IMG/VR virus record: IMGVR_UViG_3300043775_002158
Location: 1 to 64,000 of that record
From: a virus
Reading direction: 5' to 3' (one strand)
DNA: 64,000 nucleotides
The translations under genes were made by a program, and so were the position numbers. Shown here piece after piece: positions 1 to 64,000 of the stretch (its first letter is position 1; each line of letters begins with the position of its first letter). A model generated the notes under the pieces. The model did not search any database, was not told the DNA's origin, and saw only the letters and a list, made by a program, of their open reading frames with translations.

Positions 1-179
1 ACTTGCCAAGCCATTTTTTGGATTACGTTCAAGGTCTCCTCAACGAAAACAATTCCGTTGGTTGTGGTTATCTTTGTTCCAACAATACCACTTTTCATAT
101 CAGTATCCATATAGATAGATACGATTTGGTCAACGTTTATTAATGTGGGTGTACCTCGGTGTGTTAATTTAATTAACAT
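1..179 (-). CDS. FlbD-like small protein (3' end beyond window)
   Basis: Leftward reading frame starting with ATG at 179-177 and running off the left edge, so only about 59 residues are visible. The start MLIKLTHRGTPTLINVDQI, then a stretch ending in ITTTNGIVFVEETLNVI, has the pattern of the small FlbD-like family (an opening strand, an N-D-x-I element, then a glycine turn and a VxE strand). It directly abuts the stop codon of the zinc-ribbon gene at 180-350, so the two are probably co-translated. The family is common in phages; its biochemical role here is unknown. Confidence 0.6.
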   Translation of the reverse strand, partial: MLIKLTHRGTPTLINVDQIVSIYMDTDMKSGIVGTKITTTNGIVFVEETLNVIQKMAWQ

Positions 180-350
180 TTAATTTAATTTTAAGTTTAT
201 AAATAATAATTCCATTCTCGCAGGAACGACTTTTGTTAGATTACAAACATCACAACATTCATCATTCTCATTTTCAGTTTGTATTGGACTTGGGTCATTA
301 CCATAACCCTCGACTTCCTCACCACAAAAACAACATTTAATTTTACTCAT
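180..350 (-). CDS. Small zinc-ribbon protein
   Basis: A 56-residue protein with two cysteine knuckles, CCFCG near residues 6-10 and CCDVC near 32-36, separated by EVEGYGNDPSPI and followed by NLTKVVPARM. This arrangement is typical of a small phage zinc-ribbon family that ends its metal site with a (V/I)IPAR segment. Its stop codon is immediately followed by the ATG of the FlbD-like gene. Zinc binding is inferred from the four to five cysteines; the biological role is not known. Confidence 0.7.
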   Translation of the reverse strand: MSKIKCCFCGEEVEGYGNDPSPIQTENENDECCDVCNLTKVVPARMELLFINLKLN

Positions 351-356
351 TTTTAT

Positions 357-569
357 TTAATTTATAATTTCAAAAATATCCTCTCCAATAATCAATCCCA
401 AATTTCTACCATTATCCCAACGAACATTTACAACATCATATCCAACATTGTAAACAACCCCCTCACTTCCAACCTCAATAGGTAAAGGGTCATTGTTCAT
501 TGGTTCAATTAGTTTAACTCGTTTACCCATTAATATATTTGGGTTTACAACATAATCATTTACTATCAT
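357..569 (-). CDS. DUF4314-like SH3-fold protein
   Basis: A 70-residue protein whose core (G-K-R-V-K-L-I-E-P-M-N-N-D-P-L-P-I then GSEGVVYNVG, VRWDNGRNLGLI and GEDIFEII) follows the DUF4314 pattern: a small SH3-like barrel with a DP.PI loop, a G(S/T)EG turn and a WDNG...L.LI strand. It sits in the leftward early cluster, two bases from the next gene upstream. DUF4314 proteins are frequent in phages and mobile elements; no activity is established. Confidence 0.75.
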   Translation of the reverse strand: MIVNDYVVNPNILMGKRVKLIEPMNNDPLPIEVGSEGVVYNVGYDVVNVRWDNGRNLGLIIGEDIFEIIN

Positions 570-570
570 A

Positions 571-720
571 TTATTTAATTTTAGAGATTTTTAATTTGAT
601 ACCATAAACAACTAAATTGATTAACGATAAAACGAATAGACAAACACAAATACTCCAAAAGATAAAGATAAACTTTTGAATACCCTCTAATTGATTGTAG
701 ATTTCTTGATACATAAACAT
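571..720 (-). CDS. Small single-span membrane protein
   Basis: A 49-residue open frame starting at ATG 720-718. Residues about 15-40 are hydrophobic (FIFIFWSICVCLFVLSLI), flanked by a short N-terminus and a lysine-rich tail, which predicts one membrane span with the positive end inside. It is the first gene of the leftward cluster, about 20 nt downstream of the expected start point of the host-type promoter at 748-778, and its stop lies next to the DUF4314 start. No family recognised. Confidence 0.6.
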   Translation of the reverse strand: MFMYQEIYNQLEGIQKFIFIFWSICVCLFVLSLINLVVYGIKLKISKIK

Positions 721-747
721 TTATTTATTTGATTAACTAATATTACA

Positions 748-778
748 CGAAGGTAATACAAAGTTTTGATATCACAAA
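748..778 (-). promoter_or_regulatory. Bacteroidota-type promoter of the leftward cluster
   Basis: On the minus strand TTTG (778-775) is followed after exactly 19 nt by TACCTTCG (755-748), close to the Bacteroidota consensus of TTTG at -33 and TAnnTTTG at -7. The expected start lies near 742, leaving a short leader before the ATG at 720. Confidence 0.65.
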
Positions 779-836
779 TTTATTTAGAATATTTTTGTTA
801 AAATATTGTTAAAGAATTTTTCACCTGTCACGTCCC

Positions 837-853
837 TCCATTATTGTTTGGCA
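837..853. repeat. 17-bp direct repeat, copy 1
   Basis: TCCATTATTGTTTGGCA occurs here and again at 1904-1920, on both sides of the 1187-1744 gene. Its 3' part is the reverse complement of the TTGCCAAACAACAA elements at 976-993 and 1099-1114. The 721-1186 stretch contains no convincing gene; these elements, a promoter and a terminator are what it holds. Confidence 0.7.
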
Positions 854-975
854 TGTATGACAAACCCCCAAGATCCTGATCGTCGTCCTAAACTTGTTTG
901 GCATATACGATAATATCCGAATTTGCCACACAACATTACAAAACAAGCAGACTCAAGGGGGTTTGTATGACAAAG

Positions 976-993
976 TTTGCCAAACAACAATTT
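976..993. repeat. TTGCCAAACAACAATT element, copy A
   Basis: TTTGCCAAACAACAATTT preceded by GTATGACAA; the same arrangement recurs at about 1087-1114. Partial inverted forms (TTGTTTGGCA) lie at 843-853 and near 893-902, so these copies could pair as long hairpins or serve as binding iterons. Confidence 0.7.
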
Positions 994-1098
994 TCCCATC
1001 GGAGAACCTCCTCTTCAAATTTATTTTGTTAAAACTATGTTAAAGGATTTGCCAAACCATATTAGAGATGACGATGACATCTTTGGGTTGTATGACAA

Positions 1099-1114
1099 TT
1101 GCCAAACAACAATT
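1099..1114. repeat. TTGCCAAACAACAATT element, copy B
   Basis: Exact 16-bp copy of the element at 977-992, again preceded by GTATGACAA. A diverged relative (TTTGCCAAACCATATT) lies near 1058. Confidence 0.7.
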
Positions 1115-1137
1115 CCTGGAAGGAGACGAATATGGTC

Positions 1138-1182
1138 AAAAAAAACCCCCACCTTTCGGTGAGGGTCGGTTAGTGGGGGAAC
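1138..1182 (-). terminator. Terminator of the 1187-1744 gene
   Basis: Read leftward, CCCCCAC (1179-1173) pairs with GTGGGGG (1152-1146) around an inner hairpin and is followed by eight T (1145-1138). It lies directly after the stop codon of the leftward gene. Confidence 0.85.
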
Positions 1183-1186
1183 TAAC

Positions 1187-1744
1187 CTAATCAATAATTG
1201 TATACTCTTGTTTGAGTATCTTAATTCTCTTGATGTGGTCTAAAGACATTACCTTATAATTTAAGGTATTCTCTAAACCATTTTGATACTTTGAATAGTC
1301 GGTCTTGGTATCAATCATATATTGTTGGAACAATAATTTCTCAATACTATTACCCTCAATCAAATATCTTGTGTCAAGATAACTACTATTGTGGTCTTGA
1401 TATCTAAAGTAGAATTTAGTCGGGTCGGACTTTAAAAATACTAAAGATTTAGAAACTAACTGATAAGGACTTTCTTTCTTATCCTCATTCACAATAGGGG
1501 TAATTCCCTCACTCTTATACTTTCTTTCTAATTGACTATCGTAATCAAAACCCGTTTGGATATTTGATAACTTTTGTTCAACTAAAACCTTATCGTAATA
1601 AGGGTTAGGGTTTTGTTTACCACTTTGTTTGAAGTCAAGATATTTGTTCATCTTAACTTTTTTTAATGTTGTCAATCCCACATTAGGGACAAAGATATCT
1701 ATACCTGATAGTATATCTTTTAGTTCAGTTTTAATAATGTTCAT
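1187..1744 (-). CDS. Hypothetical protein (185 aa)
   Basis: A complete leftward frame of 185 residues, mostly charged and hydrophilic, with no signal peptide or membrane span and no motif I recognise. A strong terminator follows it and a possible host-type promoter precedes it, so it is probably a single-gene transcript. It is isolated between two non-coding stretches that share a 17-bp repeat, a position typical of a small early phage gene. Function unknown. Confidence 0.75.
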   Translation of the reverse strand: MNIIKTELKDILSGIDIFVPNVGLTTLKKVKMNKYLDFKQSGKQNPNPYYDKVLVEQKLSNIQTGFDYDSQLERKYKSEGITPIVNEDKKESPYQLVSKSLVFLKSDPTKFYFRYQDHNSSYLDTRYLIEGNSIEKLLFQQYMIDTKTDYSKYQNGLENTLNYKVMSLDHIKRIKILKQEYTIID

Positions 1745-1763
1745 ATCTTATTGTTTGTTCCCA

Positions 1764-1791
1764 CAAAGATATAGTATATATCAATACAAAG
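1764..1791 (-). promoter_or_regulatory. Possible host-type promoter
   Basis: The minus strand has TATCTTTG (1771-1764), a match to TAnnTTTG, 20 nt before the ATG at 1744. A CTTTG upstream (1791-1787) is only 15 nt away instead of about 19, so the -33 element is doubtful. Confidence 0.4.
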
Positions 1792-1903
1792 TTAGAATAT
1801 ACAAATAAAGTTATCCACATTCCATTGTTAATAACTTGGGGTTCACCTTCGGGAACTAATGTGGTTTGGCAAACTCTTGAGAACGAACCCCCTGATGGGA
1901 TAC

Positions 1904-1920
1904 TCCATTATTGTTTGGCA
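1904..1920. repeat. 17-bp direct repeat, copy 2
   Basis: Identical to 837-853 (TCCATTATTGTTTGGCA). A further GTGGTTTGGCAAACT element lies about 40 bp upstream. Confidence 0.7.
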
Positions 1921-1939
1921 GGTCGGGTAAGGTATTGAT

Positions 1940-2060
1940 AGTCAAAGGGTTAGGGGTAGGTAGGAGTGTAGGTAGGGATATACCCCCTCCCCCCTCCCGT
2001 ATCCCCCCTTTATATAGTGTTTTAGGGGGGTCTATAACAGGGGGTCAATGCCACGACTGA
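1940..2060. other. G-run/C-run tract with G-quadruplex potential
   Basis: The plus strand first shows repeated GGGTTAGGGG and GTAGG units (about 1946-1976) and then C runs of 5, 6, 3 and 6 at 1983-2008. On the minus strand the latter are four G runs separated by 1-4 nt, a textbook quadruplex motif. Two further G runs follow at 2035-2045. The rest of 1745-2151 holds no gene. The tract lies where the leftward gene ends and the long rightward block begins, so an origin, a transcription boundary or a packaging-related site are all conceivable. Confidence 0.6.
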
Positions 2061-2151
2061 AATTTTTCCAGAAAAAATCGGGGAAATTGATCTTACCCCC
2101 TAAAGTAGAAATAAAATTTTCCAGATTTTTTTAGGGATATTTATATACTAC

Positions 2152-2790
2152 ATGAAACTATTAGATACCATATACGAATCCGTTCTATTAGAATACTCAT
2201 ATAAACTCATTGACCAATTGGTAGATAAGTTTAGTGAGGAAGGTGTAGATCCCGAAGAGGCGAGGGAGTATATCAATTTGTTTCATAGGTTCTCTCAAGG
2301 ACTTGATCCTAACAAAAGGGACATCATCAAGTATTCGTGGGACGAACTATATAGAACCGTTAATGATAAGAAAGATAGTAGAAGGATTAAGGCAGGGAAA
2401 ATCGGGGACAAGAATATAGATAAGGATGATGTTGTTTATGGTAAGGATGGTGTGATGATATATAGAGGGGACAGTAAGGAGAAATGTATTAGATATGGTA
2501 ATGGTTACAATTTATGTATATCTTCAAGAGGAGACGATAACAAATACGATGAATATACGAGTACCACAAGAAACTATTATTTTATATTCAACAATAACTT
2601 AGATAAGGATGACCCATTACATTTAATCGTTATACAGAGACTTTTATATCCTTTAACACGTGATTCAAGTCCATATGTACTATGGGATGCTGAAAACAGG
2701 TTGATGTTCCCCGCAGACAAATTACCAAGTTTCAAAACAATCGAATTGATATTACCTTGGTTAGAAGGACTTGAATATATCTTTGAATAA
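2152..2790 (+). CDS. Leader-bearing protein of the WC/CI domain family
   Basis: A 212-residue protein beginning MKLLDTIYE, the short form of the leader shared across this region, with possible protease sites IYE (7-9) and LLE (12-14). The TATTTATA box lies at 2138-2145, six bases before the ATG. The middle has a cysteine in YNLCISS (about 119-125) followed some 20 residues later by the strand YYFIF (142-146) and a hydrophobic LIVIQ strand. The same order (WC/CI, then aromatic-YF(I/V), then a second strand) occurs in the genes at 17947 and 23098, so they appear to be divergent relatives. Biochemical function unknown; carriage inside the capsid is inferred from the leader. Confidence 0.75.
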   Translation: MKLLDTIYESVLLEYSYKLIDQLVDKFSEEGVDPEEAREYINLFHRFSQGLDPNKRDIIKYSWDELYRTVNDKKDSRRIKAGKIGDKNIDKDDVVYGKDGVMIYRGDSKEKCIRYGNGYNLCISSRGDDNKYDEYTSTTRNYYFIFNNNLDKDDPLHLIVIQRLLYPLTRDSSPYVLWDAENRLMFPADKLPSFKTIELILPWLEGLEYIFE

Positions 2791-2929
2791 TAAAATTAGA
2801 ACTATATTTCTAATTCCTTTAATATTCCATACTACTTAAGGGGTAAAAACCTGTAAATGGAAATATATTTCCAAAATGAGAAAAAAAATTTCCAGAAAAT
2901 TTTTGTGATATTTATACATATGAAGATAG

Positions 2930-3129
2930 TACTTACAGAATCCCAACTAAAGACCGTTATAGATGAATCATCACAGAAGGTTAGATACTTTGAAGGTGAG
3001 GAGTATGGTATTCCCGAGCAAATCGATTGGTTGATCATGCAGAAGGAGTTTATCTACTTGGGTCAAGGATCAGGTCATAAATTGAAGTTAATCAATAATA
3101 TCATACATAATTTACAGAAATTAAAGTAG
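2930..3129 (+). CDS. Small leader-bearing protein
   Basis: A 66-residue protein. I place the start at ATG 2930, not the upstream in-frame ATG at 2857, because this gives the regional leader MKIVLTESQLKTVIDE and puts TATTTATA (2919-2926) three bases ahead. The predicted cleavage is after E16 (I-D-E). Only about 50 residues would remain, with no recognisable fold. It ends one base before the next gene. Confidence 0.7.
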
Positions 3130-3130
3130 T

Positions 3131-3649
3131 ATGAAGATCCTTATATCAGAACAACAATTAAAGAGTATCGTAAAGAACCAACAGAAAGGTGCAATACTAA
3201 TTGGTGGTTTGGATGATAGAACAGACAAAAAAACAGGTGAACTTATCGATAAGACCATAGGTGAACAAATATCCCTATTAAAAAGTGCAAGTGGGTTCAG
3301 TAATATCATAGGTCTTAGGTATAGTACCTCAGATGGTGATATAAACAAAACCATATTAAATAACCCTAATTTTCCTATTGTATTATTCAGTGCAGGTTGT
3401 CAGAAAGCAGATGTGGTTTTAAATACTAATGGTGTTAACCCTAATAAAGTATTTCTTATACAACCATGGGCGGCAAGTAAAAAAAGAATGGACTACTATA
3501 ATGGATTATCCATACCAAAGAACCAAATATATGTCGGTAAATTTTCAAGTACCGGTAATGGTATACGTGGTGCAACCCGTTGTCCCGAAGGAATGGGTCA
3601 TTGGGAATCCCTTCCCGCAATTGGTGGAATGGTTTTAAAATTAAGATAA
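3131..3649 (+). CDS. Leader-bearing alpha/beta-hydrolase-like protein
   Basis: A 172-residue protein starting MKILISEQQLKSIV. The leader helix is present but the usual (I/L)xE-Q site is replaced by KNQQ. The body alternates predicted strands and helices: AILIGG (about 21-26), then IVLFSAGC (83-90), whose F-S-A-G resembles a serine-hydrolase nucleophile elbow, and a late GHW (about 158-160) that could supply a histidine. The C-terminal domain of the gene at 12227 has the same strand order (VILGG..., IIGFEEGG...) but lacks the serine. Assignment to the hydrolase fold is tentative. Confidence 0.55.
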   Translation: MKILISEQQLKSIVKNQQKGAILIGGLDDRTDKKTGELIDKTIGEQISLLKSASGFSNIIGLRYSTSDGDINKTILNNPNFPIVLFSAGCQKADVVLNTNGVNPNKVFLIQPWAASKKRMDYYNGLSIPKNQIYVGKFSSTGNGIRGATRCPEGMGHWESLPAIGGMVLKLR

Positions 3650-3654
3650 TACAT

Positions 3655-3712
3655 AAAGATACCTCGGGTTTGAAGACCCGACTTAGGACCGGGACTAGTT
3701 ACATAGTACCGT
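3655..3712 (+). other. Structured 3' region or small RNA
   Basis: Between the stop at 3649 and the terminator, two hairpins can be drawn: CGGGT..ACCCG (about 3664-3680) and CGG-ACTA / TAGT-CCG (about 3690-3711). It could be a stabilising 3' UTR or a separate small RNA. Confidence 0.4.
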
Positions 3713-3713
3713 T

Positions 3714-3745
3714 GGACACGAATTCGCTACTCGTGTCCTTTTTTA
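3714..3745 (+). terminator. Rho-independent terminator
   Basis: GGACACGA (3714-3721) pairs with TCGTGTCC (3731-3738) and is followed by six T. It ends the transcript of the 3131 gene just before the next TATTTATA box (3749-3756). Confidence 0.9.
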
Positions 3746-3760
3746 ATATATTTATATAAC

Positions 3761-4702
3761 ATGAAGATCGTAATATCAGAACAACAACTTAGACGTATAA
3801 TAACGGAACAATCATCTACCGTTGTGGTAAAGGGTAGTTTCACCCCTACAGTTCCAGTAACCCATATTGATTTTTGTGATGAGTTACACGCATTTCAGAG
3901 CACAGGTGGTAAGGATATTGGTAACATGAACGTTATTGTTGGTAATAAACTCGAAGAGTTATATAATAACGGTATGAACCCTATGGTTTCTAATGTAAGT
4001 GTATCCGTTAAAGATAATAAAGTAAATTGGACCTGTACAATTGTTCCTAGTCCCGATGGTAAAGCGTGGGTTGGTTTCACCAGTCGTGGTGCTGGATGTA
4101 ATAACGACATTATTAAACGTGCCGAGTCAGTTTCACAAGGAAATGATATTGGGACCGCTAAGAAGAAAATAATGACTAAATTTAAGGAATCTAATATTGA
4201 TATTGAGAAGGTTAACGATTTCGTGTATAAAGGTGGTAAAAACTCGTTTAAACAGGTCTTCTATCGTTATACTAAACCTAACTCATTTCCACCTGTAAAT
4301 GGCCCTAAAACAACTCCTATTAACAAATCTAACAATACACCTGTAAGTGGTGGTAACGAGAACTACGATACTTTAAGAATTAACACATCCGATTTAACCT
4401 CATTCATACAAGAGGTTAGAACTAAGACACAAGGATTGACCGTTAGTTTGGGTTCATTAAAGACGGACATTACTCCTGATAATTGTTCATTTGAGATTTT
4501 ATATGTTAAACCTGGTCGTAAGGATGTTAGTGGTACTTGTAAAAAGATTAAAAGATTTACGGTTGCATTATCCACACAAAATGAAGGTGAAGCCGCGGCA
4601 GATAATATTCTAAGTAAGAACCCCGAATCTAAAGTTATTCGTAAAGGTACATTTGTTGAGAATGGTAATACAAGAACTTGGAAGTTAATTGCCGTGATGT
4701 AA
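3761..4702 (+). CDS. Leader-bearing hypothetical protein (313 aa)
   Basis: The start MKIVISEQQLRRIITEQ is a clear example of the long leader, with the I-T-E/Q site at residues 14-17. TATTTATA is at 3749-3756, four bases before ATG. Two similar-sized halves follow, joined by a Pro/Asn/Thr-rich linker (about 175-198). Both contain isolated cysteines in strand-rich surroundings (VNWTCTIVPS in the first, CSFEILYVKPG and SGTCKKI in the second). Each half could be a small beta domain repeated once. No family recognised. Confidence 0.75.
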   Translation: MKIVISEQQLRRIITEQSSTVVVKGSFTPTVPVTHIDFCDELHAFQSTGGKDIGNMNVIVGNKLEELYNNGMNPMVSNVSVSVKDNKVNWTCTIVPSPDGKAWVGFTSRGAGCNNDIIKRAESVSQGNDIGTAKKKIMTKFKESNIDIEKVNDFVYKGGKNSFKQVFYRYTKPNSFPPVNGPKTTPINKSNNTPVSGGNENYDTLRINTSDLTSFIQEVRTKTQGLTVSLGSLKTDITPDNCSFEILYVKPGRKDVSGTCKKIKRFTVALSTQNEGEAAADNILSKNPESKVIRKGTFVENGNTRTWKLIAVM

Positions 4703-4746
4703 CATACCACCCTAGGAGATCTTGGTATATAATATATTTATACATA

Positions 4747-5187
4747 ATGAAACTAATTGACCTGTTAACTGAGGATACTAATGAACCAAGAGTTGTGTAT
4801 TTTAATACCCCACATGGTTATAATGGTTCACCAGAAGATCATAAGATGATTAAGAAGATGATAAATGTCTATAAGGCCCTGTCTAAGGGTCGTGGCTTGG
4901 TTCAGATATATCATACCCTCAGATACCCACCTTTGGATGTATCCTACGAATTACCCCCTTTAAACACCACTGCAATCCTGATTGACTATCCTAGTAAGAG
5001 AGCACTTAAAGATGGTGAGGATATTGATTATACATTTGATGTTGTCGGTAAGGTGAAATATACCCTCCATAATTTTGAAACACAATATGATACCGACATT
5101 GATAGATTTATGATGCATAAGGGACATGAAATATCATTTGTCTATAAAAAGAGATTTGAGAACTTTGGTGTTGTTATCAGTTCTTAA
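4747..5187 (+). CDS. Small leader-bearing protein (146 aa)
   Basis: I choose ATG 4747 over the in-frame 4678 because it starts with the short leader MKLIDLLTE and lies four bases after TATTTATA (4735-4742). The longer version would overlap the preceding gene. Predicted cleavage is after E9 (L-T-E). The rest is a soluble mixed protein with strands such as TTAILIDYPS and a C-terminal FGVVISS; no motif recognised. Confidence 0.75.
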   Translation: MKLIDLLTEDTNEPRVVYFNTPHGYNGSPEDHKMIKKMINVYKALSKGRGLVQIYHTLRYPPLDVSYELPPLNTTAILIDYPSKRALKDGEDIDYTFDVVGKVKYTLHNFETQYDTDIDRFMMHKGHEISFVYKKRFENFGVVISS

Positions 5188-5301
5188 TTTCTGACCTCCG
5201 ATAACCCCGTTCACGACTTTCCGACGCCGGAACCCCCGTTCGAAATTTATGTCTTTCTATTTTTGTGTCCGTTAATAATAGTGGGATATTTATATGTGTA
5301 T

Positions 5302-6798
5302 ATGAAACTATTTGATATTATATCTGAAGATGAGGAACTTGATGAAGGTTTTAAATCTGATGAACAATGGTTGGATGAATTAAAACGTAAATTTCCCGAT
5401 TGGGATTATAGTAATGCGGTAATATATAGTGATGGTAGAAGAAAAAGAATAAATAATGTTTTTTGTACCATACACAATCATTCCTTTCCTGAAGAGGGTA
5501 GATCGGAGGGAATTGATATGGATAAACATAAAAATGGTACCGGTTGTTATGATTGTGGAAAGGAAGTATGGAAAGAAAAGTTTAAAGAAAAACGTACATA
5601 CGGTAAAGAAGATTGGTTGGAAAAATTAAATGGGGTCAAACATTTCAAAAATAAATACGATTTCAGTAAATCAAAGTTTTTATTTGTTGAACCATTAAAA
5701 AATGGTCCATTGGTTACACACACATATTGTAAAATACACAAGAAATATTTTAATGGCGGTAAAGATGATCAAGGAATTAGAGCATCACATTACCCGGTTT
5801 GGAATTATCCGTGTCCACTTTGTAGAAAAGAAAGTCAATTTGAAAAAAATGCTATTTCTCATGAAGATTGGATTGATAGATTTAAATCTAATGAACGTAA
5901 TAAAAAATATGATTATAGTAAATCAGAAATCTATTATGAAGAAGGTGATAATAAAGCAAAGGTATATAACATAAAGTGTAATGTAAAAGGATTAAATGGT
6001 AAAAAACACGGTGTATTTGGTCAGGAAGGTCTAAGAGCTTTAAATCATGCAAATGGTAATGCTCAATGTCCTAAATGTGAATGTGAAGACAAACAAAAAG
6101 AATTTATTCAACAATCAAATGAAATTCATGGTAACAAATATCTTTATGATAAAGTAGATTTTTGTGATAAAGATAGTATCATAAAAAAAGAAAAAGGTAA
6201 TTATACTTCATATATTAGAAAAGTTTTAATTGGTTGTAAAAAACCAAACCACGGTTATTTTTTCCAAATTGCGGGTATTCATAAAACAGGTGCGGGTTGT
6301 CCTATTTGTAGAGAATCAAAAGGTGAGAACTATATTGATTCATTGTTAAAATCTAAATTTGGTGGAAAATATACAATATTAAGAGAAAACGATGCAACAT
6401 TCAAAACATTAATGGGTAAAAAAGGATTATTACCATATGATTTTTATATACCTGAATTAAAAGTTCTCATTGAATATGACGGTGAACAACATTTTTATCC
6501 CGTTTTTGGTTCATCGGATTATACTAGAAACCTTACTTATAACACAACATTCACAAATGATAATTTGAAAAATAATTATATTAAAATTAATACGGAGGGT
6601 ATTAGATTAATTAGAGTTCCGTATACGATGGAATTTAGTGAAATCAATGATTCGTTATTAGATGCGATTAAAAAAACACCACCAAATACAATTACGTATC
6701 TTGGTGAATATCCGAAAAGACATAATCGTAAGGAAGTTAAAAGTAAATTTAAAATAAACGAATCCAAATTATCCCTAATGAGTATATTAGAGTCATAA
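5302..6798 (+). CDS. Leader-bearing zinc-finger Vsr-like endonuclease
   Basis: A 498-residue protein with the leader MKLFDIISE (site I-S-E, 7-9) behind TATTTATA (5287-5294). ATG 5302 is preferred to 5263 for that reason. Several repeated modules of the type W..KF...KYDYS..(Y/F)....C..H...F.......CP.C run through residues 25-355, each with paired cysteines of treble-clef type. The C-terminal domain (about 377-460) has DFYIPE, LIEYDGEQHF and a later K.NYI....I.LIRVPY, the core of Vsr/EDxHD-type restriction-fold nucleases found in phage homing enzymes. A second copy of the same architecture is at 7418. A capsid leader on a homing-type nuclease is unusual. Confidence 0.8.
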   Translation: MKLFDIISEDEELDEGFKSDEQWLDELKRKFPDWDYSNAVIYSDGRRKRINNVFCTIHNHSFPEEGRSEGIDMDKHKNGTGCYDCGKEVWKEKFKEKRTYGKEDWLEKLNGVKHFKNKYDFSKSKFLFVEPLKNGPLVTHTYCKIHKKYFNGGKDDQGIRASHYPVWNYPCPLCRKESQFEKNAISHEDWIDRFKSNERNKKYDYSKSEIYYEEGDNKAKVYNIKCNVKGLNGKKHGVFGQEGLRALNHANGNAQCPKCECEDKQKEFIQQSNEIHGNKYLYDKVDFCDKDSIIKKEKGNYTSYIRKVLIGCKKPNHGYFFQIAGIHKTGAGCPICRESKGENYIDSLLKSKFGGKYTILRENDATFKTLMGKKGLLPYDFYIPELKVLIEYDGEQHFYPVFGSSDYTRNLTYNTTFTNDNLKNNYIKINTEGIRLIRVPYTMEFSEINDSLLDAIKKTPPNTITYLGEYPKRHNRKEVKSKFKINESKLSLMSILES

Positions 6799-6849
6799 TA
6801 TCAATAACTTTTTATAATTTTAATATATTTATATAACAAAGAACAATAT

Positions 6850-7335
6850 ATGAAAAATAGAGTAATACGTTTAACTGAGTCTGAATTAAAAAGATATATC
6901 AATAAAGTTATATCCGAACAATCTACACCACCACCTACAGGTGGAGGGTCAAATTTCAATCAAACAACACCAAAAGTACCTATTGTTGGGGGAACTCCGA
7001 CTGAAAAGTTGAGAGAATTGGTTGGTAAAGCGGTATTATGTAGAGCGTCAGATAATAGTGCAAGTTACAAATGCGTAATCAGAAGTGCTGGTCAAACTAA
7101 AAGTAATTATATTTATTTGACAGTAAGTTGTGAAAATGAACCCAAGGTTCAATGGATTAGATACTATGCTGATGATGATGACGAAAAAGAATTAACAGTA
7201 GGTGGTAGTTTGCCAACAAGACCTGTAACATGTAAAGGTTTAACTGATTGGTTACGTACAAATATTAAACCATATATGGAACAGTATGATTTTGCGAAAA
7301 AAGGTGGTTCTGACATGAACGCAGATTTTTCATAA
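6850..7335 (+). CDS. Leader-bearing hypothetical protein (161 aa)
   Basis: Starts MKNRVIRLTESELKRYINK and then VISEQ, so the predicted cut is after E23. A Pro/Gly/Thr-rich linker (about 26-50) leads to a small domain with three cysteines (LCRAS, YKCVIRS, VSCENE) and an acidic turn (YYADDDDEKEL). TATTTATA is at 6826-6833, 16 bases before ATG, the longer of the two spacings seen in this window. Followed by a strong terminator. Function unknown. Confidence 0.75.
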   Translation: MKNRVIRLTESELKRYINKVISEQSTPPPTGGGSNFNQTTPKVPIVGGTPTEKLRELVGKAVLCRASDNSASYKCVIRSAGQTKSNYIYLTVSCENEPKVQWIRYYADDDDEKELTVGGSLPTRPVTCKGLTDWLRTNIKPYMEQYDFAKKGGSDMNADFS

Positions 7336-7357
7336 ATGATTTGATGAAAAGATATAT

Positions 7358-7385
7358 AAACCCTCCACAACGGAGGGTTTTTTAT
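7358..7385 (+). terminator. Rho-independent terminator
   Basis: AAACCCTCC pairs with GGAGGGTTT around ACAAC, followed by a T run. It lies 22 bases after the stop at 7335. Confidence 0.9.
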
Positions 7386-7417
7386 TTAATATTATATTGG
7401 GATATTTATATGTGTAT

Positions 7418-9055
7418 ATGAAATTATTAGATATTATATTGGAAAGAATCGAATCAAGAACAAAGGAAGATTTTCTATTGAAGATGAAAGAACTTTTTCC
7501 TTATCGTAATGGTAGTCTTTATGATTTCGGTAATCAGGAAAACTTTACAAAAAACTCTACGGTAAATGTTCATTGTAAAAAACATAATGTTGATTTCTCT
7601 GCACTTGTTGAATATCTATTGAAAGGTCGTACAGGTCCAAATGGATGTGGTGAGTGTAAGAAAGATGATAGTCAAAGTAATGTTAAATCAACTAAAAATG
7701 ATTTTTATAGTAAGGTAAAAGATATATGGAAGGATGAAAATGGAAATCCGTTATATATCTACAATAGACCAGGTTTGAGAAGATATACAGGTATTAATAA
7801 TGAATTTGATTTTTATTGTCCTAAAATTGGTTCCGATGGAAAACCCCATGGTAAACAAAGTATAAAAAACGCACAACTTCACATATATCAAAATGTTGGT
7901 TGTAGAAAATGTAAAGACGAACAAGGAATTGTTAAACAAGAACCAACCAATCTTTCTCGTGCGGAGTTTATAAGAAAAGTTAAAGAGAGAATGAAATTAT
8001 ACCACATTCCAATAAGTTGGTATGATTGGAAGGGTATGGAATATTCAAATCCATCAAGAAATACTAAAATAAAATGTTTAAAACATAATGAAGAAGTCAC
8101 AAGAGTAAAGGGTAAATATTTTTACACAGGTGTACCTTTATGTTCAGAATGTAATAGAATAGCGGTTAAAGAAAAAAAATTCATGGATAAAATTCATGAA
8201 CTATATGGTGACAGATTTGTTTTATTATCAGATTATATCGGTGGTGATTCACCAATTACTCTTGGTTGTACTTTACACGGGAAAACTCCATATCCTGTCG
8301 TGGTAAAATCTCCATCATCAATTTGGAAAAGTACTGAAAAATTTGGGTCAATTCAATGTAAAGAATGTGATAGGGTTAATAGTTTAAATAATTACAAAAG
8401 AACGTTTGAATCCTCACAGTCTAACAGATCTATTAAATATACTTATCCAAATATTGACAAAGAATTTGTTAATGCGAACACAAAAATACCTATTGAATGT
8501 CACGTAAAAGGTCCTAATGATGAAGAACATGGAATGTTTTGGCAAACGCCCGCAAATCATTCTACGGGACAAGGTTGTCCAATATGTCAAGAATCAAGAA
8601 ATGAAAGACATATTGGTGAACTATTAAGAAAAAATAAAATAGAATTTGAAAAAGAAAAGAATTATCCTGAACTTGGTAATCAAAAATTTGATTTTTATTT
8701 GCCTGAATATAATGTTCTTATTGAATATGATGGAAAACAACATTTTGAACCTACGTTTGGTAAATCAGAATACACTAGACAAATGAATTATAATATATTG
8801 TACGAAAGTGATAATATAAAAAATGAATTTATTAAAACTAATAATTACGGTTTGGGAATGATTCGTATACCACATACCCTTAAAGAAGGTCAATATGATA
8901 AATTATTAGAGAACGCATTGAAAGGTGGAGTTGAGAAAAATGAAATAAAACCATTGGGTGATTATCCGGAAAGAGAAACACCTAAAGAACCAGTACACCC
9001 TAAAAAAAGAGGCGAATCCAAATTATCGTTAATTGATACGTTAAAAAATATTTAA
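7418..9055 (+). CDS. Leader-bearing zinc-finger Vsr-like endonuclease
   Basis: A 545-residue relative of the 5302 protein. The leader is MKLLDIILE (site I-L-E, 7-9); TATTTATA is at 7403-7410, and the 45 bases covering box, spacer and leader are nearly the same as those of 5302. Cysteine-pair modules (CGEC, CRKC, CSEC, CKEC, CPIC) extend to about residue 395. The nuclease core at about 423-443 contains FDFYLPE and LIEYDGKQHF, followed by a D.IKNEFI....LGMIRIPH strand. The last residues (ESKLSLIDTL) match the end of the 5302 protein (ESKLSLMSIL), a conserved tail of unknown role. Confidence 0.8.
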   Translation: MKLLDIILERIESRTKEDFLLKMKELFPYRNGSLYDFGNQENFTKNSTVNVHCKKHNVDFSALVEYLLKGRTGPNGCGECKKDDSQSNVKSTKNDFYSKVKDIWKDENGNPLYIYNRPGLRRYTGINNEFDFYCPKIGSDGKPHGKQSIKNAQLHIYQNVGCRKCKDEQGIVKQEPTNLSRAEFIRKVKERMKLYHIPISWYDWKGMEYSNPSRNTKIKCLKHNEEVTRVKGKYFYTGVPLCSECNRIAVKEKKFMDKIHELYGDRFVLLSDYIGGDSPITLGCTLHGKTPYPVVVKSPSSIWKSTEKFGSIQCKECDRVNSLNNYKRTFESSQSNRSIKYTYPNIDKEFVNANTKIPIECHVKGPNDEEHGMFWQTPANHSTGQGCPICQESRNERHIGELLRKNKIEFEKEKNYPELGNQKFDFYLPEYNVLIEYDGKQHFEPTFGKSEYTRQMNYNILYESDNIKNEFIKTNNYGLGMIRIPHTLKEGQYDKLLENALKGGVEKNEIKPLGDYPERETPKEPVHPKKRGESKLSLIDTLKNI

Positions 9056-9067
9056 TATTTATAAGAT

Positions 9068-10336
9068 ATGAAGAAAGTTATAAGAATGACCGAGAGTCAA
9101 TTAAAGAAAATGGTCGAGAATACTATCAATGAACAATCAAGTAAAAACTACTTTGACGTATACAAAAAAACAGGCGGTGAATTAACACAAGTGTCGCCAA
9201 ATCATATGATGGATAATGAGTCATATGAGGGACAGTCATATCATATATGGGATAATGGTCGTGTTATGAGTGTTGATAATTCTGATAAAACTAATAAACT
9301 AATGGGAACGATGGTTATCATTTCCGATAGTTCATATAAATTCGTGTGGGATAATGGATACACATATGATAGTGCGACCGATAAGGTTACTAAAACTGTT
9401 ACTCAACCAAAGATTAATACAGTTAATTGTGCGCCTCAATTATTGGATATAACTAAAGGTAAGATTTTAAAATTCGGTTGTAAAACACAAGGTGTAAAGG
9501 AATTACAAACATTATTGGATTTTACAACACCGACGGGTTATTTCGGTAAAATTACAAAACAAAAAGTAATTGATTTCCAAAAAAAGAATAACATAGAAGA
9601 TGACGGTATTGTTGGGCCCGAAACATATAAGGCATTAACACCTAATGCCGTCCCTGCACCAGCACAAGATGTAAAAGAATATGATGACATGTATGATGAT
9701 GATTATAATGAGTTAGATAATTTATTCACTAACAATTTCGATACTGAAGATGATTACGATGGTGAACCACTTAGAGGTGACGATGAAGGGTTTAGTAATA
9801 AACTAAGACAAAAACAAATTCAAAAAAAGATGAGATTATCATCAACAGGTTTGGATACATACTATAAAGGTGGTGGAGATTTAAAATCAAATACAATCCC
9901 ACGTGATCAAGACGGAGAAGAAGTTAAATGGTCACCTATTAGGAGTAATGAAATGCCATTAAACAAATACCTTGAGAAAAAGAAAATGGGTGATTTGGAT
10001 GAAGACATTTCAATGTTAGATAGTTTATTTGATAAAGATGAAATAAATGAACAAAGTGGTGGAACGTATGAACAAATAAAGGCCGAGTGGTCTAAAGTAA
10101 ATTCGGACGAGGATACAAGTACTAAAGGATTTGGTGAAGGTAGATCACCTAATGAAAGTATGGCTATGAGAATGGGTCAAATGAAGGCACGTACAATTGT
10201 AGCAAAAAAGGCGGCAGGAATTAAACCTTCAGATAATAAACCATTTTCCGCGACTGTAGGTGCGAGTGAAGTTGATGGTAAAATGTTTAACATGAATAAC
10301 ACGTATGTTTATTTGTGTTTAATGGATAAAAATTAA
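9068..10336 (+). CDS. Leader-bearing peptidoglycan-binding protein
   Basis: A 422-residue protein starting MKKVIRMTESQLKKMVENTI then NEQ, with a predicted cut after E22. TATTTATA is at 9056-9063. Residues about 139-197 form a PGBD1 peptidoglycan-binding domain (V-K-E-L-Q-T-L-L, GYFGKITKQKVIDFQKKN, DGIVGPETYKAL). A long acidic, probably disordered stretch follows, which contains a second I-N-E-Q (near 337-340) that the same protease could cut. A basic C-terminal domain of unknown fold ends the protein. No catalytic domain is visible, so it may anchor to the cell wall or assist other cargo. Confidence 0.8.
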   Translation: MKKVIRMTESQLKKMVENTINEQSSKNYFDVYKKTGGELTQVSPNHMMDNESYEGQSYHIWDNGRVMSVDNSDKTNKLMGTMVIISDSSYKFVWDNGYTYDSATDKVTKTVTQPKINTVNCAPQLLDITKGKILKFGCKTQGVKELQTLLDFTTPTGYFGKITKQKVIDFQKKNNIEDDGIVGPETYKALTPNAVPAPAQDVKEYDDMYDDDYNELDNLFTNNFDTEDDYDGEPLRGDDEGFSNKLRQKQIQKKMRLSSTGLDTYYKGGGDLKSNTIPRDQDGEEVKWSPIRSNEMPLNKYLEKKKMGDLDEDISMLDSLFDKDEINEQSGGTYEQIKAEWSKVNSDEDTSTKGFGEGRSPNESMAMRMGQMKARTIVAKKAAGIKPSDNKPFSATVGASEVDGKMFNMNNTYVYLCLMDKN

Positions 10337-10347
10337 ATTTAAAATAT

Positions 10348-10458
10348 ATGGGAACAGCAGCAAAAAAACCACGTGCTATGAGAAGTAGACGTTCAGGTGT
10401 TAAATCATTTAATATTGTTAAGAAAAACTTAGAAATCTTAAAGAAACTTAAGGGGTAA
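10348..10458 (+). CDS. Very small basic protein (36 aa)
   Basis: ATG at 10348 opens a 36-codon frame (MGTAAKKPRAMRSRRSGVKS, then FNIVKKNLEILKKLKG), 11 bases after the preceding stop. Its TAA overlaps the next ATG as TAATG, a coupling that supports a real gene. The composition (Arg/Lys-rich, amphipathic second half) suggests nucleic-acid binding; this is inference from composition only. Confidence 0.6.
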   Translation: MGTAAKKPRAMRSRRSGVKSFNIVKKNLEILKKLKG

Positions 10459-11693
10459 TGAAAATATTATTAAGTGAAGATCAATATAATCGACTAATAG
10501 ATGAGGAAAGACCTCTACCATATACTGAAAAAGAATTAGAAAGAATTAAAAAAAAGTATAAAGATAAACCTATTTCCGAATTTAGAAACGGAGAAGATAG
10601 TTCCGTGTGGAGTTATGTTTATCGTAAAGGTAATGATTATTATCAAGAATTCACTAAAGATATGGTTAGACCCACAAGTAATCATTTAAAATATACCGAC
10701 GATGTGATAAGACAAATCACTAAAAAATATGATGGTAAACCTATTTCTGATTTTATTAGAGATTATTCAAGTTTATATACTAGTATTGGTTATAGAGGAA
10801 AAGAATACTTTGATGATGTCACTAAAAACATGACAAGAAAAATTAGAACTTGGACAGATAAAGAGATTGAAGATGAAGCAAAAAAATACGAACATATTAA
10901 AGACTTTGCCGAAAAATCGCCGAAAGCATTTGGGGCAGCCAAAAATAGAGGACCAATTGTTGTAGATCCAAAAACAGGGGTTGAAAAAAATACAATGGGA
11001 TTCTATCGTAAAGTTACGGCACATATGACACCATTAGGTAATATGTATAGAAGATTAATATATGTTCATGAATTTCGTTATAGAAATGGTAAACCTGCGG
11101 CGGCTTATGTGGGTTTAACATATAATAGTGATAAAAGATATAAACAACATACAAGTGGGGTTGATCATAAACTTAAACAAAAAGATACACCTGTTACGTC
11201 TTTTATGAGACAAAACCCAACATTGAAACATACTTACAAATTATTGACGGATTATTTAGACAAAAATGAGGCGGTTATACAAGAAAGATATTGGGAGGAC
11301 AAATATAAAGAAGATGGTTGGTTAATTTTAAGTGTTAAAAGAGCGGGTAGTTTGGGTGGTAATTTTAAAATCAGAGATCAGGACATTAAAGATTTTCTTG
11401 ATTTATGTTATAGTAAGGGAATGACTTTAACTCAAATAAGACATAAATTTCCTAATCAAGTTAATATTGTATATGCAAGAAATTTACATTTACCTCCACA
11501 CAATTATCTTGAAAAATTTGAAACATCAAGAAATAAACAATATACCGATCAATCGGCATTTGATGCTGCAATGAAATATAAAAGTAATGGGGACATATAC
11601 GAAAAAGATAGAAAATTATATGCCGTATTAGGAAAAAGAAAATTACTACAAAAAGTAAGAGATGCATTTTCAAAACGTAATAAAAAGAAATGA
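10458..11693 (+). CDS. Leader-bearing GIY-YIG endonuclease
   Basis: A 411-residue protein with the leader MKILLSEDQYNRLIDE (site I-D-E, 14-16). Three imperfect repeats of about 50 residues (each with (T)(D/E)KE(I/L)E..KKY, then PISEF or PISDF, then Y/G elements) cover 22-165 and look like DNA-binding modules. The GIY-YIG core starts at IYV (201-203) and YVG (217-219), with R227 and H231, a glutamate in KNEAVIQERYWE (271 or 276) and a late S.GG segment. The C-terminus (about 310-390) contains helix-turn-helix-like repeats. It is coupled to its neighbours by TAATG upstream and TGATG downstream. Confidence 0.82.
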   Translation: MKILLSEDQYNRLIDEERPLPYTEKELERIKKKYKDKPISEFRNGEDSSVWSYVYRKGNDYYQEFTKDMVRPTSNHLKYTDDVIRQITKKYDGKPISDFIRDYSSLYTSIGYRGKEYFDDVTKNMTRKIRTWTDKEIEDEAKKYEHIKDFAEKSPKAFGAAKNRGPIVVDPKTGVEKNTMGFYRKVTAHMTPLGNMYRRLIYVHEFRYRNGKPAAAYVGLTYNSDKRYKQHTSGVDHKLKQKDTPVTSFMRQNPTLKHTYKLLTDYLDKNEAVIQERYWEDKYKEDGWLILSVKRAGSLGGNFKIRDQDIKDFLDLCYSKGMTLTQIRHKFPNQVNIVYARNLHLPPHNYLEKFETSRNKQYTDQSAFDAAMKYKSNGDIYEKDRKLYAVLGKRKLLQKVRDAFSKRNKKK

Positions 11694-12214
11694 TGAAATT
11701 ACAGAACATATTATTAGAGAAGTTAAGAGATATGGTATCTATACCTATCTATCATCATACCACTGAGGAACGTGCTTTAGGTATTATGAATAGTAATATG
11801 TTAAAAGGATCTAAACAATACGAGGAGGTTTTAAATTTAGATAGAACATTAAAACAATCCAAACATAAAACGATGGTTTCATTTACTCGTGATAAGAACT
11901 TTATACCAGATGGGTCTATTGGTAATTCTGGTGACGGTCCTCGTATTAAACCTGATATGTTGAACGTAATCTTTGTCGCTGATAGAAGTCGTCTTAAATC
12001 ACGTTATAGGGTGGTTCCTTTTGATTATGGAACAATTGCAAATAAAGCTTGGATGGATACAGTTCCACGTACACGTAAAAACCCTGAGGTTGAGGAAAGG
12101 GTATTAACGGATAGAATATACCCATTGAGACAATACCTTACAAACATCATTTATACAGGTCAAGATCCCGAGGTACAGAAAAAGATAGATGAGTATCTAT
12201 CTGGAATTAAGTAA
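11693..12214 (+). CDS. Leader-bearing ADP-ribosyltransferase-like protein
   Basis: A 173-residue protein. I start it at the second of two adjacent ATGs (11693) because it gives the leader MKLQNILLE and the TGATG overlap with the nuclease gene. The body has YHHTTEERALGIMNSN, VSFTRDKNF and a later EERV, the order H-T, S-F-T-R-D, E seen in small phage proteins suspected to have the ADP-ribosyltransferase/RNA phosphotransferase fold. T4 packages the ADP-ribosyltransferase Alt with a comparable leader, which makes this a plausible analogue. The catalytic assignment is inference. Confidence 0.55.
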   Translation: MKLQNILLEKLRDMVSIPIYHHTTEERALGIMNSNMLKGSKQYEEVLNLDRTLKQSKHKTMVSFTRDKNFIPDGSIGNSGDGPRIKPDMLNVIFVADRSRLKSRYRVVPFDYGTIANKAWMDTVPRTRKNPEVEERVLTDRIYPLRQYLTNIIYTGQDPEVQKKIDEYLSGIK

Positions 12215-12226
12215 TATTTATATTTA

Positions 12227-13675
12227 ATGAAGCTTCAGGTAACAGAATCACAATTAAAACTTATTGAACAACAACAGTTAAATGAACTGAAGTGGTTGGC
12301 TAATATACAATCTCATATTGTTAGAATGGACGTTCCATTAACACCATCTTTAGTTAATTACATTTGGGGTAAACAAAGAGTCACAACATTTCATATTGGA
12401 GATGTTCACGGTATTAATGATATGGGATCAATAGTTGGAACAAGAAAATCTTTATCTACATTTAGATTTATGGATAAGGAATTGGTTAAAAATATGAAAG
12501 GGGTTCAAACCGAAGGTGGAATTATCTACCAAATTGTAGGTGATTTACAATTCGATTCTCCAACAGATGTTATGAGCGCACCTGATGAGAAAGGTAGAAG
12601 ATGGGTGAACATTAGAAGTTTTCCACATGATTTTCAAAATAAAGTTGAACATGAGTATGAAAAGTATGAGAAATTCAGACACATGGATGAACCTTCAGGG
12701 TCGGCAAAGGATTTGATAGAATACTATAGATTAATGGATCAATTGGTTCGAGAAAATGCGAAAGAAATACGTGAATATTTTACTGATATTAAAAAGAACA
12801 GAGGTGGTAGGGAAAGTTTATGGAATGAAACTGTTGTGAATAATATCGAAGTTAAGGACATATTATGGAAAGAAGATATTGTTGCGTTTTTAGATAATTG
12901 GGAAACAAAGGAACAAAGATTACGAGTACTTAATGAAATTGGTATAAAGTTGAGTTCAATCTCCACCGGAACGGTTTACTTGGCCGATAAAGGTGGCACA
13001 TTTGGTTTTAGAGATATTAATCCCGTTAAATGGGTTGAACAAAGAGGAGGATTAACTAATTTTAAAAAATATGTTAAGAAATTCCATGTTGATAGTGAAC
13101 CAAGAACAATACATATTAACGAAGACAAACCAAATCCTAATAATCCACCACATGTAAAATATGGTCAGGGTTATGTTTTAATTACACCCGACAAACCTAT
13201 AGATAAAACTGCTTGTGTCATTCTTGGTGGTTGGAACAATACAGATGGTAATCATAAACAATTGGTAAAGTTTATTCCTGAAAATATACAGTATAAAAAA
13301 ACAATACTAATTACTTTACCCGGATCGACAATGGATGAAATTCAAAAAATATTAGGGAACACTAAAATTAAATCTATAATAGGTTTTGAAGAGGGTGGGA
13401 CTAATGCATGTAAGTACGCAGGTGAGTATGATTTAGTTGGGTTAATTAATCCTGTTTTAAATAAAGATTCACGTAGATATCATATTAACGATAAAAGAGT
13501 TTTCATGTTGTATGACCCAAATAGGAATATTTTAAATGGTAATAAAATTGAACGAGGAGAAAAATACCAAAAAGAATTTGCCTCAATTATGACGGGTAAT
13601 GCTATACCACTTAAAGACTATAAAAGTGAAAATATGTTAACTTATTTCCTTAATAAGTTTCAAAATAATATTTAA
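12227..13675 (+). CDS. Leader-bearing two-domain protein (toxin-like N-domain, hydrolase-like C-domain)
   Basis: A 482-residue protein starting MKLQVTESQLKLIEQQQLNE, with a site L-N-E at 18-20; TATTTATA is at 12215-12222. The N-terminal domain has TFHIGDVHG, then SLSTFRFMD, V-Q-T-E-G-G-I-I-Y and APDEKGRRW, an order I associate with phage proteins suspected to be ADP-ribosyltransferase-like. A helical middle (about 150-260) leads to a C-terminal Rossmann-like domain (VILGGWNN, TILITLPGS, SIIGFEEGGTNA, LVGLINP) that resembles the 3131 protein. The hydrolase serine of 3131 is replaced here, so this domain may be non-catalytic. Confidence 0.6.
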   Translation: MKLQVTESQLKLIEQQQLNELKWLANIQSHIVRMDVPLTPSLVNYIWGKQRVTTFHIGDVHGINDMGSIVGTRKSLSTFRFMDKELVKNMKGVQTEGGIIYQIVGDLQFDSPTDVMSAPDEKGRRWVNIRSFPHDFQNKVEHEYEKYEKFRHMDEPSGSAKDLIEYYRLMDQLVRENAKEIREYFTDIKKNRGGRESLWNETVVNNIEVKDILWKEDIVAFLDNWETKEQRLRVLNEIGIKLSSISTGTVYLADKGGTFGFRDINPVKWVEQRGGLTNFKKYVKKFHVDSEPRTIHINEDKPNPNNPPHVKYGQGYVLITPDKPIDKTACVILGGWNNTDGNHKQLVKFIPENIQYKKTILITLPGSTMDEIQKILGNTKIKSIIGFEEGGTNACKYAGEYDLVGLINPVLNKDSRRYHINDKRVFMLYDPNRNILNGNKIERGEKYQKEFASIMTGNAIPLKDYKSENMLTYFLNKFQNNI

Positions 13676-13677
13676 AA

Positions 13678-14232
13678 TTATTTTAACATACTTTTAATAT
13701 TTTTACCATATGTACCTTTTGGACAATCTGGAGGTGGACAATAGATATCGCTCAATTTGTTAATATATGTTTCTTTTGGTAATTTGCTCATACCATTACT
13801 ATCTTGCCACAATTTATAATCTTTAACTGAATCTTGCCAATTATTATAGGCAGCATGATTTCCGTGTAATTTGTGTTTACCAATTGCCGTTGTTGGTCTT
13901 AGTTTCGCCAATTTCATACCAAATAGATTATTATTATCGTAAAAAATTTCACTTTTAAAATGTTTACTTTCCCATTTTGCTTGAGCTAATGCAACATCAG
14001 GATGAACAATATTTAATTTTTTAATTTCAGCTTTTAAATTTTCAGGTGTAAAAGGTAATGGTTTAGGTTCAGTACTTTTCGGTGCGTCATTACCAAATTT
14101 AGATTTAACATAATCAACCGCTGATTTACCCATATCAAAAGCCGATTTACCAAGATTAACAGCATTTAAACCGTCTATTTGTTCATTAATTAACCTATCA
14201 AGATCACTTTTTTTAATTCTAATAATTTTCAT
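13678..14232 (-). CDS. Leader-bearing GH73-type glucosaminidase
   Basis: A 184-residue leftward gene convergent with 12227. It starts MKIIRIKKSDLDRLINEQ, with a cut predicted after E17. The catalytic domain from about residue 63 has IVHPDVALAQAKWESKHF with the expected catalytic E88, then NNNLFGMK, RPTTA and YNNWQDSVKDYKLWQ, all standard for the GH73 / bacteriophage glucosaminidase family that cleaves peptidoglycan glycan strands. On its own strand TATTTATA lies at 14250-14257. A wall hydrolase with a capsid leader could act during DNA entry rather than lysis. Confidence 0.85.
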   Translation of the reverse strand: MKIIRIKKSDLDRLINEQIDGLNAVNLGKSAFDMGKSAVDYVKSKFGNDAPKSTEPKPLPFTPENLKAEIKKLNIVHPDVALAQAKWESKHFKSEIFYDNNNLFGMKLAKLRPTTAIGKHKLHGNHAAYNNWQDSVKDYKLWQDSNGMSKLPKETYINKLSDIYCPPPDCPKGTYGKNIKSMLK

Positions 14233-14257
14233 ATAAAAATAAATATTTCTATAAATA

Positions 14258-14290
14258 TTTTGAATATTCCAAAATATATACTTATCTTTG
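14258..14290 (+). promoter_or_regulatory. Bacteroidota-type promoter of the 14310 lipoprotein gene
   Basis: TTTTG (14258-14262), 20 nt, then TATCTTTG (14283-14290), followed by the ATG at 14310. This is a host-type promoter, in contrast to the TATTTATA boxes of the surrounding genes. Confidence 0.7.
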
Positions 14291-14309
14291 TGGTGTAAAT
14301 TAAAAATAT

Positions 14310-15737
14310 ATGAAAAAATTTTATTATTTGGTATTGGTCATTTTAACAGTAAGTTGTTCTAAAACCTTGGAAACCAAGACAATAACTCAACCTATTGGAG
14401 ACAAGGGTTCGATTGTTTTATTGTCCGTTAACTTGGAGAATCATGTTGACACTTTGTCTATTAGTGGGGTTTACGAACCAAAATTAATAGCAACATACTC
14501 TAATGGGTATAAATCTAATGTTAGTGATAGTGCGACTATTACAACATCAGATCCGACCGTTTTTAAATCTAATAAATCGTACTACGGAGCAAAGTCAGGT
14601 AAGGCGATATTTGACATTAAATTCAAGGAATATACATTCAAAGATACCGTTACGGTTTCCGAAATAGAGTATGTTGATATGTCTAAGTTCTCGTTCTTAA
14701 ATACACCATCTAATCCAAGTGCCAATATTGTTGTACCAATTGTTGTTATTAATTATTACCCCACTTTAAATGGAATTGACATTGATACAAAAAGAGCACC
14801 TGGTTTAGGTACCGCATCTCCAATAACTTTGGATGGTATTAAAGAAAAAACTGTTCAATTTTTAAATTTAACAAAATATGGTTTAGAACAAGGATCTAAA
14901 TTTAGGGGATATAATAATCCATCTCAAACTTCATCCGTATCATTTAAGGTTGTTAAATACATAAATGTTTATGAAATTAAAAAAGGAATGATGGACAGAT
15001 TAGGTGGAGTTGTTTATCAACCTGACTATGTTGAATTATTTACTAAACTTAATTTGAAACAACTTGTTGAAAATGAAGGTGTAAAAGAAGTTTGGTTTTC
15101 ATTAAGACCAATTAGTAATGAATACCCTGTTGTTAAAAATGAAAATATAAGTCCAGAAAATTTTATAAACCTTCCCGAATCTAATATGTCAAGTCCAACG
15201 GGAGACGTATCAAACAGTGTACGTTATCAAAATGATTTACCCGTTTACAATAAAACATATGTTGTTTATGGATATAATTTGGAAACGTCATCTGCGAACA
15301 TGATACATAACCGAGGACATCAAATTGAAGCACAATTATCACATTTAGATGGTAATTTTTGGGGAAATCATTCAAATAAAACTGATGGTTATGGTGATAG
15401 TACTCGTTTAGGTTGTACACACAAACCACCAAATACAACAAAAGATTATGATTGGAATAACAAGTCTTTTGCTATGAGTGATATTGAAGATTGGAAACCG
15501 ACAGGTGGAACAAGAAAATTAATTAATAGTGATAGATGGATGAACATTAACTATACTCCCCCTACGCCAGTTAATTCTATACCTTACGATCCAAATGATT
15601 CTCAAATGAAATGGTTAATATTTTGGCTACAAAGTATTCCAAGTAATAACAGTAATATAAGTGGAGCGTCAAATTGGTGGGATTTATTTTACAATTGGGA
15701 TGATGCAATAAAAAATAGAAAAAGACTTACGTTTTAA
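14310..15737 (+). CDS. Secreted lipoprotein, function unknown
   Basis: A 475-residue protein with a lipoprotein signal (MKKFYYLVLVILTVSC, lipobox V-S-C at 14-16). Residues about 28-115 look like an Ig-like (Big-type) beta domain. The large C-terminal domain contains ESNMSSPTGDVSNS, LPVYNKTYVVYGYNL, HNRGHQIEAQLSH and GCTHKPPNTTKDYDW, rich in His, Asn and Trp; I have the impression of a conserved bacterial secreted family but cannot name it. The HNRGHQ segment could bind metal. It has its own host-type promoter and points opposite to its neighbours, as expected for a cargo gene expressed independently of the lytic programme. Confidence 0.65.
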   Translation: MKKFYYLVLVILTVSCSKTLETKTITQPIGDKGSIVLLSVNLENHVDTLSISGVYEPKLIATYSNGYKSNVSDSATITTSDPTVFKSNKSYYGAKSGKAIFDIKFKEYTFKDTVTVSEIEYVDMSKFSFLNTPSNPSANIVVPIVVINYYPTLNGIDIDTKRAPGLGTASPITLDGIKEKTVQFLNLTKYGLEQGSKFRGYNNPSQTSSVSFKVVKYINVYEIKKGMMDRLGGVVYQPDYVELFTKLNLKQLVENEGVKEVWFSLRPISNEYPVVKNENISPENFINLPESNMSSPTGDVSNSVRYQNDLPVYNKTYVVYGYNLETSSANMIHNRGHQIEAQLSHLDGNFWGNHSNKTDGYGDSTRLGCTHKPPNTTKDYDWNNKSFAMSDIEDWKPTGGTRKLINSDRWMNINYTPPTPVNSIPYDPNDSQMKWLIFWLQSIPSNNSNISGASNWWDLFYNWDDAIKNRKRLTF

Positions 15738-15742
15738 AATAC

Positions 15743-15807
15743 CCAGTATTATACTAGTATTAATATATCTAGTTTAAAACCAGTCTAGTATACTAGATAA
15801 ATACTGG
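15743..15807. repeat. Nested inverted repeats between convergent genes
   Basis: CCAGTATT (15743-15750) pairs with AATACTGG (15800-15807). Inside, TATCTAGT pairs with ACTAGATA, and ATACTAGTAT is itself a palindrome. The whole 65 bp can fold as a long interrupted hairpin. It separates the 14310 gene from the leftward epimerase gene and may act as a bidirectional terminator, though no clear T run follows. Confidence 0.65.
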
Positions 15808-15812
15808 AAATT

Positions 15813-16616
15813 TTATAAAAAAATTAAATAATCTTTTAAACCTTTTTCTAAATTATATTGAGGAGTCCAACCGACCATCCAATTTTCAGAATTACTTTTA
15901 GTATGAAATTGATATCCCTTTGGGATATCTTTTTCATTATGGTAGGTGTATGGTATTTCTAATATGTCTAATACATCTTCAAAAGTTCTAGCATCCCCAC
16001 TACCAACCTCATACCATTGACCTTGGTAATCTTCAAACCATTCCATGGCAAATAAATTCGCACTTATGATATCTTTTACATATACAAAGTCTCGTTGTGG
16101 TTTTTTGGGGAATAACTTGATTTCTTGACCCTCTTTTTGTTTTTCCAACATTTGATACGCCACCGACGCCATCTTCCCTTTATGGTCTTCTAATGGACCG
16201 TAAACGTTAAAATAACGTAAAGCAATACCCCCACATTTAATAACATATTGTTCTGCGGTATATTTGCTCCAACCATATAGATTTGAAGGGTATTCATCAT
16301 TTGTACCGTAGTTTGCCGCTGACGATGAGTAAATAAACTTTTTACCCAATAATTGACACCATTCCGCAACTCTACGAGTAAACTCAAAATTACGAGTCAT
16401 CATGTAATTCACATCAGTTTCCAAGGTATCCGAACAAGCACCGACGTGAAATACCACATTAGGATCAAATCGATTTAATTTAAAATATATTTCATTATAC
16501 CAATCGGAGACATCAAAAATATCCTCATTAATTTCTAATATTTCGTGTTGGTCTTTTAATTCATTTAATAGGTTTTTTCCAATAAAACCATTTGTTCCTG
16601 TTATTAAAATTTTCAT
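15813..16616 (-). CDS. HldD-like ADP-heptose epimerase (SDR family)
   Basis: A 267-residue extended short-chain dehydrogenase. The NAD(P) motif GTNGFIG is at 7-13, the catalytic YGWSK (Y114, K118) with SSSAA just before it, and the stretch NVYGPLEDHKGKMASV (137-152) is close to the signature of ADP-L-glycero-D-manno-heptose 6-epimerase. The C-terminus has QRDFVYVKDI and a YEVGSGDARTF substrate segment. It is two bases from the HldE-like kinase gene, so the pair is probably one transcript acting on ADP-heptose. The exact sugar substrate is inferred. Confidence 0.82.
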   Translation of the reverse strand: MKILITGTNGFIGKNLLNELKDQHEILEINEDIFDVSDWYNEIYFKLNRFDPNVVFHVGACSDTLETDVNYMMTRNFEFTRRVAEWCQLLGKKFIYSSSAANYGTNDEYPSNLYGWSKYTAEQYVIKCGGIALRYFNVYGPLEDHKGKMASVAYQMLEKQKEGQEIKLFPKKPQRDFVYVKDIISANLFAMEWFEDYQGQWYEVGSGDARTFEDVLDILEIPYTYHNEKDIPKGYQFHTKSNSENWMVGWTPQYNLEKGLKDYLIFL

Positions 16617-16618
16617 AA

Positions 16619-17377
16619 CTATTTTTTTTGTCTTACTATTGGTACGCTCACCCCTCTTTTCTGAACAACGATTGAAGCCATTTTATTTGCATATATTATT
16701 GATTCCTCAACGTTTTTAGTTTCCAAATATTTTACAGTAAAAGATGCTGTAAATGTATCACCAGCACCACTAACATCAATTGTTTCACGAGGATCTGGTG
16801 ATGGGTATATGTTATCCATATATCTAGCACCTTTTGACCCTAACGTAACTAATATTTTATTTAACCAACATGTGTCAAAATCGTGTTTTAAAAACTCAGA
16901 TTCGTTTAGTTTAATAAAATTGAAGGATGATAAAATTTTATTACCTATTTTTTTCTTTGTATCCATAACAATAAAACGAGAATGATATGCAACTTCTAAT
17001 AATATTTCTTCGTTCAAATAACCTTTGTTGTAATCGCTCACAATAACTGCGTCAGATTCTTTTATTTCGTCAATTACATCGTCAGTCAATTCCAAAGGTG
17101 TAATTGTTTCCTCACCCTCATCAATTCTAATAAACATATGATTAGATTTATCATCCACATATCTTGTCTTCTTAATTGGTTGAAATTGATGTAAATGTTT
17201 AATCGTTACATCTTGATCTAGCGACTTCAAATTTTCAACTACGTTTCCCGCCATTCCAAAATTTCTTTCTACATATAATGGATTAAAAACTGGTACAGGG
17301 GCTTCAGGACTTAATCTCTTTGTTTCACCATATACGAATATATCCGTACAAAATTCACCTATTACTGTTATTTTCAT
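16619..17377 (-). CDS. PfkB-family kinase, HldE kinase-domain-like
   Basis: A 252-residue sugar kinase. RLSPEAPVPV (21-30) followed by GMAGNVVENL (41-50) is characteristic of the kinase half of HldE (heptose 7-phosphate kinase). The PfkB catalytic motif DVSGAGDTF lies at 201-209 with D207 as expected base. It is shorter than a bacterial kinase domain of about 310 residues and has no nucleotidyltransferase half. The epimerase follows it. Together they suggest a partial ADP-heptose route that would need host enzymes for the missing steps. Confidence 0.82.
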   Translation of the reverse strand: MKITVIGEFCTDIFVYGETKRLSPEAPVPVFNPLYVERNFGMAGNVVENLKSLDQDVTIKHLHQFQPIKKTRYVDDKSNHMFIRIDEGEETITPLELTDDVIDEIKESDAVIVSDYNKGYLNEEILLEVAYHSRFIVMDTKKKIGNKILSSFNFIKLNESEFLKHDFDTCWLNKILVTLGSKGARYMDNIYPSPDPRETIDVSGAGDTFTASFTVKYLETKNVEESIIYANKMASIVVQKRGVSVPIVRQKK

Positions 17378-17436
17378 ATTATAATATAATAAAACAAATA
17401 CTAAAATCCAAGTATTTATATAGAAACACAGATAAA

Positions 17437-17886
17437 ATGGGAAAGAAATTTAAAATCACAGAAGACCAATTAAAAAGATTGGTGGAAAATAAAAGTAGAA
17501 TTCAAGAACAAATGGATGAAGAACTTGATGGTCCTTCAAGAGAAGAGTATTTTGCAAAACACGGAGATGATAATATGGGTTGGACAGGTAGTTCAAACAA
17601 AACATATCAAGATTTACCTGATGGTGACTATGATGATGAAACATATGATGATTTTGACACATTACATAGTGCTTACCCTAATTTCCATTCACATTATTCA
17701 GGTAAAGGTGAGGTAGATCGAGCAAGAGGAATGTTTGGTACATATAAAAACCTTCGTGGTCCATTACGTATAAAGAAAAGAAGATCTATGGATGAGATGG
17801 GCATGAAAGAAGATGGTATGATGAACGAATCGATTAAACAATATAAAACCGAATTTGATAGGTTTTTAAAGAAACCAAAACAATAG
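17437..17886 (+). CDS. Leader-bearing acidic protein (149 aa)
   Basis: ATG 17437 gives MGKKFKITEDQLKRLVEN and then RIQEQ, a long-type leader with site I-Q-E at 22-24; the longer in-frame start at 17320 lies inside the kinase gene and is rejected. TATTTATA is at 17413-17420, 16 bases upstream. The body is rich in Asp, Tyr and Gly (about 60-80) and ends with basic and helical segments. No family recognised. Confidence 0.72.
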   Translation: MGKKFKITEDQLKRLVENKSRIQEQMDEELDGPSREEYFAKHGDDNMGWTGSSNKTYQDLPDGDYDDETYDDFDTLHSAYPNFHSHYSGKGEVDRARGMFGTYKNLRGPLRIKKRRSMDEMGMKEDGMMNESIKQYKTEFDRFLKKPKQ

Positions 17887-17892
17887 TTAATG

Positions 17893-17919
17893 AACCCTTC
17901 AGAAATGAGGGGTTTTTTA
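17893..17919 (+). terminator. Rho-independent terminator
   Basis: AACCCTTC pairs with GAGGGGTT (one wobble) around AGAAAT, followed by six T. It lies just after the stop at 17886. Confidence 0.85.
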
Positions 17920-17946
17920 TTATATCTATAGGGATATTTATATACA

Positions 17947-20367
17947 ATGAACTTTAACAACATTTTTGAAGAATTACTACTTGAGTTAAGTGGACAGGAG
18001 ATATATCAAAAGTATTATTCTAAAATACCATATGAGACTTTTTTAGATATTGTAATGGCTGACCCGAAAACAAACATAAGTGGATCAGGTGAATTACTAT
18101 CAATAGGAAAATATTCAAAATTATTATTATCATTTTATCAAAAGGGTAGTTTAAGGGATGAGGATTTAGCAAAGGCTGAAGAATATTTGGAATGTGTTTA
18201 TTCCCATAATATCGCATTAGACGTAAGTAAATTAAAAAATTTAGGGGACTTATATCAAGTAGTTCAAAAATATCTTATTTCGGACACACAAGATCTTAAT
18301 GAAATTTTAAAGGCACTTGTTATCGATCAAGATTACAAATTACTACATCAAGGTAAGGATTGGGATTTTTATCAACCTCTAACCGAAAAGGGTTCCGCAT
18401 ATTTAGGATTTGCCACCGAGTGGTGTACAGCGTGGGGTCAATACTGTCTTAATAAAAAATATAGAGAAAGACAAAACCATTTTGAAAGACATAACGGACA
18501 AGGACCTTTATTCATTATGATGAGTAAAATTAATCCATTAAACAAATATCAATTTCATTTTGAAACAAATCAATTTATGGATCCAAAGGACAGTAGAATT
18601 AATTTTACTGAATTTTGGCCAAATAAAGATGAAATTAAAAATTATTTCTTCCCATCATTAGTTAGAGAAACATCTGAGGAAGAAGTAAAAAATGAATTAC
18701 AAAGAATATCTATTTTACCTGACGGAGATGGTATGGTAATATTAAAGAAATCAATTGGAACTGTTAACAATCCTTTAGTGGAAGCAATCATAAATGAAGA
18801 TGAAGATGCATTAGAAGATTTGGTTGATGGTGAAGAAAGAGATGGGTCTGTTTATGTTTATAGTGGTAGACTTATTATACAAGTTGACGGGATACCAGGA
18901 GACGATGCTGAGGGTGTTGAAAGATCGATAGATCAATATAGAGGAGAGGCGAATAATGGTTGGGAGTGGGTTCATAGTGATATGGAAAATAGATTTTACG
19001 ACGTAGACGATTATGAAGATGAACTTGAAAAAATTTTTAAATCTTATTACGATAATAATAAAATAATATTACAAGAAGAATTGGGTATTAACTCATATGA
19101 AATTTTTAAAGAAGATTATTTTGATAACTATCTTGGTGATGATTATGTTAAAGATACTTTTGTGGATGATATAACAGATTTATCATATCCAAGTTATGAA
19201 GCTGAAAATGATAGAGAAGCAGACGCAATTGAAAAGTATTTGTCTTTTGGTTCTTCAGATGAACTTAATTTTTCAATTGTTTTTTTAGTACAATTTTTAA
19301 TTAAAAGAAATATTGTTGGACTTGGTGGGGATTATGATTGGACAATACAAGACATGGTTAGTAGTTATATTAGTCATTATAATTTAACAACTGAAATAGA
19401 TGAACCGGTATATAATTATGAGACAACGTATCCAAAATATGGAGACAATAATTATATTACAAAAAGAACTGACGAACATTTCGGTAAATTATTAGACAAT
19501 CCAGAAACAAATCATCAATGTGTTGAGTTAAGAAAACAATTAAATTACATTATTAAAACTTTATTTAAAGGATCAACTAAATTTGAAAATGATCATGTAA
19601 AAATTAAGTTAAAATCAAATAGAATTGATTGTGAAAAGGGAACTGTTAATATTGAATTTGTAAATAAAGATACAGGTCAGGTTTTCTACGATAATAACGT
19701 TAAAGTTGAAAATTTACCGAGATATGCAACTAACTACGAATTAAATTTAAAAGAAAATAAAAAAGTGAAATTAGTAATAACCGAATCACAATTAAAAAAT
19801 TTAAAGAAGTCGGTTAATAAAGGAGAAGATATAGGTGAGAGAAGTCGTAGTTTTGCGTTTACAAGAAAGAAAAGAAAATTTAGTAAACCTGAAAGAATGT
19901 CTAATCCACTTAGATATAAGGAAAAGGATAGATTAGAAGAAAATGGAAAAACTAATGAAAGAAAAATATTAAATTTTTTTGATTTAGTTAGTAAAGGTAT
20001 TGTTTGGATTACAGAACCTCATACTAATGGTGAAAGAGTTGAACCGAATTGGGAACACGATACAAATGTAATAACATTATGGAATGTTGAACACCCCGAA
20101 TCAGGTCAAGAATGGGTTAGACAAGCAATACATTTTCCAAAAAATAATTCAGTTAAATGGTGGAATGAAGTCGGTCAATTTCAATTAACTGACGACAAAT
20201 ACTATCAAATACTAAGAAGTATTGAATTATATAAGAAACAAAACGAAAAAGACAAGGATGCCAAATTCCTAACTTGTAAGAATTGTAGAAAGAAATTCAC
20301 TCAAACAACACACAAAGGTAAGAAATCTTTACCTATTTGTCCAACTTGTGGAACACATAATAAATGA
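17947..20367 (+). CDS. Large leader-bearing WC-domain protein with internal second leader
   Basis: An 806-residue protein. Its start MNFNNIFEELLLELS is a short-type leader four bases after TATTTATA (17935-17942). Residues about 115-235 carry the WC-domain (ATEWCTAWGQYC near 155-166, GPLFIMMSKI, then KYQFHFETNQFMD). A long acidic middle follows. Near residue 609 a second leader-like segment, LVITESQLKNLKKSV, starts a basic region (RSFAFTRKKRKFSK), a folded segment with several tryptophans (GIVWITEP, WNVEHPE, VKWWNEV) and a C-terminal zinc ribbon (CKNC...CPTC, about 775-800). It looks like a fusion of two originally separate cargo proteins. Function unknown. Confidence 0.72.
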   Translation: MNFNNIFEELLLELSGQEIYQKYYSKIPYETFLDIVMADPKTNISGSGELLSIGKYSKLLLSFYQKGSLRDEDLAKAEEYLECVYSHNIALDVSKLKNLGDLYQVVQKYLISDTQDLNEILKALVIDQDYKLLHQGKDWDFYQPLTEKGSAYLGFATEWCTAWGQYCLNKKYRERQNHFERHNGQGPLFIMMSKINPLNKYQFHFETNQFMDPKDSRINFTEFWPNKDEIKNYFFPSLVRETSEEEVKNELQRISILPDGDGMVILKKSIGTVNNPLVEAIINEDEDALEDLVDGEERDGSVYVYSGRLIIQVDGIPGDDAEGVERSIDQYRGEANNGWEWVHSDMENRFYDVDDYEDELEKIFKSYYDNNKIILQEELGINSYEIFKEDYFDNYLGDDYVKDTFVDDITDLSYPSYEAENDREADAIEKYLSFGSSDELNFSIVFLVQFLIKRNIVGLGGDYDWTIQDMVSSYISHYNLTTEIDEPVYNYETTYPKYGDNNYITKRTDEHFGKLLDNPETNHQCVELRKQLNYIIKTLFKGSTKFENDHVKIKLKSNRIDCEKGTVNIEFVNKDTGQVFYDNNVKVENLPRYATNYELNLKENKKVKLVITESQLKNLKKSVNKGEDIGERSRSFAFTRKKRKFSKPERMSNPLRYKEKDRLEENGKTNERKILNFFDLVSKGIVWITEPHTNGERVEPNWEHDTNVITLWNVEHPESGQEWVRQAIHFPKNNSVKWWNEVGQFQLTDDKYYQILRSIELYKKQNEKDKDAKFLTCKNCRKKFTQTTHKGKKSLPICPTCGTHNK

Positions 20368-20372
20368 TATAA

Positions 20373-21686
20373 TTAAGGGTTTAGGTTATTTTTTAGAGGA
20401 TTACCACATAAATCAGTTCTAAGAAGTATTGTTTCAACCACACTACCTCTTTTCATTTTTACATTAGGTTCGTTATTATATAATAAATCCTTAGATTTAT
20501 TACTTTTAATTGTAACCCAAGGGGTATCGGCGTGAGATCCCGCCTCATAAAATATACCATACTTACCTTCTCGACTAACCAACGGAACAATAGATAATAT
20601 AATTTCTTGTGACGGAGCATTATCAATAATTGATTTAGCTTTTACACCATCTAATCTGAATGTTTGTGAACGATCTCCACCAAATTCACCGTCAGATAAT
20701 CTACCATATTGATTAAACGAATTGCCAATTTTAGTTATATCATTAACAAATTCCATAAAATTATTGTATCCAGCATTTTTTGATAGTTCAGATATTTTAC
20801 CTATTTTTTCATTTTCAGTAAATGGTTTTTCTCCTACAAGTTTAAAAATGTATTTTGATCTTTTTTCTGGATTTTGGAAGTCTTTGTCTTTTATTTTACC
20901 GTTTTGAAAATCTAACATCCAACTTCGTTGAGCGTTTTCTAATTTAGTTTTATATTCCGATTGAGCATCTGTTATTCTTTTAATTTCATTTGATACCTCA
21001 GGACTTGTAACGGTATCTAAAACACCATTATTTAAATTAACTTCACCTAATGATACTCCATTCATTCGTAATTCGAATATTGCCTCATCACAATAATGCG
21101 TAGCACTATTTCTCCCTTTGTAATACCCAACCGTTATTTCCATACCAACAAGACATTCGTAATCTTTACTAGTACTAATAACTGCACTTACAAATTGTTC
21201 TCTTTGATATAAACTTGTTAATTTTGGATCTTTTAAATCGTTAGGTCCATTGTATGGGGTGTCTCCAATTTTTGTTTGTGGGTCGGGTATTTTAGGTAGT
21301 TTATCTATAGATCCATTATCAAGAAGATCTTTAAAGTATTTACCTAAATAATTAACCATTTGTTCTCCTCTTTTTTGTGATAAAACTCCAGTTGCTAATT
21401 TTGGTTTTGATGGATCTTCATTATCTACGTTTGTTACTTTACTTTCTCCCGCAACAATTTGTATTGTTATATTACTTCCTTTATTCTTATTAATAAAATT
21501 GGTTATTTTAGATAATTCAGGATTTAATTTACTTATTTGATTAGAAGTTAATTTCCAATAACCCATCGGCCAAATAGACCCTAACGGAACGGTCAATGAT
21601 TCTGTTCTAACTTCATTTTGTTCGTTGACAACTAATTTATCAACCATCCTCTTAATCTGATCTTCCGTTAAAATTACTTTCTTCAT
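20373..21686 (-). CDS. Leader-bearing OmpA-like protein
   Basis: A 437-residue leftward gene starting MKKVILTEDQIKRMVDKLVV and then NEQ (site V-N-E, 20-22); TATTTATA lies at 21693-21700 on its strand. Residues about 50-115 have a helix-strand-helix order (ITNFINKNKG, ITIQIVAGES, LSQKRGEQMVNYL) like the OmpA-C/MotB peptidoglycan-binding fold, where a late LS..R is usual. The remainder is mixed and unrecognised. A wall-binding role would match the GH73 and PGBD cargo nearby, but the fold call is tentative. Confidence 0.6.
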   Translation of the reverse strand: MKKVILTEDQIKRMVDKLVVNEQNEVRTESLTVPLGSIWPMGYWKLTSNQISKLNPELSKITNFINKNKGSNITIQIVAGESKVTNVDNEDPSKPKLATGVLSQKRGEQMVNYLGKYFKDLLDNGSIDKLPKIPDPQTKIGDTPYNGPNDLKDPKLTSLYQREQFVSAVISTSKDYECLVGMEITVGYYKGRNSATHYCDEAIFELRMNGVSLGEVNLNNGVLDTVTSPEVSNEIKRITDAQSEYKTKLENAQRSWMLDFQNGKIKDKDFQNPEKRSKYIFKLVGEKPFTENEKIGKISELSKNAGYNNFMEFVNDITKIGNSFNQYGRLSDGEFGGDRSQTFRLDGVKAKSIIDNAPSQEIILSIVPLVSREGKYGIFYEAGSHADTPWVTIKSNKSKDLLYNNEPNVKMKRGSVVETILLRTDLCGNPLKNNLNP

Positions 21687-21746
21687 GTTATATATAAATA
21701 CTTTAAAAAGATAAGTTGTATTTATTAGTATATAAATAGAAAAATT

Positions 21747-22589
21747 ATGTTATTAAAATTAGGATCAGAAGGAGAAGATGTTAAAAAACTTCAAATTAAA
21801 TTGGGAGTAGACCCAATAGGTAAATTTGGACCAAAGACCGAAGCGGCAGTAAAAAATTGGCAATCATCAAACGGTTTAACCGCGGACGGTATTGTTGGTG
21901 ATGGTACTTGGAGTAAGTTATTTACTGAAGGTACTGTAAGTGCACCGACAGTAATTACTGAGCCGGCACCCGTTGCAAATATCGGTGGTTTGAAATTAGA
22001 GAAATTGAAAGGTCATATTCCTGATGCGGTAATCAAACAAATTCCCGATACCGCAGCTAAATTCCAAATCAACACCCCATTAAGATTAGCACATTTCTTG
22101 GCTCAGTGTGGTCATGAATCAGGTGGGTTTAGACTAACTAAAGAAAATCTTAACTATTCAGCTAAGGGTCTTACAGGAACATTTAAGAAGTATTTCCCAA
22201 CAGAGGCCGCCGCAAAACCATACGAAAGACAACCTGCAAAAATTGCAAATAAAGTTTACGGAGGTAGAATGGGTAACGGTCCCGAATCAAGTGGTGAGGG
22301 GTCTAAATTCTGTGGTCGTGGTTATATTCAATTAACAGGAAAGGATAACTATACGGCATTTGGTAAGTCAATAAATGAGGATATGGTTTCAAATCCGGAC
22401 AAAGTTGCGTCAGATTATGCGTTATTATCTGCGGCTTGGTTCTTCTCTAAGAACGGTTTACATAAGATGGCCGATGAAGGTTCATCTGATACGGTTGTAA
22501 CTAAAATCACAAAAAGAGTAAATGGTGGAACAATAGGTCTTGCAGATCGTATTAAACACTTTAAAGAATATTATTCATTACTATCATAA
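21747..22589 (+). CDS. Endolysin: PGBD1 plus GH19 domain
   Basis: A 280-residue protein. Residues 1-60 are a PGBD1 cell-wall-binding domain (VKKLQIKLG, IGKFGPKTEAAVKNWQ, DGIVGDGTW). From about 85 a GH19 chitinase-type muramidase domain follows: RLAHFLAQCGHESGGF with catalytic E124, NYSAKGL, then FCGRGYIQLTGKDNY (about 188-202) and SAAWFFSKNGL. It has neither a signal peptide nor the capsid leader, so it should act from the cytoplasm at lysis and need a holin. A TATAAATA octamer lies about 10 bases before the ATG, with TATTTATT further upstream. Confidence 0.92.
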   Translation: MLLKLGSEGEDVKKLQIKLGVDPIGKFGPKTEAAVKNWQSSNGLTADGIVGDGTWSKLFTEGTVSAPTVITEPAPVANIGGLKLEKLKGHIPDAVIKQIPDTAAKFQINTPLRLAHFLAQCGHESGGFRLTKENLNYSAKGLTGTFKKYFPTEAAAKPYERQPAKIANKVYGGRMGNGPESSGEGSKFCGRGYIQLTGKDNYTAFGKSINEDMVSNPDKVASDYALLSAAWFFSKNGLHKMADEGSSDTVVTKITKRVNGGTIGLADRIKHFKEYYSLLS

Positions 22590-22594
22590 AAAAT

Positions 22595-23041
22595 TTAATT
22601 AATACTTAATAATTTTTTAAAATGATTTAATGCATCTTCAAGATTGTGATATTTAAAATTTTTGATTTGTTTTGGACACTGTACTATAAAGACATCACAC
22701 AATTCGTCATAATAAAGACAATTTTTATTAGTTATTTTATTTTGCATATTGACTTTATTTTCCACCCATCTTAAATTTGAAACGTGATTATTATAAATGT
22801 TTCTATCAATGTGATCAACCGCAGGTAAATTGTTAATATTTGGTATATATGTTAACGCCACCAATCTATGTATGTTAAATGATTTTGGTTTACCTTTTTC
22901 GATTGGTAAATTTATACAAATTCTTTTGGTGTCTTTATTAATTTTTTGTTTCAATATACGACCGGTTTTTTGATTTCTAACCTCTCCATATTCATTGATT
23001 TCATAATTATTTAAATTCGGGATACTTTTATATTTTTCCAT
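22595..23041 (-). CDS. NUMOD4-HNH homing endonuclease
   Basis: A 148-residue protein from ATG 23041 (MEKYKSIPNLNNYEINEYGE). A seven-residue longer start exists, but this one is preceded by a TATTTATT box. The N-terminal segment with NYEINEYGEVRNQKTGRIL is a NUMOD4 module. The HNH core is HRLVALTYIPN, then VDHIDRNIYNNHVSNLRWV, with the expected His, Asn and Asn. This is a typical free-standing phage homing nuclease, inserted between the endolysin gene and a terminator. It has no capsid leader, unlike the other nucleases here. Confidence 0.88.
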   Translation of the reverse strand: MEKYKSIPNLNNYEINEYGEVRNQKTGRILKQKINKDTKRICINLPIEKGKPKSFNIHRLVALTYIPNINNLPAVDHIDRNIYNNHVSNLRWVENKVNMQNKITNKNCLYYDELCDVFIVQCPKQIKNFKYHNLEDALNHFKKLLSIN

Positions 23042-23063
23042 AATAATAAATATAGTGGACAAT

Positions 23064-23094
23064 AAAAAAGGGACCTTTTTTGTGGTCCCTTTTT
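23064..23094. terminator. Bidirectional terminator
   Basis: AAAAAGGGACC pairs with GGTCCCTTTTT around TTTTTTGT. Reading leftward it ends upstream transcription before the HNH gene; it lies 30 bases from the 23098 stop. Confidence 0.85.
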
Positions 23095-23097
23095 CAT

Positions 23098-24732
23098 TTA
23101 ATATGTTTCCTTTATATCTACATCCGTTTCAGGATCTAAATCACTGAATCTACGTGAATCGTCATCATCATTTTCTTCGTCTTTAGGATGCATTTTAGTA
23201 CCTTCTAATTCCGACCATTTCTTAGCACCAATAAAGTGTCCTCCGGCCAATTCATTATCCTCATCGATAGGATAAACACAATATAGAGTACGATTATCAA
23301 TCGGACCATTCTCACCTACCACATATGTCTCAACTAAATATGATTTATCTTGATCATCGATGTATAATATTGTTGATGATTCGGTATAGTGAGGTTCAAA
23401 CATAACTCCATCGTAAACAACCCAATTTGTTTTATCTAAATGATATAAACCAAAATTTTTCTTATTTTTCTTACTTTTATATAATCTAATCTTAGGATTA
23501 TCAATACTTGTTCTGGCGGTAATAAATTCATTCTCCATTAAATGTTGATAAATGAAAGCAACACCTAAATCCGATAAACTTTGATTAACTATTCTTCCAT
23601 TTTGATCTTGTCTTGAACCGACAGATTTAAGTGTATTATCTAATAATCTAAATTCATTACCCACCTTTTTAATTGCTGACATTAATTCATATGAGGAAAA
23701 TTTATCTAAAACATCTCTTCCTGTTACTGTTAAAATATATAAATTTCTAAGGTTTGGATCCATACTTTTCCAAGACTTCTCAGTTGATATTACACCACCT
23801 CCGTCTAAATAAGCCTTTTTTAATTCCCTTCTTGCAGCGGCAAATTCATTTCTACCGGGATTTTCCGTAAGTCGATTGGCCATGTTTCTATCAAATAATT
23901 CGGCCTCATCATATCTTACATATTCGAACTTATCTCTATGTTCAGCTAATTGTGGGTATATTGTAATAACTTCTTGCCATGTTTTAGGATTATCACCATC
24001 ATTTAACATGCTGGTCATCTTAAAACCTGTATATCCATTATCACGTTCACAATATTGTAATGCACATATGTAATATCTACTAATATCCTTATTTGGGTTG
24101 TCTTTAGGATTTTTAGATTCATCCATAACAAACCAAAACGTTCTTCTTGGTCTATATGTTCCCCATAAATTAGAACGAGAATCTGACGTATTTCTACCTG
24201 TTACACACCATTGAAGTCCTCCGTGTTTTTCGGCCATTACCTGTTGGTAAAATCCGTATTTAATGGATTCTCTAGCATCAGATACATAGTGTACTTTAAA
24301 TCCTTCTTCATTAATGATTACATCTCTATCACTTAACCATAATTTTTTAGATGCCGCTACCTTCTTTTCGTCAGATGTTAATTTACCTTTAAATTCATCT
24401 TCTTCACCTGCGGTTAATACAGCGTCTCTAAATTCGTGTAATAAAGATTCAATTTCTTCTAAACTATATTGACTAATGTCCATTAATTTAGATGGATCAA
24501 ATGCTGGAAAACCACGAGTACCGTCGTGTCTCATTAAAAAAGTATAGACAGCCGGATTATTAACGGTTAAACTTTTTTGTTTTTCCATGAATAATGTTAA
24601 ATCGGTCTCAGCTTGTTGTATTTGTTCTGGTGTTGGATTATCACCAAACCATTTTTTTAATAGAAAGTTAAATAGTTTCTTATTTTTAACCTCTTCTACT
24701 ATAACGTCATAAACTAAATCTTGTATGTTCAT
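23098..24732 (-). CDS. Leader-bearing WC-domain protein (544 aa)
   Basis: Starts MNIQDLVYDVIVEE, a short-type leader with a possible I-V-E site at 11-13; a TATTTATG box lies at 24737-24744 on this strand. The WC-domain is clear: FKVHYVSDARESIKYG (about 145-160), LQWCVTG (173-179), then RRTFWFVMDES (196-206) and YYICALQY. The C-terminal half is strand-rich with an acidic tail (EENDDDDSRR). Residue order matches the 2152 and 17947 proteins, so I treat them as a family. No catalytic residues can be assigned. Confidence 0.75.
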   Translation of the reverse strand: MNIQDLVYDVIVEEVKNKKLFNFLLKKWFGDNPTPEQIQQAETDLTLFMEKQKSLTVNNPAVYTFLMRHDGTRGFPAFDPSKLMDISQYSLEEIESLLHEFRDAVLTAGEEDEFKGKLTSDEKKVAASKKLWLSDRDVIINEEGFKVHYVSDARESIKYGFYQQVMAEKHGGLQWCVTGRNTSDSRSNLWGTYRPRRTFWFVMDESKNPKDNPNKDISRYYICALQYCERDNGYTGFKMTSMLNDGDNPKTWQEVITIYPQLAEHRDKFEYVRYDEAELFDRNMANRLTENPGRNEFAAARRELKKAYLDGGGVISTEKSWKSMDPNLRNLYILTVTGRDVLDKFSSYELMSAIKKVGNEFRLLDNTLKSVGSRQDQNGRIVNQSLSDLGVAFIYQHLMENEFITARTSIDNPKIRLYKSKKNKKNFGLYHLDKTNWVVYDGVMFEPHYTESSTILYIDDQDKSYLVETYVVGENGPIDNRTLYCVYPIDEDNELAGGHFIGAKKWSELEGTKMHPKDEENDDDDSRRFSDLDPETDVDIKETY

Positions 24733-24783
24733 ACTACATAAATATATAATAAATACCTTTTTATCAATATAAAAACGGGTATA

Positions 24784-25137
24784 TTATTGAGATATGAACA
24801 TATCTGAACTTGTTAGGTTTTTCTTAAGGGTAGATAATTCTTCCGTAACCGATTTTAATAATCTTTCAATCATAAGAACTTTCATTAAACTATCGGCATC
24901 GGTTGTACTAACATCGTTGGTTTGACCACCAAAAAGAGCTAATTTTATTAAACTATCAGTTTCACTTTTAGATTGTTTCTCCTTCTTTCTTTGAAAATAT
25001 TTCCTTGAATTTTCTCTTGTACAATCAATACAGTAGTTGCTATGACCATCTAAAACCAATTTGTTCTTGTAAAAATTGTCAAGTGCTTTAGGTGTCTTAC
25101 AACCCGAACATCTCTTTTCTCTTTTCTCTTCAGACAT
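24784..25137 (-). CDS. Zinc-ribbon protein with helical tail
   Basis: A 117-residue protein. CSGCKTPKALDNFYKN and HSNYCIDCTRE (about 10-42) form a CxxC/CxxC zinc finger of a type widespread in phages, followed by a basic stretch and a helical C-terminus. It has a host-type promoter directly upstream (25161-25192). Probably a small regulatory or nuclease-accessory protein; role not known. Confidence 0.75.
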   Translation of the reverse strand: MSEEKREKRCSGCKTPKALDNFYKNKLVLDGHSNYCIDCTRENSRKYFQRKKEKQSKSETDSLIKLALFGGQTNDVSTTDADSLMKVLMIERLLKSVTEELSTLKKNLTSSDMFISQ

Positions 25138-25160
25138 AAATCTATTTTTTGATTAAGACA

Positions 25161-25192
25161 CAAAGGTAATGTATATTAAAAGAAAAACCCAA
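25161..25192 (-). promoter_or_regulatory. Bacteroidota-type promoter
   Basis: On the minus strand TACCTTTG (25168-25161) is preceded about 20 nt upstream by a TTTG-like element, and the ATG at 25137 follows after a short leader. Confidence 0.55.
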
Positions 25193-25242
25193 ATATCATA
25201 AAAAATATTTGGGTATAACTTATATTATATTATATTTTAATA

Positions 25243-25593
25243 TTACCACCAACTCTCATGTTTTGATACTAATTTGTCAAAAACTTGTTTTTCTTTTGGA
25301 GGCATTTTTTCTTCAGTATCGGGTCCCCATACACCGTCAGTTGGGTAAACGCGAATAATTCCTTGATACATCATAATAGCCTCTTCCGTTGATGAATTAC
25401 GACCCGTTTTACCGTCAATAGTTAAAGGTTTAAAATTTGGGATTGTTTTTAAACGAAGATTTAAAAACTCCTGTACTGCCTTTATTTTATTTCTCTCGTA
25501 GTTCTGTTCGTTAATTTGATCTTGTTTAGTTCCTGTGATCTGACTATCTATAATCTTTTTGATTTGACTTTCTGTGAATATATATTTTTTCAT
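25243..25593 (-). CDS. Leader-bearing peptidoglycan-binding-like protein
   Basis: A 116-residue protein starting MKKYIFTESQIKKIID and then QINEQ (site I-N-E, 27-29). The remainder (VQEFLNLRL, IDGKTGRNSSTEEAIMMYQ, PTDGVWGPDTEEKM) follows the PGBD1 pattern of two helices and a DGxxGPxT loop. It is the third packaged candidate with a wall-binding module. It lies one base after the stop of the TM/coiled-coil gene, so it is probably co-transcribed. Confidence 0.75.
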   Translation of the reverse strand: MKKYIFTESQIKKIIDSQITGTKQDQINEQNYERNKIKAVQEFLNLRLKTIPNFKPLTIDGKTGRNSSTEEAIMMYQGIIRVYPTDGVWGPDTEEKMPPKEKQVFDKLVSKHESWW

Positions 25594-25594
25594 A

Positions 25595-25897
25595 TTATTT
25601 AGTTGTTGACCTTCTTTTTTTACTTAAATCATCATTTTCTTTAGTCAGGTATTCAACTTTAACTGTTAGGGCCGCCACTTCTCTCGTTAAATTCAAAACC
25701 ATTGTTCGTAATTCGTCTTTTTCACTTGCGGATTGTTGTAATAACGCTTCCAATTTAGAAATACGGTCTTTACAGTCATGTCTGATAAAGTCCTCATCTT
25801 TCTCTTTATGCATTGCTCTTCTTTCGTAATACCTCCAAGCACCTCCACCACCTAAAATGGTTACTGCGGTGATTAATACTGAATAAACGTTTTCCAT
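25595..25897 (-). CDS. Membrane-anchored coiled-coil protein (holin or spanin candidate)
   Basis: A 100-residue protein from ATG 25897 (MENVYSVLITAVTILGGGGA); the start eight codons upstream is less likely because TATTTATA (25903-25910) then falls in the coding part. One N-terminal membrane span is followed by a basic turn (WRYYERRAMHKEK) and a heptad-like coiled coil to the end. This resembles small phage holin/spanin-type proteins. It lies within 5 kb of the endolysin gene. Confidence 0.6.
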   Translation of the reverse strand: MENVYSVLITAVTILGGGGAWRYYERRAMHKEKDEDFIRHDCKDRISKLEALLQQSASEKDELRTMVLNLTREVAALTVKVEYLTKENDDLSKKRRSTTK

Positions 25898-26074
25898 ATT
25901 GTTATAAATAGTGTAATACAAAATAAAATTAAACTTTTTTAGGGACGTTTACCCCTAAAACACAAATTAATTTTTACCTGACAAATCGACATCCTATTTT
26001 TAGGTATTTTTCTAATCCATAACTTATTTATTTTTGTTGTCGGGGGACAAAATAAACTTATTAAATTAATATAC

Positions 26075-26103
26075 GGGAGATTTCACAAACTCCCCTTTTT
26101 TTT
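26075..26103 (+). terminator. Hairpin with T run
   Basis: GGGAG pairs with CTCCC around ATTTCACAAA, followed by a long T run. It stands in the 25898-26119 spacer just before the rightward kinase gene, so it may end an incoming transcript. The rest of that spacer shows nothing clear. Confidence 0.65.
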
Positions 26104-26119
26104 GTATATTAGATAAGAT

Positions 26120-26671
26120 ATGAGTAAGATAATTAATTTTTTTGGTGGACCTGGTATTGGTAAATCCACTCAAGCCTCAGGTTTATTTACTGAGATGAAA
26201 AAACACCACATGAGTGTTGAATATACATATGAGTTCCCAAAAGAGGTTGCTTGGGAGGGTAATGTATCTCAATTAAGTGATCAGTTCTTCATTACCGCAA
26301 ATCAACATAGAAACATTAGTCGTCTTTATGGTAAGGTTGATTATATTATTGTAGATTCCCCAATTGTATTAGGTTGTTTTTATGAACAACGATATGGTGA
26401 GGGTTATCCCGCATCACACTACTCAATGTCAGGTTTAAGTAATTTCCTTTGGTCTTTATTTAAAAAATATGACAACATAAACATATTATTAAAAAGAAAT
26501 GATGAGACATATGATACAAATGGTAGATTACAAGGTCTACAAGAAGCTCAGGAGATCGATGAGGACATTAAGCTTACGTTGGGCGTTAACAATATACCTT
26601 ATAGTGAATTTAGTGTTCATAATGACACTCCTTTGGAGATTTATAGGTATTTAATAGAAAAGAATTTATGA
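26120..26671 (+). CDS. P-loop nucleotide kinase/ATPase
   Basis: A 183-residue protein with a Walker A GGPGIGKST (9-17) and a Walker B-like strand KVDYIIVDSP (about 72-81). The small size and the later DTNGRLQGLQEA resemble phage AAA/NadR-like kinase proteins. The stop overlaps the next ATG by four bases, so it is translationally coupled with the secreted nuclease gene. Substrate not known. Confidence 0.75.
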   Translation: MSKIINFFGGPGIGKSTQASGLFTEMKKHHMSVEYTYEFPKEVAWEGNVSQLSDQFFITANQHRNISRLYGKVDYIIVDSPIVLGCFYEQRYGEGYPASHYSMSGLSNFLWSLFKKYDNINILLKRNDETYDTNGRLQGLQEAQEIDEDIKLTLGVNNIPYSEFSVHNDTPLEIYRYLIEKNL

Positions 26672-27336
26672 GAAAGAATTTAGGTTCTAAGGTTGGGGTA
26701 ACTATGATGACATTAATGTTACTATTCATTACGGTTTTCACATTTGCACAGGATGTGGTTGTTTTAAAACACACAAATTATACATCACATTTTAGTAAAT
26801 CAAAAAAATATCCTGTAATGGTAGAATGGTGGATTACAAGAGCAAAAGTTAGTTGTCCTACACCATTGACAAGAAAAGACAATTTTAAACCCGATCCAAA
26901 ATTACCATCTGAAACTGATTTATTAAATGATTATAAAGGTTCAGGAACCGATAGAGGACACATGATGCCAGCTGCGGAGAATTTGTGTCAAACACAGGCA
27001 ATTCAAGACGAATGTTTCTATTTCTCAAATATGGCAGCACAATATCATAGTTTAAACGCTGGCGATTGGAAGTCTGTTGAAACATTGGAAAGAGAATTAT
27101 CAAAACAACAAGATAGCGTTAAAGTGTGGTGTGGTAATATTGGTGAGGCAAAAAGAATTGGTAGAGTTGCGGTTCCGACCAAGTGTTGGAAGGTTATCTA
27201 CATAGTAAAAACTAAAGAATGGATGGCATTTTTATTTGATAATAATACGTCAAAACCAGACGGTATCCATAATAATCAAGTAGATAAAATAGATATAGAA
27301 AAATTAACCGGTTTTAAATTCAAATATGTTAAATAA
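26668..27336 (+). CDS. Secreted DNA/RNA non-specific endonuclease
   Basis: A 222-residue protein with a signal peptide (hydrophobic 9-25, FAQ at 26-28). The catalytic DRGH is at 95-98 and is followed by MMPAAEN, a Q/FSNMAAQ asparagine (N121) and LNAGDW, the hallmarks of the NUC1/EndA beta-beta-alpha-metal nuclease family that digests DNA and RNA. Export would place it in the periplasm, where it could recycle nucleotides or destroy incoming DNA of competing phages. Overlaps both neighbours by a few bases. Confidence 0.88.
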   Translation: MRKNLGSKVGVTMMTLMLLFITVFTFAQDVVVLKHTNYTSHFSKSKKYPVMVEWWITRAKVSCPTPLTRKDNFKPDPKLPSETDLLNDYKGSGTDRGHMMPAAENLCQTQAIQDECFYFSNMAAQYHSLNAGDWKSVETLERELSKQQDSVKVWCGNIGEAKRIGRVAVPTKCWKVIYIVKTKEWMAFLFDNNTSKPDGIHNNQVDKIDIEKLTGFKFKYVK

Positions 27337-27535
27337 AGAATTAGTAAATTATCAAAATAAACTTTATTATATCTATAAAAAGTTAAAACAAGATCGTATT
27401 AAAGATGGTCATGTAAATGACTTAAGGGAATATTGGGGATGTGATATTGTTGTTAAAAGTAGAATTAACAATGATGATACTCTTCTCTTTTTAAATGAAA
27501 TTTCTGAAGCGGAGATTGTAAAAGATTTAGTTTAA
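27326..27535 (+). CDS. Small hypothetical protein (69 aa)
   Basis: A 69-residue frame overlapping the nuclease gene by 11 bases. Charged, with YWGCDIVVKSRIN in the middle; no motif recognised. Tight spacing and codon use like its neighbours support a real gene. Confidence 0.6.
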   Translation: MLNKELVNYQNKLYYIYKKLKQDRIKDGHVNDLREYWGCDIVVKSRINNDDTLLFLNEISEAEIVKDLV

Positions 27536-27928
27536 TTACATATTCTTTTTAATGTGTTTTAAACACATATTAGTATATTTTTCTTCATTACGTTTTGCTT
27601 CTTTCTCTAATGGATTTTGAGAATAGTAATGTGTTTTTTCGTAATTTCTATATTTTGTACGAGATTGTAAATAATGAGTATACTCATGGATCATAGTTGC
27701 CACAATATCGTGTATAGTGGTGTTATTTGGTAAATATAAAGTTATTGTATTCCTCCAAAAACAGTAATTTCCATAAACTTCACAATTACCCATTTTACGT
27801 TTTCTCTCACTAACTTTAAAAATTAACTTTCTTCTTTTTCTATCACATAGCCCAAAATACTTCTCACACCACTTCAAAGTTTGTTTTGCGTAGTATGTTT
27901 TGGATCCTATGTCGATAGTTCTAGCCAT
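27536..27928 (-). CDS. Zincin-type metallopeptidase-like protein
   Basis: A 130-residue protein with HEYTH (81-85), an HExxH zinc-binding helix in TMIHEYTHYLQ, followed by YYSQNPLEKEAKRNEEKY, which can supply the third ligand glutamate. Several basic stretches and cysteines precede it. It resembles small SprT/ImmA-like phage zincins. It convergently abuts the 27326 gene and overlaps the next leftward gene by eight bases. Confidence 0.75.
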   Translation of the reverse strand: MARTIDIGSKTYYAKQTLKWCEKYFGLCDRKRRKLIFKVSERKRKMGNCEVYGNYCFWRNTITLYLPNNTTIHDIVATMIHEYTHYLQSRTKYRNYEKTHYYSQNPLEKEAKRNEEKYTNMCLKHIKKNM

Positions 27929-28280
27929 TTTTCTTATCTATTTTAATCGTCCTGGTTGCTCTTTTAGTTGGTTTTGAGGTTACTTCATTAACTGCGTCGA
28001 AGTTCTGTGCAATGTCATTTAAAATTGATGCAAACTCATAATTTTCAGACTCTTCATTCTTTTTCCAAAGAACACTAACGAAACTTCTTAATTCATTGTC
28101 CGTTAGTTTAGCCCTAACTTTAACCGCATTTTTCATCAGTTTTAAGACCATATATTGAACCCCTAATTTTTTATCTTGATTTAAGGAGAAGTAATTATTG
28201 ACTGTCACATTAGATAAAATTGATGTCGATACGTTCTCCAAAAATGAAATGAACGACGGATGGTTAATGTTTACATTCAT
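27921..28280 (-). CDS. Hypothetical helical protein (119 aa)
   Basis: A soluble, mostly helical 119-residue protein with a basic C-terminus (KPTKRATRTIKIDKKNG). It overlaps the zincin gene, so the two are probably co-translated. I do not recognise the family. Confidence 0.65.
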   Translation of the reverse strand: MNVNINHPSFISFLENVSTSILSNVTVNNYFSLNQDKKLGVQYMVLKLMKNAVKVRAKLTDNELRSFVSVLWKKNEESENYEFASILNDIAQNFDAVNEVTSKPTKRATRTIKIDKKNG

Positions 28281-28330
28281 ATGTCTTTTCGTTTTTAATA
28301 AATAGTATTGTTATTGTTCTAAAAATGGAA

Positions 28331-28363
28331 AAGGGGATAAGTTTTTTATTTACTTAACCCCTT
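28331..28363 (-). terminator. Terminator of the Nmad1-like gene
   Basis: Read leftward, AAGGGGTTAAGT pairs with ACTTATCCCCTT around AAATAAAAA. It follows the 28388 stop. Confidence 0.7.
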
Positions 28364-28387
28364 GACCTTCAATTTAATGGATAATAT

Positions 28388-28747
28388 CTATTTTCCCCAT
28401 TTTCCATTCTTCACTAATTGAGCAATAATGGAATAAACCGATAAGTCTTGGTAAGTGTCGTCCACGGCCTCTCCTACGTTGTCCTGAGCCCCTAAAACGA
28501 CCAATTGTTTGATCCTTTGGATCTTATCATTCATACGGAACCAAAGTCCCATTTGGGACAATTTACGGTCCTCCTCCTTACTTAAATCCTTACCTAAGGC
28601 GATGTTATCGGGGCCATAATTCGACTGTTTTTTACAGAATGTCTCATATTGGTCTCTCATAATTTTTTTGAATTCTCGGGTCATTTCGGGATACTTTTCC
28701 TCAATTTCTTTGATGACCGGATTTACTTGTAATTTCTCTTCAGACAT
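28388..28747 (-). CDS. DUF1599/Nmad1-like protein
   Basis: A 119-residue protein with KKQSNYGPDNIALG (about 39-52), then LWFRMNDKIQRIKQL and VGEAVDDTYQDLSVYSIIAQ. These features define the DUF1599 / nucleotide modification associated domain 1 group, common in phages and linked by context to modified-nucleotide metabolism. The only upstream hint of a promoter is AT-rich sequence. Function in this phage is inferred from the family only. Confidence 0.75.
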   Translation of the reverse strand: MSEEKLQVNPVIKEIEEKYPEMTREFKKIMRDQYETFCKKQSNYGPDNIALGKDLSKEEDRKLSQMGLWFRMNDKIQRIKQLVVLGAQDNVGEAVDDTYQDLSVYSIIAQLVKNGKWGK

Positions 28748-28819
28748 AAAATATCATTTATATTATAATATAACGATTTTCTTTTGTAATACAAAATATT
28801 TATATAAAAACATATACAT

Positions 28820-29065
28820 ATGGCTTCTAAGAAATACAAGGAAATGCAGTCTTCAGGTGAAAAACCGCATTCAGACCAACCTAAACACAAACAATTGATT
28901 AAAATGTTGACTTTCAGGGTTGTACCGGCTTATTATAAAGAAATTGAGAAGGTTGCTAACCACAAAGACATGACAGTTTCTAAATTAATCAGAACATATA
29001 TTAAAGAAGGTATGAAAAGAGACGGTGAATTAACTGATAAAGAAGAAAAAGACTTTGGTTTATAG
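28820..29065 (+). CDS. Ribbon-helix-helix DNA-binding protein
   Basis: An 81-residue protein with a disordered polar N-terminus, then LTFRVVPAYYKEIEKVANHK and MTVSKLIRTYIKEGMK: one strand and two helices as in RHH regulators. TATTTATA is at 28797-28804, 15 bases before the ATG. It is followed after 8 bases by a leader-bearing gene. It may regulate the late genes. Confidence 0.7.
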   Translation: MASKKYKEMQSSGEKPHSDQPKHKQLIKMLTFRVVPAYYKEIEKVANHKDMTVSKLIRTYIKEGMKRDGELTDKEEKDFGL

Positions 29066-29073
29066 TAAAATTT

Positions 29074-29403
29074 ATGGAAAAACAAATTATTACCGAAAAT
29101 CAGGTAAAAAACATATTGGATAAAGTTTTAATGGAAGAAACTTCCAAAGTTTCTCGTAATGAATTTAGTCGTGTTCAGTTTAAAATTGAAGAATTACAAA
29201 ATTCACTTAATGAGACGGTTAGAGAATTAAGAAAATTGGAAGATTCAATCCCTGGAGGATTACAAAACCTTACAAAATCAAGAATTTCAATGATTTCATC
29301 AAATTTAACAAATTCACAAAAATTATTGGCTCTTGTTAAGGAAAAAATTAGAAATTATAAGAGAAGTTTATATTCTCAAACCATAGAAGAAAAGAAAAAA
29401 TGA
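29074..29403 (+). CDS. Leader-bearing coiled-coil protein
   Basis: A 109-residue protein with the leader MEKQIITENQVKNILDKVLM followed by EET, site L-M-E at 19-21. The rest is a long amphipathic coiled coil (about 30-65) and a basic helical tail. The stop overlaps the next ATG (AATGATAA), so the two are coupled. Function unknown. Confidence 0.7.
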   Translation: MEKQIITENQVKNILDKVLMEETSKVSRNEFSRVQFKIEELQNSLNETVRELRKLEDSIPGGLQNLTKSRISMISSNLTNSQKLLALVKEKIRNYKRSLYSQTIEEKKK

Positions 29404-29735
29404 TAAAATTTAGTGATTTATTGTTAGAATCAGAAAAAATTGGATTTGATGAGTTTTCTGCGAAGAGATTGAAGGGAGCAACCAAAATTACTGAAGATGC
29501 GAAGAAAAAAGGAGGTCCTTCTATGTTAACTTACCACCATTTTGTGGTAAAATTACCATATTACAAGAAAGCTTCCGAAGGAAAATTCAATTTAGACGAG
29601 GCAAAGTCAGAATTTAAAGAAAATCTTGACAAATTATGTAAATTGACTGAAAATGTTGATATTCAACAAGTTGAATTCCAAAGATTAGTCGGTTTAATTG
29701 AAGTTTTGGGTGAGTTGATCATAAAACATCGTTAA
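29400..29735 (+). CDS. Leader-bearing protein, T4-like phage family
   Basis: A 111-residue protein starting MIKFSDLLLESE (site L-L-E at 8-10). AKRLKGATKITEDAKKKGG, then LTYHHFVVKLPYYKKA, reminds me of a small conserved family of marine T4-like phages, which I cannot name. The protein is short enough that cleavage would leave about 100 residues. Convergent with the 29732 gene and overlapping it by four bases. Confidence 0.7.
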   Translation: MIKFSDLLLESEKIGFDEFSAKRLKGATKITEDAKKKGGPSMLTYHHFVVKLPYYKKASEGKFNLDEAKSEFKENLDKLCKLTENVDIQQVEFQRLVGLIEVLGELIIKHR

Positions 29736-30097
29736 ATTAACCCATCTTTCTTCTTCATTACCCTTTTTCCCTTTTTTGTTAAAAAAAACATCTCCTCAGT
29801 CGTATCATCTTCATAAGAATCAACTAATCCTTTCTCTTTTAATTCATACAATACACTACCAGCCACAATTTCACGTAAAACAACCTCAAATTCGTCATCG
29901 TTGAACACTCCGAGGAATTCATCGTCGTCCCCTTCTAATTCACCTAAAATAAATTTTTCAGTTAGCTTATCCAATAGGTATTTCTCTGCAAATGCGGTTG
30001 ATTGAATCTCATAATCCTCAAAAAATAGACTTTCAGTTAAATCACTAATAATCTCATTTGTCATTTCAATTACAACAGGTTGGTAAATCTTATTCAT
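29732..30097 (-). CDS. Small acidic protein, winged-helix-like tail
   Basis: I start this at ATG 30097 (MNKIYQPVVIEMTNEII); the longer frame to 30175 adds a hydrophobic stretch of doubtful reality. The 121-residue product is acidic (ELEGDDDEFLG) and ends VLYELKEKGLVDSY and MFFLTKKGKRVMKKK, reminiscent of a winged-helix tail. Role unknown. Confidence 0.6.
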   Translation of the reverse strand: MNKIYQPVVIEMTNEIISDLTESLFFEDYEIQSTAFAEKYLLDKLTEKFILGELEGDDDEFLGVFNDDEFEVVLREIVAGSVLYELKEKGLVDSYEDDTTEEMFFLTKKGKRVMKKKDGLI

Positions 30098-30210
30098 TAT
30101 CATTAAAATTGGTCTATTACAAATAATAACCAAAAAACAAATAAAAAAGAAATTTGAATGACTTTTATTTTCCACATTTATTTGTTATATTATATAAAAA
30201 TTAATTATAC

Positions 30211-31464
30211 ATGAAGAAAGGTAAAATTTTTGTACAGATCGCATCTTACAGAGACCCTGAGTTAGTCCCTACAATTGAGGATATGATTAACAAGGCAAAA
30301 AATCCACAAAATTTAACATTTGGTATTTGTTGGCAATATGATAGTAGTGAACCTATTACCATGTTTGACGGTATCGAACAATTTAGAATTAGTAAACATC
30401 ACTATAGTGAAAGTGAGGGTTTAGGTTGGGCAAGACACATTACTAATACACTATATGATGATGAAGAATTCACATTACAAATTGATTCACATCACAGATT
30501 TGTTCAAGATTGGGATGTAATGGTTTTGGAGGATTTTAAACAGGCGAAAAAATCAGTTAAAAAACCAATTATTACAACATATTGTACACCATTTAACCCA
30601 AAAGAATCTGAAGATAAATGGATACCAACTCCGTGTTTAATGTCTCAATATGAATTTAGTGGAGATAGATTATTGATGAGTATGCCTTGGTATATTCAAG
30701 ATTATAAAACAAGAACCGAGGTTATTAAGGCTAGAACAATGAGCGGTCACTTTTACTTTACGTATGGTAAATTTATAAAAGAAGTTCCATACGATCCAGA
30801 TATCTATTTTGGTGGTTATACTGAAGAAACAACATTAAGTGTTCGTGCATTTACTAATGGTTATGATTTCTTTAGTCCATATCGTATGATTATGTGGCAC
30901 GAGTATACAAGAAATTATCGAGTAAAACATTGGGACGATCATGGAGTGAATAGTGAAACAAAGAAAACAAGTGGAGAAAGAGATGTTTTTGCACGTAATA
31001 AAACACGTCAATTATTTGGAACTGAAGAATATGGAATTGATATGGGTATTTACGGTTTAGGAACTGTTAGAAGTTTACATGATTACGAAGTTTATGGAGG
31101 ATTCGATTTTAAAAAATGTTTAATCCAAGATTACACATTGAAAGTTAAAACACCACCAAATCCGTCTGATTGGGAAGCTCAGTTTATTAGAAACAAATAC
31201 GATTTGACATTAGAGTGGGATTTAGATTTCTTCAAAAAATTTGAGTTTAAAAATCCTAAGTTTTTAACATTTGCCATTCATACGAAATCTGGTGTGGAAT
31301 TATATCGAAAAGATTTCACAATTGAGGAGGCTCCACAGTATGTCAATTTAGAAAATAATAAAACTACCGTAAATTTAGAATGTATTGAGAAACCTGGTAA
31401 GATTGTTATGTATTTATTTGATGAAGATAAACAATGGAGTGATCGATACGAAAAAACAATCTAA
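30211..31464 (+). CDS. GlcNAc-type glycosyltransferase (GT-A)
   Basis: A 417-residue protein opening KIFVQIASYRDPELVPTIED, with QIDSHHRFVQDWDVMV (about 90-105) as the metal/sugar site and GGYTEETTLSVRAFTNG later. This is the order of the PF11397 'GlcNAc' transferases, which add sugar to protein or glycan acceptors. An extra C-terminal beta domain (about 300-417) could bind the acceptor. First gene of a six-gene glycan operon with one-base or overlapping junctions. Confidence 0.85.
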   Translation: MKKGKIFVQIASYRDPELVPTIEDMINKAKNPQNLTFGICWQYDSSEPITMFDGIEQFRISKHHYSESEGLGWARHITNTLYDDEEFTLQIDSHHRFVQDWDVMVLEDFKQAKKSVKKPIITTYCTPFNPKESEDKWIPTPCLMSQYEFSGDRLLMSMPWYIQDYKTRTEVIKARTMSGHFYFTYGKFIKEVPYDPDIYFGGYTEETTLSVRAFTNGYDFFSPYRMIMWHEYTRNYRVKHWDDHGVNSETKKTSGERDVFARNKTRQLFGTEEYGIDMGIYGLGTVRSLHDYEVYGGFDFKKCLIQDYTLKVKTPPNPSDWEAQFIRNKYDLTLEWDLDFFKKFEFKNPKFLTFAIHTKSGVELYRKDFTIEEAPQYVNLENNKTTVNLECIEKPGKIVMYLFDEDKQWSDRYEKTI

Positions 31465-32546
31465 TGAAAATAGTTTTTATATTAGTCGGAACTGAGGGAA
31501 GACCAATAATATTAAATGGGGATACTATCAGAAATGGCGGCGCGGCATGTTCGGGAACGGATCAAAGTATGATCTTAGTTTCCGAATATTTGGCCGAAAA
31601 AGGACATGATGTTACTTTGGTTTTAGATAAAACCGACGGTGCGACATGTAGAGGAGTAAAATATGTTGATTTCAATTATGGGGATTTAGTTAATAGTGAA
31701 GTTGATATTTTAGTAACTGCATTGTGGTTTGACAAATACAAAGAAATACCGTTTAAAGTCAACAAAGGTCTAATTTACTGGTATCACATGGCTTGGGTAT
31801 ATTGCATTAACGAAATGGTTGATTTTTGTAATGAAAGAAGTATTAAAATGGGATTTTTGAATATTTCAAAATGGGCCGAAGGTCAAAACGATTGGAGTAT
31901 TAAAGTGGGAGTTGAAAAAATTGAAAACACTTTAGTTAGAATTATACCTAATCCTATTATGACAGATTTAATGGATGAAATATCTAATCGAGGAGTTGAA
32001 AGAAAAAATAGAAGTTCAATATTCCACGCACAATACGGTAGAGGAGGGGATGTTGCGGACAGAACAATTAATGAATTAGGGTGGGAACCAATGTACAAGT
32101 TTGATTATATCAATCACCAAAACGGAACTGATAAAGAAACATTATTTAATAAGTTATTAGAAACTGATTATTTTATATTTCCTTTATATCATCCAAATGG
32201 TTGTGTTTATAAAGATACATTCTCATGTTCCGTTGCTGAAGCAATTGCCGCAGGTGTAATTGTTATAACATATAGTTTAGGTGCGGTACCTGAATATTTT
32301 TCAGACGGATGTGTGTTTTTAAATTTTCCACATGGAACGGATATGGAAAAAATGATGACAGAAAAGGTTACATGTGATGCACATTATATGGATTATACCG
32401 GTAATGTTAAAGACAAACTTTTAGAAGTGGAACATACGCCAGGTTTAAAAGAAGAAATAAGAAATAGAGCTAAGAATACAATAAAAGAAAGATTTTCAAT
32501 TTCCGTAGTCGGTAAAATGTGGGAAGATTTAATAAATGAATTTTAA
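31464..32546 (+). CDS. GT-B glycosyltransferase
   Basis: A 360-residue protein with an N-terminal Rossmann domain (KIVFILVGTEGRP, GGAACSGTDQSM, YLAEKGHDVTLVLD) and a C-terminal nucleotide-sugar site (SVAEAIAAGVIVITYSLGAVPEYFSDG, about 255-281), as in GT4/group 1 transferases. Start and stop both overlap the neighbouring genes by one base. Donor and acceptor are not predictable. Confidence 0.82.
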   Translation: MKIVFILVGTEGRPIILNGDTIRNGGAACSGTDQSMILVSEYLAEKGHDVTLVLDKTDGATCRGVKYVDFNYGDLVNSEVDILVTALWFDKYKEIPFKVNKGLIYWYHMAWVYCINEMVDFCNERSIKMGFLNISKWAEGQNDWSIKVGVEKIENTLVRIIPNPIMTDLMDEISNRGVERKNRSSIFHAQYGRGGDVADRTINELGWEPMYKFDYINHQNGTDKETLFNKLLETDYFIFPLYHPNGCVYKDTFSCSVAEAIAAGVIVITYSLGAVPEYFSDGCVFLNFPHGTDMEKMMTEKVTCDAHYMDYTGNVKDKLLEVEHTPGLKEEIRNRAKNTIKERFSISVVGKMWEDLINEF

Positions 32547-33253
32547 TGAATAATCCTTTTAATTTTTTTGACAAGATATTTTATATCAATTTAGATTCTC
32601 GTACAGATAGACAAGAATTTATGGAAGAACAATTTAAAAAGTTTAATATCGATGCTGAAAGATTTAGCGCCGTAAGTTTAACTAAAGAACAAAATGATGA
32701 TTTAGTAAAAAGAGGTTGTAATTTTTACGATGATCCAAGACCTAATTATGCTCCAAGAATAAAATCATGTACAATATCACATCTTTCAGTTTTATTAAGA
32801 GGTAAAATGATGGATTATGAAAATATTTTAATTTTTGAAGATGATGCGTTAATAGATGATAACATCATTAAAGATTTAGATGATTGTGTAAATGATTTAA
32901 AAAATAAAGAATGGGACATGTTTTATTTAGGTTGTAATCCCTTAGAATATTATAAAGAAACGGAAAATATAGGTAGAGTATTGAGGACTACAACAAATCA
33001 CGCATATTCTATTAATAGAAGATTTTATGATAAAATATTAACCAACTCAAATTTCTTTAGAAGATATCCATGTAATGATGGATATTATGGTGGTTTAGGT
33101 AGAGATAAAAATAATAAAATCTACATGGCATTAAAAAATTTAGTAACACAGAAAGAAAGTTTTTCAGATATTGAGGGTCATGACGTTAATTATACGTATT
33201 CAATAAATGATAAATACAAATATAACATTATAGAAAAACCTCAAGGATGGTAA
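32546..33253 (+). CDS. GT25-type glycosyltransferase
   Basis: A 235-residue protein starting with FFDKIFYINLDSRTDRQEF and continuing with CTISHLSVL and ILIFEDDALI (about 92-101): the (I/V)NLD..DR, acceptor-helix and EDD motifs of family 25, used in lipopolysaccharide and glycoprotein decoration. It overlaps the fucosyltransferase gene by seven bases. Confidence 0.87.
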   Translation: MNNPFNFFDKIFYINLDSRTDRQEFMEEQFKKFNIDAERFSAVSLTKEQNDDLVKRGCNFYDDPRPNYAPRIKSCTISHLSVLLRGKMMDYENILIFEDDALIDDNIIKDLDDCVNDLKNKEWDMFYLGCNPLEYYKETENIGRVLRTTTNHAYSINRRFYDKILTNSNFFRRYPCNDGYYGGLGRDKNNKIYMALKNLVTQKESFSDIEGHDVNYTYSINDKYKYNIIEKPQGW

Positions 33254-34020
33254 TAACATATGACTTTTTAGCGAAACATGGACAATTAGGAAATCAAATG
33301 TTTCAATACGCATTATTACTTGGAGTTAAACATAAATTAAATTGCGATATTGTAATCGATACCGAAGTAAGAAATAGATCTTATCTATTTAATTTTTTTG
33401 ATTTAAAGGAACCAATAATAAAAGATTTTCAAACTGACAATTTATTTAATGAAATCGATTATCATTTTAATTCTAATGTATTTGACATAAAGGAGGATAC
33501 AAATTTTAGAGGTTATTATCAATCTGAAAAGTACTTTAAACATTGTGAAAATATTGTTAGAAACGAGTTCACATTTAAATCAGAAATTAGTGACAGAGTG
33601 TTTGAATTTATCAAACCATTTGAAGGTAAAAGATTAGTATCGGTACATATTAGAAGAGGTGATTACTTAATTAATCCCGACGCTCATCCATTATGTTCTT
33701 TAGATTATTACAATCAATCGATGGATATGTTAGACGGTGAAAACGTAATGTTTATATGTTCATCAGATGATAAAGAATGGTGTGAACAAAATATCAAAAG
33801 AGATAATATTGTTTTTAATAAGTCAGATCTTGCACATGATATGTGTTTAATATCGAAATGTAATGACCACATTATCGCAAATAGTACGTTTAGTTGGTGG
33901 GGTTCTTGGTTATCTCAAAATAAAAATAAAAAAATAATCGCACCAAGTACTTGGTTTGGTCCTAGATATTCACACTGGGATTTAAGTGATTTATATTGTG
34001 AAAACTTTATAAAAATATAG
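33247..34020 (+). CDS. GT11 alpha-1,2-fucosyltransferase-like
   Basis: A 257-residue protein with GQLGNQMFQYALLLG (12-26), VSVHIRRGDY (about 135-144) with the HxRRGDY GDP-fucose motif of GT11, and NSTFSWWGSWLS. It adds fucose in alpha-1,2 linkage in characterised members. No fucose-nucleotide synthesis genes are present in this window, so the donor would come from the host or elsewhere in the genome. Confidence 0.88.
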   Translation: MVITYDFLAKHGQLGNQMFQYALLLGVKHKLNCDIVIDTEVRNRSYLFNFFDLKEPIIKDFQTDNLFNEIDYHFNSNVFDIKEDTNFRGYYQSEKYFKHCENIVRNEFTFKSEISDRVFEFIKPFEGKRLVSVHIRRGDYLINPDAHPLCSLDYYNQSMDMLDGENVMFICSSDDKEWCEQNIKRDNIVFNKSDLAHDMCLISKCNDHIIANSTFSWWGSWLSQNKNKKIIAPSTWFGPRYSHWDLSDLYCENFIKI

Positions 34021-34024
34021 ACAT

Positions 34025-34633
34025 ATGTTAATGACCGATCTACAAAAACATTTTACAAAACCTTTAAAAGGTGCAATCCACATTGGTGCACATCACGGAC
34101 AAGAAAAGGGGTGGTACAATCAAAATGGTATTAATCCGATAGTTTGGATCGATGCCAATCCACAATACGAATTAGGTTTAAGAACACAATACCCAAATGA
34201 TATTACAATAATATCTGGTGTTGGGAGTGAGAATAAAATTGAAAAATTTAAAATTGCAAATAATGGTGAATCATCGTCATTTTTAAATTGGGGAACTCAC
34301 CAAAATGAACATCCACATGTTAACTTTATTGATGAAATAGAAGTTCAAATAAAACCAATGGAACAATTAATTCAAGAAAACAATTTAGATGTTGAAAAAT
34401 ATAATTTTTTAAATGTCGATGTTCAAGGGTATGAATTGGAAGTTTTTAAAGGATTCGGTGAATATCTTAATAATTTTGATTACGTTTATTGTGAAGTAAA
34501 TGAAGATTATCTTTATGAAAATTGCGCATTAGTTTCAGATATTGATGATTATCTTTCTAAATATAATTTAGAAAGAGTTGAGACGTTTATGACGATACAT
34601 AAATGGGGAGATGCTTTATATGTAAAAAAATAA
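34025..34633 (+). CDS. FkbM-family methyltransferase
   Basis: A 202-residue Rossmann methyltransferase: GAIHIGAHHGQEKGWY (about 16-31), IVWIDANPQYE, ISGVGSENK and NFLNVDVQGYELEVFKGF (the FkbM LDVEGxE-type motif). Probably methylates a sugar hydroxyl of the glycan built by the neighbouring genes. Confidence 0.87.
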   Translation: MLMTDLQKHFTKPLKGAIHIGAHHGQEKGWYNQNGINPIVWIDANPQYELGLRTQYPNDITIISGVGSENKIEKFKIANNGESSSFLNWGTHQNEHPHVNFIDEIEVQIKPMEQLIQENNLDVEKYNFLNVDVQGYELEVFKGFGEYLNNFDYVYCEVNEDYLYENCALVSDIDDYLSKYNLERVETFMTIHKWGDALYVKK

Positions 34634-34634
34634 T

Positions 34635-35719
<1,085 letters not shown>

Positions 35720-35723
<4 letters not shown>

Positions 35724-35860
35724 GAGGTTTTCTTTTTTTCTTCAGGTTTCTTCAAACCTTTCTTTAATTCTTCTTTTTTTTCACGAGCAATCTTTTCAAG
35801 TTGTTTATGTTGCTCAGAAATTCTTTTTTTTTCCTCTTCGGACATACCAAATACTGCCAT
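35720..35860 (-). CDS. Small charged protein (46 aa)
   Basis: ATG at 35860-35858 opens a 46-codon frame of mostly Lys/Glu helix (MAVFGMSEEEKKRISEQ, then KKEELKKG). It lies two bases from the next leftward gene's stop and converges with glf, sharing four bases with it. Composition suggests a single long helix; no function assigned. Confidence 0.6.
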
Positions 35861-35862
35861 GA

Positions 35863-36183
35863 TTATATTGTTTTATTTTCCATTATTTCTATAGAATCAT
35901 CTTTCTTATGTTTTAACATCTCACATTTTTCGTATTCTTCCCTTTCTTCAAAAATAACAATCAAGGCGTCTAATATTTCAATATAAAGTTGTAAATCATT
36001 ATCATAAGATAAGATGGTACATGTATTATTATACTCATTTAATATCTCATTGTCAACTGCAACCATAAAGTTGGAGATCATTTCCAATTCATCCTCATCA
36101 TAATTGTCGTTATGTAAAACTCTTGTTGATTGTAAAAGAAAGTTGGATGACATACTCATACTATTATCATAAATATCACTCAT
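35863..36183 (-). CDS. Hypothetical protein (106 aa)
   Basis: A soluble, acidic and largely helical protein with no cysteine cluster or membrane span. It overlaps the following gene (36180) by four bases, so both are probably translated together. No family recognised. Confidence 0.65.
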   Translation of the reverse strand: MSDIYDNSMSMSSNFLLQSTRVLHNDNYDEDELEMISNFMVAVDNEILNEYNNTCTILSYDNDLQLYIEILDALIVIFEEREEYEKCEMLKHKKDDSIEIMENKTI

Positions 36184-36503
36184 ATAGTGTCTTTTAATTT
36201 TTTATCTAATATCCTGAAACACTCAAGAAATCCATCTGTCTCAGTTTCATCTCTAGTGGTTCTTGAATCCTGTGTAGGTCCAAATACAATACCATTTTTA
36301 AGTGACACACTAAAAACCCATTGATGTGGGTTATACATTTCTATTGTTAGGTACACACCCTCTTTATCAAAAAACTGATAAAGTTTTTTTGAGTCATATA
36401 ACCCTAAAGTTGATAGACTTATCACTCCAACATTTGGAAACATAGTATCCTTAAACCTTTGAAAGGCAATAGGATACAAATATTCTATAACATACCAATC
36501 CAT
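36180..36503 (-). CDS. Hypothetical protein (107 aa)
   Basis: A mixed alpha/beta 107-residue protein (VGVISLSTLGLYD, FDKEGVYLTIEMY, WVFSVSLKNG). It gives the impression of a small conserved phage protein. First gene of a three-gene leftward set. Role unknown. Confidence 0.6.
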   Translation of the reverse strand: MDWYVIEYLYPIAFQRFKDTMFPNVGVISLSTLGLYDSKKLYQFFDKEGVYLTIEMYNPHQWVFSVSLKNGIVFGPTQDSRTTRDETETDGFLECFRILDKKLKDTI

Positions 36504-36599
36504 ATGAATAATAATAAGAAAAATATCTCTATTTTGTATCTATAAAAGGTATATTTTTTGATTTTGAATAAAATCCATATAATTATCATTGTTTAGCCC

Positions 36600-36839
36600 A
36601 TGTATATAAGAGAATTTTATTATAATGACGACAATAGGATATTGTACGTTGAGTTTTCAACCGATAATGACGGTGACGACACATATAGAGTGTTAGAATT
36701 AACAATTGAGGATGTTATGTATTATTCTCCTAATATTATTCATGAGAATGACATGTATAAAATGGAGGAAGATGATGTTATTGAACTAATCGACCAATAT
36801 GCAACTGAAAATGATTTACCTGAAGAATCAATTTTGTAA
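36600..36839 (+). CDS. Small acidic phage protein (79 aa)
   Basis: A 79-residue protein with LYVEFSTDNDGDDTYRVLEL, then DVMYYSPNIIHENDM and IELIDQYATENDLPEE. This looks like a conserved small phage family with a D/Y-rich beta half and a helical tail. It is 12 bases from the zincin gene downstream. Confidence 0.65.
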   Translation: MYIREFYYNDDNRILYVEFSTDNDGDDTYRVLELTIEDVMYYSPNIIHENDMYKMEEDDVIELIDQYATENDLPEESIL

Positions 36840-36851
36840 TATTTATAAAGT

Positions 36852-37220
36852 ATGAGTTTTTTAACTGACGAGAAAAAGGAGATTTTAGACAAGTTTGTCC
36901 TATTTGTAAAGGAACAATTGGAACTTAAAACTGTTCCAACCATTAAGATACAAAACCATAGAGACGGTCTAAAAACGACTGCAAACTACGATTACACTAA
37001 AGAAAACAAGATCATCAAGGTATGTGCTAAGAACCGAGCACTTGTGGATGTATGTAGAAGTATTGCTCATGAGATGGTTCATCACAAACAATTTGAACAG
37101 GGACGTCTTAAGGTTCGACCACCCGATATTGGAGGTGAAATTGAAGATGAGGCGAACGCTAAGGCCGGTCAATACATTAAAATGTATTCCAAGAAAGATC
37201 CCAATATCTACGAAGAATAG
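36852..37220 (+). CDS. Zincin-type metallopeptidase-like protein
   Basis: A 122-residue protein with HEMVH (73-77) in SIAHEMVHHKQFEQ and a downstream IEDEANAKAGQYI that gives a third acidic ligand: the gluzincin layout found in phage SprT-like proteins. TATTTATA (36840-36847) lies four bases before ATG, so it belongs to the late class, unlike the other zincin at 27536. Confidence 0.78.
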   Translation: MSFLTDEKKEILDKFVLFVKEQLELKTVPTIKIQNHRDGLKTTANYDYTKENKIIKVCAKNRALVDVCRSIAHEMVHHKQFEQGRLKVRPPDIGGEIEDEANAKAGQYIKMYSKKDPNIYEE

Positions 37221-37305
37221 TTAATTCTTTATTTTTATACTAAAAAAGGGTATTTTTCCCTATACCAATACCGTATTCAAAAGTTTTATTGGATATTTAT
37301 AAACT

Positions 37306-38994
37306 ATGAAGTTGGGCTTAACCGATAAACAATATAATTTATTACTGACCGTATTAAAAGAACAAGGGGAAACTCCCGCCGCTGAACCCGAAAAAGGTAC
37401 ATCAGATAAACAGTCGGGTGGTCAGGGATATCCTAGTGTGGGTAAATGGGAAAGTGGTGTTACAAGAGGACCAGGTAATCAAGTGGGGGTAACTAAATGG
37501 GCTGATGTAGTTGGTTCAAAACTAACAAGAGGTAAAGGTAATCAATTAAAAGAACAAGAAGAACCTCTATTATTCGATAAGGGTGATCAATTAAGAAAAG
37601 AAAAAGACGAGAAAACAAAAAAAGAAGAACAAGAATTTTTTAAAAAATTTGTTAATTATCCAACACCATTAGGTTATAACAAATTAAATCAAATAACATT
37701 ACCAAGAAGTGTGGGGGAAAATAAAACAAAGATTGTTTTATTTGGTGATGACGGTAACAAAAAAGTTAATGATTTTTTTAAAATATATTTAACAGATAGT
37801 AGATATAAACAATACGATTGGGTTATACCTACCCCAAAATATTTAAATGAACTATTACCAAGTGGAACAATATCTAAGTTTAATGTGAATAATATTTGGT
37901 ATTTCCCAATTTTAAAAAGAGTTAGTGATAATCCATTATATTATAAATTTAATGGGTATTACACCAAAGATAATAATTATCCATATAAATTAGATATGTT
38001 TTTAAATGAAAAAGACATACCTGAATCATTAAGAGAAAAAACTGGATTTTGGAATGAATGGGGAAATATGATATTAGTATCTGCCGGACTAATTATTTCT
38101 TTTTGGGTACCTGGTTCAATAGGATTATGGGTTGGTTTAGGAATTGATTCAGTTGCCGTAATTAACTCTATTTTGTTAGAGGATAGTGTTGGTGCGATTT
38201 TAGGTATTGTCTGTGCATTTTTACCTTTTATTGGTATGGGATTAAAAATAGGTGAGGTAAGCGTTTCACAAGCAAGAAGAATCACTGGAGCATTAAAATA
38301 TTGTAAAACTGAAGAAGAACTTGCTAATTTAATTAATGGAGTAAGTAAAACACCGGGAGGAAGACTTTTAACCAATCAAGATAGATATGTTTTACAAAAA
38401 TTAAAAGATATCGACCCCAAAGAAATCGGTAAATTAATGGAAGGATCTATATTAGAAAAAATTAATATATTAAAAAAACAAAATACAATTGTATCAAAAC
38501 AGGAATTACAAAAAATATATGAAAATGTAAATGAATTATATAATAAAGGAATTATAGATAAAGTAAAGGCAGATAAATTTTATAAAAGATTTGGATTTGA
38601 AACTTTATCATTTGTTGTAGGGTCAATTTTTGGTATAGGGTTCATAAGTGAAATTTTAAAGGGTTTAAAACAATATTATATGATTAAAAATAAAGATTTT
38701 AGTGGAGACCCTAATTATGTAAAATTTATTAATTTACAAGAAACATTTTTACAATTAGATCGTGATTTAGTCGGTGAAAAAAGACAAAAATACGAACAAC
38801 AAATCGAACCAATACATAAAAAATATCAAGAACTTTGTAAATCAACTTTTTCCGATAATGAATTTGATATTAGACTTTTGAGTATATGTATTGATGTTAT
38901 GAGAAAATATAACGAAAATGAAAATGTTAATTTAGATAATGTAGCATATCAACAATTCATTATCGAAAAAAAAGAATATGAAAAAAATAAATAA
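37306..38994 (+). CDS. Leader-bearing protein with central membrane segments
   Basis: A 562-residue protein. The leader MKLGLTDKQYNLLLTVLKEQ has site L-K-E at 17-19; TATTTATA is at 37294-37301. A Gly/Lys-rich low-complexity stretch covers 25-100. Two to three hydrophobic segments lie at about 253-320 (MILVSAGLIISFWV, LWVGLGIDSVAVI, VGAILGIVCAFLPFIG), and another near 428-445 (FVVGSIFGIGF). A membrane protein with a capsid leader suggests an ejected pore or channel component; this is inference. The long C-terminal helices follow. Confidence 0.65.
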   Translation: MKLGLTDKQYNLLLTVLKEQGETPAAEPEKGTSDKQSGGQGYPSVGKWESGVTRGPGNQVGVTKWADVVGSKLTRGKGNQLKEQEEPLLFDKGDQLRKEKDEKTKKEEQEFFKKFVNYPTPLGYNKLNQITLPRSVGENKTKIVLFGDDGNKKVNDFFKIYLTDSRYKQYDWVIPTPKYLNELLPSGTISKFNVNNIWYFPILKRVSDNPLYYKFNGYYTKDNNYPYKLDMFLNEKDIPESLREKTGFWNEWGNMILVSAGLIISFWVPGSIGLWVGLGIDSVAVINSILLEDSVGAILGIVCAFLPFIGMGLKIGEVSVSQARRITGALKYCKTEEELANLINGVSKTPGGRLLTNQDRYVLQKLKDIDPKEIGKLMEGSILEKINILKKQNTIVSKQELQKIYENVNELYNKGIIDKVKADKFYKRFGFETLSFVVGSIFGIGFISEILKGLKQYYMIKNKDFSGDPNYVKFINLQETFLQLDRDLVGEKRQKYEQQIEPIHKKYQELCKSTFSDNEFDIRLLSICIDVMRKYNENENVNLDNVAYQQFIIEKKEYEKNK

Positions 38995-39011
38995 TTATAA
39001 TAAATAAGTAG

Positions 39012-40619
39012 ATGAAACTGAATGAACAAATAAATAGTATAAGTAGGTTATTAAATAATACTAAGATATTTCCTGAAAATAAAAAAAATTTACAAGAAGC
39101 AACTGGTAATCCTGTTCATAATCCATTTGATATGGCTCAATTAGTGGGTAGGTTAATTTATAGAAAAATACCAAAAGATGTATCTGACGAGATCGATAAT
39201 ATAATTGATAAATTATCGTTACCAACTGTTAGGGCAATTGAATTTGATGAAACAGGTAGAATTATTAAAGGTATTAATTTAGATAATATTAGTGATTCAC
39301 AGTTAAAAAATCTTTTTAGAATACCTGAAGTTAGAGGGGCGTTAGAAGATTATGCTAAAAATTATAGAGCAAGAGATAATGGACCCATTTATCCAATAGA
39401 TTTAAATAATATTAACATTGCGGGGGCAAATCCAAGAAGTCCATTTTCAAGAATTATAAACGCTTATAGGAATTCAAAAAATGATATTATAACTTTAACT
39501 AAATTTGATAAAATAGTTAGATTACCTTTTAAAAGATTAATGATAAAATATGGTAATTTTGACAATATATATGAGTTTTTTAAAGATAAAATAAAATATA
39601 ATTTGATGTTAAGGGGGGTAGAAACCGGCATAAAACCTGATTATGCTCTCAGAATGAAAAAATTATATGAAGATGCCGTCAAAATAACTAAGGATTGGAG
39701 CGATGTTCAGGGAAAAGGAATGGTTAACATAGATTCATATAGAAAAAAATTATATGACATACTAAAAGAAATGAAACTTTTGGATAGAAAATGTCAAAGA
39801 GACGTTTTTGATAAATTAGTAACATTATTGCCTGAAAATATAAAAAAAGAACTTGATGATACGGTAAAAATTACTGATGACGAATTATCTAAATTATGGG
39901 AACAGTTGACAGCAGTATCCAAATCAGGAGCGTCATTTGACGATAAATATTTATTTTATTTAGGTGGTGTTGGTAGAATGTTAAGTGATATTCGTGGAGG
40001 AAGAGGTATGGATTTTGCAAAAAGATGGGGTAATTTTTTAATTGGTTTAGATTTTAGACTAAATCGTGAGATGACTAATAATATACGAGTTAAAGGTAGG
40101 TTTGGATTTATATGGAGAGAAGCCTCTTTACGTGCCTTTTTATATGCAATTGCGGTTGGTACGGTTGATTATTACTTAGCGTATCAGAAAAAAGAAAAGG
40201 GAACAGCCCTTAATATTTTTGGTGCTAACTTTGAACCTAATTTAGAATGGCAAAGACCAAAAGAAATTGAAGATAAGGATGTAAATGGACTTGGTTATTT
40301 TTTATCTCATGTTGGTCAAACATCTGGTACATATTTTTTAAAACATCCAATTCATGCATCCACGATGGGTCCACTACCAAGAGTAATAGATGCTTTTTTT
40401 AACGATCCAGATAAACAAAGAAATAAAGACATTACCGAAACCGAATTACACGATAAATCTTGGGAAGAGTATTTAAAAAACGTTAGAAATAACGAAGAAT
40501 ATAAACTTTTATCTCCACAAGATAAGATTAAAGCGGAAGAAGAGGCTAAAGTTGCCTTTGAAACACAATTTAAAAAAGTTAATGAAGCAAAAAAAGCATT
40601 AAAAAAATTAGATAATTAA
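39012..40619 (+). CDS. Possible capsid-associated protein (535 aa)
   Basis: Starts MKLNEQINSISRLLNNTK; it has the MK and an N-E-Q but not the full leader order, so membership in the leader set is doubtful. The body is basic and helical, with LGGVGRMLSDIRGGRGM and one moderately hydrophobic helix (SLRAFLYAIAVGTVDYYL). It follows the membrane-segment gene by 17 bases and its stop overlaps the next ATG. Probably works with its two neighbours; no family recognised. Confidence 0.6.
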   Translation: MKLNEQINSISRLLNNTKIFPENKKNLQEATGNPVHNPFDMAQLVGRLIYRKIPKDVSDEIDNIIDKLSLPTVRAIEFDETGRIIKGINLDNISDSQLKNLFRIPEVRGALEDYAKNYRARDNGPIYPIDLNNINIAGANPRSPFSRIINAYRNSKNDIITLTKFDKIVRLPFKRLMIKYGNFDNIYEFFKDKIKYNLMLRGVETGIKPDYALRMKKLYEDAVKITKDWSDVQGKGMVNIDSYRKKLYDILKEMKLLDRKCQRDVFDKLVTLLPENIKKELDDTVKITDDELSKLWEQLTAVSKSGASFDDKYLFYLGGVGRMLSDIRGGRGMDFAKRWGNFLIGLDFRLNREMTNNIRVKGRFGFIWREASLRAFLYAIAVGTVDYYLAYQKKEKGTALNIFGANFEPNLEWQRPKEIEDKDVNGLGYFLSHVGQTSGTYFLKHPIHASTMGPLPRVIDAFFNDPDKQRNKDITETELHDKSWEEYLKNVRNNEEYKLLSPQDKIKAEEEAKVAFETQFKKVNEAKKALKKLDN

Positions 40620-41677
40620 TGGCACAAAATTTAGATAAATATAGAAGACAACTTTATAAAGTTGTTCGTGAAAATGTCCCCAATTTTACACAAGAGGATT
40701 TCAATTCACAATTTATAGATAAAGAAACATTTGAATCTTTTGTAAGTAAACTTGAACAAAACAAAAAGAAAAAAGAAAAAGGGAAAACGTGGAATAAGAT
40801 CGGTTTTTCTAGTTTGGGTACATACTATAGAACTTATGCGTGTGATATGCCGTGGGCCAAAGACCTAAGTTATTGTGGGGGTAACGGTGAATCCAATGTT
40901 AATTTAGATGACAATACATTAAAATCACTAATGGGGAATTACGTTTCCGATCCAAAGACAAACGGAGAATTTAAAATATTCGATTCTACATCATATAATA
41001 ATGTTGATGATCCGATTAAATTAGGTATATCCTCATATAGTTTTTCTTTTATCTCAGGTACGTTAGATAATCCAAGATATGAGGGTCAAAACTTAACATT
41101 TGACATCTCAATAAATACTTCAAGAGAAGATATAACAAGTAGAATTAAATCGTTAGTTCCTGATTTAAATTTAACAAATTTTAAATCTAAAATTATATTT
41201 GATAAAGATAGAAAAAGTTTTAGTTATAATTTTTTAGATAAAATTAAAGGTAAGGCAATAAAAACCAAAGAGAACACAACAAGTAAAACAGACACAACAA
41301 GTAAAACAGATACGACGAATAAATCTGATGACGAGAAACCATATAAACCACATCAAACAACAATTTATTCAACAACAACAGATTATGATAAAATAGATGA
41401 ACCTAATTTGACCGTGAAAAATTGTAATAGTTTTCCATTCGCGTTAGGATGTAAAAATTCATTAATTGGAGACCTTAATGAAAAGTTTTTTGGTAAACGT
41501 AGAAAAGATACATATACAAAACTTTTACAAAATTATTTAGACGACGATGCATACTTTAGTGTTGATAATGAAGAAAAAATGATTACAAAAGAAATTTGGG
41601 ATCAAATAATGAAATCTAAAATTGTAAAAGAAACGGTAAAAAAAGTTTTAAAAGAATACATTAATAAGAAAAAATAA
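40619..41677 (+). CDS. Hypothetical protein with Thr/Lys/Asp repeats (352 aa)
   Basis: A 352-residue protein. A helical N-terminus is followed by a domain with paired cysteines (YACDMPW, YCGG), then by tandem TTSKTD repeats (about 222-236) acting as a linker, and a C-terminal domain with FPFALGCKNSLIGDLNEKFFG and DTYTKLLQNYL that resembles the peptidoglycan-binding-like segments of the 9068 cargo. It ends with a basic helix (TVKKVLKEYINKKK). Last gene before the RNA zone. Confidence 0.62.
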   Translation: MAQNLDKYRRQLYKVVRENVPNFTQEDFNSQFIDKETFESFVSKLEQNKKKKEKGKTWNKIGFSSLGTYYRTYACDMPWAKDLSYCGGNGESNVNLDDNTLKSLMGNYVSDPKTNGEFKIFDSTSYNNVDDPIKLGISSYSFSFISGTLDNPRYEGQNLTFDISINTSREDITSRIKSLVPDLNLTNFKSKIIFDKDRKSFSYNFLDKIKGKAIKTKENTTSKTDTTSKTDTTNKSDDEKPYKPHQTTIYSTTTDYDKIDEPNLTVKNCNSFPFALGCKNSLIGDLNEKFFGKRRKDTYTKLLQNYLDDDAYFSVDNEEKMITKEIWDQIMKSKIVKETVKKVLKEYINKKK

Positions 41678-41679
41678 CA

Positions 41680-41687
41680 TATTTATA
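41680..41687 (+). promoter_or_regulatory. TATTTATA late-type box before a non-coding RNA
   Basis: The octamer found before late-type start codons here precedes a structured, gene-free segment. This favours a transcriptional role for the motif over a translational one. Confidence 0.55.
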
Positions 41688-41689
41688 TT

Positions 41690-41757
41690 CAGAGTTTGGC
41701 GGTTTGGTCGCCGTTAAATGATAACTCTGTAAACGAAAAGGAGGTATTCTAAATCTC
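41690..41757 (+). ncRNA. Small structured RNA
   Basis: After the box, AGAGTT (41691-41696) can pair with AACTCT around an inner GGCG/CGCC hairpin with loop GTTTGGT. Next come AAAAGGAGGT, which resembles a Shine-Dalgarno sequence but has no start codon after it, and a terminator at 41759-41788. Length would be about 100 nt. It could alternatively be the 3' UTR of the preceding gene, whose stop is at 41677. Confidence 0.5.
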
Positions 41758-41758
41758 G

Positions 41759-41788
41759 ACAAAGGGTCTTCGGACCTTTTGTTGTTTT
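41759..41788 (+). terminator. UUCG-loop terminator
   Basis: ACAAAGGGTC pairs with GACCTTTTGT around TTCG, followed by GTTTTAT. Confidence 0.85.
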
Positions 41789-41791
41789 ATA

Positions 41792-41820
41792 GAAAAACCC
41801 ATCTAAATGATGGGTTTTAT
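41792..41820 (-). terminator. Terminator of the tmRNA
   Basis: On the minus strand AACCCATC pairs with GATGGGTT around ATTTA, followed by a T run. It lies about 30 nt after the tmRNA 3' end. Confidence 0.75.
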
Positions 41821-41851
41821 CTTAGGTCGAAAACTCAAAAAAGTCGAAGTG

Positions 41852-42247
41852 TGGAGACGAAGGGAGTCGAACCCTTGTCTTTCCTGTTCAACAATAAATG
41901 ACTACACGTTTATTCAATTGGTTCTCAATTGACAAATAGAAGGTTAATTACAGGAAACCAACAATACTGTCCCTAACCGGATTTTCATGAGCCGTCAAGT
42001 TTGCTCCAACACTCTTGGGTGGTGTTACACCGTAAGGACTTCTGTTCCAAGGTTATATGTCCGTCGACCCGTGCGTAGAGGCTAATCTAATTAGGCTGCT
42101 ACTTTAGAAGTTGCAAGTAAACCTGCAATTTCCATTGTGTTGTAAACGTTGTCGTTTAATTTTCTTCACCGTGGATTAAAGTCATAGATGAATTCTGACT
42201 ACGTGCCATTTACCCCTGATACCTGAAATCAAATCCAAGGCGTCCCC
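41852..42247 (-). ncRNA. ssrA: tmRNA (transfer-messenger RNA)
   Basis: About 396 nt on the minus strand. The 5' GGGGACG (42247-42241) pairs with 3' CGTCTCC (41859-41853, one G-U). A T-arm with loop TTCGACT and a 5-bp stem precedes the acceptor. CCA is not fully encoded. The tag frame AAC GAC AAC GTT TAC ... (42156 to the stop TAA at 42093-42091) resembles the E. coli AAC GAC GAA AAC TAC start and would add NDNVYNTM...TSKVAA, 21 residues or slightly more, ending in VAA. Typical tags are about 8-15 residues, so this one is long. Pseudoknot-rich flanks are present. Confidence 0.92.
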
Positions 42248-42260
42248 AGTAAATACAATA

Positions 42261-42268
42261 CAAATATA
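42261..42268 (-). promoter_or_regulatory. Likely -7 box of the tmRNA promoter
   Basis: TATATTTG on the minus strand matches TAnnTTTG and lies 13 nt before the tmRNA 5' end. No clear TTTG is seen 19 nt further upstream. Confidence 0.5.
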
Positions 42269-42271
42269 GAC

Positions 42272-42302
42272 AAAAAAGGGTTAAAAAACTAATTTTAACC
42301 CT
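42272..42302 (-). terminator. Terminator of the 42327 gene
   Basis: GGGTTAAAA pairs with TTTTAACCC around TTAGTT, followed by six T on the minus strand. Confidence 0.8.
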
Positions 42303-42326
42303 AATAATCTATTGAAAAGAAAAAAA

Positions 42327-42536
42327 CTACTTTGCTTTAGTTTTTTTAACTTTCGGAGCTTTTGCTTCTTTAGGTGCTTTTGGTTTTTTAACCTTAGCTT
42401 TAACTTCCGCAACAACTTCTTTAACAACTTCAATTTCATGTTTTACCTCAACTTGAAGTTCTTCCATTGCTACAGTTTTTTCCGCTACAGAACCACTACC
42501 TAAAAGTTTTTTAATTAAATCAATAATTTTTTTCAT
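42327..42536 (-). CDS. Lys/Ala/Pro-rich basic protein (69 aa)
   Basis: A 69-residue protein: an amphipathic N-terminal helix (MKKIIDLIKKLLG), a Val/Glu heptad stretch, and a histone-H1-like tail of KxPKAPKEAK repeats. Such tails bind DNA or RNA non-specifically. TATTTATA lies at 42558-42551 on its strand. A DNA-condensing or RNA-binding role is inferred from composition only. Confidence 0.65.
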   Translation of the reverse strand: MKKIIDLIKKLLGSGSVAEKTVAMEELQVEVKHEIEVVKEVVAEVKAKVKKPKAPKEAKAPKVKKTKAK

Positions 42537-42567
42537 AAAATAACATTTTATATAAATATATGGAAAA

Positions 42568-43260
42568 TTAAGAAATTACTAAAGGGAGATTTTTATCAAA
42601 TAACGCCTCAAAAAATAGTTTATTCTTTTCCCATTGTTTATTGGTCATACCTACCGATTTATGTGTGACCCCAAATTTGGTAGTTAGACCAATCTTAACC
42701 CCTTCTAATTGATTTTCAACACAGAACGAAATATCATAAAAATGGAACCCTTCAAACTGTTCATTAAATTCTTTCTTTAGGAGACTTTTACGGACTATAA
42801 AGAATAAACCGTCCACAATTACAACATCCTTAAGAACATCGTTAAAAACACCCTTAGAATAGTGATTAACGTGTCTTTTACCCTCATGGATATGACCAAC
42901 CACTCCAAACATATTTTCACGGTTTTGCCACCACATTCCACTTGTTAATTTATCTGTTCCAGCAATACCAATAATTCCGTATTCAGGATGTTTCTCAAAT
43001 AACTTAACAATCTTAGGTGTCATATTGGGTGTCTCCAAAATAAGATCATCGTGCATGAAAACAACGATATCATTAACACTTTCTTTTAACCCTTTGTTAT
43101 AGACTTGGGTTAATGACATTTGACCGTCATTTTCATACATCAATATTTCTGTATTCGGATGAGAAAACATTCTTTTCACATGATCGTAATATGTGGGATC
43201 AATCTTTCTCGTGGATATTACAACACTTACCATTTCATTATTCTTCGACATATATTGCAT
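42568..43260 (-). CDS. GT2-like glycosyltransferase
   Basis: A 230-residue protein with VSVVISTRKIDPTYYDHVKR, EILMYEND, then NDIVVFMHDDLIL (about 64-76) carrying the DxD-like HDD, and later VDGLFFIVRKSLL and FHFYDISFCVE. This is the layout of the small GT2-type transferases (Glyco_tranf_2_5). It overlaps the phosphoesterase gene upstream; a start at 43251 (MSKNNEM) is equally possible. Confidence 0.8.
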   Translation of the reverse strand: MQYMSKNNEMVSVVISTRKIDPTYYDHVKRMFSHPNTEILMYENDGQMSLTQVYNKGLKESVNDIVVFMHDDLILETPNMTPKIVKLFEKHPEYGIIGIAGTDKLTSGMWWQNRENMFGVVGHIHEGKRHVNHYSKGVFNDVLKDVVIVDGLFFIVRKSLLKKEFNEQFEGFHFYDISFCVENQLEGVKIGLTTKFGVTHKSVGMTNKQWEKNKLFFEALFDKNLPLVIS

Positions 43261-43987
43261 TTATTTTTCCGTTAATTTCAACTAAGTCAATAACGATTGG
43301 TTTATTTGTTGGTTCATATCCTGTAGTACAAATTGCGGCATTTACAAATAAAGTTTTATTCCCATATTGAACACCATAACCTTCGTGAATGTGACCAAAC
43401 ACATTTACCAATGGATTTATTTCACCAATTCTATTTATTAAACATTCACATCCAACGTGAGTATTTGGTTGTCTCCAATTATTAACTAAATCACCGTATC
43501 CATTTGGTGGGGTGTGTGTAATTAATACATCGGTATCCTCAGGAATCCTATTCCATTTTTCCTGTAATTCAGTTCCTAATCTTGGTAAGTTAAATGCCCA
43601 ATCATAGAACCAAGGTTGCCAAGGACTACCATAAAATTTAATAGGTCTTGAGAACTCAGGTGTTTCAATAGTAAAAGAACTATCCTCCAAATAAGTTATA
43701 TCTGATTGTGATAAATTTTCAGGAGACATTAGAGGACTTAACCAATCATACATATTTTTATAAGAAGGTTTATTGATCCTTTCAAAACAATAATCATGAT
43801 TGCCGGATATGAATATTTTTTGATTCCATCCACCTAAGTTTTGAAACCATTTTATAAAATCTTTAACATCTTTTTCACCACCTTTATTTGATAAATCTCC
43901 AGCATGAATTAGTATATCACCCTTTGGTAAGGGATGTTCCATATCATGATGAAGGCTGTGGGTATCAGATATACATACTAATCTCAT
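43238..43987 (-). CDS. Calcineurin-like metallophosphoesterase
   Basis: A 249-residue protein with the full motif series: SDTH (7-10), HAGDLS (28-33), GNHDYC (62-67), LITHTPP and FGHIHEGYG (near 205-214). This is the MPPED/UPF0046-like branch of binuclear metallophosphoesterases. Candidate substrates are nucleotides, cyclic phosphates or phosphoesters of the RNA-repair or glycan pathways; none can be picked from sequence. A TATATTTG box lies just before the ATG. Confidence 0.88.
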   Translation of the reverse strand: MRLVCISDTHSLHHDMEHPLPKGDILIHAGDLSNKGGEKDVKDFIKWFQNLGGWNQKIFISGNHDYCFERINKPSYKNMYDWLSPLMSPENLSQSDITYLEDSSFTIETPEFSRPIKFYGSPWQPWFYDWAFNLPRLGTELQEKWNRIPEDTDVLITHTPPNGYGDLVNNWRQPNTHVGCECLINRIGEINPLVNVFGHIHEGYGVQYGNKTLFVNAAICTTGYEPTNKPIVIDLVEINGKINAIYVEE

Positions 43988-44021
43988 AAAACAAATATAC
44001 TAATTATTTTCGAATATACAT

Positions 44022-44048
44022 AAAAAAAGTCAGAATTTCTTCTGACTT
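44022..44048 (-). terminator. Terminator of the large ncRNA
   Basis: On the minus strand AGTCAGAA pairs with TTCTGACT around GAAA, followed by seven T. Confidence 0.92.
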
Positions 44049-44972
44049 AATTTTGTATAGGCCGTATGGTTTTACATACATTCACCACCACTTTGTTTTT
44101 CTAAACAAAGAAAATAAAACTCTGAGAATACAAGTTTTAACAATCGACTTAGGAACATTATTTGTTTCTTTCCCTTTCCACAACCTTTTGAGTTGTACCG
44201 ATCAATGACGGTCAATTAGATTAACCAATCCTAAAGTCATCAGATACTCTTTTATTACTTATTACTCAACAAATCTGCCGACCTGTTTCAACCTTGCGGG
44301 TTTAGAGAACTTTCTTAAAAATCATATTGGGATTGAGTCCCTTTATGGCCGTGAACCCCTCACGACTAAGTAGTCACCTGTCTCCAATGACTGACGAACA
44401 CTTTTTCTTTTTATGTATGATTTTTATACCAAAATAAAAATTTAGTTTTCCGAATTGAGAAAGTAGTGGTTCGTCACCTAGCCAAGTTATCTTTTGAACA
44501 ACTCGATACTAAACTACTCTCTGAAGTGTCCCCACCTCCATATTTTTGGTTTCCTTCGAGATTAAACCCTTGGTAGGATTTATTCAAGGACACTAACAGC
44601 ACCACCTGTTTTTTGTCATACCTTCCATCTTACGATGCTACGGTTTTAAGACCACCATTGTATTGAATTACGCAATAATAAAGTCGGATAACTATACTTC
44701 TTACATTAATTCTATGGATTATTCTTATTGATGTTCCCATCTCAACCAAACAACTCGGATTGCTTGGTCATCCAACCCTTTCGCTACGGAGTTACCCTCA
44801 CTACTTCAGGTTAAATGATATTCCACTTGTCTACTCGAGATCTCTTTCGAAATCCGCAACTTACCCCAACCAAGGGTTTGTCACTTTATCCCACTTTCGT
44901 GGTTTATTTTATTGACTATAGACGGCCAATATTTTTATTCAAAGAACATTATCTTTTGGGTTATTCACCCTT
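44022..44972 (-). ncRNA. Large structured non-coding RNA (GOLLD/ROOL-type candidate)
   Basis: About 950 nt without a plausible gene. It is bounded by a near-ideal host-type promoter and a strong terminator. GC content is higher than in flanking genes. Many local hairpins are visible (for instance GGGTGAATAACCC at the 5' end, GGGACTCAATCCC, AACC/GGTT, ACAAC/GTTGT). An A/T-rich linker at about 44410-44445 splits it into a 5' half of about 530 nt and a 3' half of about 370 nt. Size, phage origin and closeness to tRNA genes fit the ornate large RNAs GOLLD and ROOL. The class is inferred from these features; no conserved core was checked. Confidence 0.7.
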
Positions 44973-44978
44973 CTTTTA

Positions 44979-45010
44979 CAAAGATAAGAAATGTTTTCTA
45001 ATATTCAAAA
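44979..45010 (-). promoter_or_regulatory. Promoter of the large ncRNA
   Basis: TTTTG (45010-45006), exactly 19 nt, TATCTTTG (44986-44979), then TAAAAG. The tRNA cluster promoter at 48575-48606 has the same arrangement, including the TAAAA that follows. Confidence 0.85.
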
Positions 45011-45026
45011 TATTTTTCAAAGTTTT

Positions 45027-45542
45027 TTATATTAATTTATTTCTTTTCCCGTTATTTCTTTCTCCAAAAAATACACTTGTTTGAGTTAATTTTTTATGTT
45101 CAGTTCTTAAAAAATCTAAACAATAGTAATTAAGTCGTAAAAATTCATATGAATCTTTGTTCCAATCGCCATTATCAAAAACAATAATTGATTCTTTTTT
45201 TTTATTTTTATGTATAAACTTAACAAACTCAAATCTTGGTAAAAAACGAGGGTCATTATCAACTAAAAAAACATCGGAAATTTTTACCAAATGTAAGAAA
45301 ACTTTATCATTTATAATATTCACATCCATTAAATTAAGATTAACGTTTGTAATATTATTTTCTTTTATTTTATCTAATATTTTATCATACCATATAATAT
45401 CGTTTTCAAATGAATTAACAATATTAAAATGATTTGAAAAAAATAATGTAGAAAATCCTGAACCTATTTCCAATATTGTTTTATTGATAAAATCTTGTTC
45501 ATTTGTCCATTTAATAAAACCCTCGGAAAGTGCTGGTAACAT
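45027..45542 (-). CDS. Methyltransferase-like protein
   Basis: A 171-residue protein with KTILEIGSGFSTLFFSNHF (about 21-39), a SAM-binding glycine loop, then an acidic strand (NSFENDIIWYD) and VFLVDNDPRFLPRF. It looks like a short class I methyltransferase, perhaps of the FkbM/macrocin type, acting on small molecules. Its end overlaps the promoter region of the large ncRNA. The preceding gene's stop overlaps its ATG. Confidence 0.65.
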   Translation of the reverse strand: MLPALSEGFIKWTNEQDFINKTILEIGSGFSTLFFSNHFNIVNSFENDIIWYDKILDKIKENNITNVNLNLMDVNIINDKVFLHLVKISDVFLVDNDPRFLPRFEFVKFIHKNKKKESIIVFDNGDWNKDSYEFLRLNYYCLDFLRTEHKKLTQTSVFFGERNNGKRNKLI

Positions 45543-45748
45543 TATTTTGAAACTTTTTTAGATTTTTTAATCTCATATGACCCACCTTGATCATGACCAA
45601 CCTCAACATTCTCTTTTGGTGATTCAGTCACAACACCTTTCCATTCTGTTTTAGTGGTATATTTCCAAGTATTACCCGCCATTTGATTGGCTTGAATATC
45701 GGATACTCTAATGACGTTTCCTGTTTTAGTATTTTTTAAACACTTCAT
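45542..45748 (-). CDS. Small hypothetical protein (68 aa)
   Basis: A 68-residue basic protein: MKCLKNTKTGNVIRVSDIQA, then WKYTTKTEWKG and a Lys-rich tail. The start (a short peptide with NVIRVSD, suggestive of a strand) is seen in other small phage proteins. Translationally coupled (TAATG) to the methyltransferase-like gene. Confidence 0.6.
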   Translation of the reverse strand: MKCLKNTKTGNVIRVSDIQANQMAGNTWKYTTKTEWKGVVTESPKENVEVGHDQGGSYEIKKSKKVSK

Positions 45749-45815
45749 ATTTTCTATTTTTAATAATATAAGAATTTTTTTTTAAAAAACAAAATAATCA
45801 ATAGGAACAGTTCCT

Positions 45816-45911
45816 TCACTTCTGTCTTGTAACTCCGTACCACTCAGCACTATTGATATTTGATGGATGAAAAACATCTATTCTTCTTGCGGACTTCCAT
45901 CGGAGTCCCAT
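45816..45911 (-). CDS. Possible 31-residue peptide downstream of the radical SAM gene
   Basis: ATG at 45911 opens MGLRWKSARRIDVFHPSNIN and a further 11 residues ending VTRQK. It begins five bases after the radical SAM stop codon on the same strand. Its composition is protein-like, but such a short frame could be chance. It may be a small protein or, speculatively, a peptide substrate. Confidence 0.35.
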   Translation of the reverse strand: MGLRWKSARRIDVFHPSNINSAEWYGVTRQK

Positions 45912-45915
45912 ATCT

Positions 45916-47118
45916 TTATTTAATCTCACTAATTGGTAATTCACCATTCTTCACAAAAAGATCTTTCATATGATCAACCGAACATGTATTAAAACAATAA
46001 ACCATTTTATCCTCATCTTTTTTAGCATTTTCCCATCTACTTGCAAAAACCACTTCCAAATAATCACTATCTAAAATTTCTTGTAAAGAATAATTGTTTA
46101 AATTGATTTTATCTCTACCATAGTTATTTATTTCATTTCTGATTTGTAAAGTTTCATTATTTTGGAAATCACTATTGTGCATAGTACCAACAAAACAACA
46201 CGGCATAACGTTTCCTTTACAATCAACATATATCTCCATACCAGCTTGATGACAGGATTTACAATTTACTGCCTTACCTTTAAATCTTTCAGGAAATTCC
46301 AAATTCTTTAAATTATTATTTATTACATCGTCCCATTTTTTATCAATTGATTCTTTAGTTGGTTTATCATTTGGTAACCAAATTTTATCTTCACTGATTT
46401 CAAATTTTTTAACTGATTTGTTTAATCTAAATTGTTCAGTTGCAGGTTCTATTCTATAAATAAAATTTCCTTCTTCATCGTAAACCATTAAATCTTGATA
46501 AACATCTGGTACGTGTGTTTCAAACCCAAAAGGTCTTTTTGGTGAAAAGGTAACACCAATTTCTTGTGCTAATTTTTCAGCCTCACCCAATTGATGTTCA
46601 TTATGTTTGAAAATTAAAAAGTCCCATATTCCCATACCTCCTGATTTGACATATGATTTCATATTTTTCATCACACTATCCCATTTTACATTTCTTCTAT
46701 AAATGTGATTAGTGTCTTCTAATCCGTCTACAGAAAAAACTACATATCTACTATTAGTACAAGGTATTGAAAGTAGTTTACCCATTTTCGCCCAAAACTT
46801 TACATCCCTAATTGATCCGTTAGTGTTTATTTGAATTTTAGCATTTGAATTTTTTACAACATATTCTAAAATTTCATAAGCGTCTTTTGCCATCATCGGA
46901 TCTCCGTTTGTACCACAGAATATCCAACTTTTACTTTTTTGAACAAAGTCTAATGGGAACCAATTTTTAAAACTTTCTAAAGAAACACTACCTAAATCTA
47001 ATTCAGGGTTTACCTTCAAAGAATGATTAATATATCTCGGACAAAGTGGACAAGCAGCATTACAACGATTAGATAATTCAACATGAACTAAATAAGTATT
47101 TTCATAATTCCATGTCAT
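45916..47118 (-). CDS. Radical SAM protein with SPASM-like cysteines
   Basis: A 400-residue protein. CNAACPLC (C19, C23, C26) is the 4Fe-4S CxxxCxxC site, followed by WIFCGTNGDPMMAKDA and INTNGS (the GGE-like and sugar-binding strands of the barrel), then YVVFSVDG. The C-terminus has CKSCHQAGMEIYVDCKGNVM, CC and CFNTC, a second cluster region like SPASM/twitch domains. Related enzymes are frequent in large aquatic phages; substrates are unknown. Confidence 0.88.
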   Translation of the reverse strand: MTWNYENTYLVHVELSNRCNAACPLCPRYINHSLKVNPELDLGSVSLESFKNWFPLDFVQKSKSWIFCGTNGDPMMAKDAYEILEYVVKNSNAKIQINTNGSIRDVKFWAKMGKLLSIPCTNSRYVVFSVDGLEDTNHIYRRNVKWDSVMKNMKSYVKSGGMGIWDFLIFKHNEHQLGEAEKLAQEIGVTFSPKRPFGFETHVPDVYQDLMVYDEEGNFIYRIEPATEQFRLNKSVKKFEISEDKIWLPNDKPTKESIDKKWDDVINNNLKNLEFPERFKGKAVNCKSCHQAGMEIYVDCKGNVMPCCFVGTMHNSDFQNNETLQIRNEINNYGRDKINLNNYSLQEILDSDYLEVVFASRWENAKKDEDKMVYCFNTCSVDHMKDLFVKNGELPISEIK

Positions 47119-47120
47119 AA

Positions 47121-47393
47121 TTAATATATTACATTTTTATCTTCTTCCGTTAATAAATTTGGACCGAGATCAAAATTACTTTGTCTTCTTCTTGCCTCTT
47201 CAGCCTCTCTATACCAACGAATCCATGTTAACGATACGTCAATCGGTGCTAATACCCAAGCCATCATTATTACCATAATAGTATCTAACTCAGGTGAACC
47301 TCCTGTTGGGTCGTTAGAATACCTTTTGTCCAAATTTTTAAACAACTGATATAAACAATAAATAACACAAATAACATAATAACCTACAAACAT
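47121..47393 (-). CDS. Membrane protein with two spans (90 aa)
   Basis: I start this at ATG 47393 (MFVGYYVICVIYCLYQLF), because the longer frame to 47465 lies inside the tRNA-Glu gene. Two hydrophobic segments (about 1-18 and 42-58) are joined by a polar loop; the tail is charged. Function unknown. Confidence 0.7.
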   Translation of the reverse strand: MFVGYYVICVIYCLYQLFKNLDKRYSNDPTGGSPELDTIMVIMMAWVLAPIDVSLTWIRWYREAEEARRRQSNFDLGPNLLTEEDKNVIY

Positions 47394-47407
47394 AATTTTA
47401 AATTTAG

Positions 47408-47479
47408 TATTCCCGACGGGATTCGAACCCGTATTACCTCCGTGAAAGGGAGGTGACCTAACCATTAGTCGACAAGAAC
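47408..47479 (-). tRNA. tRNA-Glu (UUC)
   Basis: Acceptor GUUCUUG/CGGGAAU (three wobbles), anticodon stem CCTCC/GGAGG with loop CTTTCAC (anticodon TTC), T-arm ACGGG-TTCGAAT-CCCGT. CCA not encoded. Confidence 0.92.
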
Positions 47480-47503
47480 AGATCCCGTTTTTTTTCTACA
47501 TTT

Positions 47504-47585
47504 AGCCCAAACACCAGTAGATCAGTATTTTGGGTTTTGACGCGAGAAGTCTACAAGGTTTCCCCATTAGACCGTTACCACGGGC
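47504..47585 (-). other. tRNA-like degenerate element
   Basis: 82 nt between tRNA-Glu and tRNA-Ser: ends GCCCG.../...TGGGC can pair, a D-arm-like GTGGTAACGGTC is present, and a possible anticodon arm GAC-TTCTCGC-GTC exists, but there is no TTCGA T-loop and stems are weak. A decayed or non-canonical tRNA. Confidence 0.35.
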
Positions 47586-47596
47586 AAACTCTACAG

Positions 47597-47684
47597 CGGA
47601 GAGAGTAGGATTCGAACCCACGGGCCAGTTTCCCGGCCTCCTGATTTCAAGTCAGGTGCAATAGACCAACTCTACCATCTCTCC
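47597..47684 (-). tRNA. tRNA-Ser (UGA)
   Basis: Acceptor GGAGAGA/TCTCTCC, anticodon arm CCTGA-CTTGAAA-TCAGG (anticodon TGA), a long variable arm (GGCCGGGAAACTGGCC) and discriminator G, all as expected for serine. Confidence 0.95.
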
Positions 47685-47878
47685 GTTGACACCTTTATTT
47701 ATCCAACTCACAGGTGTCTTAGCTGTCCCCTTTCGGGTTAGGAATAATCATTTCGTCCTCACGAGGTCGGGGTGATGTCCCCTGACGTTCTTCCTATACG
47801 TCAATGTACGTTTCCATATGGTTGTCAAACCATTTCTCATCATATTGGACATACTATTCGGTGACTAACCGAATCGTG
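47685..47878 (-). other. Structured inter-tRNA spacer
   Basis: 194 nt with hairpins such as GACACCT/AGGTGTC at one end and ATTCGGT-GACTA-ACCGAAT at the other, unlike a simple spacer. No gene or canonical tRNA found. Confidence 0.4.
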
Positions 47879-47952
47879 CGGAATGTACGGGACTCGAACC
47901 CGTGGGCTTCTCCGTGACAGGGAGACATGATAACCAACTTCACTAACACTCC
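47879..47952 (-). tRNA. tRNA-Asp (GUC)
   Basis: Acceptor GGAGTGT/ACATTCC, anticodon arm TCTCC-CTGTCAC-GGAGA (anticodon GTC), T-arm ACGGG-TTCGAGT-CCCGT, discriminator G as usual for aspartate. Confidence 0.94.
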
Positions 47953-47958
47953 GTTTTG

Positions 47959-48034
47959 TGGGTGAGTTTGGATTCGAACCAAAGACCTAAAGTTTATGAG
48001 ACTTTTGCTCTAAAACCAGCTGAGCTACACACCC
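47959..48034 (-). tRNA. tRNA with CAU anticodon (Met or Ile2)
   Basis: Acceptor GGGTGTG/CTCACCC with one T-T mismatch, D-arm GCTC..GAGC, anticodon arm AAAGT-CTCATAA-ACTTT (anticodon CAT), T-loop TTCGAAT. Discriminator A. Elongator Met or lysidine-modified Ile cannot be separated from sequence alone; the initiator 5' mismatch is not seen. Confidence 0.9.
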
Positions 48035-48126
48035 TATTAGTCTTTTCCTTACCTCTTAATAACCACATTGCCATCCCGGTGTTACTGCCGGGTGCTTACC
48101 ACTTGCGTGGAGTGATTATCACGTTG
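48035..48126 (-). other. Structured inter-tRNA spacer with tRNA-like arm
   Basis: Contains CCCGG-CAGTAACA-CCGGG, which looks like an anticodon arm with an eight-base loop, after an AAGTGGTAAGCA D-arm-like segment. No matching T-loop. Possibly a decayed tRNA. Confidence 0.35.
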
Positions 48127-48199
48127 CGCTCCCTGAGGGTCACGATCCCCCGACTTCAAAATTAACAGTTTTGCGCTCTACCAACTGAGCTAAGGAAGC
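48127..48199 (-). tRNA. tRNA-Asn (GUU)
   Basis: Acceptor GCTTCCT/AGGGAGC, anticodon arm CAAAA-CTGTTAA-TTTTG (anticodon GTT), discriminator G. The T-loop ATCGTGA departs from the usual TTCGAAT, so the molecule is slightly atypical. Confidence 0.88.
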
Positions 48200-48461
48200 G
48201 TGTTTGATTCCAACCCAACTTAAGTTGCACCATCCGTGTCATGCACTGGTTAACAAAGTCCTCGTTGAGTTAGTTTCAAAAAGTTACAGGTTTTTCGTAC
48301 CATCTATGTACATCATAACAGACATAGTCTGTGGTTACTTTTCGCTTAATGGTTAATTACTCCAACTTATAGTAACTCTACTCTCACCGTTCTACATCTA
48401 GATTCAAACGGATAGTTGAGATTCATAGACAGTGGGGTCACACCACCGTCGTCACCTGTTG
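48200..48461 (-). other. Structured inter-tRNA spacer
   Basis: 262 nt between tRNA-Asn and tRNA-Thr. It has several short inverted repeats (for example AACTTAAGTT and CATAGTCTGT/ACAGACTATG-type pairs) and no reading frame. It may be a further non-coding RNA or processed spacer. Confidence 0.35.
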
Positions 48462-48534
48462 AGCCCAAACTCAGACTCGAACTGAGGACCTAATCATTAC
48501 AAATGACTTGCTCTACCAACTGAGCTATCCGGGC
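48462..48534 (-). tRNA. tRNA-Thr (UGU)
   Basis: Acceptor GCCCGGA/TTTGGGC, D-arm GCTC..GAGC, anticodon arm AGTCA-TTTGTAA-TGATT (anticodon TGT), T-arm with TTCGAGT. It is the first gene of the cluster, behind the promoter at 48575-48606. Confidence 0.93.
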
Positions 48535-48574
48535 TTATTTTCTACCATTTTATGTCAAAGAACCACTTATTTTA

Positions 48575-48606
48575 CAAAGGTAATAAATATATATGAATAT
48601 ACAAAA
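48575..48606 (-). promoter_or_regulatory. Promoter of the tRNA cluster
   Basis: TTTTG (48606-48602), exactly 19 nt, TACCTTTG (48582-48575), then TAAAA. It matches the ncRNA promoter at 44979-45010 in spacing and boxes. Confidence 0.8.
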
Positions 48607-48669
48607 TTATCTTAAAAATATTTTATAATCAATTATGAATCAATGTGATAAGAACTGATATTTATCAAT

Positions 48670-49185
48670 ATGACAAAAATAAAAGGACTCTCTCTCCTTT
48701 TATGTACTTTGTTCTTGGCATTCTCTTCATTTGCTCAGGACACACAAAAAGTGTACATATCTGGCGTTGAGAACAAAATTAAAATCGGACGTATGACGTC
48801 TAACCGAAACTTAGCTTTCGGAGTTAAAAACATTTTTGAAGAAATTTTACAGGATAAGGACTTCACAATCGTAGAGGTACGTAGTGAGGCTGACGTTTTA
48901 TTAAACGTTGATTTATTATTTTTTGACGTTAATAAAACTAAAAGAAACGTTTCAGTATTCCATTCTAATGTTGAAGAAACATTGGTAATAATGAAAGGTA
49001 CTATTACCGACAAATCAGGAAAAAAATTAAAAGAGGTGGTGGCCGAAGAATCAAGTTCAGAAATTTCTACATCAACGTTAATCACTGACGAAGGAAGTGG
49101 ACAAATAAACCAACAAGCATTGTCTTCCGCAATTAAGAAGACATGTGTTTTACTTGTAGATAAAATATTTTTAAATAAGAAATGA
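48670..49185 (+). CDS. Exported protein, CsgG/LpoB-like candidate (171 aa)
   Basis: Signal peptide with hydrophobic 6-19 and cleavage after FAQ (21-23). The mature part (VYISGVENKIKIG, LAFGVKNIFEEILQD, TIVEVRSEADVLLNVDLLFF) follows a strand-helix-strand order seen in periplasmic CsgG/LpoB-like proteins, but similarity is weak. A TATTTATC box at 48659-48666 is four bases from ATG. It opens the envelope block and overlaps the next gene by four bases. Confidence 0.6.
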   Translation: MTKIKGLSLLLCTLFLAFSSFAQDTQKVYISGVENKIKIGRMTSNRNLAFGVKNIFEEILQDKDFTIVEVRSEADVLLNVDLLFFDVNKTKRNVSVFHSNVEETLVIMKGTITDKSGKKLKEVVAEESSSEISTSTLITDEGSGQINQQALSSAIKKTCVLLVDKIFLNKK

Positions 49186-50831
49186 AAAAACTAACATTAT
49201 TAATGGGATTATTTTTATTAATGTCCCTATCATCATTTGCCCAATTAACAATTAACCAATCTATAACTCCAACTACAGGTTTAAAAGTGGGAGATACATT
49301 AACGGTTAAATATACAATTAATAGAGGGGCAACAACACCTCGTTATTTTTGGTTAAGATACTCTTTTAATAATAAAGCATTGTCAATGGTGTCAAATAGT
49401 ACCACTTTTACACAAGGCAGTTCAACACAAACATTTTATACAGGTTGGGATAATTACAAATTTACACCGGCAGCAAATATTGTGGATACACAATTATATG
49501 CACAATATCAAGTTACACCTTGGGGATATGAGGTAAATTCTGATTGGAATGTTGGACAATTAACAATTCAAAGAGCCGACGCTTCAATTAATGGTGACAT
49601 TGCCACACAAAAATTTGTATTAAAAGACCAAAACACATATAATAATATTCATAAATTAGATTTGGCATATTCAATTAATGCAACAGATGAGTATATTTCA
49701 CCAATTACAAGAAGTTCAACAAACATATCTTTAACCAATGTGGTAGGTAACACATCTCAATTCAAAGTTAGAGTATTATTTCCACAAGGATATACAATTT
49801 CCGACCACAATGTTCAATTGATGAGATTAAAAACAGATGGTAGTGGTGATATTGATTGGTCACAACAACCAATCGCACAAAAAGCATTGGATGCAAGTGG
49901 TGAGGTAATATTCACATCGGGTGTTAAAGTCGGTGATAGTGTTGGTGTATTTGTATCTCCCGCTTCCCAAAAGACTTGGATGAACAACGTAATCACAGTT
50001 TCAGATGCATATAAAGCATTCTTAGGACACTCTCAAACTGATATTAGTGGAACGGCAAACTTCTTTACAAGACCTGTTTTAGAAAGAAAAATAGGTAATG
50101 TAACAAAAAACGATATGACATTTAACGAATCTGACTCATATAATTTATTTGCACACGTAATTGGACAAGATGTATCGGTAAACGCATTTATCCCAACATC
50201 AACTTCAACTTCTTGGAGATGGCATAGTGGTTTATTGAATCAAAGTTGGTTAGATGGTGTTACTAAGAATAGAGTATACATTACGGCTCCATCACAAACT
50301 GTTGATGCAGTATTTGCGTGGGGTGGTGATTTAAACTGGTCACACTCATCTCATCCTGACACAATTGCAACTAAAATTACACAAGGTAATTTCACAAACT
50401 CAATAAACGATAACAAATATCAATCATTCTCAGTAAAGTCGATGTCATATACTCAACCTACATTTGAAAAGGTAACTTTAGGAATTAACTCTACTTTGGA
50501 AAATGGTAAAGTTGTATTAACTACTACATTGACAAAAGAAGGATTGGCAGGTTTACAAGTTATAATGAATTATGACGAAAGTAGATTGACGTTGGATAAT
50601 GTAATATTTGATGCGGGAAGTACGATTACAAACTTCTCAACTCATAAAGATGGTAGATTGACATTTGGATCTATTGATCAATTAAAAACATCAAGAATTA
50701 AAGTAGGAACACCGTATAAATTAATTTTCACTCCTAAAGTTCAATTAACAAATACTGCCGGTTTATTCTTCTTTGTATTGGCGGATGCGGTTGATGGATT
50801 GGGTAAGAAAGTTGATTTGACAATAGAATAA
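49182..50831 (+). CDS. Exported protein with dockerin-like and cohesin-like modules
   Basis: A 549-residue protein; signal peptide ends SSFAQ (about 21). Beta-rich N-terminal domains (about 22-270) precede VSDAYKAF. Next comes GNVTKNDMTFNESDSYNLFA (about 306-325), a degenerate dockerin-like calcium repeat (N.D...F.E.D.YNL). The C-terminus (about 427-549) has INSTLENGKVVLTTTL, LAGLQVIMNYDESRLTLDNV and GLFFFVLADAVDG, the strand order of cohesin-like beta-sandwiches. The 50835 protein has the same tail, so both may belong to one surface or virion assembly. Export of both is predicted. Confidence 0.72.
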   Translation: MKKLTLLMGLFLLMSLSSFAQLTINQSITPTTGLKVGDTLTVKYTINRGATTPRYFWLRYSFNNKALSMVSNSTTFTQGSSTQTFYTGWDNYKFTPAANIVDTQLYAQYQVTPWGYEVNSDWNVGQLTIQRADASINGDIATQKFVLKDQNTYNNIHKLDLAYSINATDEYISPITRSSTNISLTNVVGNTSQFKVRVLFPQGYTISDHNVQLMRLKTDGSGDIDWSQQPIAQKALDASGEVIFTSGVKVGDSVGVFVSPASQKTWMNNVITVSDAYKAFLGHSQTDISGTANFFTRPVLERKIGNVTKNDMTFNESDSYNLFAHVIGQDVSVNAFIPTSTSTSWRWHSGLLNQSWLDGVTKNRVYITAPSQTVDAVFAWGGDLNWSHSSHPDTIATKITQGNFTNSINDNKYQSFSVKSMSYTQPTFEKVTLGINSTLENGKVVLTTTLTKEGLAGLQVIMNYDESRLTLDNVIFDAGSTITNFSTHKDGRLTFGSIDQLKTSRIKVGTPYKLIFTPKVQLTNTAGLFFFVLADAVDGLGKKVDLTIE

Positions 50832-50834
50832 TTT

Positions 50835-53423
50835 ATGAAGAAACTATTAGTAGTATTATTTTTATTTATATCATTTTTAGGGTTTGGTCAGTCGGTTTTG
50901 GCACCAGACCCTAAGTCATTTATTGTTAATACCACAGGACAAGATGCAAGTGGGTTTGAGTTAACTGGATTTAATTCAACCGCAACTTTATTAGCATCGG
51001 TGAGTTTAGTATCACCACCAGCAGGAACAACATTCTATTTAAACACTTACACAGGTCTAACCGCAGCAAGTGGTTTCAATATGATTGGTAATAAAACTAA
51101 ATTGGTGTTTACCGGAACAATGGCAAATATCAATACGGCATTGGCATCATTAAAAATTAACACAGGTTCTATTTCGGGTGATATTGTCATATCAGTCGCA
51201 GCAACTATAAATCCAACTGGTTTCTTTTACAATGGAACAAACGGACACTTTTATAGACCAATATCAACAGGAACAAGCTATACGGGTGCAAGAGCAGCGG
51301 CATTAAATACTACATTTAAAGGACAGACTGGATATTTAGTAACAATAACTTCGGCAGATGAAGATGCGTTTGTATTTAATAATGTACCACAAACAAACAT
51401 TTGGTTTGCACTAACGGATGAAGAAACAGAAGGCCAATGGAAAATTGATGCTGGTCCTGAAAAGGGAACTTTAATCAAAACATCAAACGGACAAACTGCG
51501 GGTAATATACAAGGACAGTACAATAACTGGGCACCTGGTGAACCAAACAATAGTGGTAACGAAGATTATGCGGTAACAAAATGGAACGGTTCTCAATGGA
51601 ATGATTTACCGAATGGATTTAGTTGCCCTTATGTAATTGAATATGGAACTTGGACCAATCCTGATGATGCAACATTTACCGAATTTTATACTAACAGTGT
51701 AGTTCATTCAAACGGAGAAACAATAAAAGCATTATTCAATTTTACATTTGGTGGAGCAACTGATAAAAGTAAATTTTCAGCAAGATTATTTAATAGAAGC
51801 GATGCGACATCAACATGGGTAGCCGGTGGTTCTTATAAATCATTAAGTGGATTGGGTAAAGTATATCTTTCAAATCAAATAGATACTGCAAAGATATTTT
51901 CAACCGCAATTCAATTAACGCCGGGTACAAATGATATGACACAATTTAGTTCTGCTGATATTGGTAAGGTCTATAAACTAACAACAACTGGAGCAAGTGG
52001 TGGTGGATGGGGAACGGACATTTATACAAGTGACTCTTATATACCCGCTATGGCAGTTCACGCAGGAGTTTTAACAATCGGACAAACAAAAGAAATTTAT
52101 ATTAAAATAGTTGAGGGAAAAAGTAGTTATTTAGGTTCAACCCGTAATGGAATCACAACGTCAGAATGGGGTGGATGGGGATTGAGTTATCAATTTGTAT
52201 CTCAACCATCTTCATACAAGGCAATATCATCACCTGGCCAAGTTGAATGGTGTGTGATATATGACTACGATGCATCAAATCAAAGATATAGAGTTGGGAT
52301 TGATAAGAGAGAATTTGATGGAACCAACGTATCACCAAATAATGTATCATCACTAAAATTATTTGATTTGTGGGATGGAAATGTAACATTTGATAGTGAA
52401 GACATATATTGGGCAAATTATTGGATTAATACACCAACCCAATTTAATTTTACGGGTTCATCATTTTCATCATTTATAAGACAAGGCAATGGATTTTACG
52501 GAGTAAGTAGTGAGTTTACCTTTTCACAATTAGGTACATACAAACAACACAAAATGGAATTAAATGAATATGATAATGTACAATTAAAAACATTATATAA
52601 TAACATTGTAACAGTATCGGATGTTTATTTGGCATTTAAGGAATTATCTAATAAGGGTTTATTTGGTAATCAAAGTGGTAATGAATTTGGATATGGTATT
52701 CAATATATAAATGCAGATGTGGATGATAATGGTGTATTCAATGAAGTGGATACATATAAATTATTACAAAATTTAACGGGTGTAAATGATTTAGTTAGCA
52801 GTTATACTTTGGATAATACTATAAAAGTAATTCCAGACTCAATCTATAATTTAATTGGTAAATCAACATGGAGTTCATTTACATCATACAAAGGTAAATC
52901 ATATTCATTTAGTTTATTGGATAATGTGTTGAATTACAATTACAATTTATCTGTGAGTTGGAAAGGTGATGTGAATTTATCACATTCAGCAACACCTCCT
53001 TCAAATGGTATAACAACAATGTCGGTTAGAACATCAATGAGTACACCGATATCAAACGAAATAAATTCATCAATTATGTCCGAAATTGTGGGAGATAGTG
53101 TTTATGTATATATTACAATAGACCCATTACAACAAGAATTGGTGGGGACACAGTTTAAGTTAAATTACGATAATGATTTATTAAAGTTTAATAATGTAAT
53201 ATATAAAACAAAAGGATTACCAACTAACTATGCGACGGACAAAGGGAATTATATTAATTTAGGTTCTCTAATAACGGATGGTGGAACTTTAGATAATACC
53301 ACTGAATATAAATTATCATTTACAACAAAAACAAAGTTGGAGAATATATTCGGTTTAATTTCGGTTGGGTTAATGGATGCAGTAAACAAAAGTGGTAGAA
53401 CATTAAAAGTAATAATGAAATAA
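50835..53423 (+). CDS. Exported C-type lectin protein with dockerin and cohesin-like modules
   Basis: An 862-residue protein; signal peptide ends GFGQ (about 18). A repetitive Ala/Gly/Thr beta domain (20-125) is followed by a C-type lectin domain at about 130-272: HFYRPISTGTSYTGARAAA, GYLVTITSADED, NIWFALTDEETEGQWK, W-A-P-G-E-P-N-N and WNDLP. A dockerin-like NADVDDNGVFNEVDTYKLL is at about 632-650, and the C-terminal cohesin-like domain at about 735-862 (VGTQFKLNYDNDLLKFNNV). Lectins are common in phage tail fibres, but a signal peptide is not. It may adhere to host glycans. Confidence 0.8.
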   Translation: MKKLLVVLFLFISFLGFGQSVLAPDPKSFIVNTTGQDASGFELTGFNSTATLLASVSLVSPPAGTTFYLNTYTGLTAASGFNMIGNKTKLVFTGTMANINTALASLKINTGSISGDIVISVAATINPTGFFYNGTNGHFYRPISTGTSYTGARAAALNTTFKGQTGYLVTITSADEDAFVFNNVPQTNIWFALTDEETEGQWKIDAGPEKGTLIKTSNGQTAGNIQGQYNNWAPGEPNNSGNEDYAVTKWNGSQWNDLPNGFSCPYVIEYGTWTNPDDATFTEFYTNSVVHSNGETIKALFNFTFGGATDKSKFSARLFNRSDATSTWVAGGSYKSLSGLGKVYLSNQIDTAKIFSTAIQLTPGTNDMTQFSSADIGKVYKLTTTGASGGGWGTDIYTSDSYIPAMAVHAGVLTIGQTKEIYIKIVEGKSSYLGSTRNGITTSEWGGWGLSYQFVSQPSSYKAISSPGQVEWCVIYDYDASNQRYRVGIDKREFDGTNVSPNNVSSLKLFDLWDGNVTFDSEDIYWANYWINTPTQFNFTGSSFSSFIRQGNGFYGVSSEFTFSQLGTYKQHKMELNEYDNVQLKTLYNNIVTVSDVYLAFKELSNKGLFGNQSGNEFGYGIQYINADVDDNGVFNEVDTYKLLQNLTGVNDLVSSYTLDNTIKVIPDSIYNLIGKSTWSSFTSYKGKSYSFSLLDNVLNYNYNLSVSWKGDVNLSHSATPPSNGITTMSVRTSMSTPISNEINSSIMSEIVGDSVYVYITIDPLQQELVGTQFKLNYDNDLLKFNNVIYKTKGLPTNYATDKGNYINLGSLITDGGTLDNTTEYKLSFTTKTKLENIFGLISVGLMDAVNKSGRTLKVIMK

Positions 53424-53446
53424 AAACAAATTAAAAAACAAAAATT

Positions 53447-54130
53447 ATGGCAGACAGAAACGGAGACGGAGTTGTTTATCATCGCTCAGATTGTGGTGAT
53501 AATTATGTAAGATGGTATGGGTTCGGTGGAGATGGACCTTGTTCGGCGTGTGATACGTGGGGACTTACCAATAAAGCAATAAGATATATTCATGACCACC
53601 CTGAAATAAATCATAGACTTGAAGATGTGGTAGGTAGAGAGTGGGATGAAGAGGTTATGCCAGTATTAACAGAGGTTTATGAAGAAGTAAAAGAAGGTGT
53701 AATAGACGCATATAATTGGGTGGACGCAAACGCTTGTAATATAGCTGTAACAGCAGCAATCTCGGCGGGAGTTGTTTACGCATTCACACCAGAACCGGCA
53801 AACCCAACAGCGGTGGCAACATCAACTACTTTATCGGCAATGGCATCAACTATTACTAATATGGCAGTTAAAGTTGCGGTAGTAGGAGAAATGAGTGAAA
53901 TTATAACAAATGGATTTTTACTAATACCATTTGTAAGTGATAGTATTGACCACACTCTATTATACAATATAATTTCAAATTGTTTAGCTAAAAGTTTAGA
54001 TTCTGCGGAGTTATGGGCAACACCAGCCGGTGTTGGTATTGCGATTGGAGCAGCAATTGCACCTGTTATTGCGGATTTGATATGTAAAAAAACTTGTCCT
54101 GAAGGATTTACTAAAGCATTTGGTGCGTAA
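53447..54130 (+). CDS. Protein with cysteine-rich head and hydrophobic helices (227 aa)
   Basis: No signal peptide. Residues 1-45 carry four to five cysteines (HRSDCGDNYVRW, GPCSACDTWG). Helices that could span the membrane follow (NIAVTAAISAGVVYAF, about 103-118; AMASTITNMAVKVAVVG; AGVGIAIGAAIAPVIADL near the end), separated by acidic segments. It resembles colicin-like or holin-like hydrophobic hairpins only loosely. The stop overlaps the next ATG. Confidence 0.58.
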   Translation: MADRNGDGVVYHRSDCGDNYVRWYGFGGDGPCSACDTWGLTNKAIRYIHDHPEINHRLEDVVGREWDEEVMPVLTEVYEEVKEGVIDAYNWVDANACNIAVTAAISAGVVYAFTPEPANPTAVATSTTLSAMASTITNMAVKVAVVGEMSEIITNGFLLIPFVSDSIDHTLLYNIISNCLAKSLDSAELWATPAGVGIAIGAAIAPVIADLICKKTCPEGFTKAFGA

Positions 54131-55023
54131 TGAAAAAACTAATAACCATATTATTTTTACTTTGTGTAAGTTTTGTTACAAATGCACAAATACAAAAACC
54201 AGATACGTTACAACTATCGGCAAAAGAACTATTTGGAGAAAGTGATGATTGGAACGATGTGGGTATATTACAATCCTATGTTAATTTTTCAAAAGATGTC
54301 CTATCATCATCAAACCTTTCAATTGGTGTAATTGGAAAACAAGTATCTACAACTCTTAATTTGGGATATAATAAATCATCATTGAATGGGAAGTGGGGAC
54401 ACTCATTTGCAGCATCAATAAACCCTATTTGGAATTATTATGGTGTAGGGTATGGTCTTAGTAGAAATACCGAAAAGAGAACAACTACAATACAAACATT
54501 TTATTCTACGGACTTTGATTTCCAAAAAGATATTAACTTATCATTTATTGATGTATTCAGAACAAAAAAATGGGGAACATTCGGTTATAGTTTAACAGCA
54601 TCAAAATCATTTTGGGGAACTTATCAGGGTGAGTGGGAAGGGAAATATACGGTTGATGAAAATGGTGATTTTAAAGATTTAATATATCCAATGATACCGG
54701 CATCAAGTGAAATAAGTTATAGAGGTATGATGATGTACACTTATACATTGAAAACAAAGAGAGTAAACATCTCACCACAAATATTTGCAATGAGTGATGT
54801 ATATAAAGTATTTAAAGATGGAACTGAATCAGATTTGGCATATGTAGATGATTTCAATTTGGACTTATATTATGGTACATCTATTGATTGGAAAATAACT
54901 AAAAGATTTGTATTGAATACCAATGTTAGATATAATACAACTTGGGATAAATTAAGTGAATCAGTCGGTTATAAAAAAAGTAACCCAATAATGTTTATGA
55001 TAGGAACAAACTTTCAATTTTAA
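54130..55023 (+). CDS. Outer-membrane beta-barrel candidate (297 aa)
   Basis: Signal peptide ends TNAQ (about 20). The mature protein alternates aromatic and polar strands (SLNGKWGHSFAASINPIW, YYGVGYGLSRN, GTFGYSLTASKSFWG, LNTNVRYNTTWDK) and ends in FQF, typical of barrel proteins that insert through BAM. A shared segment, ISPQIFAMSD, occurs in the C-terminus of the 60107 protein as SPQLFVMSS. A phage-encoded outer-membrane protein could block or alter receptors. Confidence 0.7.
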   Translation: MKKLITILFLLCVSFVTNAQIQKPDTLQLSAKELFGESDDWNDVGILQSYVNFSKDVLSSSNLSIGVIGKQVSTTLNLGYNKSSLNGKWGHSFAASINPIWNYYGVGYGLSRNTEKRTTTIQTFYSTDFDFQKDINLSFIDVFRTKKWGTFGYSLTASKSFWGTYQGEWEGKYTVDENGDFKDLIYPMIPASSEISYRGMMMYTYTLKTKRVNISPQIFAMSDVYKVFKDGTESDLAYVDDFNLDLYYGTSIDWKITKRFVLNTNVRYNTTWDKLSESVGYKKSNPIMFMIGTNFQF

Positions 55024-55397
55024 TGAGTAAAAAAGATTTAATATCATTCATAGTAATTTATTTATTAACCACATTTGTAATATTATTTAGTGGTTGTAGA
55101 AAAACGCAGACTATTCCAACACCACCACCGATAAATAAAGAATTTTTTAATTCACCCGAAAACAACGTTAAAAATGGGGATATTATTAATTTTAATTTAA
55201 CTACAGTTGGTGTTTATACTTTGACAATGATTGATACGGTTCAAAATCAAGTTGTGACCAGAGAAAGATTTACGGGTAAAATTGGTTTAAACTCACTTAA
55301 AATATTTACAAAAACTTTACCGACAAAATACCTAAGTGTCGTTTTAAAGGATCAAAATAATCAACAGATAGGTAAAACAAGAATAATAATAAATTAA
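55023..55397 (+). CDS. Lipoprotein with sorting-domain-like fold (124 aa)
   Basis: A lipoprotein signal with lipobox F-S-G-C (about 23-26). The remaining about 95 residues (VYTLTMIDTVQNQVV, GLNSLKIFTKTLPTKY, SVVLKDQNNQQIG) have the strand pattern of type IX secretion C-terminal sorting domains, but here they form the whole mature protein. It overlaps the preceding gene's stop by one base and is followed by a paralogue. Confidence 0.65.
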   Translation: MSKKDLISFIVIYLLTTFVILFSGCRKTQTIPTPPPINKEFFNSPENNVKNGDIINFNLTTVGVYTLTMIDTVQNQVVTRERFTGKIGLNSLKIFTKTLPTKYLSVVLKDQNNQQIGKTRIIIN

Positions 55398-55410
55398 AAA
55401 ATAACAAAAA

Positions 55411-55779
55411 ATGAAAAAAGTATCTCTCGTACTCTTCGGTTTGATTCTACTTGCTGGATGTAGAAAATCAGATTTTCCAACGCCACCTCAATCAGTTAGC
55501 GACGATTTAAAAATTGCTAGTTTATCAGGATTAAAATTACAAACTGCATTTGTAACAAGTGAAGTTTCAATGAACATAAAAAGTGAGACATCTCAGACTG
55601 TAACTATCAGAATCTTTGATATTGCAAATAGAGTAGTGTCTAAATCAACAAGCGACGTAAAGTCAGGTGATAATATATTGAAGATATACACTTCATCATT
55701 ACCGTCATCAGGTTATAGAATAGCAATTTACGATCGTGCCGGTAATATGTTAGGTATTACGGACTTTAATAAAATTTAA
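55411..55779 (+). CDS. Lipoprotein with type IX sorting-domain-like fold (122 aa)
   Basis: A lipoprotein signal with L-A-G-C (about 14-17). The C-terminal about 75 residues (TVTIRIFDIANRVVSKS, GDNILKIYTSSLPSSGY, IAIYDRAGNMLG) are very close in layout to the type A C-terminal sorting domain of type IX secretion (V.I.I.D..GR.V, G.N...I....LP.G.Y). The 55023 protein is a paralogue. In the host this domain directs cargo to the type IX translocon, so an isolated lipidated copy is odd. Confidence 0.65.
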   Translation: MKKVSLVLFGLILLAGCRKSDFPTPPQSVSDDLKIASLSGLKLQTAFVTSEVSMNIKSETSQTVTIRIFDIANRVVSKSTSDVKSGDNILKIYTSSLPSSGYRIAIYDRAGNMLGITDFNKI

Positions 55780-55809
55780 GATAATTATAGTATATAAAAA
55801 CACAAAATT

Positions 55810-56118
55810 ATGGCAGAAGAACAACAAGAACAATCAACCGGTGGTTCAATTAAGAATATACTTATCGGTTTAGTAAGTACCATCACATTAGGTGTGGGTG
55901 GTTGGTTTACAACAAAATTAACGGGTGGTGACGAAAAAGAAACTCCGGCACAACAAGCTGCACCTGTAATCAACATTACAAACTCTAATCAACAATCACA
56001 AGCTGCAGGAGGTAAGACTGTTATTATTAAAGAAAAGTCAACAACACCAGCACCGGCACCAAAACCAAAACCTAAAAAAGATGGTGACGAATTTAAAGAA
56101 GAGACACCAAAATGGTAG
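55810..56118 (+). CDS. Single-span protein with Pro/Lys-rich tail (102 aa)
   Basis: One membrane span at about 15-32 (IKNILIGLVSTITLGVGG), then a long Ala/Pro/Gln-rich stretch with APAPKPKPKK near the end. This layout resembles TonB-like or spanin-like proteins that reach across the periplasm. It overlaps the tiny gene at 56112 and begins a run of small membrane genes. Confidence 0.65.
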   Translation: MAEEQQEQSTGGSIKNILIGLVSTITLGVGGWFTTKLTGGDEKETPAQQAAPVINITNSNQQSQAAGGKTVIIKEKSTTPAPAPKPKPKKDGDEFKEETPKW

Positions 56119-56225
56119 GTTTGGGTTTAGAGGTTGAAACTGCAACCTTAATTTTTACGATTATAATAATTGGGATGTCGATAAAGACATCCTTGGAATT
56201 GACAAAAAAAGAAAAAAATGGCTGA
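56112..56225 (+). CDS. Tiny membrane protein (37 aa)
   Basis: ATG at 56112 overlaps the preceding stop by seven bases and its own stop overlaps the next ATG by eight. The 37 residues have one hydrophobic segment (LIFTIIIIGMSI) and a basic tail (KKEKNG). Overlaps on both sides and membrane composition support it as real; a holin- or antiholin-type role is possible. Confidence 0.55.
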   Translation: MVGLGLEVETATLIFTIIIIGMSIKTSLELTKKEKNG

Positions 56226-56826
56226 TCAACAACCACCAAGTGGATTTAAAGAATTATTAGCAAATATGATGAAACGTAGATGGTTCATCACTGCAATTGT
56301 ATTAGGGGGATTTATGATAATCATAATGGGAATATTTGGGGCAATCCTAAATAAATCCGCTATTGAAGGAGAATGGAAAGAACTTCTACTATTGTTATTG
56401 GGTGCATTTATCGGTAGTTACGGTAAAATAATCGACTATTGGTTTAGTGATACTGATAAGGATAAAATGTTAGTTCAGAAAATGGATGAAGAAGATGGTG
56501 TATCGTTGAGTAATACTAACGATGGTCCAAATACTCCAATCGTACCAATGTCAATAGCACCATTAGTGTTATCAGAATCAACCGAACAAATAACCGAACA
56601 ATTAGTTGAAACACCAAAAGTAGAAAAGAAGGGTGTTGAAATCGATGAAGATGGTGACGGTGTTATGGATGGTTTAGATTTCGATGGTGATGGTAAAATC
56701 GATGAATATTTCGCACACAGACAATGTGAACACGTTTGGGGTGACTTAGACGGTGACGGAACAGAGGAGTGTTTGAAGTGTGGTAAAGTTAAGGATGAAT
56801 ACGCAGAAATGCATATGGAAGGATAA
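56218..56826 (+). CDS. Membrane protein with calcium-type repeats and zinc ribbon (202 aa)
   Basis: Two membrane spans (about 22-42, WFITAIVLGGFMIIIMG; 54-68, ELLLLLLGAFIG) with a short loop, then a linker and repeated D-x-D-x-D-G loops (DEDGDGVMDG, DFDGDGKID, DLDGDGTE) interrupted by CEHVW...CLKCGK, a small zinc ribbon. The N-terminal half could be a holin; the calcium loops could sense or scaffold. It lies in the run of lysis-type membrane genes. Confidence 0.68.
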   Translation: MADQQPPSGFKELLANMMKRRWFITAIVLGGFMIIIMGIFGAILNKSAIEGEWKELLLLLLGAFIGSYGKIIDYWFSDTDKDKMLVQKMDEEDGVSLSNTNDGPNTPIVPMSIAPLVLSESTEQITEQLVETPKVEKKGVEIDEDGDGVMDGLDFDGDGKIDEYFAHRQCEHVWGDLDGDGTEECLKCGKVKDEYAEMHMEG

Positions 56827-56855
56827 AATAAACAAAAGACAAAAAATAAAAAACT

Positions 56856-57104
56856 ATGAAATTTAAAGAATGGGCTATTGAACTCTTCAAAGACGAAAGA
56901 GGTTCAATTTCAGTAAAACCAGTTATTGCATTTGTAGGGGCGATGTTCCTATGTGTGACTATGATCTTAAATTCGTTCTCTCACGCGGATTTCGCCCCAT
57001 CACCTGAATTGGTGAATGCGGTGATGATTATCACGGGAATTGGGATGGGTGCCGATACGATGGATAAATTCTCTCACAAAAAGAAAGAAGAAACAGAAGG
57101 TTAA
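56856..57104 (+). CDS. Small two-span membrane protein (82 aa), holin candidate
   Basis: MKFKEWAIELFKDERGSISV, then spans at about 22-38 (PVIAFVGAMFLCVTMIL) and 52-66 (LVNAVMIITGIGMG), and a Lys/Glu tail. This order (amphipathic start, two spans, charged C-terminus) is recurrent in phage proteins placed beside lysis genes. A terminator follows at 57111. Confidence 0.7.
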   Translation: MKFKEWAIELFKDERGSISVKPVIAFVGAMFLCVTMILNSFSHADFAPSPELVNAVMIITGIGMGADTMDKFSHKKKEETEG

Positions 57105-57110
57105 TATGAA

Positions 57111-57137
57111 GGAGGGTTTATCCCTCCTTTTTTTTTT
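57111..57137 (+). terminator. Rho-independent terminator
   Basis: GGAGGG pairs with CCCTCC around TTTAT, followed by ten or more T. Confidence 0.9.
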
Positions 57138-57161
57138 CATATATTTATTAAAAATGAATTT

Positions 57162-57368
57162 ATGAAAAATTTAAGAGATATTTTAGCTTTAAGGTTTATT
57201 CAATTAGTATTTGTATGGGTAAGTTTTGCTCTAACATTTCAGGTGTTTATGATTATAACACATTTTACCAATCCTGAATTGAGTACAAAAATAGGTAATG
57301 AAATTATGTGGAAAATAGACGGTACATTTAAAAATGATCCTGATAATATTTGGTATGAAAAAAAATAA
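57162..57368 (+). CDS. Single-span membrane protein (68 aa)
   Basis: MKNLRDILALRFIQLVFVWV begins with a short amphipathic helix and one long span (about 12-33), then a periplasmic-type tail (IDGTFKNDPDNIWY). A TATTTATT box stands shortly before the ATG. It is seven bases from the lipase gene, so it may work with it. Confidence 0.62.
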   Translation: MKNLRDILALRFIQLVFVWVSFALTFQVFMIITHFTNPELSTKIGNEIMWKIDGTFKNDPDNIWYEKK

Positions 57369-57374
57369 AACAAG

Positions 57375-58118
57375 ATGACAAAAAACGAAATATTATATAA
57401 TGTCGGTTTAACCGATAAAGTATATTCAGAACAAAAAGATATTGATTTTAAAGCACAAAGGTTAAAATTAATTAAATGGATTGAAGATAAAAAATCAGAC
57501 ACACAAGGATTTGTTGCAACGAAAGATAATACAATTTATATTGTGTGGAGAGGTAGTTCTTCTAAAAAAGATTTCCAAAACGACGCCTCTATCGATAAAG
57601 TTCCTTTTATTGAAGAAGGTGAGAAAGTTCATATTGGATTTAAAACCTGTTGGGATGCCGTAAAGGATGATACATATAAAGCATTAGATATTGCACTTAA
57701 AAACTTAGGTCAAGAACATTCAATAGATAATATTGTTGTTTGTGGACACAGTTTAGGTGCGGCAATTTCTACCTTGTGTGCATATGAAATCTATTCAATT
57801 TATAAATCAAATAAAATTATATGTTGTACCATAGGTAGTCCAAGAGTTGGTAATAAAATATTCAAACAAAACTTTGATAAATCACCAATTGAATCGTTAA
57901 GGATTGTTAACAATTTAGATATTGTAACTCGTGCACCAAATATTGGATATCACCACGTTAATACCGAATTACGTATTGATAGTGAGGGTAAAGTTAAAAA
58001 ATGGATGATTGATTGGCAAAGAGTTGGTGAATATCTTAAAGCCGTATTCACAGGTAAGACTGCGAAAGATCATATGACAAATAATTACATAAGTGCATTA
58101 AATAAATGGAACCCATAA
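57375..58118 (+). CDS. Class 3 lipase-family hydrolase
   Basis: A 247-residue alpha/beta hydrolase. VWRGS (58-62), then HIGF (86-89), GHSLGAA with nucleophile S126 (124-130), the GSPRVGN strand, D182 in NNLDIVTR and H193/H194 in GYHHVN complete the Lipase_3 layout (Ser-Asp-His). It has no signal peptide and no capsid leader. It could attack membrane lipids at lysis; the gene order with membrane proteins supports this but does not prove it. Confidence 0.88.
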   Translation: MTKNEILYNVGLTDKVYSEQKDIDFKAQRLKLIKWIEDKKSDTQGFVATKDNTIYIVWRGSSSKKDFQNDASIDKVPFIEEGEKVHIGFKTCWDAVKDDTYKALDIALKNLGQEHSIDNIVVCGHSLGAAISTLCAYEIYSIYKSNKIICCTIGSPRVGNKIFKQNFDKSPIESLRIVNNLDIVTRAPNIGYHHVNTELRIDSEGKVKKWMIDWQRVGEYLKAVFTGKTAKDHMTNNYISALNKWNP

Positions 58119-58127
58119 AAAAAATAT

Positions 58128-58847
58128 ATGAAAAAATTATTAATATTATTAAGTGTTTGTTTAGTAAGTCTTGTTGCAAATAGTCAAACAATAGGTAAAA
58201 CTAAGACAGAGGACTTCAAGGCGGACTTTGAAAAGAAAAAGGATATAAGTACTTACTTAGATTATGACGGACCTCAAATACCCGTTCAAATCCTTAAATG
58301 TGGTATTTCTGACGAAGTATATGAGATGTATCCAGAATTAAAGGAAAAACGTGTAGGTTTAGGTGTTGCTAATATCTCTATGGAATATCTTGAGAACTTA
58401 AACAGATTTAAATTTACTGAGGACAAGACAGAAATTAAGAATCGCATGGTAAAACAATTCCAAGCATCTCAAGCCGGTATTTCTGAGAACAAATTAGATG
58501 GTCGTGGTAAAATCAATTTGGCTAAGTATTTTGTAACTATCGAGTGTTATGATTATTCGGTATCTGAAGATGAAACTATCAACCTAAAAGACGGTATTAA
58601 AGATAATATGGTTACTCGTATTGGTTTACAAGTTAGATTTACTGACGCCGAGACAGGACTAGTATTTGCAGGTTCAGGTTTAGGTGAAGCTAAGACAACA
58701 AGAGAGTTGACTTTATTATCTGATGCAACTATCGACCCAATTAAATTTAATCAATCAACCATCAGTATCTCAACTAAAAAGGCGTTAGATATTGCGGTTG
58801 CTAACATTCTTGATAGAATGATTAAAAAAGGTATTTTCACAAAATAA
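58128..58847 (+). CDS. Exported protein, CsgG-like candidate (239 aa)
   Basis: Signal peptide ends ANSQ (about 20). Middle: KRVGLGVANISMEYLENL, MVKQFQASQAGI, AKYFVTIECYDYS and GLQVRFTDAETGLVFAGSGLG. The order of strands and the late TG.V...G.G resemble CsgG/curli-assembly-like proteins, in which such segments recur. The 48670 protein is similar in layout. Both could be part of an exported assembly. Similarity is weak. Confidence 0.6.
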   Translation: MKKLLILLSVCLVSLVANSQTIGKTKTEDFKADFEKKKDISTYLDYDGPQIPVQILKCGISDEVYEMYPELKEKRVGLGVANISMEYLENLNRFKFTEDKTEIKNRMVKQFQASQAGISENKLDGRGKINLAKYFVTIECYDYSVSEDETINLKDGIKDNMVTRIGLQVRFTDAETGLVFAGSGLGEAKTTRELTLLSDATIDPIKFNQSTISISTKKALDIAVANILDRMIKKGIFTK

Positions 58848-59080
58848 TGAAATACGAAGTTGTTGATATTCCACAACCGGAAAATTGTGAAAAATGTACA
58901 CCATGTCTTAGACTTAGATTAATGGAAATGGGGTTTATTACGGGAGAAAGAATTGAATTTGGAGAAAGTAGATTAGGTTTATATATGGTTAATATATTAA
59001 CCGAAAATGACCATATCTCTTCGGTGGTTGCACTTAGACAAGAAGAATTGGATAGAATATGTTTAAAAGGGGTTTTATAA
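58847..59080 (+). CDS. FeoA-domain protein (77 aa)
   Basis: A 77-residue protein with PCLRLRLMEMGFITGERIEF (about 19-38) and SVVALRQEEL, which is the FeoA SH3-like pattern (RL.EMGF..G..I). Paired cysteines (CEKCTPC) at the N-terminus are extra. FeoA normally acts with the FeoB iron transporter; none is present here. The stop overlaps a terminator hairpin. Confidence 0.75.
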   Translation: MKYEVVDIPQPENCEKCTPCLRLRLMEMGFITGERIEFGESRLGLYMVNILTENDHISSVVALRQEELDRICLKGVL

Positions 59081-59090
59081 CCCCTTTTTT
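59064..59090 (+). terminator. Terminator overlapping the FeoA gene end
   Basis: AAAAGGGGTT pairs with AACCCCTTTTTT around TTAT. TATTTATA (59093-59100) restarts transcription three bases before the next ATG. Confidence 0.8.
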
Positions 59091-59103
59091 AGTATTTATA
59101 TGT

Positions 59104-59283
59104 ATGGAAAAATTTTATAGAACATATGACGATAGAGTCTTTTTTGGTATTTGTAGCGGTTTGGGGGTTAGAACCAATATCGATCCTTTAGTTTGGAGAT
59201 TATTGTTTTTTTTCTTAATTTTTTCACCGGTACCAATAATAACAGGTTATTTATTAACTACAATTTTAACTAAAAGTGTATGA
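59104..59283 (+). CDS. PspC-domain membrane protein (59 aa)
   Basis: ATG 59104 gives MEKFYRTYDDRVFFGICSGL, then IDPLVWRLLFFFLIF and one strong span. This is the PspC pattern (D.R...G.C.GL...ID...RLLF). The upstream in-frame start at 59059 is rejected because it overlaps the terminator. PspC proteins sense or stabilise the inner membrane in bacteria; in a phage it may counter membrane stress or aid lysis timing. Confidence 0.82.
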   Translation: MEKFYRTYDDRVFFGICSGLGVRTNIDPLVWRLLFFFLIFSPVPIITGYLLTTILTKSV

Positions 59284-60107
59284 AAAAATTTTTATTAATC
59301 GTCGGTTTAATTTTAATTTTAACGTTATTTGTTTCAATAATGTTAAACGCTCAAGTAAGTTCTTGGAGAAATAATTCACAACAAAGAACAACCGCACCAA
59401 GAATTCAACCATCAACTCCACAAAGAAATGACGTTAGTCGATGGAGAACACAAACAGAACCAATTAGACCAGGTCAACCTATTCCAAATAGACCTTTAGT
59501 GAGAAGATGGAGAGGTGGGGGTGTAAATCCATATGGATTAATGTGGGGAAATTGGGGGTGGTATCAACCATACCCATATATTTGGTACGATGATTATGGA
59601 TGGAGACATAGAAGTGTAGTTCGTGTTTATGAAAATGGAAAAAGAGATACTGTTAAAAAGGAAACATATTATACTTTAGGTATTGGACATACAAATAACA
59701 ATCAAGCTTCTTTTTGGGGTGCTGTAGGTGGTAATAAAGGATACTTTATTGTTGATTACGTTATGACCTATGAAATTGATCGCAACCAATATTTTCCAAA
59801 TGGTAAAATTAATGAAGTTGATTTTCCGTTAAGTAAAAATGACTTTTTAAAAGAGGGTACATTATATCTTGGTGGAGGTAAGAGATTCGGTAAATTAGGT
59901 GTCCATGGAATGGTTGGATTTGGAAATGAAATTATTAGATACCAAGGTAAAGATGATTTAGGTGGTATTTCATTTCCTAAATCAAATTCAAATTTTACAA
60001 CATTTAAATTTGGTATTATAAGAGATTTCAAATTCTTCACATTAAAGTTAGATAGAGACCCAATAAGAAATTACAATCAAATATCAATTGGATTGAATAA
60101 TAAGTAA
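59280..60107 (+). CDS. Exported Arg/Trp-rich barrel-like protein (275 aa)
   Basis: Signal peptide ends LNAQ (about 25). A Gln/Pro/Arg stretch with W-R repeats (SSWRNNSQQR, SRWRTQTEP, RRWRGGG) and a Tyr/Trp-rich loop (WYQPYPYIWYDDYGW) cover about 27-115. The C-terminal half looks like a beta-barrel (YYTLGIGHTNNN, GTLYLGGGKRFG, FFTLKLDRDP, QISIGLNNK). It is probably an envelope protein. The start overlaps the PspC stop. Confidence 0.6.
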   Translation: MKKFLLIVGLILILTLFVSIMLNAQVSSWRNNSQQRTTAPRIQPSTPQRNDVSRWRTQTEPIRPGQPIPNRPLVRRWRGGGVNPYGLMWGNWGWYQPYPYIWYDDYGWRHRSVVRVYENGKRDTVKKETYYTLGIGHTNNNQASFWGAVGGNKGYFIVDYVMTYEIDRNQYFPNGKINEVDFPLSKNDFLKEGTLYLGGGKRFGKLGVHGMVGFGNEIIRYQGKDDLGGISFPKSNSNFTTFKFGIIRDFKFFTLKLDRDPIRNYNQISIGLNNK

Positions 60108-61555
60108 TGAAAAAAAATCTAATTGTTTTATTAATTTTATGTTTCATAGGTTTTAAATCATATGGACAAACATTTACACAAACATTTATTGATAAATGTA
60201 CAGGTGAAGTTAAAGTTGCAACAACAACTTATATAAGTGGTAATGCATTTGTATCTTTTTATAATCAAAGTAAAACATTCACACCTTTAGAAGTCCAAAC
60301 AGGACAATTACAATTATGGTTACAAACAACTTACGCAACATATAACTCGATGGCCTGTCCAACAAATCAGGTAGTTCAACAAACAATACAAAATACAGTT
60401 ACACAGGCGGCGGCAACCGCAGCAAGTAATGCAGCATCTTCGGCGGCAAGTAATGCGGCATCTTCAGCTGCAAGTAATGCGGCAAGTTCATCGGCATCAA
60501 CTGCGGCGAGTTCGTCGGCATCAACTGCTGCGAGTTCGTCGGCATCAAGTAGTTCCGCCGCAACATCAAGTTCAAGTACAACAACATCATCTAGTAGTTC
60601 ATCTTCATCTAGTAGTTCATCTTCATCTAGTAGTTCATCTTCATCTTCTGAATCAAAGACTGAGAGTAGTTCTTCATCATCGGAATCAAAATCTGAAACA
60701 AAGAGTGAATCAAAATCTGAAAGTAAATCAGAAGAAAAAAAATCAGAAAGTAAATCAGAAGAAAAAAAAGAAGAGAAAAAGTCAGAGGAAAAGAAAGAGG
60801 AAAAGAAAGAGGAAAAGAAAGAGGAAAAGAAAGAGGAGAAGAAGAAGGAAGAAAAAAAAGATAAAAAGGAAGATAAGAAAGAAAAAAAGAAAGGAGGAGT
60901 ATTAAATCCGATGTTAATTGCCTCAGATTATACTGTTGCTCAAAATGCGGATAAAAGTTTTGGTTCTATGTTAGGGTTGGGTTGGAGTAAATCATCATTA
61001 ATGGGTGACGAATCTTTTTCAGCAAATGCAATTATATGGAGTAACCTAAAACAATTTGCGTTAGGTGGTGGATATACCAAAATGGACTTTAGTGGTGGTA
61101 AATTAAATGCCATACATTCTTATGGTGTAACAACCGCATATTTGAATGGTAATTATATGGGTTTACTTGGTTATACTTACATTAAACCACATCCTAAATT
61201 TGGAACTTACGGATACAATATAGGTGTTGTAAATTTATTCATTAAAGATGAAAAAGGTAAATTTAATTATAGTGTTGTAAGTTCAGCTGTTGCATTTTGG
61301 ACTAAACCATATTCATATTCAAAGAAACTTTCAATATCACCTCAATTATTTGTTATGTCTTCACCATTATCTTATAATACAGTTACGGGAGTAAGTATGG
61401 TTAATAGACACGCAGGATATTTGGTTGGAGGTTCGTTTGATTATAAATTAAGTAAAAGATTTGGGTTTACTTTTAATTATAGAATGAACGGATCAACTCA
61501 ACCATATAGTCCTATTTTACATAACTTCTTGATTGGTAGTAGAATGACATTATAA
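60107..61555 (+). CDS. Exported Ala/Ser- and Glu/Lys-repeat protein with C-terminal barrel (482 aa)
   Basis: Signal peptide ends SYGQ (about 21). A globular N-part (22-100) leads to low complexity: Ala/Ser repeats (about 104-150), a long poly-Ser run (about 160-182), Ser/Glu/Lys and then Glu/Lys repeats to about 263. The C-terminal 210 residues alternate aromatic strands (GSMLGLGWSKSSLMG, MGLLGYTYIKPHPKFGTYGY, SPQLFVMSS, GFTFNYRMNG) and end LIGSRMTL, as in outer-membrane barrels; part of it resembles the 54130 protein. The charged stretch could form a long single helix linking a head to the barrel. Confidence 0.7.
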   Translation: MKKNLIVLLILCFIGFKSYGQTFTQTFIDKCTGEVKVATTTYISGNAFVSFYNQSKTFTPLEVQTGQLQLWLQTTYATYNSMACPTNQVVQQTIQNTVTQAAATAASNAASSAASNAASSAASNAASSSASTAASSSASTAASSSASSSSAATSSSSTTTSSSSSSSSSSSSSSSSSSSSSESKTESSSSSSESKSETKSESKSESKSEEKKSESKSEEKKEEKKSEEKKEEKKEEKKEEKKEEKKKEEKKDKKEDKKEKKKGGVLNPMLIASDYTVAQNADKSFGSMLGLGWSKSSLMGDESFSANAIIWSNLKQFALGGGYTKMDFSGGKLNAIHSYGVTTAYLNGNYMGLLGYTYIKPHPKFGTYGYNIGVVNLFIKDEKGKFNYSVVSSAVAFWTKPYSYSKKLSISPQLFVMSSPLSYNTVTGVSMVNRHAGYLVGGSFDYKLSKRFGFTFNYRMNGSTQPYSPILHNFLIGSRMTL

Positions 61556-61585
61556 AAAAATCCCCGAAGTATAAACCACGGGGAT
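61552..61585. terminator. Bidirectional terminator between convergent blocks
   Basis: ATCCCCG pairs with CGGGGAT (61560-61585). Leftward, seven T follow, closing the 61643 gene; rightward it lies three bases after the 60107 stop. Confidence 0.85.
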
Positions 61586-61642
61586 ATGACAAAAAATAAA
61601 TGTACCTCTCTCCTGATACAATATAAATTTATTAAAGTTTTT

Positions 61643-61981
61643 TTATAAAGTCAATTCTTTATGAAGATTTAATACCTGACTACAAATTTCATAATCTTCG
61701 TTTTCTTCAAAGTAAGGTAATATGTCTCTTTTTAAAACAATCGTTTCACTACGATGAAATTCAAATTCAGTATTCCAATCCGCATCTTTAAACTTAGCTG
61801 AAAGTTTTAAAACTAAAGATTTTTTTCTTGTATTTTTAAACTCTTCAAAAATTTCAATTATTGATTTATAAATGTCTTCTTTGTTTGGTTCATAAAAACT
61901 TTTCCAATCCTTATATACTCCATTGATTATCAATTCTTTATAAGGTTTTTTTCTTCTTTTTGGTTGGTCCAAATTTTCCAT
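61643..61981 (-). CDS. Hypothetical protein (112 aa)
   Basis: A soluble protein with a basic start (KRRKKPYKEL), a KSFYEPNKEDIY helix and a strand stretch (LVLKLSAKF). It shows the codon use of the other phage genes. I cannot name a family. Last gene of the leftward RNA-repair set. Confidence 0.65.
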   Translation of the reverse strand: MENLDQPKRRKKPYKELIINGVYKDWKSFYEPNKEDIYKSIIEIFEEFKNTRKKSLVLKLSAKFKDADWNTEFEFHRSETIVLKRDILPYFEENEDYEICSQVLNLHKELTL

Positions 61982-62046
61982 GTAAGTAAGTGTTTAGTTT
62001 GTTTAGTAATTATGTAAAAGTAATGATTTTTTTGAATAACCAAAAA

Positions 62047-62535
62047 TTATTCGTCACCAATTGTACGATCCCATTTTGCTTTACGTTCTTCGGGGGATAA
62101 CATGTGTATTTCACTAATAGTGTGGTTAATTTGAACTCTTACACAAGTTTGGGGTAATTTACAATTCATCAAATAATTATTAATATAACCCATCATATTT
62201 GCCGCACCAATAGGGTTTGCTGAATGTACATATATCTGAGGTAATGGTATTTTTTCATTCATACTTTCACTAACCAAATAACGGCAACAATCCATACCTG
62301 TCCTTTCATTAATGTTGTTGTAATCCAACATATAATTATTTTTTACATTTGTATAATACTCAACCATCGCACCTTCACCTAAATCATGATCTAAGGATAT
62401 TAATTCAAATGTACCTAATCCATGTAATTTTATTTGTGCAACAAATTCGTCATAGTTTCTTACAACAATCCAATCTTCATCTACGGGAGTTCTTATATCG
62501 TCAAGGTATAATCTTAATCTTTTATTAATTTTCAT
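62047..62535 (-). CDS. Cyclic-phosphate processing receiver-like (cREC) protein
   Basis: A 162-residue protein beginning with RLYLDDIRTP (8-17) and with ELISLDHDLGEG (about 44-55): the two acid strands of the receiver-derived cREC domain proposed to process cyclic phosphate ends, which is repeatedly found next to RNA ligases in phages. Here its ATG overlaps the RNA ligase gene by 11 bases. Later QIYVHSANPIGAANM matches the family's end. Confidence 0.82.
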   Translation of the reverse strand: MKINKRLRLYLDDIRTPVDEDWIVVRNYDEFVAQIKLHGLGTFELISLDHDLGEGAMVEYYTNVKNNYMLDYNNINERTGMDCCRYLVSESMNEKIPLPQIYVHSANPIGAANMMGYINNYLMNCKLPQTCVRVQINHTISEIHMLSPEERKAKWDRTIGDE

Positions 62536-63595
62536 CTTTTTTAAATGGTTTTGAATATTTTGGCTTAATTAATTTCCAAATTATTTCGTCTACTTTCGAA
62601 TTATTATTATCCCACATTGCAAACATTATTGGATGTAAAACTTTTTGTTGTTTCATTACAAATTCCGCAAATTCTTTTTTGGATGGTTCGGGGTCTCTAT
62701 CACCAAATTTTCCATACCTAAAACCATCGTGTAATTTTCCTGCGGTCTCTCTTAATTGAAAACATGAATACCTTAAATCACTAATTGTTTTTTTAACCCA
62801 ATCATTAAATTCATCTGGAACTTTTTCAAGTAGTTCATCAAATGGTTTATTATCTTTTAGATATTCCCATATATCTTGATTAGATATGTTTGTTAAAATT
62901 TTATGAAGACGTTTATATTCTTCACCTTTGATTTTCATACGAAAACCATTCTTAAATTTAATTACATATCCTTCTCTATCTTTACTTATTTCTTCTTTAA
63001 GTAAATCATACGATTCACCCCAAGTCTTGTATGTCATAACAACTTCAAATCCAGAATCTTGTGTCCAAAACAAACTACTATCAGGTATTTCTTCACCTGT
63101 TTCTGTATGAATGGCACCAAGAACAACTAATTTTTCTTCACCTTTATAATCAACAACAATTCTATTTTCAGGATAAATTATTTCAAACAAATATGTGTTA
63201 TCTTTTCTCCACGATCCAATATCGTGTCTATCAAGAATTTCTTTTCCTTTGATAGCTTGTGGTGAGGTAAATGACCCACGAGTTGCCATTATCCATTCAC
63301 CTTCATAATTAAAAAGAATACCTAATGAACCATCCATCTTTTCGTAAACAACATAATCTTCATTAGGAATATCTTCTGGTTTATGTTCTTCGTAATTAAA
63401 AAATTTCTTAAATGGTCTTGCAACAATGTCACCTTTTGAATTGATAACCAACCCACGACATTGTAAAGTAATATCATCCCACAATCTTTCGTATTGAACT
63501 TTTGGTGAATAGTTCCATATAGTCAAATCTTTCGTAGGATGTGTTTGTTTGTGTAACAAACCATCATTATAATATTTTTCTAATATGTCTAACAT
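62525..63595 (-). CDS. RNA ligase, T4 Rnl1-type
   Basis: A 356-residue protein. CRGLVIN (46-52) followed by R-P-F-K-K-F-F-N-Y-E (60-69) and YEKMDGSLG (84-92), with K86 as the nucleotidyl-lysine, match the Rnl1 family. Later YLFEIIYPENRIVV, EGYVIKFKNGFRMKIK supply motifs IIIa, IV and V. It joins RNA ends using ATP and would repair cleaved tRNAs. With the cREC protein and the kinase behind it, it forms an RNA-repair operon. Confidence 0.9.
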   Translation of the reverse strand: MLDILEKYYNDGLLHKQTHPTKDLTIWNYSPKVQYERLWDDITLQCRGLVINSKGDIVARPFKKFFNYEEHKPEDIPNEDYVVYEKMDGSLGILFNYEGEWIMATRGSFTSPQAIKGKEILDRHDIGSWRKDNTYLFEIIYPENRIVVDYKGEEKLVVLGAIHTETGEEIPDSSLFWTQDSGFEVVMTYKTWGESYDLLKEEISKDREGYVIKFKNGFRMKIKGEEYKRLHKILTNISNQDIWEYLKDNKPFDELLEKVPDEFNDWVKKTISDLRYSCFQLRETAGKLHDGFRYGKFGDRDPEPSKKEFAEFVMKQQKVLHPIMFAMWDNNNSKVDEIIWKLIKPKYSKPFKKDEN

Positions 63596-63598
63596 AAA

Positions 63599-63841
63599 TT
63601 AGTTTAATCTTTTGTGGAAACCGATGTTGTAGGTATGTTTTAACCAATTGAGTGACAAATATATACCACATATTTTGTTTTTCCAAATAGAAACGTGAGC
63701 ATCGGGAAAACAAGTTTCAAAATAAAAATAAATAAAAGGTAAAGGATATAATGACCATTGGTTTTTTTGTAAGTTAGCGTGGAATTTCATCTTTGGTTTT
63801 GGATTTACGGACTCAAAAAACGAAATAATAAATTCACTCAT
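63599..63841 (-). CDS. Small hypothetical phage protein (80 aa)
   Basis: An 80-residue aromatic-rich protein (WSLYPLPFIYFYFETC, SLNWLKHTYNIGFH). It follows the kinase gene with the overlap TAATG and precedes the RNA ligase by three bases, so it is in the RNA-repair operon. No family recognised. Confidence 0.6.
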   Translation of the reverse strand: MSEFIISFFESVNPKPKMKFHANLQKNQWSLYPLPFIYFYFETCFPDAHVSIWKNKICGIYLSLNWLKHTYNIGFHKRLN

Positions 63842-64000
63842 TAAAGTTTAATTTGAAATCTATTTTTCATTTGTTGAAGTTTATCTTCGGGAACTCCATG
63901 AACATTTTCATTCCCGTGTCTATTTTCAACAATTACAGTATGAACTCTGTAATTATATCTTTCTGCCATTTTAAAATACTCATCCATTTCCCATTCTTGA
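63841..64000 (-). CDS. P-loop kinase C-terminus (polynucleotide kinase-like), partial
   Basis: Only the last about 52 codons are inside the window. YNYRVHTVIVENRHGNENVHG then VPEDKLQQMKNRF is the usual end of phage P-loop kinases of the polynucleotide kinase/AAA_33 type, in which HGVP and the following helix are conserved. Its position in front of the RNA ligase and cREC genes agrees with RNA 5'-end repair. The P-loop itself lies outside. Confidence 0.7.
   Translation of the reverse strand, partial: QEWEMDEYFKMAERYNYRVHTVIVENRHGNENVHGVPEDKLQQMKNRFQIKL

What the first reader, a model, noticed from the sequence alone, without database searches (positions are those of the whole stretch)
48670..61555. 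A 13-kb block of signal-peptide, lipoprotein and barrel proteins in a phage genome
Seen: eight or so genes with Sec or lipoprotein signals (48670, 49182, 50835, 54130, 55023, 55411, 58128, 59280, 60107), two to three barrel-like C-termini, lectin, dockerin and cohesin modules, with phage membrane genes between them. Phage structural proteins are normally not exported. Inference: a programme that remodels the host outer surface (exclusion of other phages, aggregation, masking) or an extracellularly assembled appendage.
Basis: partly seen in the sequence, partly recalled or inferred. Interest (0 to 1): 0.72.

Follow-up and report, generated by a model that had tools for sequence, protein, structure and literature searches.

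The report
Phage cassette for coating host surface
A large freshwater virus of Bacteroidota bacteria carries a conserved, exchangeable set of genes for exported proteins (a curli-pore-like protein, outer-membrane barrels, lipoproteins and sugar-binding lectins) that probably re-coats the surface of the infected cell, and relatives of the set carry the address tag of the bacteria's own type IX secretion system.

Summary
The contig is a tailed phage. All nine named genes have Sec or lipoprotein signals: 10 of 17 ORFs in the block against 2 of 111 elsewhere (p=5e-9). The signals persist in relatives, e.g. 85/85 and 52/52. The block is a syntenic cassette seen in over 100 viral loci. Its most conserved gene, 58128, is modelled with the CsgG (curli pore) fold. 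54130 and the 60107 C-terminus are related barrels; 55023/55411 are paired lipoproteins; 50835 has an EPN/WND C-type lectin domain. A cultured relative, Flavobacterium phage immuto, has a shorter version in which a cohesin protein carries a true T9SS sorting domain, as do 75 of 80 related loci. Most likely the cassette builds an outer-membrane display system that puts lectin/adhesin proteins on infected cells. Export is well supported; the benefit (excluding other phages, aggregation, release) is not. Phage curli (T8SS) genes are known in pelagiphages, so this is a new variant of a known kind; the CsgG-like gene fails several CsgG/T8SS membership tests. Phage-encoded T9SS-targeted proteins are the most novel part.

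The parts
48670..49185 (+). Exported 171-aa protein, probably a second, small CsgG-fold protein
   Evidence: Signal peptide; relative of immuto gp019 and of an Ignavibacteriales protein that the 58128 profile also finds; direct profile comparison with 58128 weak
49182..50831 (+). Exported 549-aa modular protein, dockerin/cohesin-like C-terminus by eye
   Evidence: Signal in 63/67 relatives; C-terminus 31% identical to that of 50835
50835..53423 (+). Exported 862-aa lectin: C-type lectin domain, LCCL, dockerin/cohesin-like C-terminus by eye
   Evidence: Pfam Lectin_C 1e-6, LCCL 5e-11; EPN..WND in 58/68 relatives
53447..54130 (+). 227-aa protein with a hydrophobic C-terminal region, no signal peptide, position varies between phages
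54130..55023 (+). Exported outer-membrane beta-barrel, most conserved with 58128
   Evidence: Signal 52/52; barrel model of pLDDT 59 with outer-membrane barrel hits
55023..55397 (+). Lipoprotein, Ig-like, paralogue of 55411
   Evidence: lipobox 62/73; hhalign probability 99%
55411..55779 (+). Lipoprotein whose domain resembles the T9SS sorting domain; surface-export motif in many relatives
   Evidence: lipobox 69/70, C-x-[KR]-[DE]2 in 32/70; Por_Secre_tail and DUF3244 below cut-off; hhalign to phage sorting domains 78%
55810..56118 (+). Small protein with one membrane-like stretch and a Pro/Lys-rich tail; conserved also in immuto (gp016)
56218..56826 (+). Membrane protein, 202 aa
   Evidence: hydrophobic stretch; conserved
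56856..57104 (+). Small holin-like membrane protein (by eye)
   Evidence: no holin family match
57108..57130 (+). Strong terminator-like hairpin
57162..57368 (+). 68-aa protein; in relatives its homologue usually lies just upstream of 48670
57375..58118 (+). Class 3 lipase, no signal peptide, present in a minority of relatives
   Evidence: Pfam Lipase_3 8e-27; 27 loci
58128..58847 (+). Exported CsgG-fold protein, core of the cassette
   Evidence: Signal 85/85; Foldseek to CsgG E=8e-6, probability 1.00
58847..59080 (+). FeoA-domain protein, optional
   Evidence: Pfam FeoA 2.5e-5
59059..59283 (+). PspC-domain membrane protein, optional
   Evidence: Pfam PspC 8e-14
59280..60107 (+). Exported protein, fold unresolved
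   Evidence: Signal 43/43
60107..61555 (+). Exported head domain, long Ala/Ser then Lys/Glu linker, C-terminal barrel
   Evidence: hhalign to 54130 probability 96%, E=2e-9; linker 118-282 residues in relatives

Best explanation
The block is a phage-encoded surface-display cassette. Shown by sequence: its proteins carry signals for the host Sec and lipoprotein pathways; 54130 and the C-terminus of 60107 are related barrels of outer-membrane type; two proteins are lipoproteins; 58128 has the CsgG ring/pore fold in a model; two are large modular proteins, one with a C-type lectin domain; the set is kept in order and exchanged between phages. Inferred: during infection the CsgG-fold ring, the barrels and the small membrane proteins form an envelope complex that places or anchors the lectin/cohesin proteins on the cell surface. 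In the window's lineage the anchor would be the lipoproteins; in the immuto lineage the host type IX system would export a cohesin protein through its sorting domain. The most likely benefit is that the coat hides or blocks receptors so that other phages, and the phage's own progeny, do not adsorb to an already infected cell; holding neighbouring cells together comes next. The display reading as a whole gets the confidence below; receptor blocking in particular about 0.3.
For: Export signals enriched and conserved. Syntenic cassette in over 100 loci. CsgG fold. Outer-membrane barrels. C-type lectin with EPN/WND. Surface-lipoprotein motif in 32/70 relatives of 55411 (motif defined in PMC5080379). 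T9SS sorting domain in immuto gp015, 44.8 bits against a cut-off of 23, and in 75/80 related loci (14/16 tested members). Phage-encoded TonB-dependent-receptor-like protein inside the cassette of a relative. Strong purifying selection and exchange between phages with unrelated capsids.
Against: No experiment. Barrel model is weak (pLDDT 59). The window's own 55411 misses the surface motif and its T9SS-like domain is below cut-off. Holin-like and lipase genes in the block, an endolysin gene next to a related cassette (L046) and a late-type motif before 58128 and 59280 in relatives would also suit a lysis role.
Confidence: 0.6

Rival explanations
1. Lysis and release module: holin-like membrane proteins and the lipase act on the inner membrane, while the CsgG-like pore, the barrels and the Pro/Lys-rich 55810 protein breach or link the outer membrane at the end of infection.
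For: Small membrane proteins 55810, 56218 and 56856 inside the cassette; Lipase_3; endolysin next to a related cassette in L046; late-type motif before 58128 and 59280 in relatives; Buchholz et al. proposed a lysis role for phage CsgG (PMC9004378).
Against: No holin or spanin family match above noise; the window's own endolysin is far away at 21747; lipase present in few relatives; lectins, cohesins and T9SS cargo are not expected of a lysis machine; in immuto the cassette lies beside replication genes.
Confidence: 0.18
2. Import aid: the CsgG-like pore and barrels let the infected cell take up nutrients or macromolecules for the phage.
For: Proposed for phage curli pores (PMC7029224, PMC9599517); FeoA and PspC domains in the block; TonB-dependent-receptor-like gene in a relative.
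Against: Does not explain the lectin, cohesin and T9SS-addressed proteins; FeoA and PspC genes are optional.
Confidence: 0.1
3. Virion proteins: the genes encode head or tail decorations and the signal-like N-termini are not used.
For: Lectin and Ig-like domains are common on phage particles (general knowledge).
Against: Signal character is kept in nearly all relatives while the letters change; barrels and lipoboxes have no evident use in a virion; only weak structural PHROG matches.
Confidence: 0.06

Closest known systems
Type VIII (curli) secretion genes of pelagiphages and methylophage Melnitz (PMC7029224, PMC9004378, PMC9599517)
   Same: Phage-encoded CsgG-fold outer-membrane protein in a conserved, transferable gene cluster; function debated (exclusion, aggregation, import, lysis)
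   Different: No CsgF, curlin-repeat or FecR family matched in the block; no lipidated Cys; adds barrels, lipoproteins, lectins and, in relatives, T9SS cargo; Bacteroidota phages
Immutovirus (Flavobacterium phage immuto, NC_055915) gp013-gp019
   Same: Same core: lectin, cohesin, small membrane protein, CsgG-like (54%), linker-barrel, 48670-like
   Different: Has a true T9SS sorting domain; lacks clear 54130 and 55023/55411 counterparts; annotated mostly as hypothetical
Type IX secretion cargo (type A sorting domain, TIGR04183)
   Same: Sec signal plus C-terminal sorting domain in the immuto branch
   Different: Phage-encoded; window proteins do not reach the cut-off
Phage exclusion lipoproteins such as T5 Llp and Cor (general knowledge)
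   Same: Phage-made exported proteins that act at the host outer membrane
   Different: Those are single small proteins; this is a multi-gene envelope set; only a chance-level Cor match was seen

Membership tests
Curli secretion system (type VIII, CsgG) | CsgG fold of the pore protein | tested here: met
   Model of 58128, Foldseek to CsgG E=8e-6, probability 1.00, TM about 0.5
Curli secretion system (type VIII, CsgG) | Sequence match to the CsgG family | tested here: not met
   No Pfam, NCBIfam or PDB sequence match
Curli secretion system (type VIII, CsgG) | Lipidated N-terminal Cys on CsgG | tested here: not met
   85/85 relatives have a type I signal with Gln at +1; Q20 invariant
Curli secretion system (type VIII, CsgG) | Two transmembrane hairpins per subunit and ring assembly | tested here: inconclusive
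   One long hairpin (134-173) and one more strand in a monomer model
Curli secretion system (type VIII, CsgG) | CsgF partner and CsgA/B curlin repeats | tested here: not met
   No such Pfam match in the block; distant forms could be missed
T9SS cargo (type A sorting domain) | Sec signal plus C-terminal sorting domain above the curated cut-off | tested here: not met
   Window 55411 has 19.3 bits against 27 and lacks the Lys-rich end. Met in immuto gp015 (44.8 against 23) and in most related loci
Bacteroidota surface-exposed lipoprotein | Lipobox with invariant Cys | tested here: met
   69/70 relatives of 55411 and 62/73 of 55023; Cys invariant
Bacteroidota surface-exposed lipoprotein | Export signal C-X-K-(D/E)2 (PMC5080379) | tested here: inconclusive
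   32/70 relatives of 55411 carry it (K or R allowed), 2/73 of 55023; the window copy CRKSDF does not
Calcium-dependent C-type lectin | Lectin_C domain with EPN and WND motifs | tested here: met
   Pfam 1e-6; motifs in 58/68 relatives; binding not tested
Phage lysis cassette | Recognisable holin, endolysin and spanin together | tested here: not met
   No family match for the small membrane proteins; endolysin at 21747, not in the block
Virion structural proteins | Presence in purified virions | not testable with these tools
   Needs proteomics; only weak structural PHROG matches

The most novel reading that the evidence does not exclude
A viral surface-display organelle of Bacteroidota phages: a CsgG-fold ring with barrels spans the envelope and, depending on the lineage, uses either the host's lipoprotein surface-export route or its type IX secretion system to coat the infected cell with phage-made lectins and cohesins.
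Probability: 0.35. Interest if true: 0.85.

Novelty: new variant of a known kind. Interest (0 to 1): 0.7.

Why it matters
Hundreds of aquatic phage contigs carry relatives of this cassette under strong purifying selection, yet databases name almost none of it. It would show that large Bacteroidota phages rebuild the outer surface of the cells they infect, and that they can address proteins to the bacterial type IX secretion system. A cultured phage with the short version (immuto, on Flavobacterium sp. LMO8) makes the question directly testable.

Tried and rejected
Defence systems: PADLOC gave one very weak hit only. Virion proteins: see rivals. 54130 and 60107 in named phages: no match. PDB sequence searches with the 58128 and 54130 profiles: nothing; the 48670 profile gave only weak hits to helical proteins with no sensible relation. 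Timing: the motif [AG]TATTTATA, found before terminase, portal, protease and scaffold genes, is absent in exact form from the block (0/17) but occurs before 58128 and 59280 in many relatives, so early or late stays open. FapF as top barrel hit is not taken as kinship because the model is weak. Literature searches for phage-encoded T9SS cargo and for lectin/cohesin phage genes gave nothing on point in the held library.

Full report
What the contig is. The window is the first 64 kb of a 105,374-base virus record. Terminase large subunit, portal, head maturation protease and major head protein are confirmed by PHROG profiles. The Bacteroidota host is inferred from the Gln at +1 of the signal peptides and from the cultured relative below.

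The observation. With a crude caller, 10 of 17 ORFs of the block score, against 2 of 111 elsewhere in the contig (p=5e-9). In relatives the letters change but the signal stays: 85/85 for 58128, 52/52 for 54130, 43/43 for 59280, 63/67 for 49182. The lipobox is kept in 69/70 (55411) and 62/73 (55023). This is much more than chance.

A conserved cassette. Searches with 54130 and 58128 found 94 and 494 related viral stretches. In 160 fetched loci (some from the same contig) the order is nearly constant: 48670, 49182, 50835, 54130, 55023, 55411, 55810, 56218, 56856, 58128, 59280, 60107, with 53447, 57375, 58847 and 59059 as optional or moving parts. Amino-acid identity of 54130 and 58128 stays at about 74-93%, while fourfold degenerate sites are only moderately above the saturated expectation, so selection on the proteins is strong. 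Among eleven large contigs with the cassette, the major head protein ranges from 92% identical to undetectable, and cassette identity does not follow capsid identity. L074 matches the window at 97.4% over 48659-53437, which is the first three genes, while most neighbouring stretches of the block and its flanks are at 73-94%, and 53447 sits elsewhere. The cassette is therefore exchanged and reshuffled between phages.

The parts. 58128 has no sequence family, but its model (pLDDT 75) matches CsgG, the curli pore, with E=8e-6 and probability 1.00; PelC, HpaA and FlgT follow, so the kinship is at superfamily level. 48670 is probably a second, smaller protein of that fold, linked through an Ignavibacteriales protein that both profiles find, though the direct comparison is weak. 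54130 is a beta-barrel of low model confidence whose PDB hits are outer-membrane barrels. 60107 consists of an exported head domain, a low-complexity linker (118-282 residues in relatives) and a barrel homologous to 54130. 55023 and 55411 are paralogous lipoproteins. 50835 has a C-type lectin domain with EPN and WND motifs in 58 of 68 relatives, an LCCL domain and a C-terminus shared with 49182. By general knowledge EPN suggests mannose-type sugars.

Address labels. The optimal surface-export signal of Capnocytophaga lipoproteins is C-X-K-(D/E)2 (PMC5080379). In 32 of 70 relatives of 55411 this motif is present (K or R allowed); the window copy misses it. The domain of 55411 resembles the T9SS sorting domain but stays below cut-off.

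A cultured relative. Flavobacterium phage immuto (host Flavobacterium sp. LMO8) has a compact form: gp013 lectin, gp014, gp015 cohesin, gp016 small membrane protein, gp017 CsgG-like (54% identical to 58128), gp018 linker-barrel, gp019 48670-like (the bit scores count, its E-values are for a tiny set). It lies next to replication genes. gp015 ends in a T9SS sorting domain well above the curated cut-off (44.8 against 23 bits), and 75 of 80 related viral loci hold a protein with such a C-terminus (TIGR04183 matched 14 of 16 tested members). So one branch of the cassette addresses proteins to the host's type IX system; the window's branch has a lipoprotein with a similar domain instead. That the two are alternative anchoring routes is inference.

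Chromosomal relatives look rare. One Ignavibacteriales MAG carries both CsgG-fold genes side by side, with an adenylate cyclase and a linker-barrel-like protein further on. In a draw of 396 genomes of its phylum only that one matched (few candidates were scored per genome, so this is a lower bound).

How it most likely works. Shown: export signals, barrels, lipoproteins, CsgG fold in a model, lectin domain, conserved order, exchange. Inferred: an envelope complex that displays lectin/cohesin proteins on the infected cell. The benefit is open: receptor blocking against further phage adsorption is placed first, aggregation second, and a lysis role is the main rival. Promoter evidence does not settle timing.

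Comparison with the known. Pelagiphages and phage Melnitz encode curli (T8SS) genes, with proposed roles in superinfection defence, sibling capture, import or lysis (PMC7029224, PMC9004378, PMC9599517). The present cassette may work like those but fails several membership tests for CsgG/T8SS, so it is filed as a new variant of a known kind. Phage-encoded T9SS cargo was not found in the held literature, which is not proof of novelty.

Noticed in passing
genes at window 2857, 3131, 3761, 6850, 9068, 10458, 13678, 20373; contig 84382: Many unrelated proteins begin with the same kind of N-terminal tag (MKxxIxxTExQLxxxI...NEQ). Five of nine found by a pattern have the late-type promoter motif upstream. 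It may be a capsid-targeting propeptide cut by the T4-type head protease (inference).
   Followed up: partly
contig-wide, e.g. upstream of 73189, 75022, 78351, 79124: A motif [AG]TATTTATA, often 13 nt before the start codon, precedes terminase, portal, protease and scaffold genes and several tagged genes; a candidate late promoter.
   Followed up: partly
window 44119-44521, - strand: Full-length GOLLD RNA (Rfam RF02032, 296 bits) between the tmRNA and the tRNA cluster.
   Followed up: no
window 15813-17377 and 30211-35723: By eye: heptose-pathway genes and a glycosyltransferase cluster with a UDP-galactopyranose mutase-like gene, which suggests that this phage also alters host surface sugars.
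   Followed up: no
L042:15381-17861: TonB-dependent-receptor-like outer-membrane protein (Plug, OMP_b-brl_3) inside the cassette of related phages.
   Followed up: no
window 26668-27336 and L166:9935-10513: Non-specific nucleases with signal peptides; in immuto the gene lies directly before the cassette.
   Followed up: no
window 64323-64589, - strand: Another predicted lipoprotein just outside the block, if the internal ATG (MKKVTFILALGVVLTLAAC) is the start (region; sequence).
   Followed up: no
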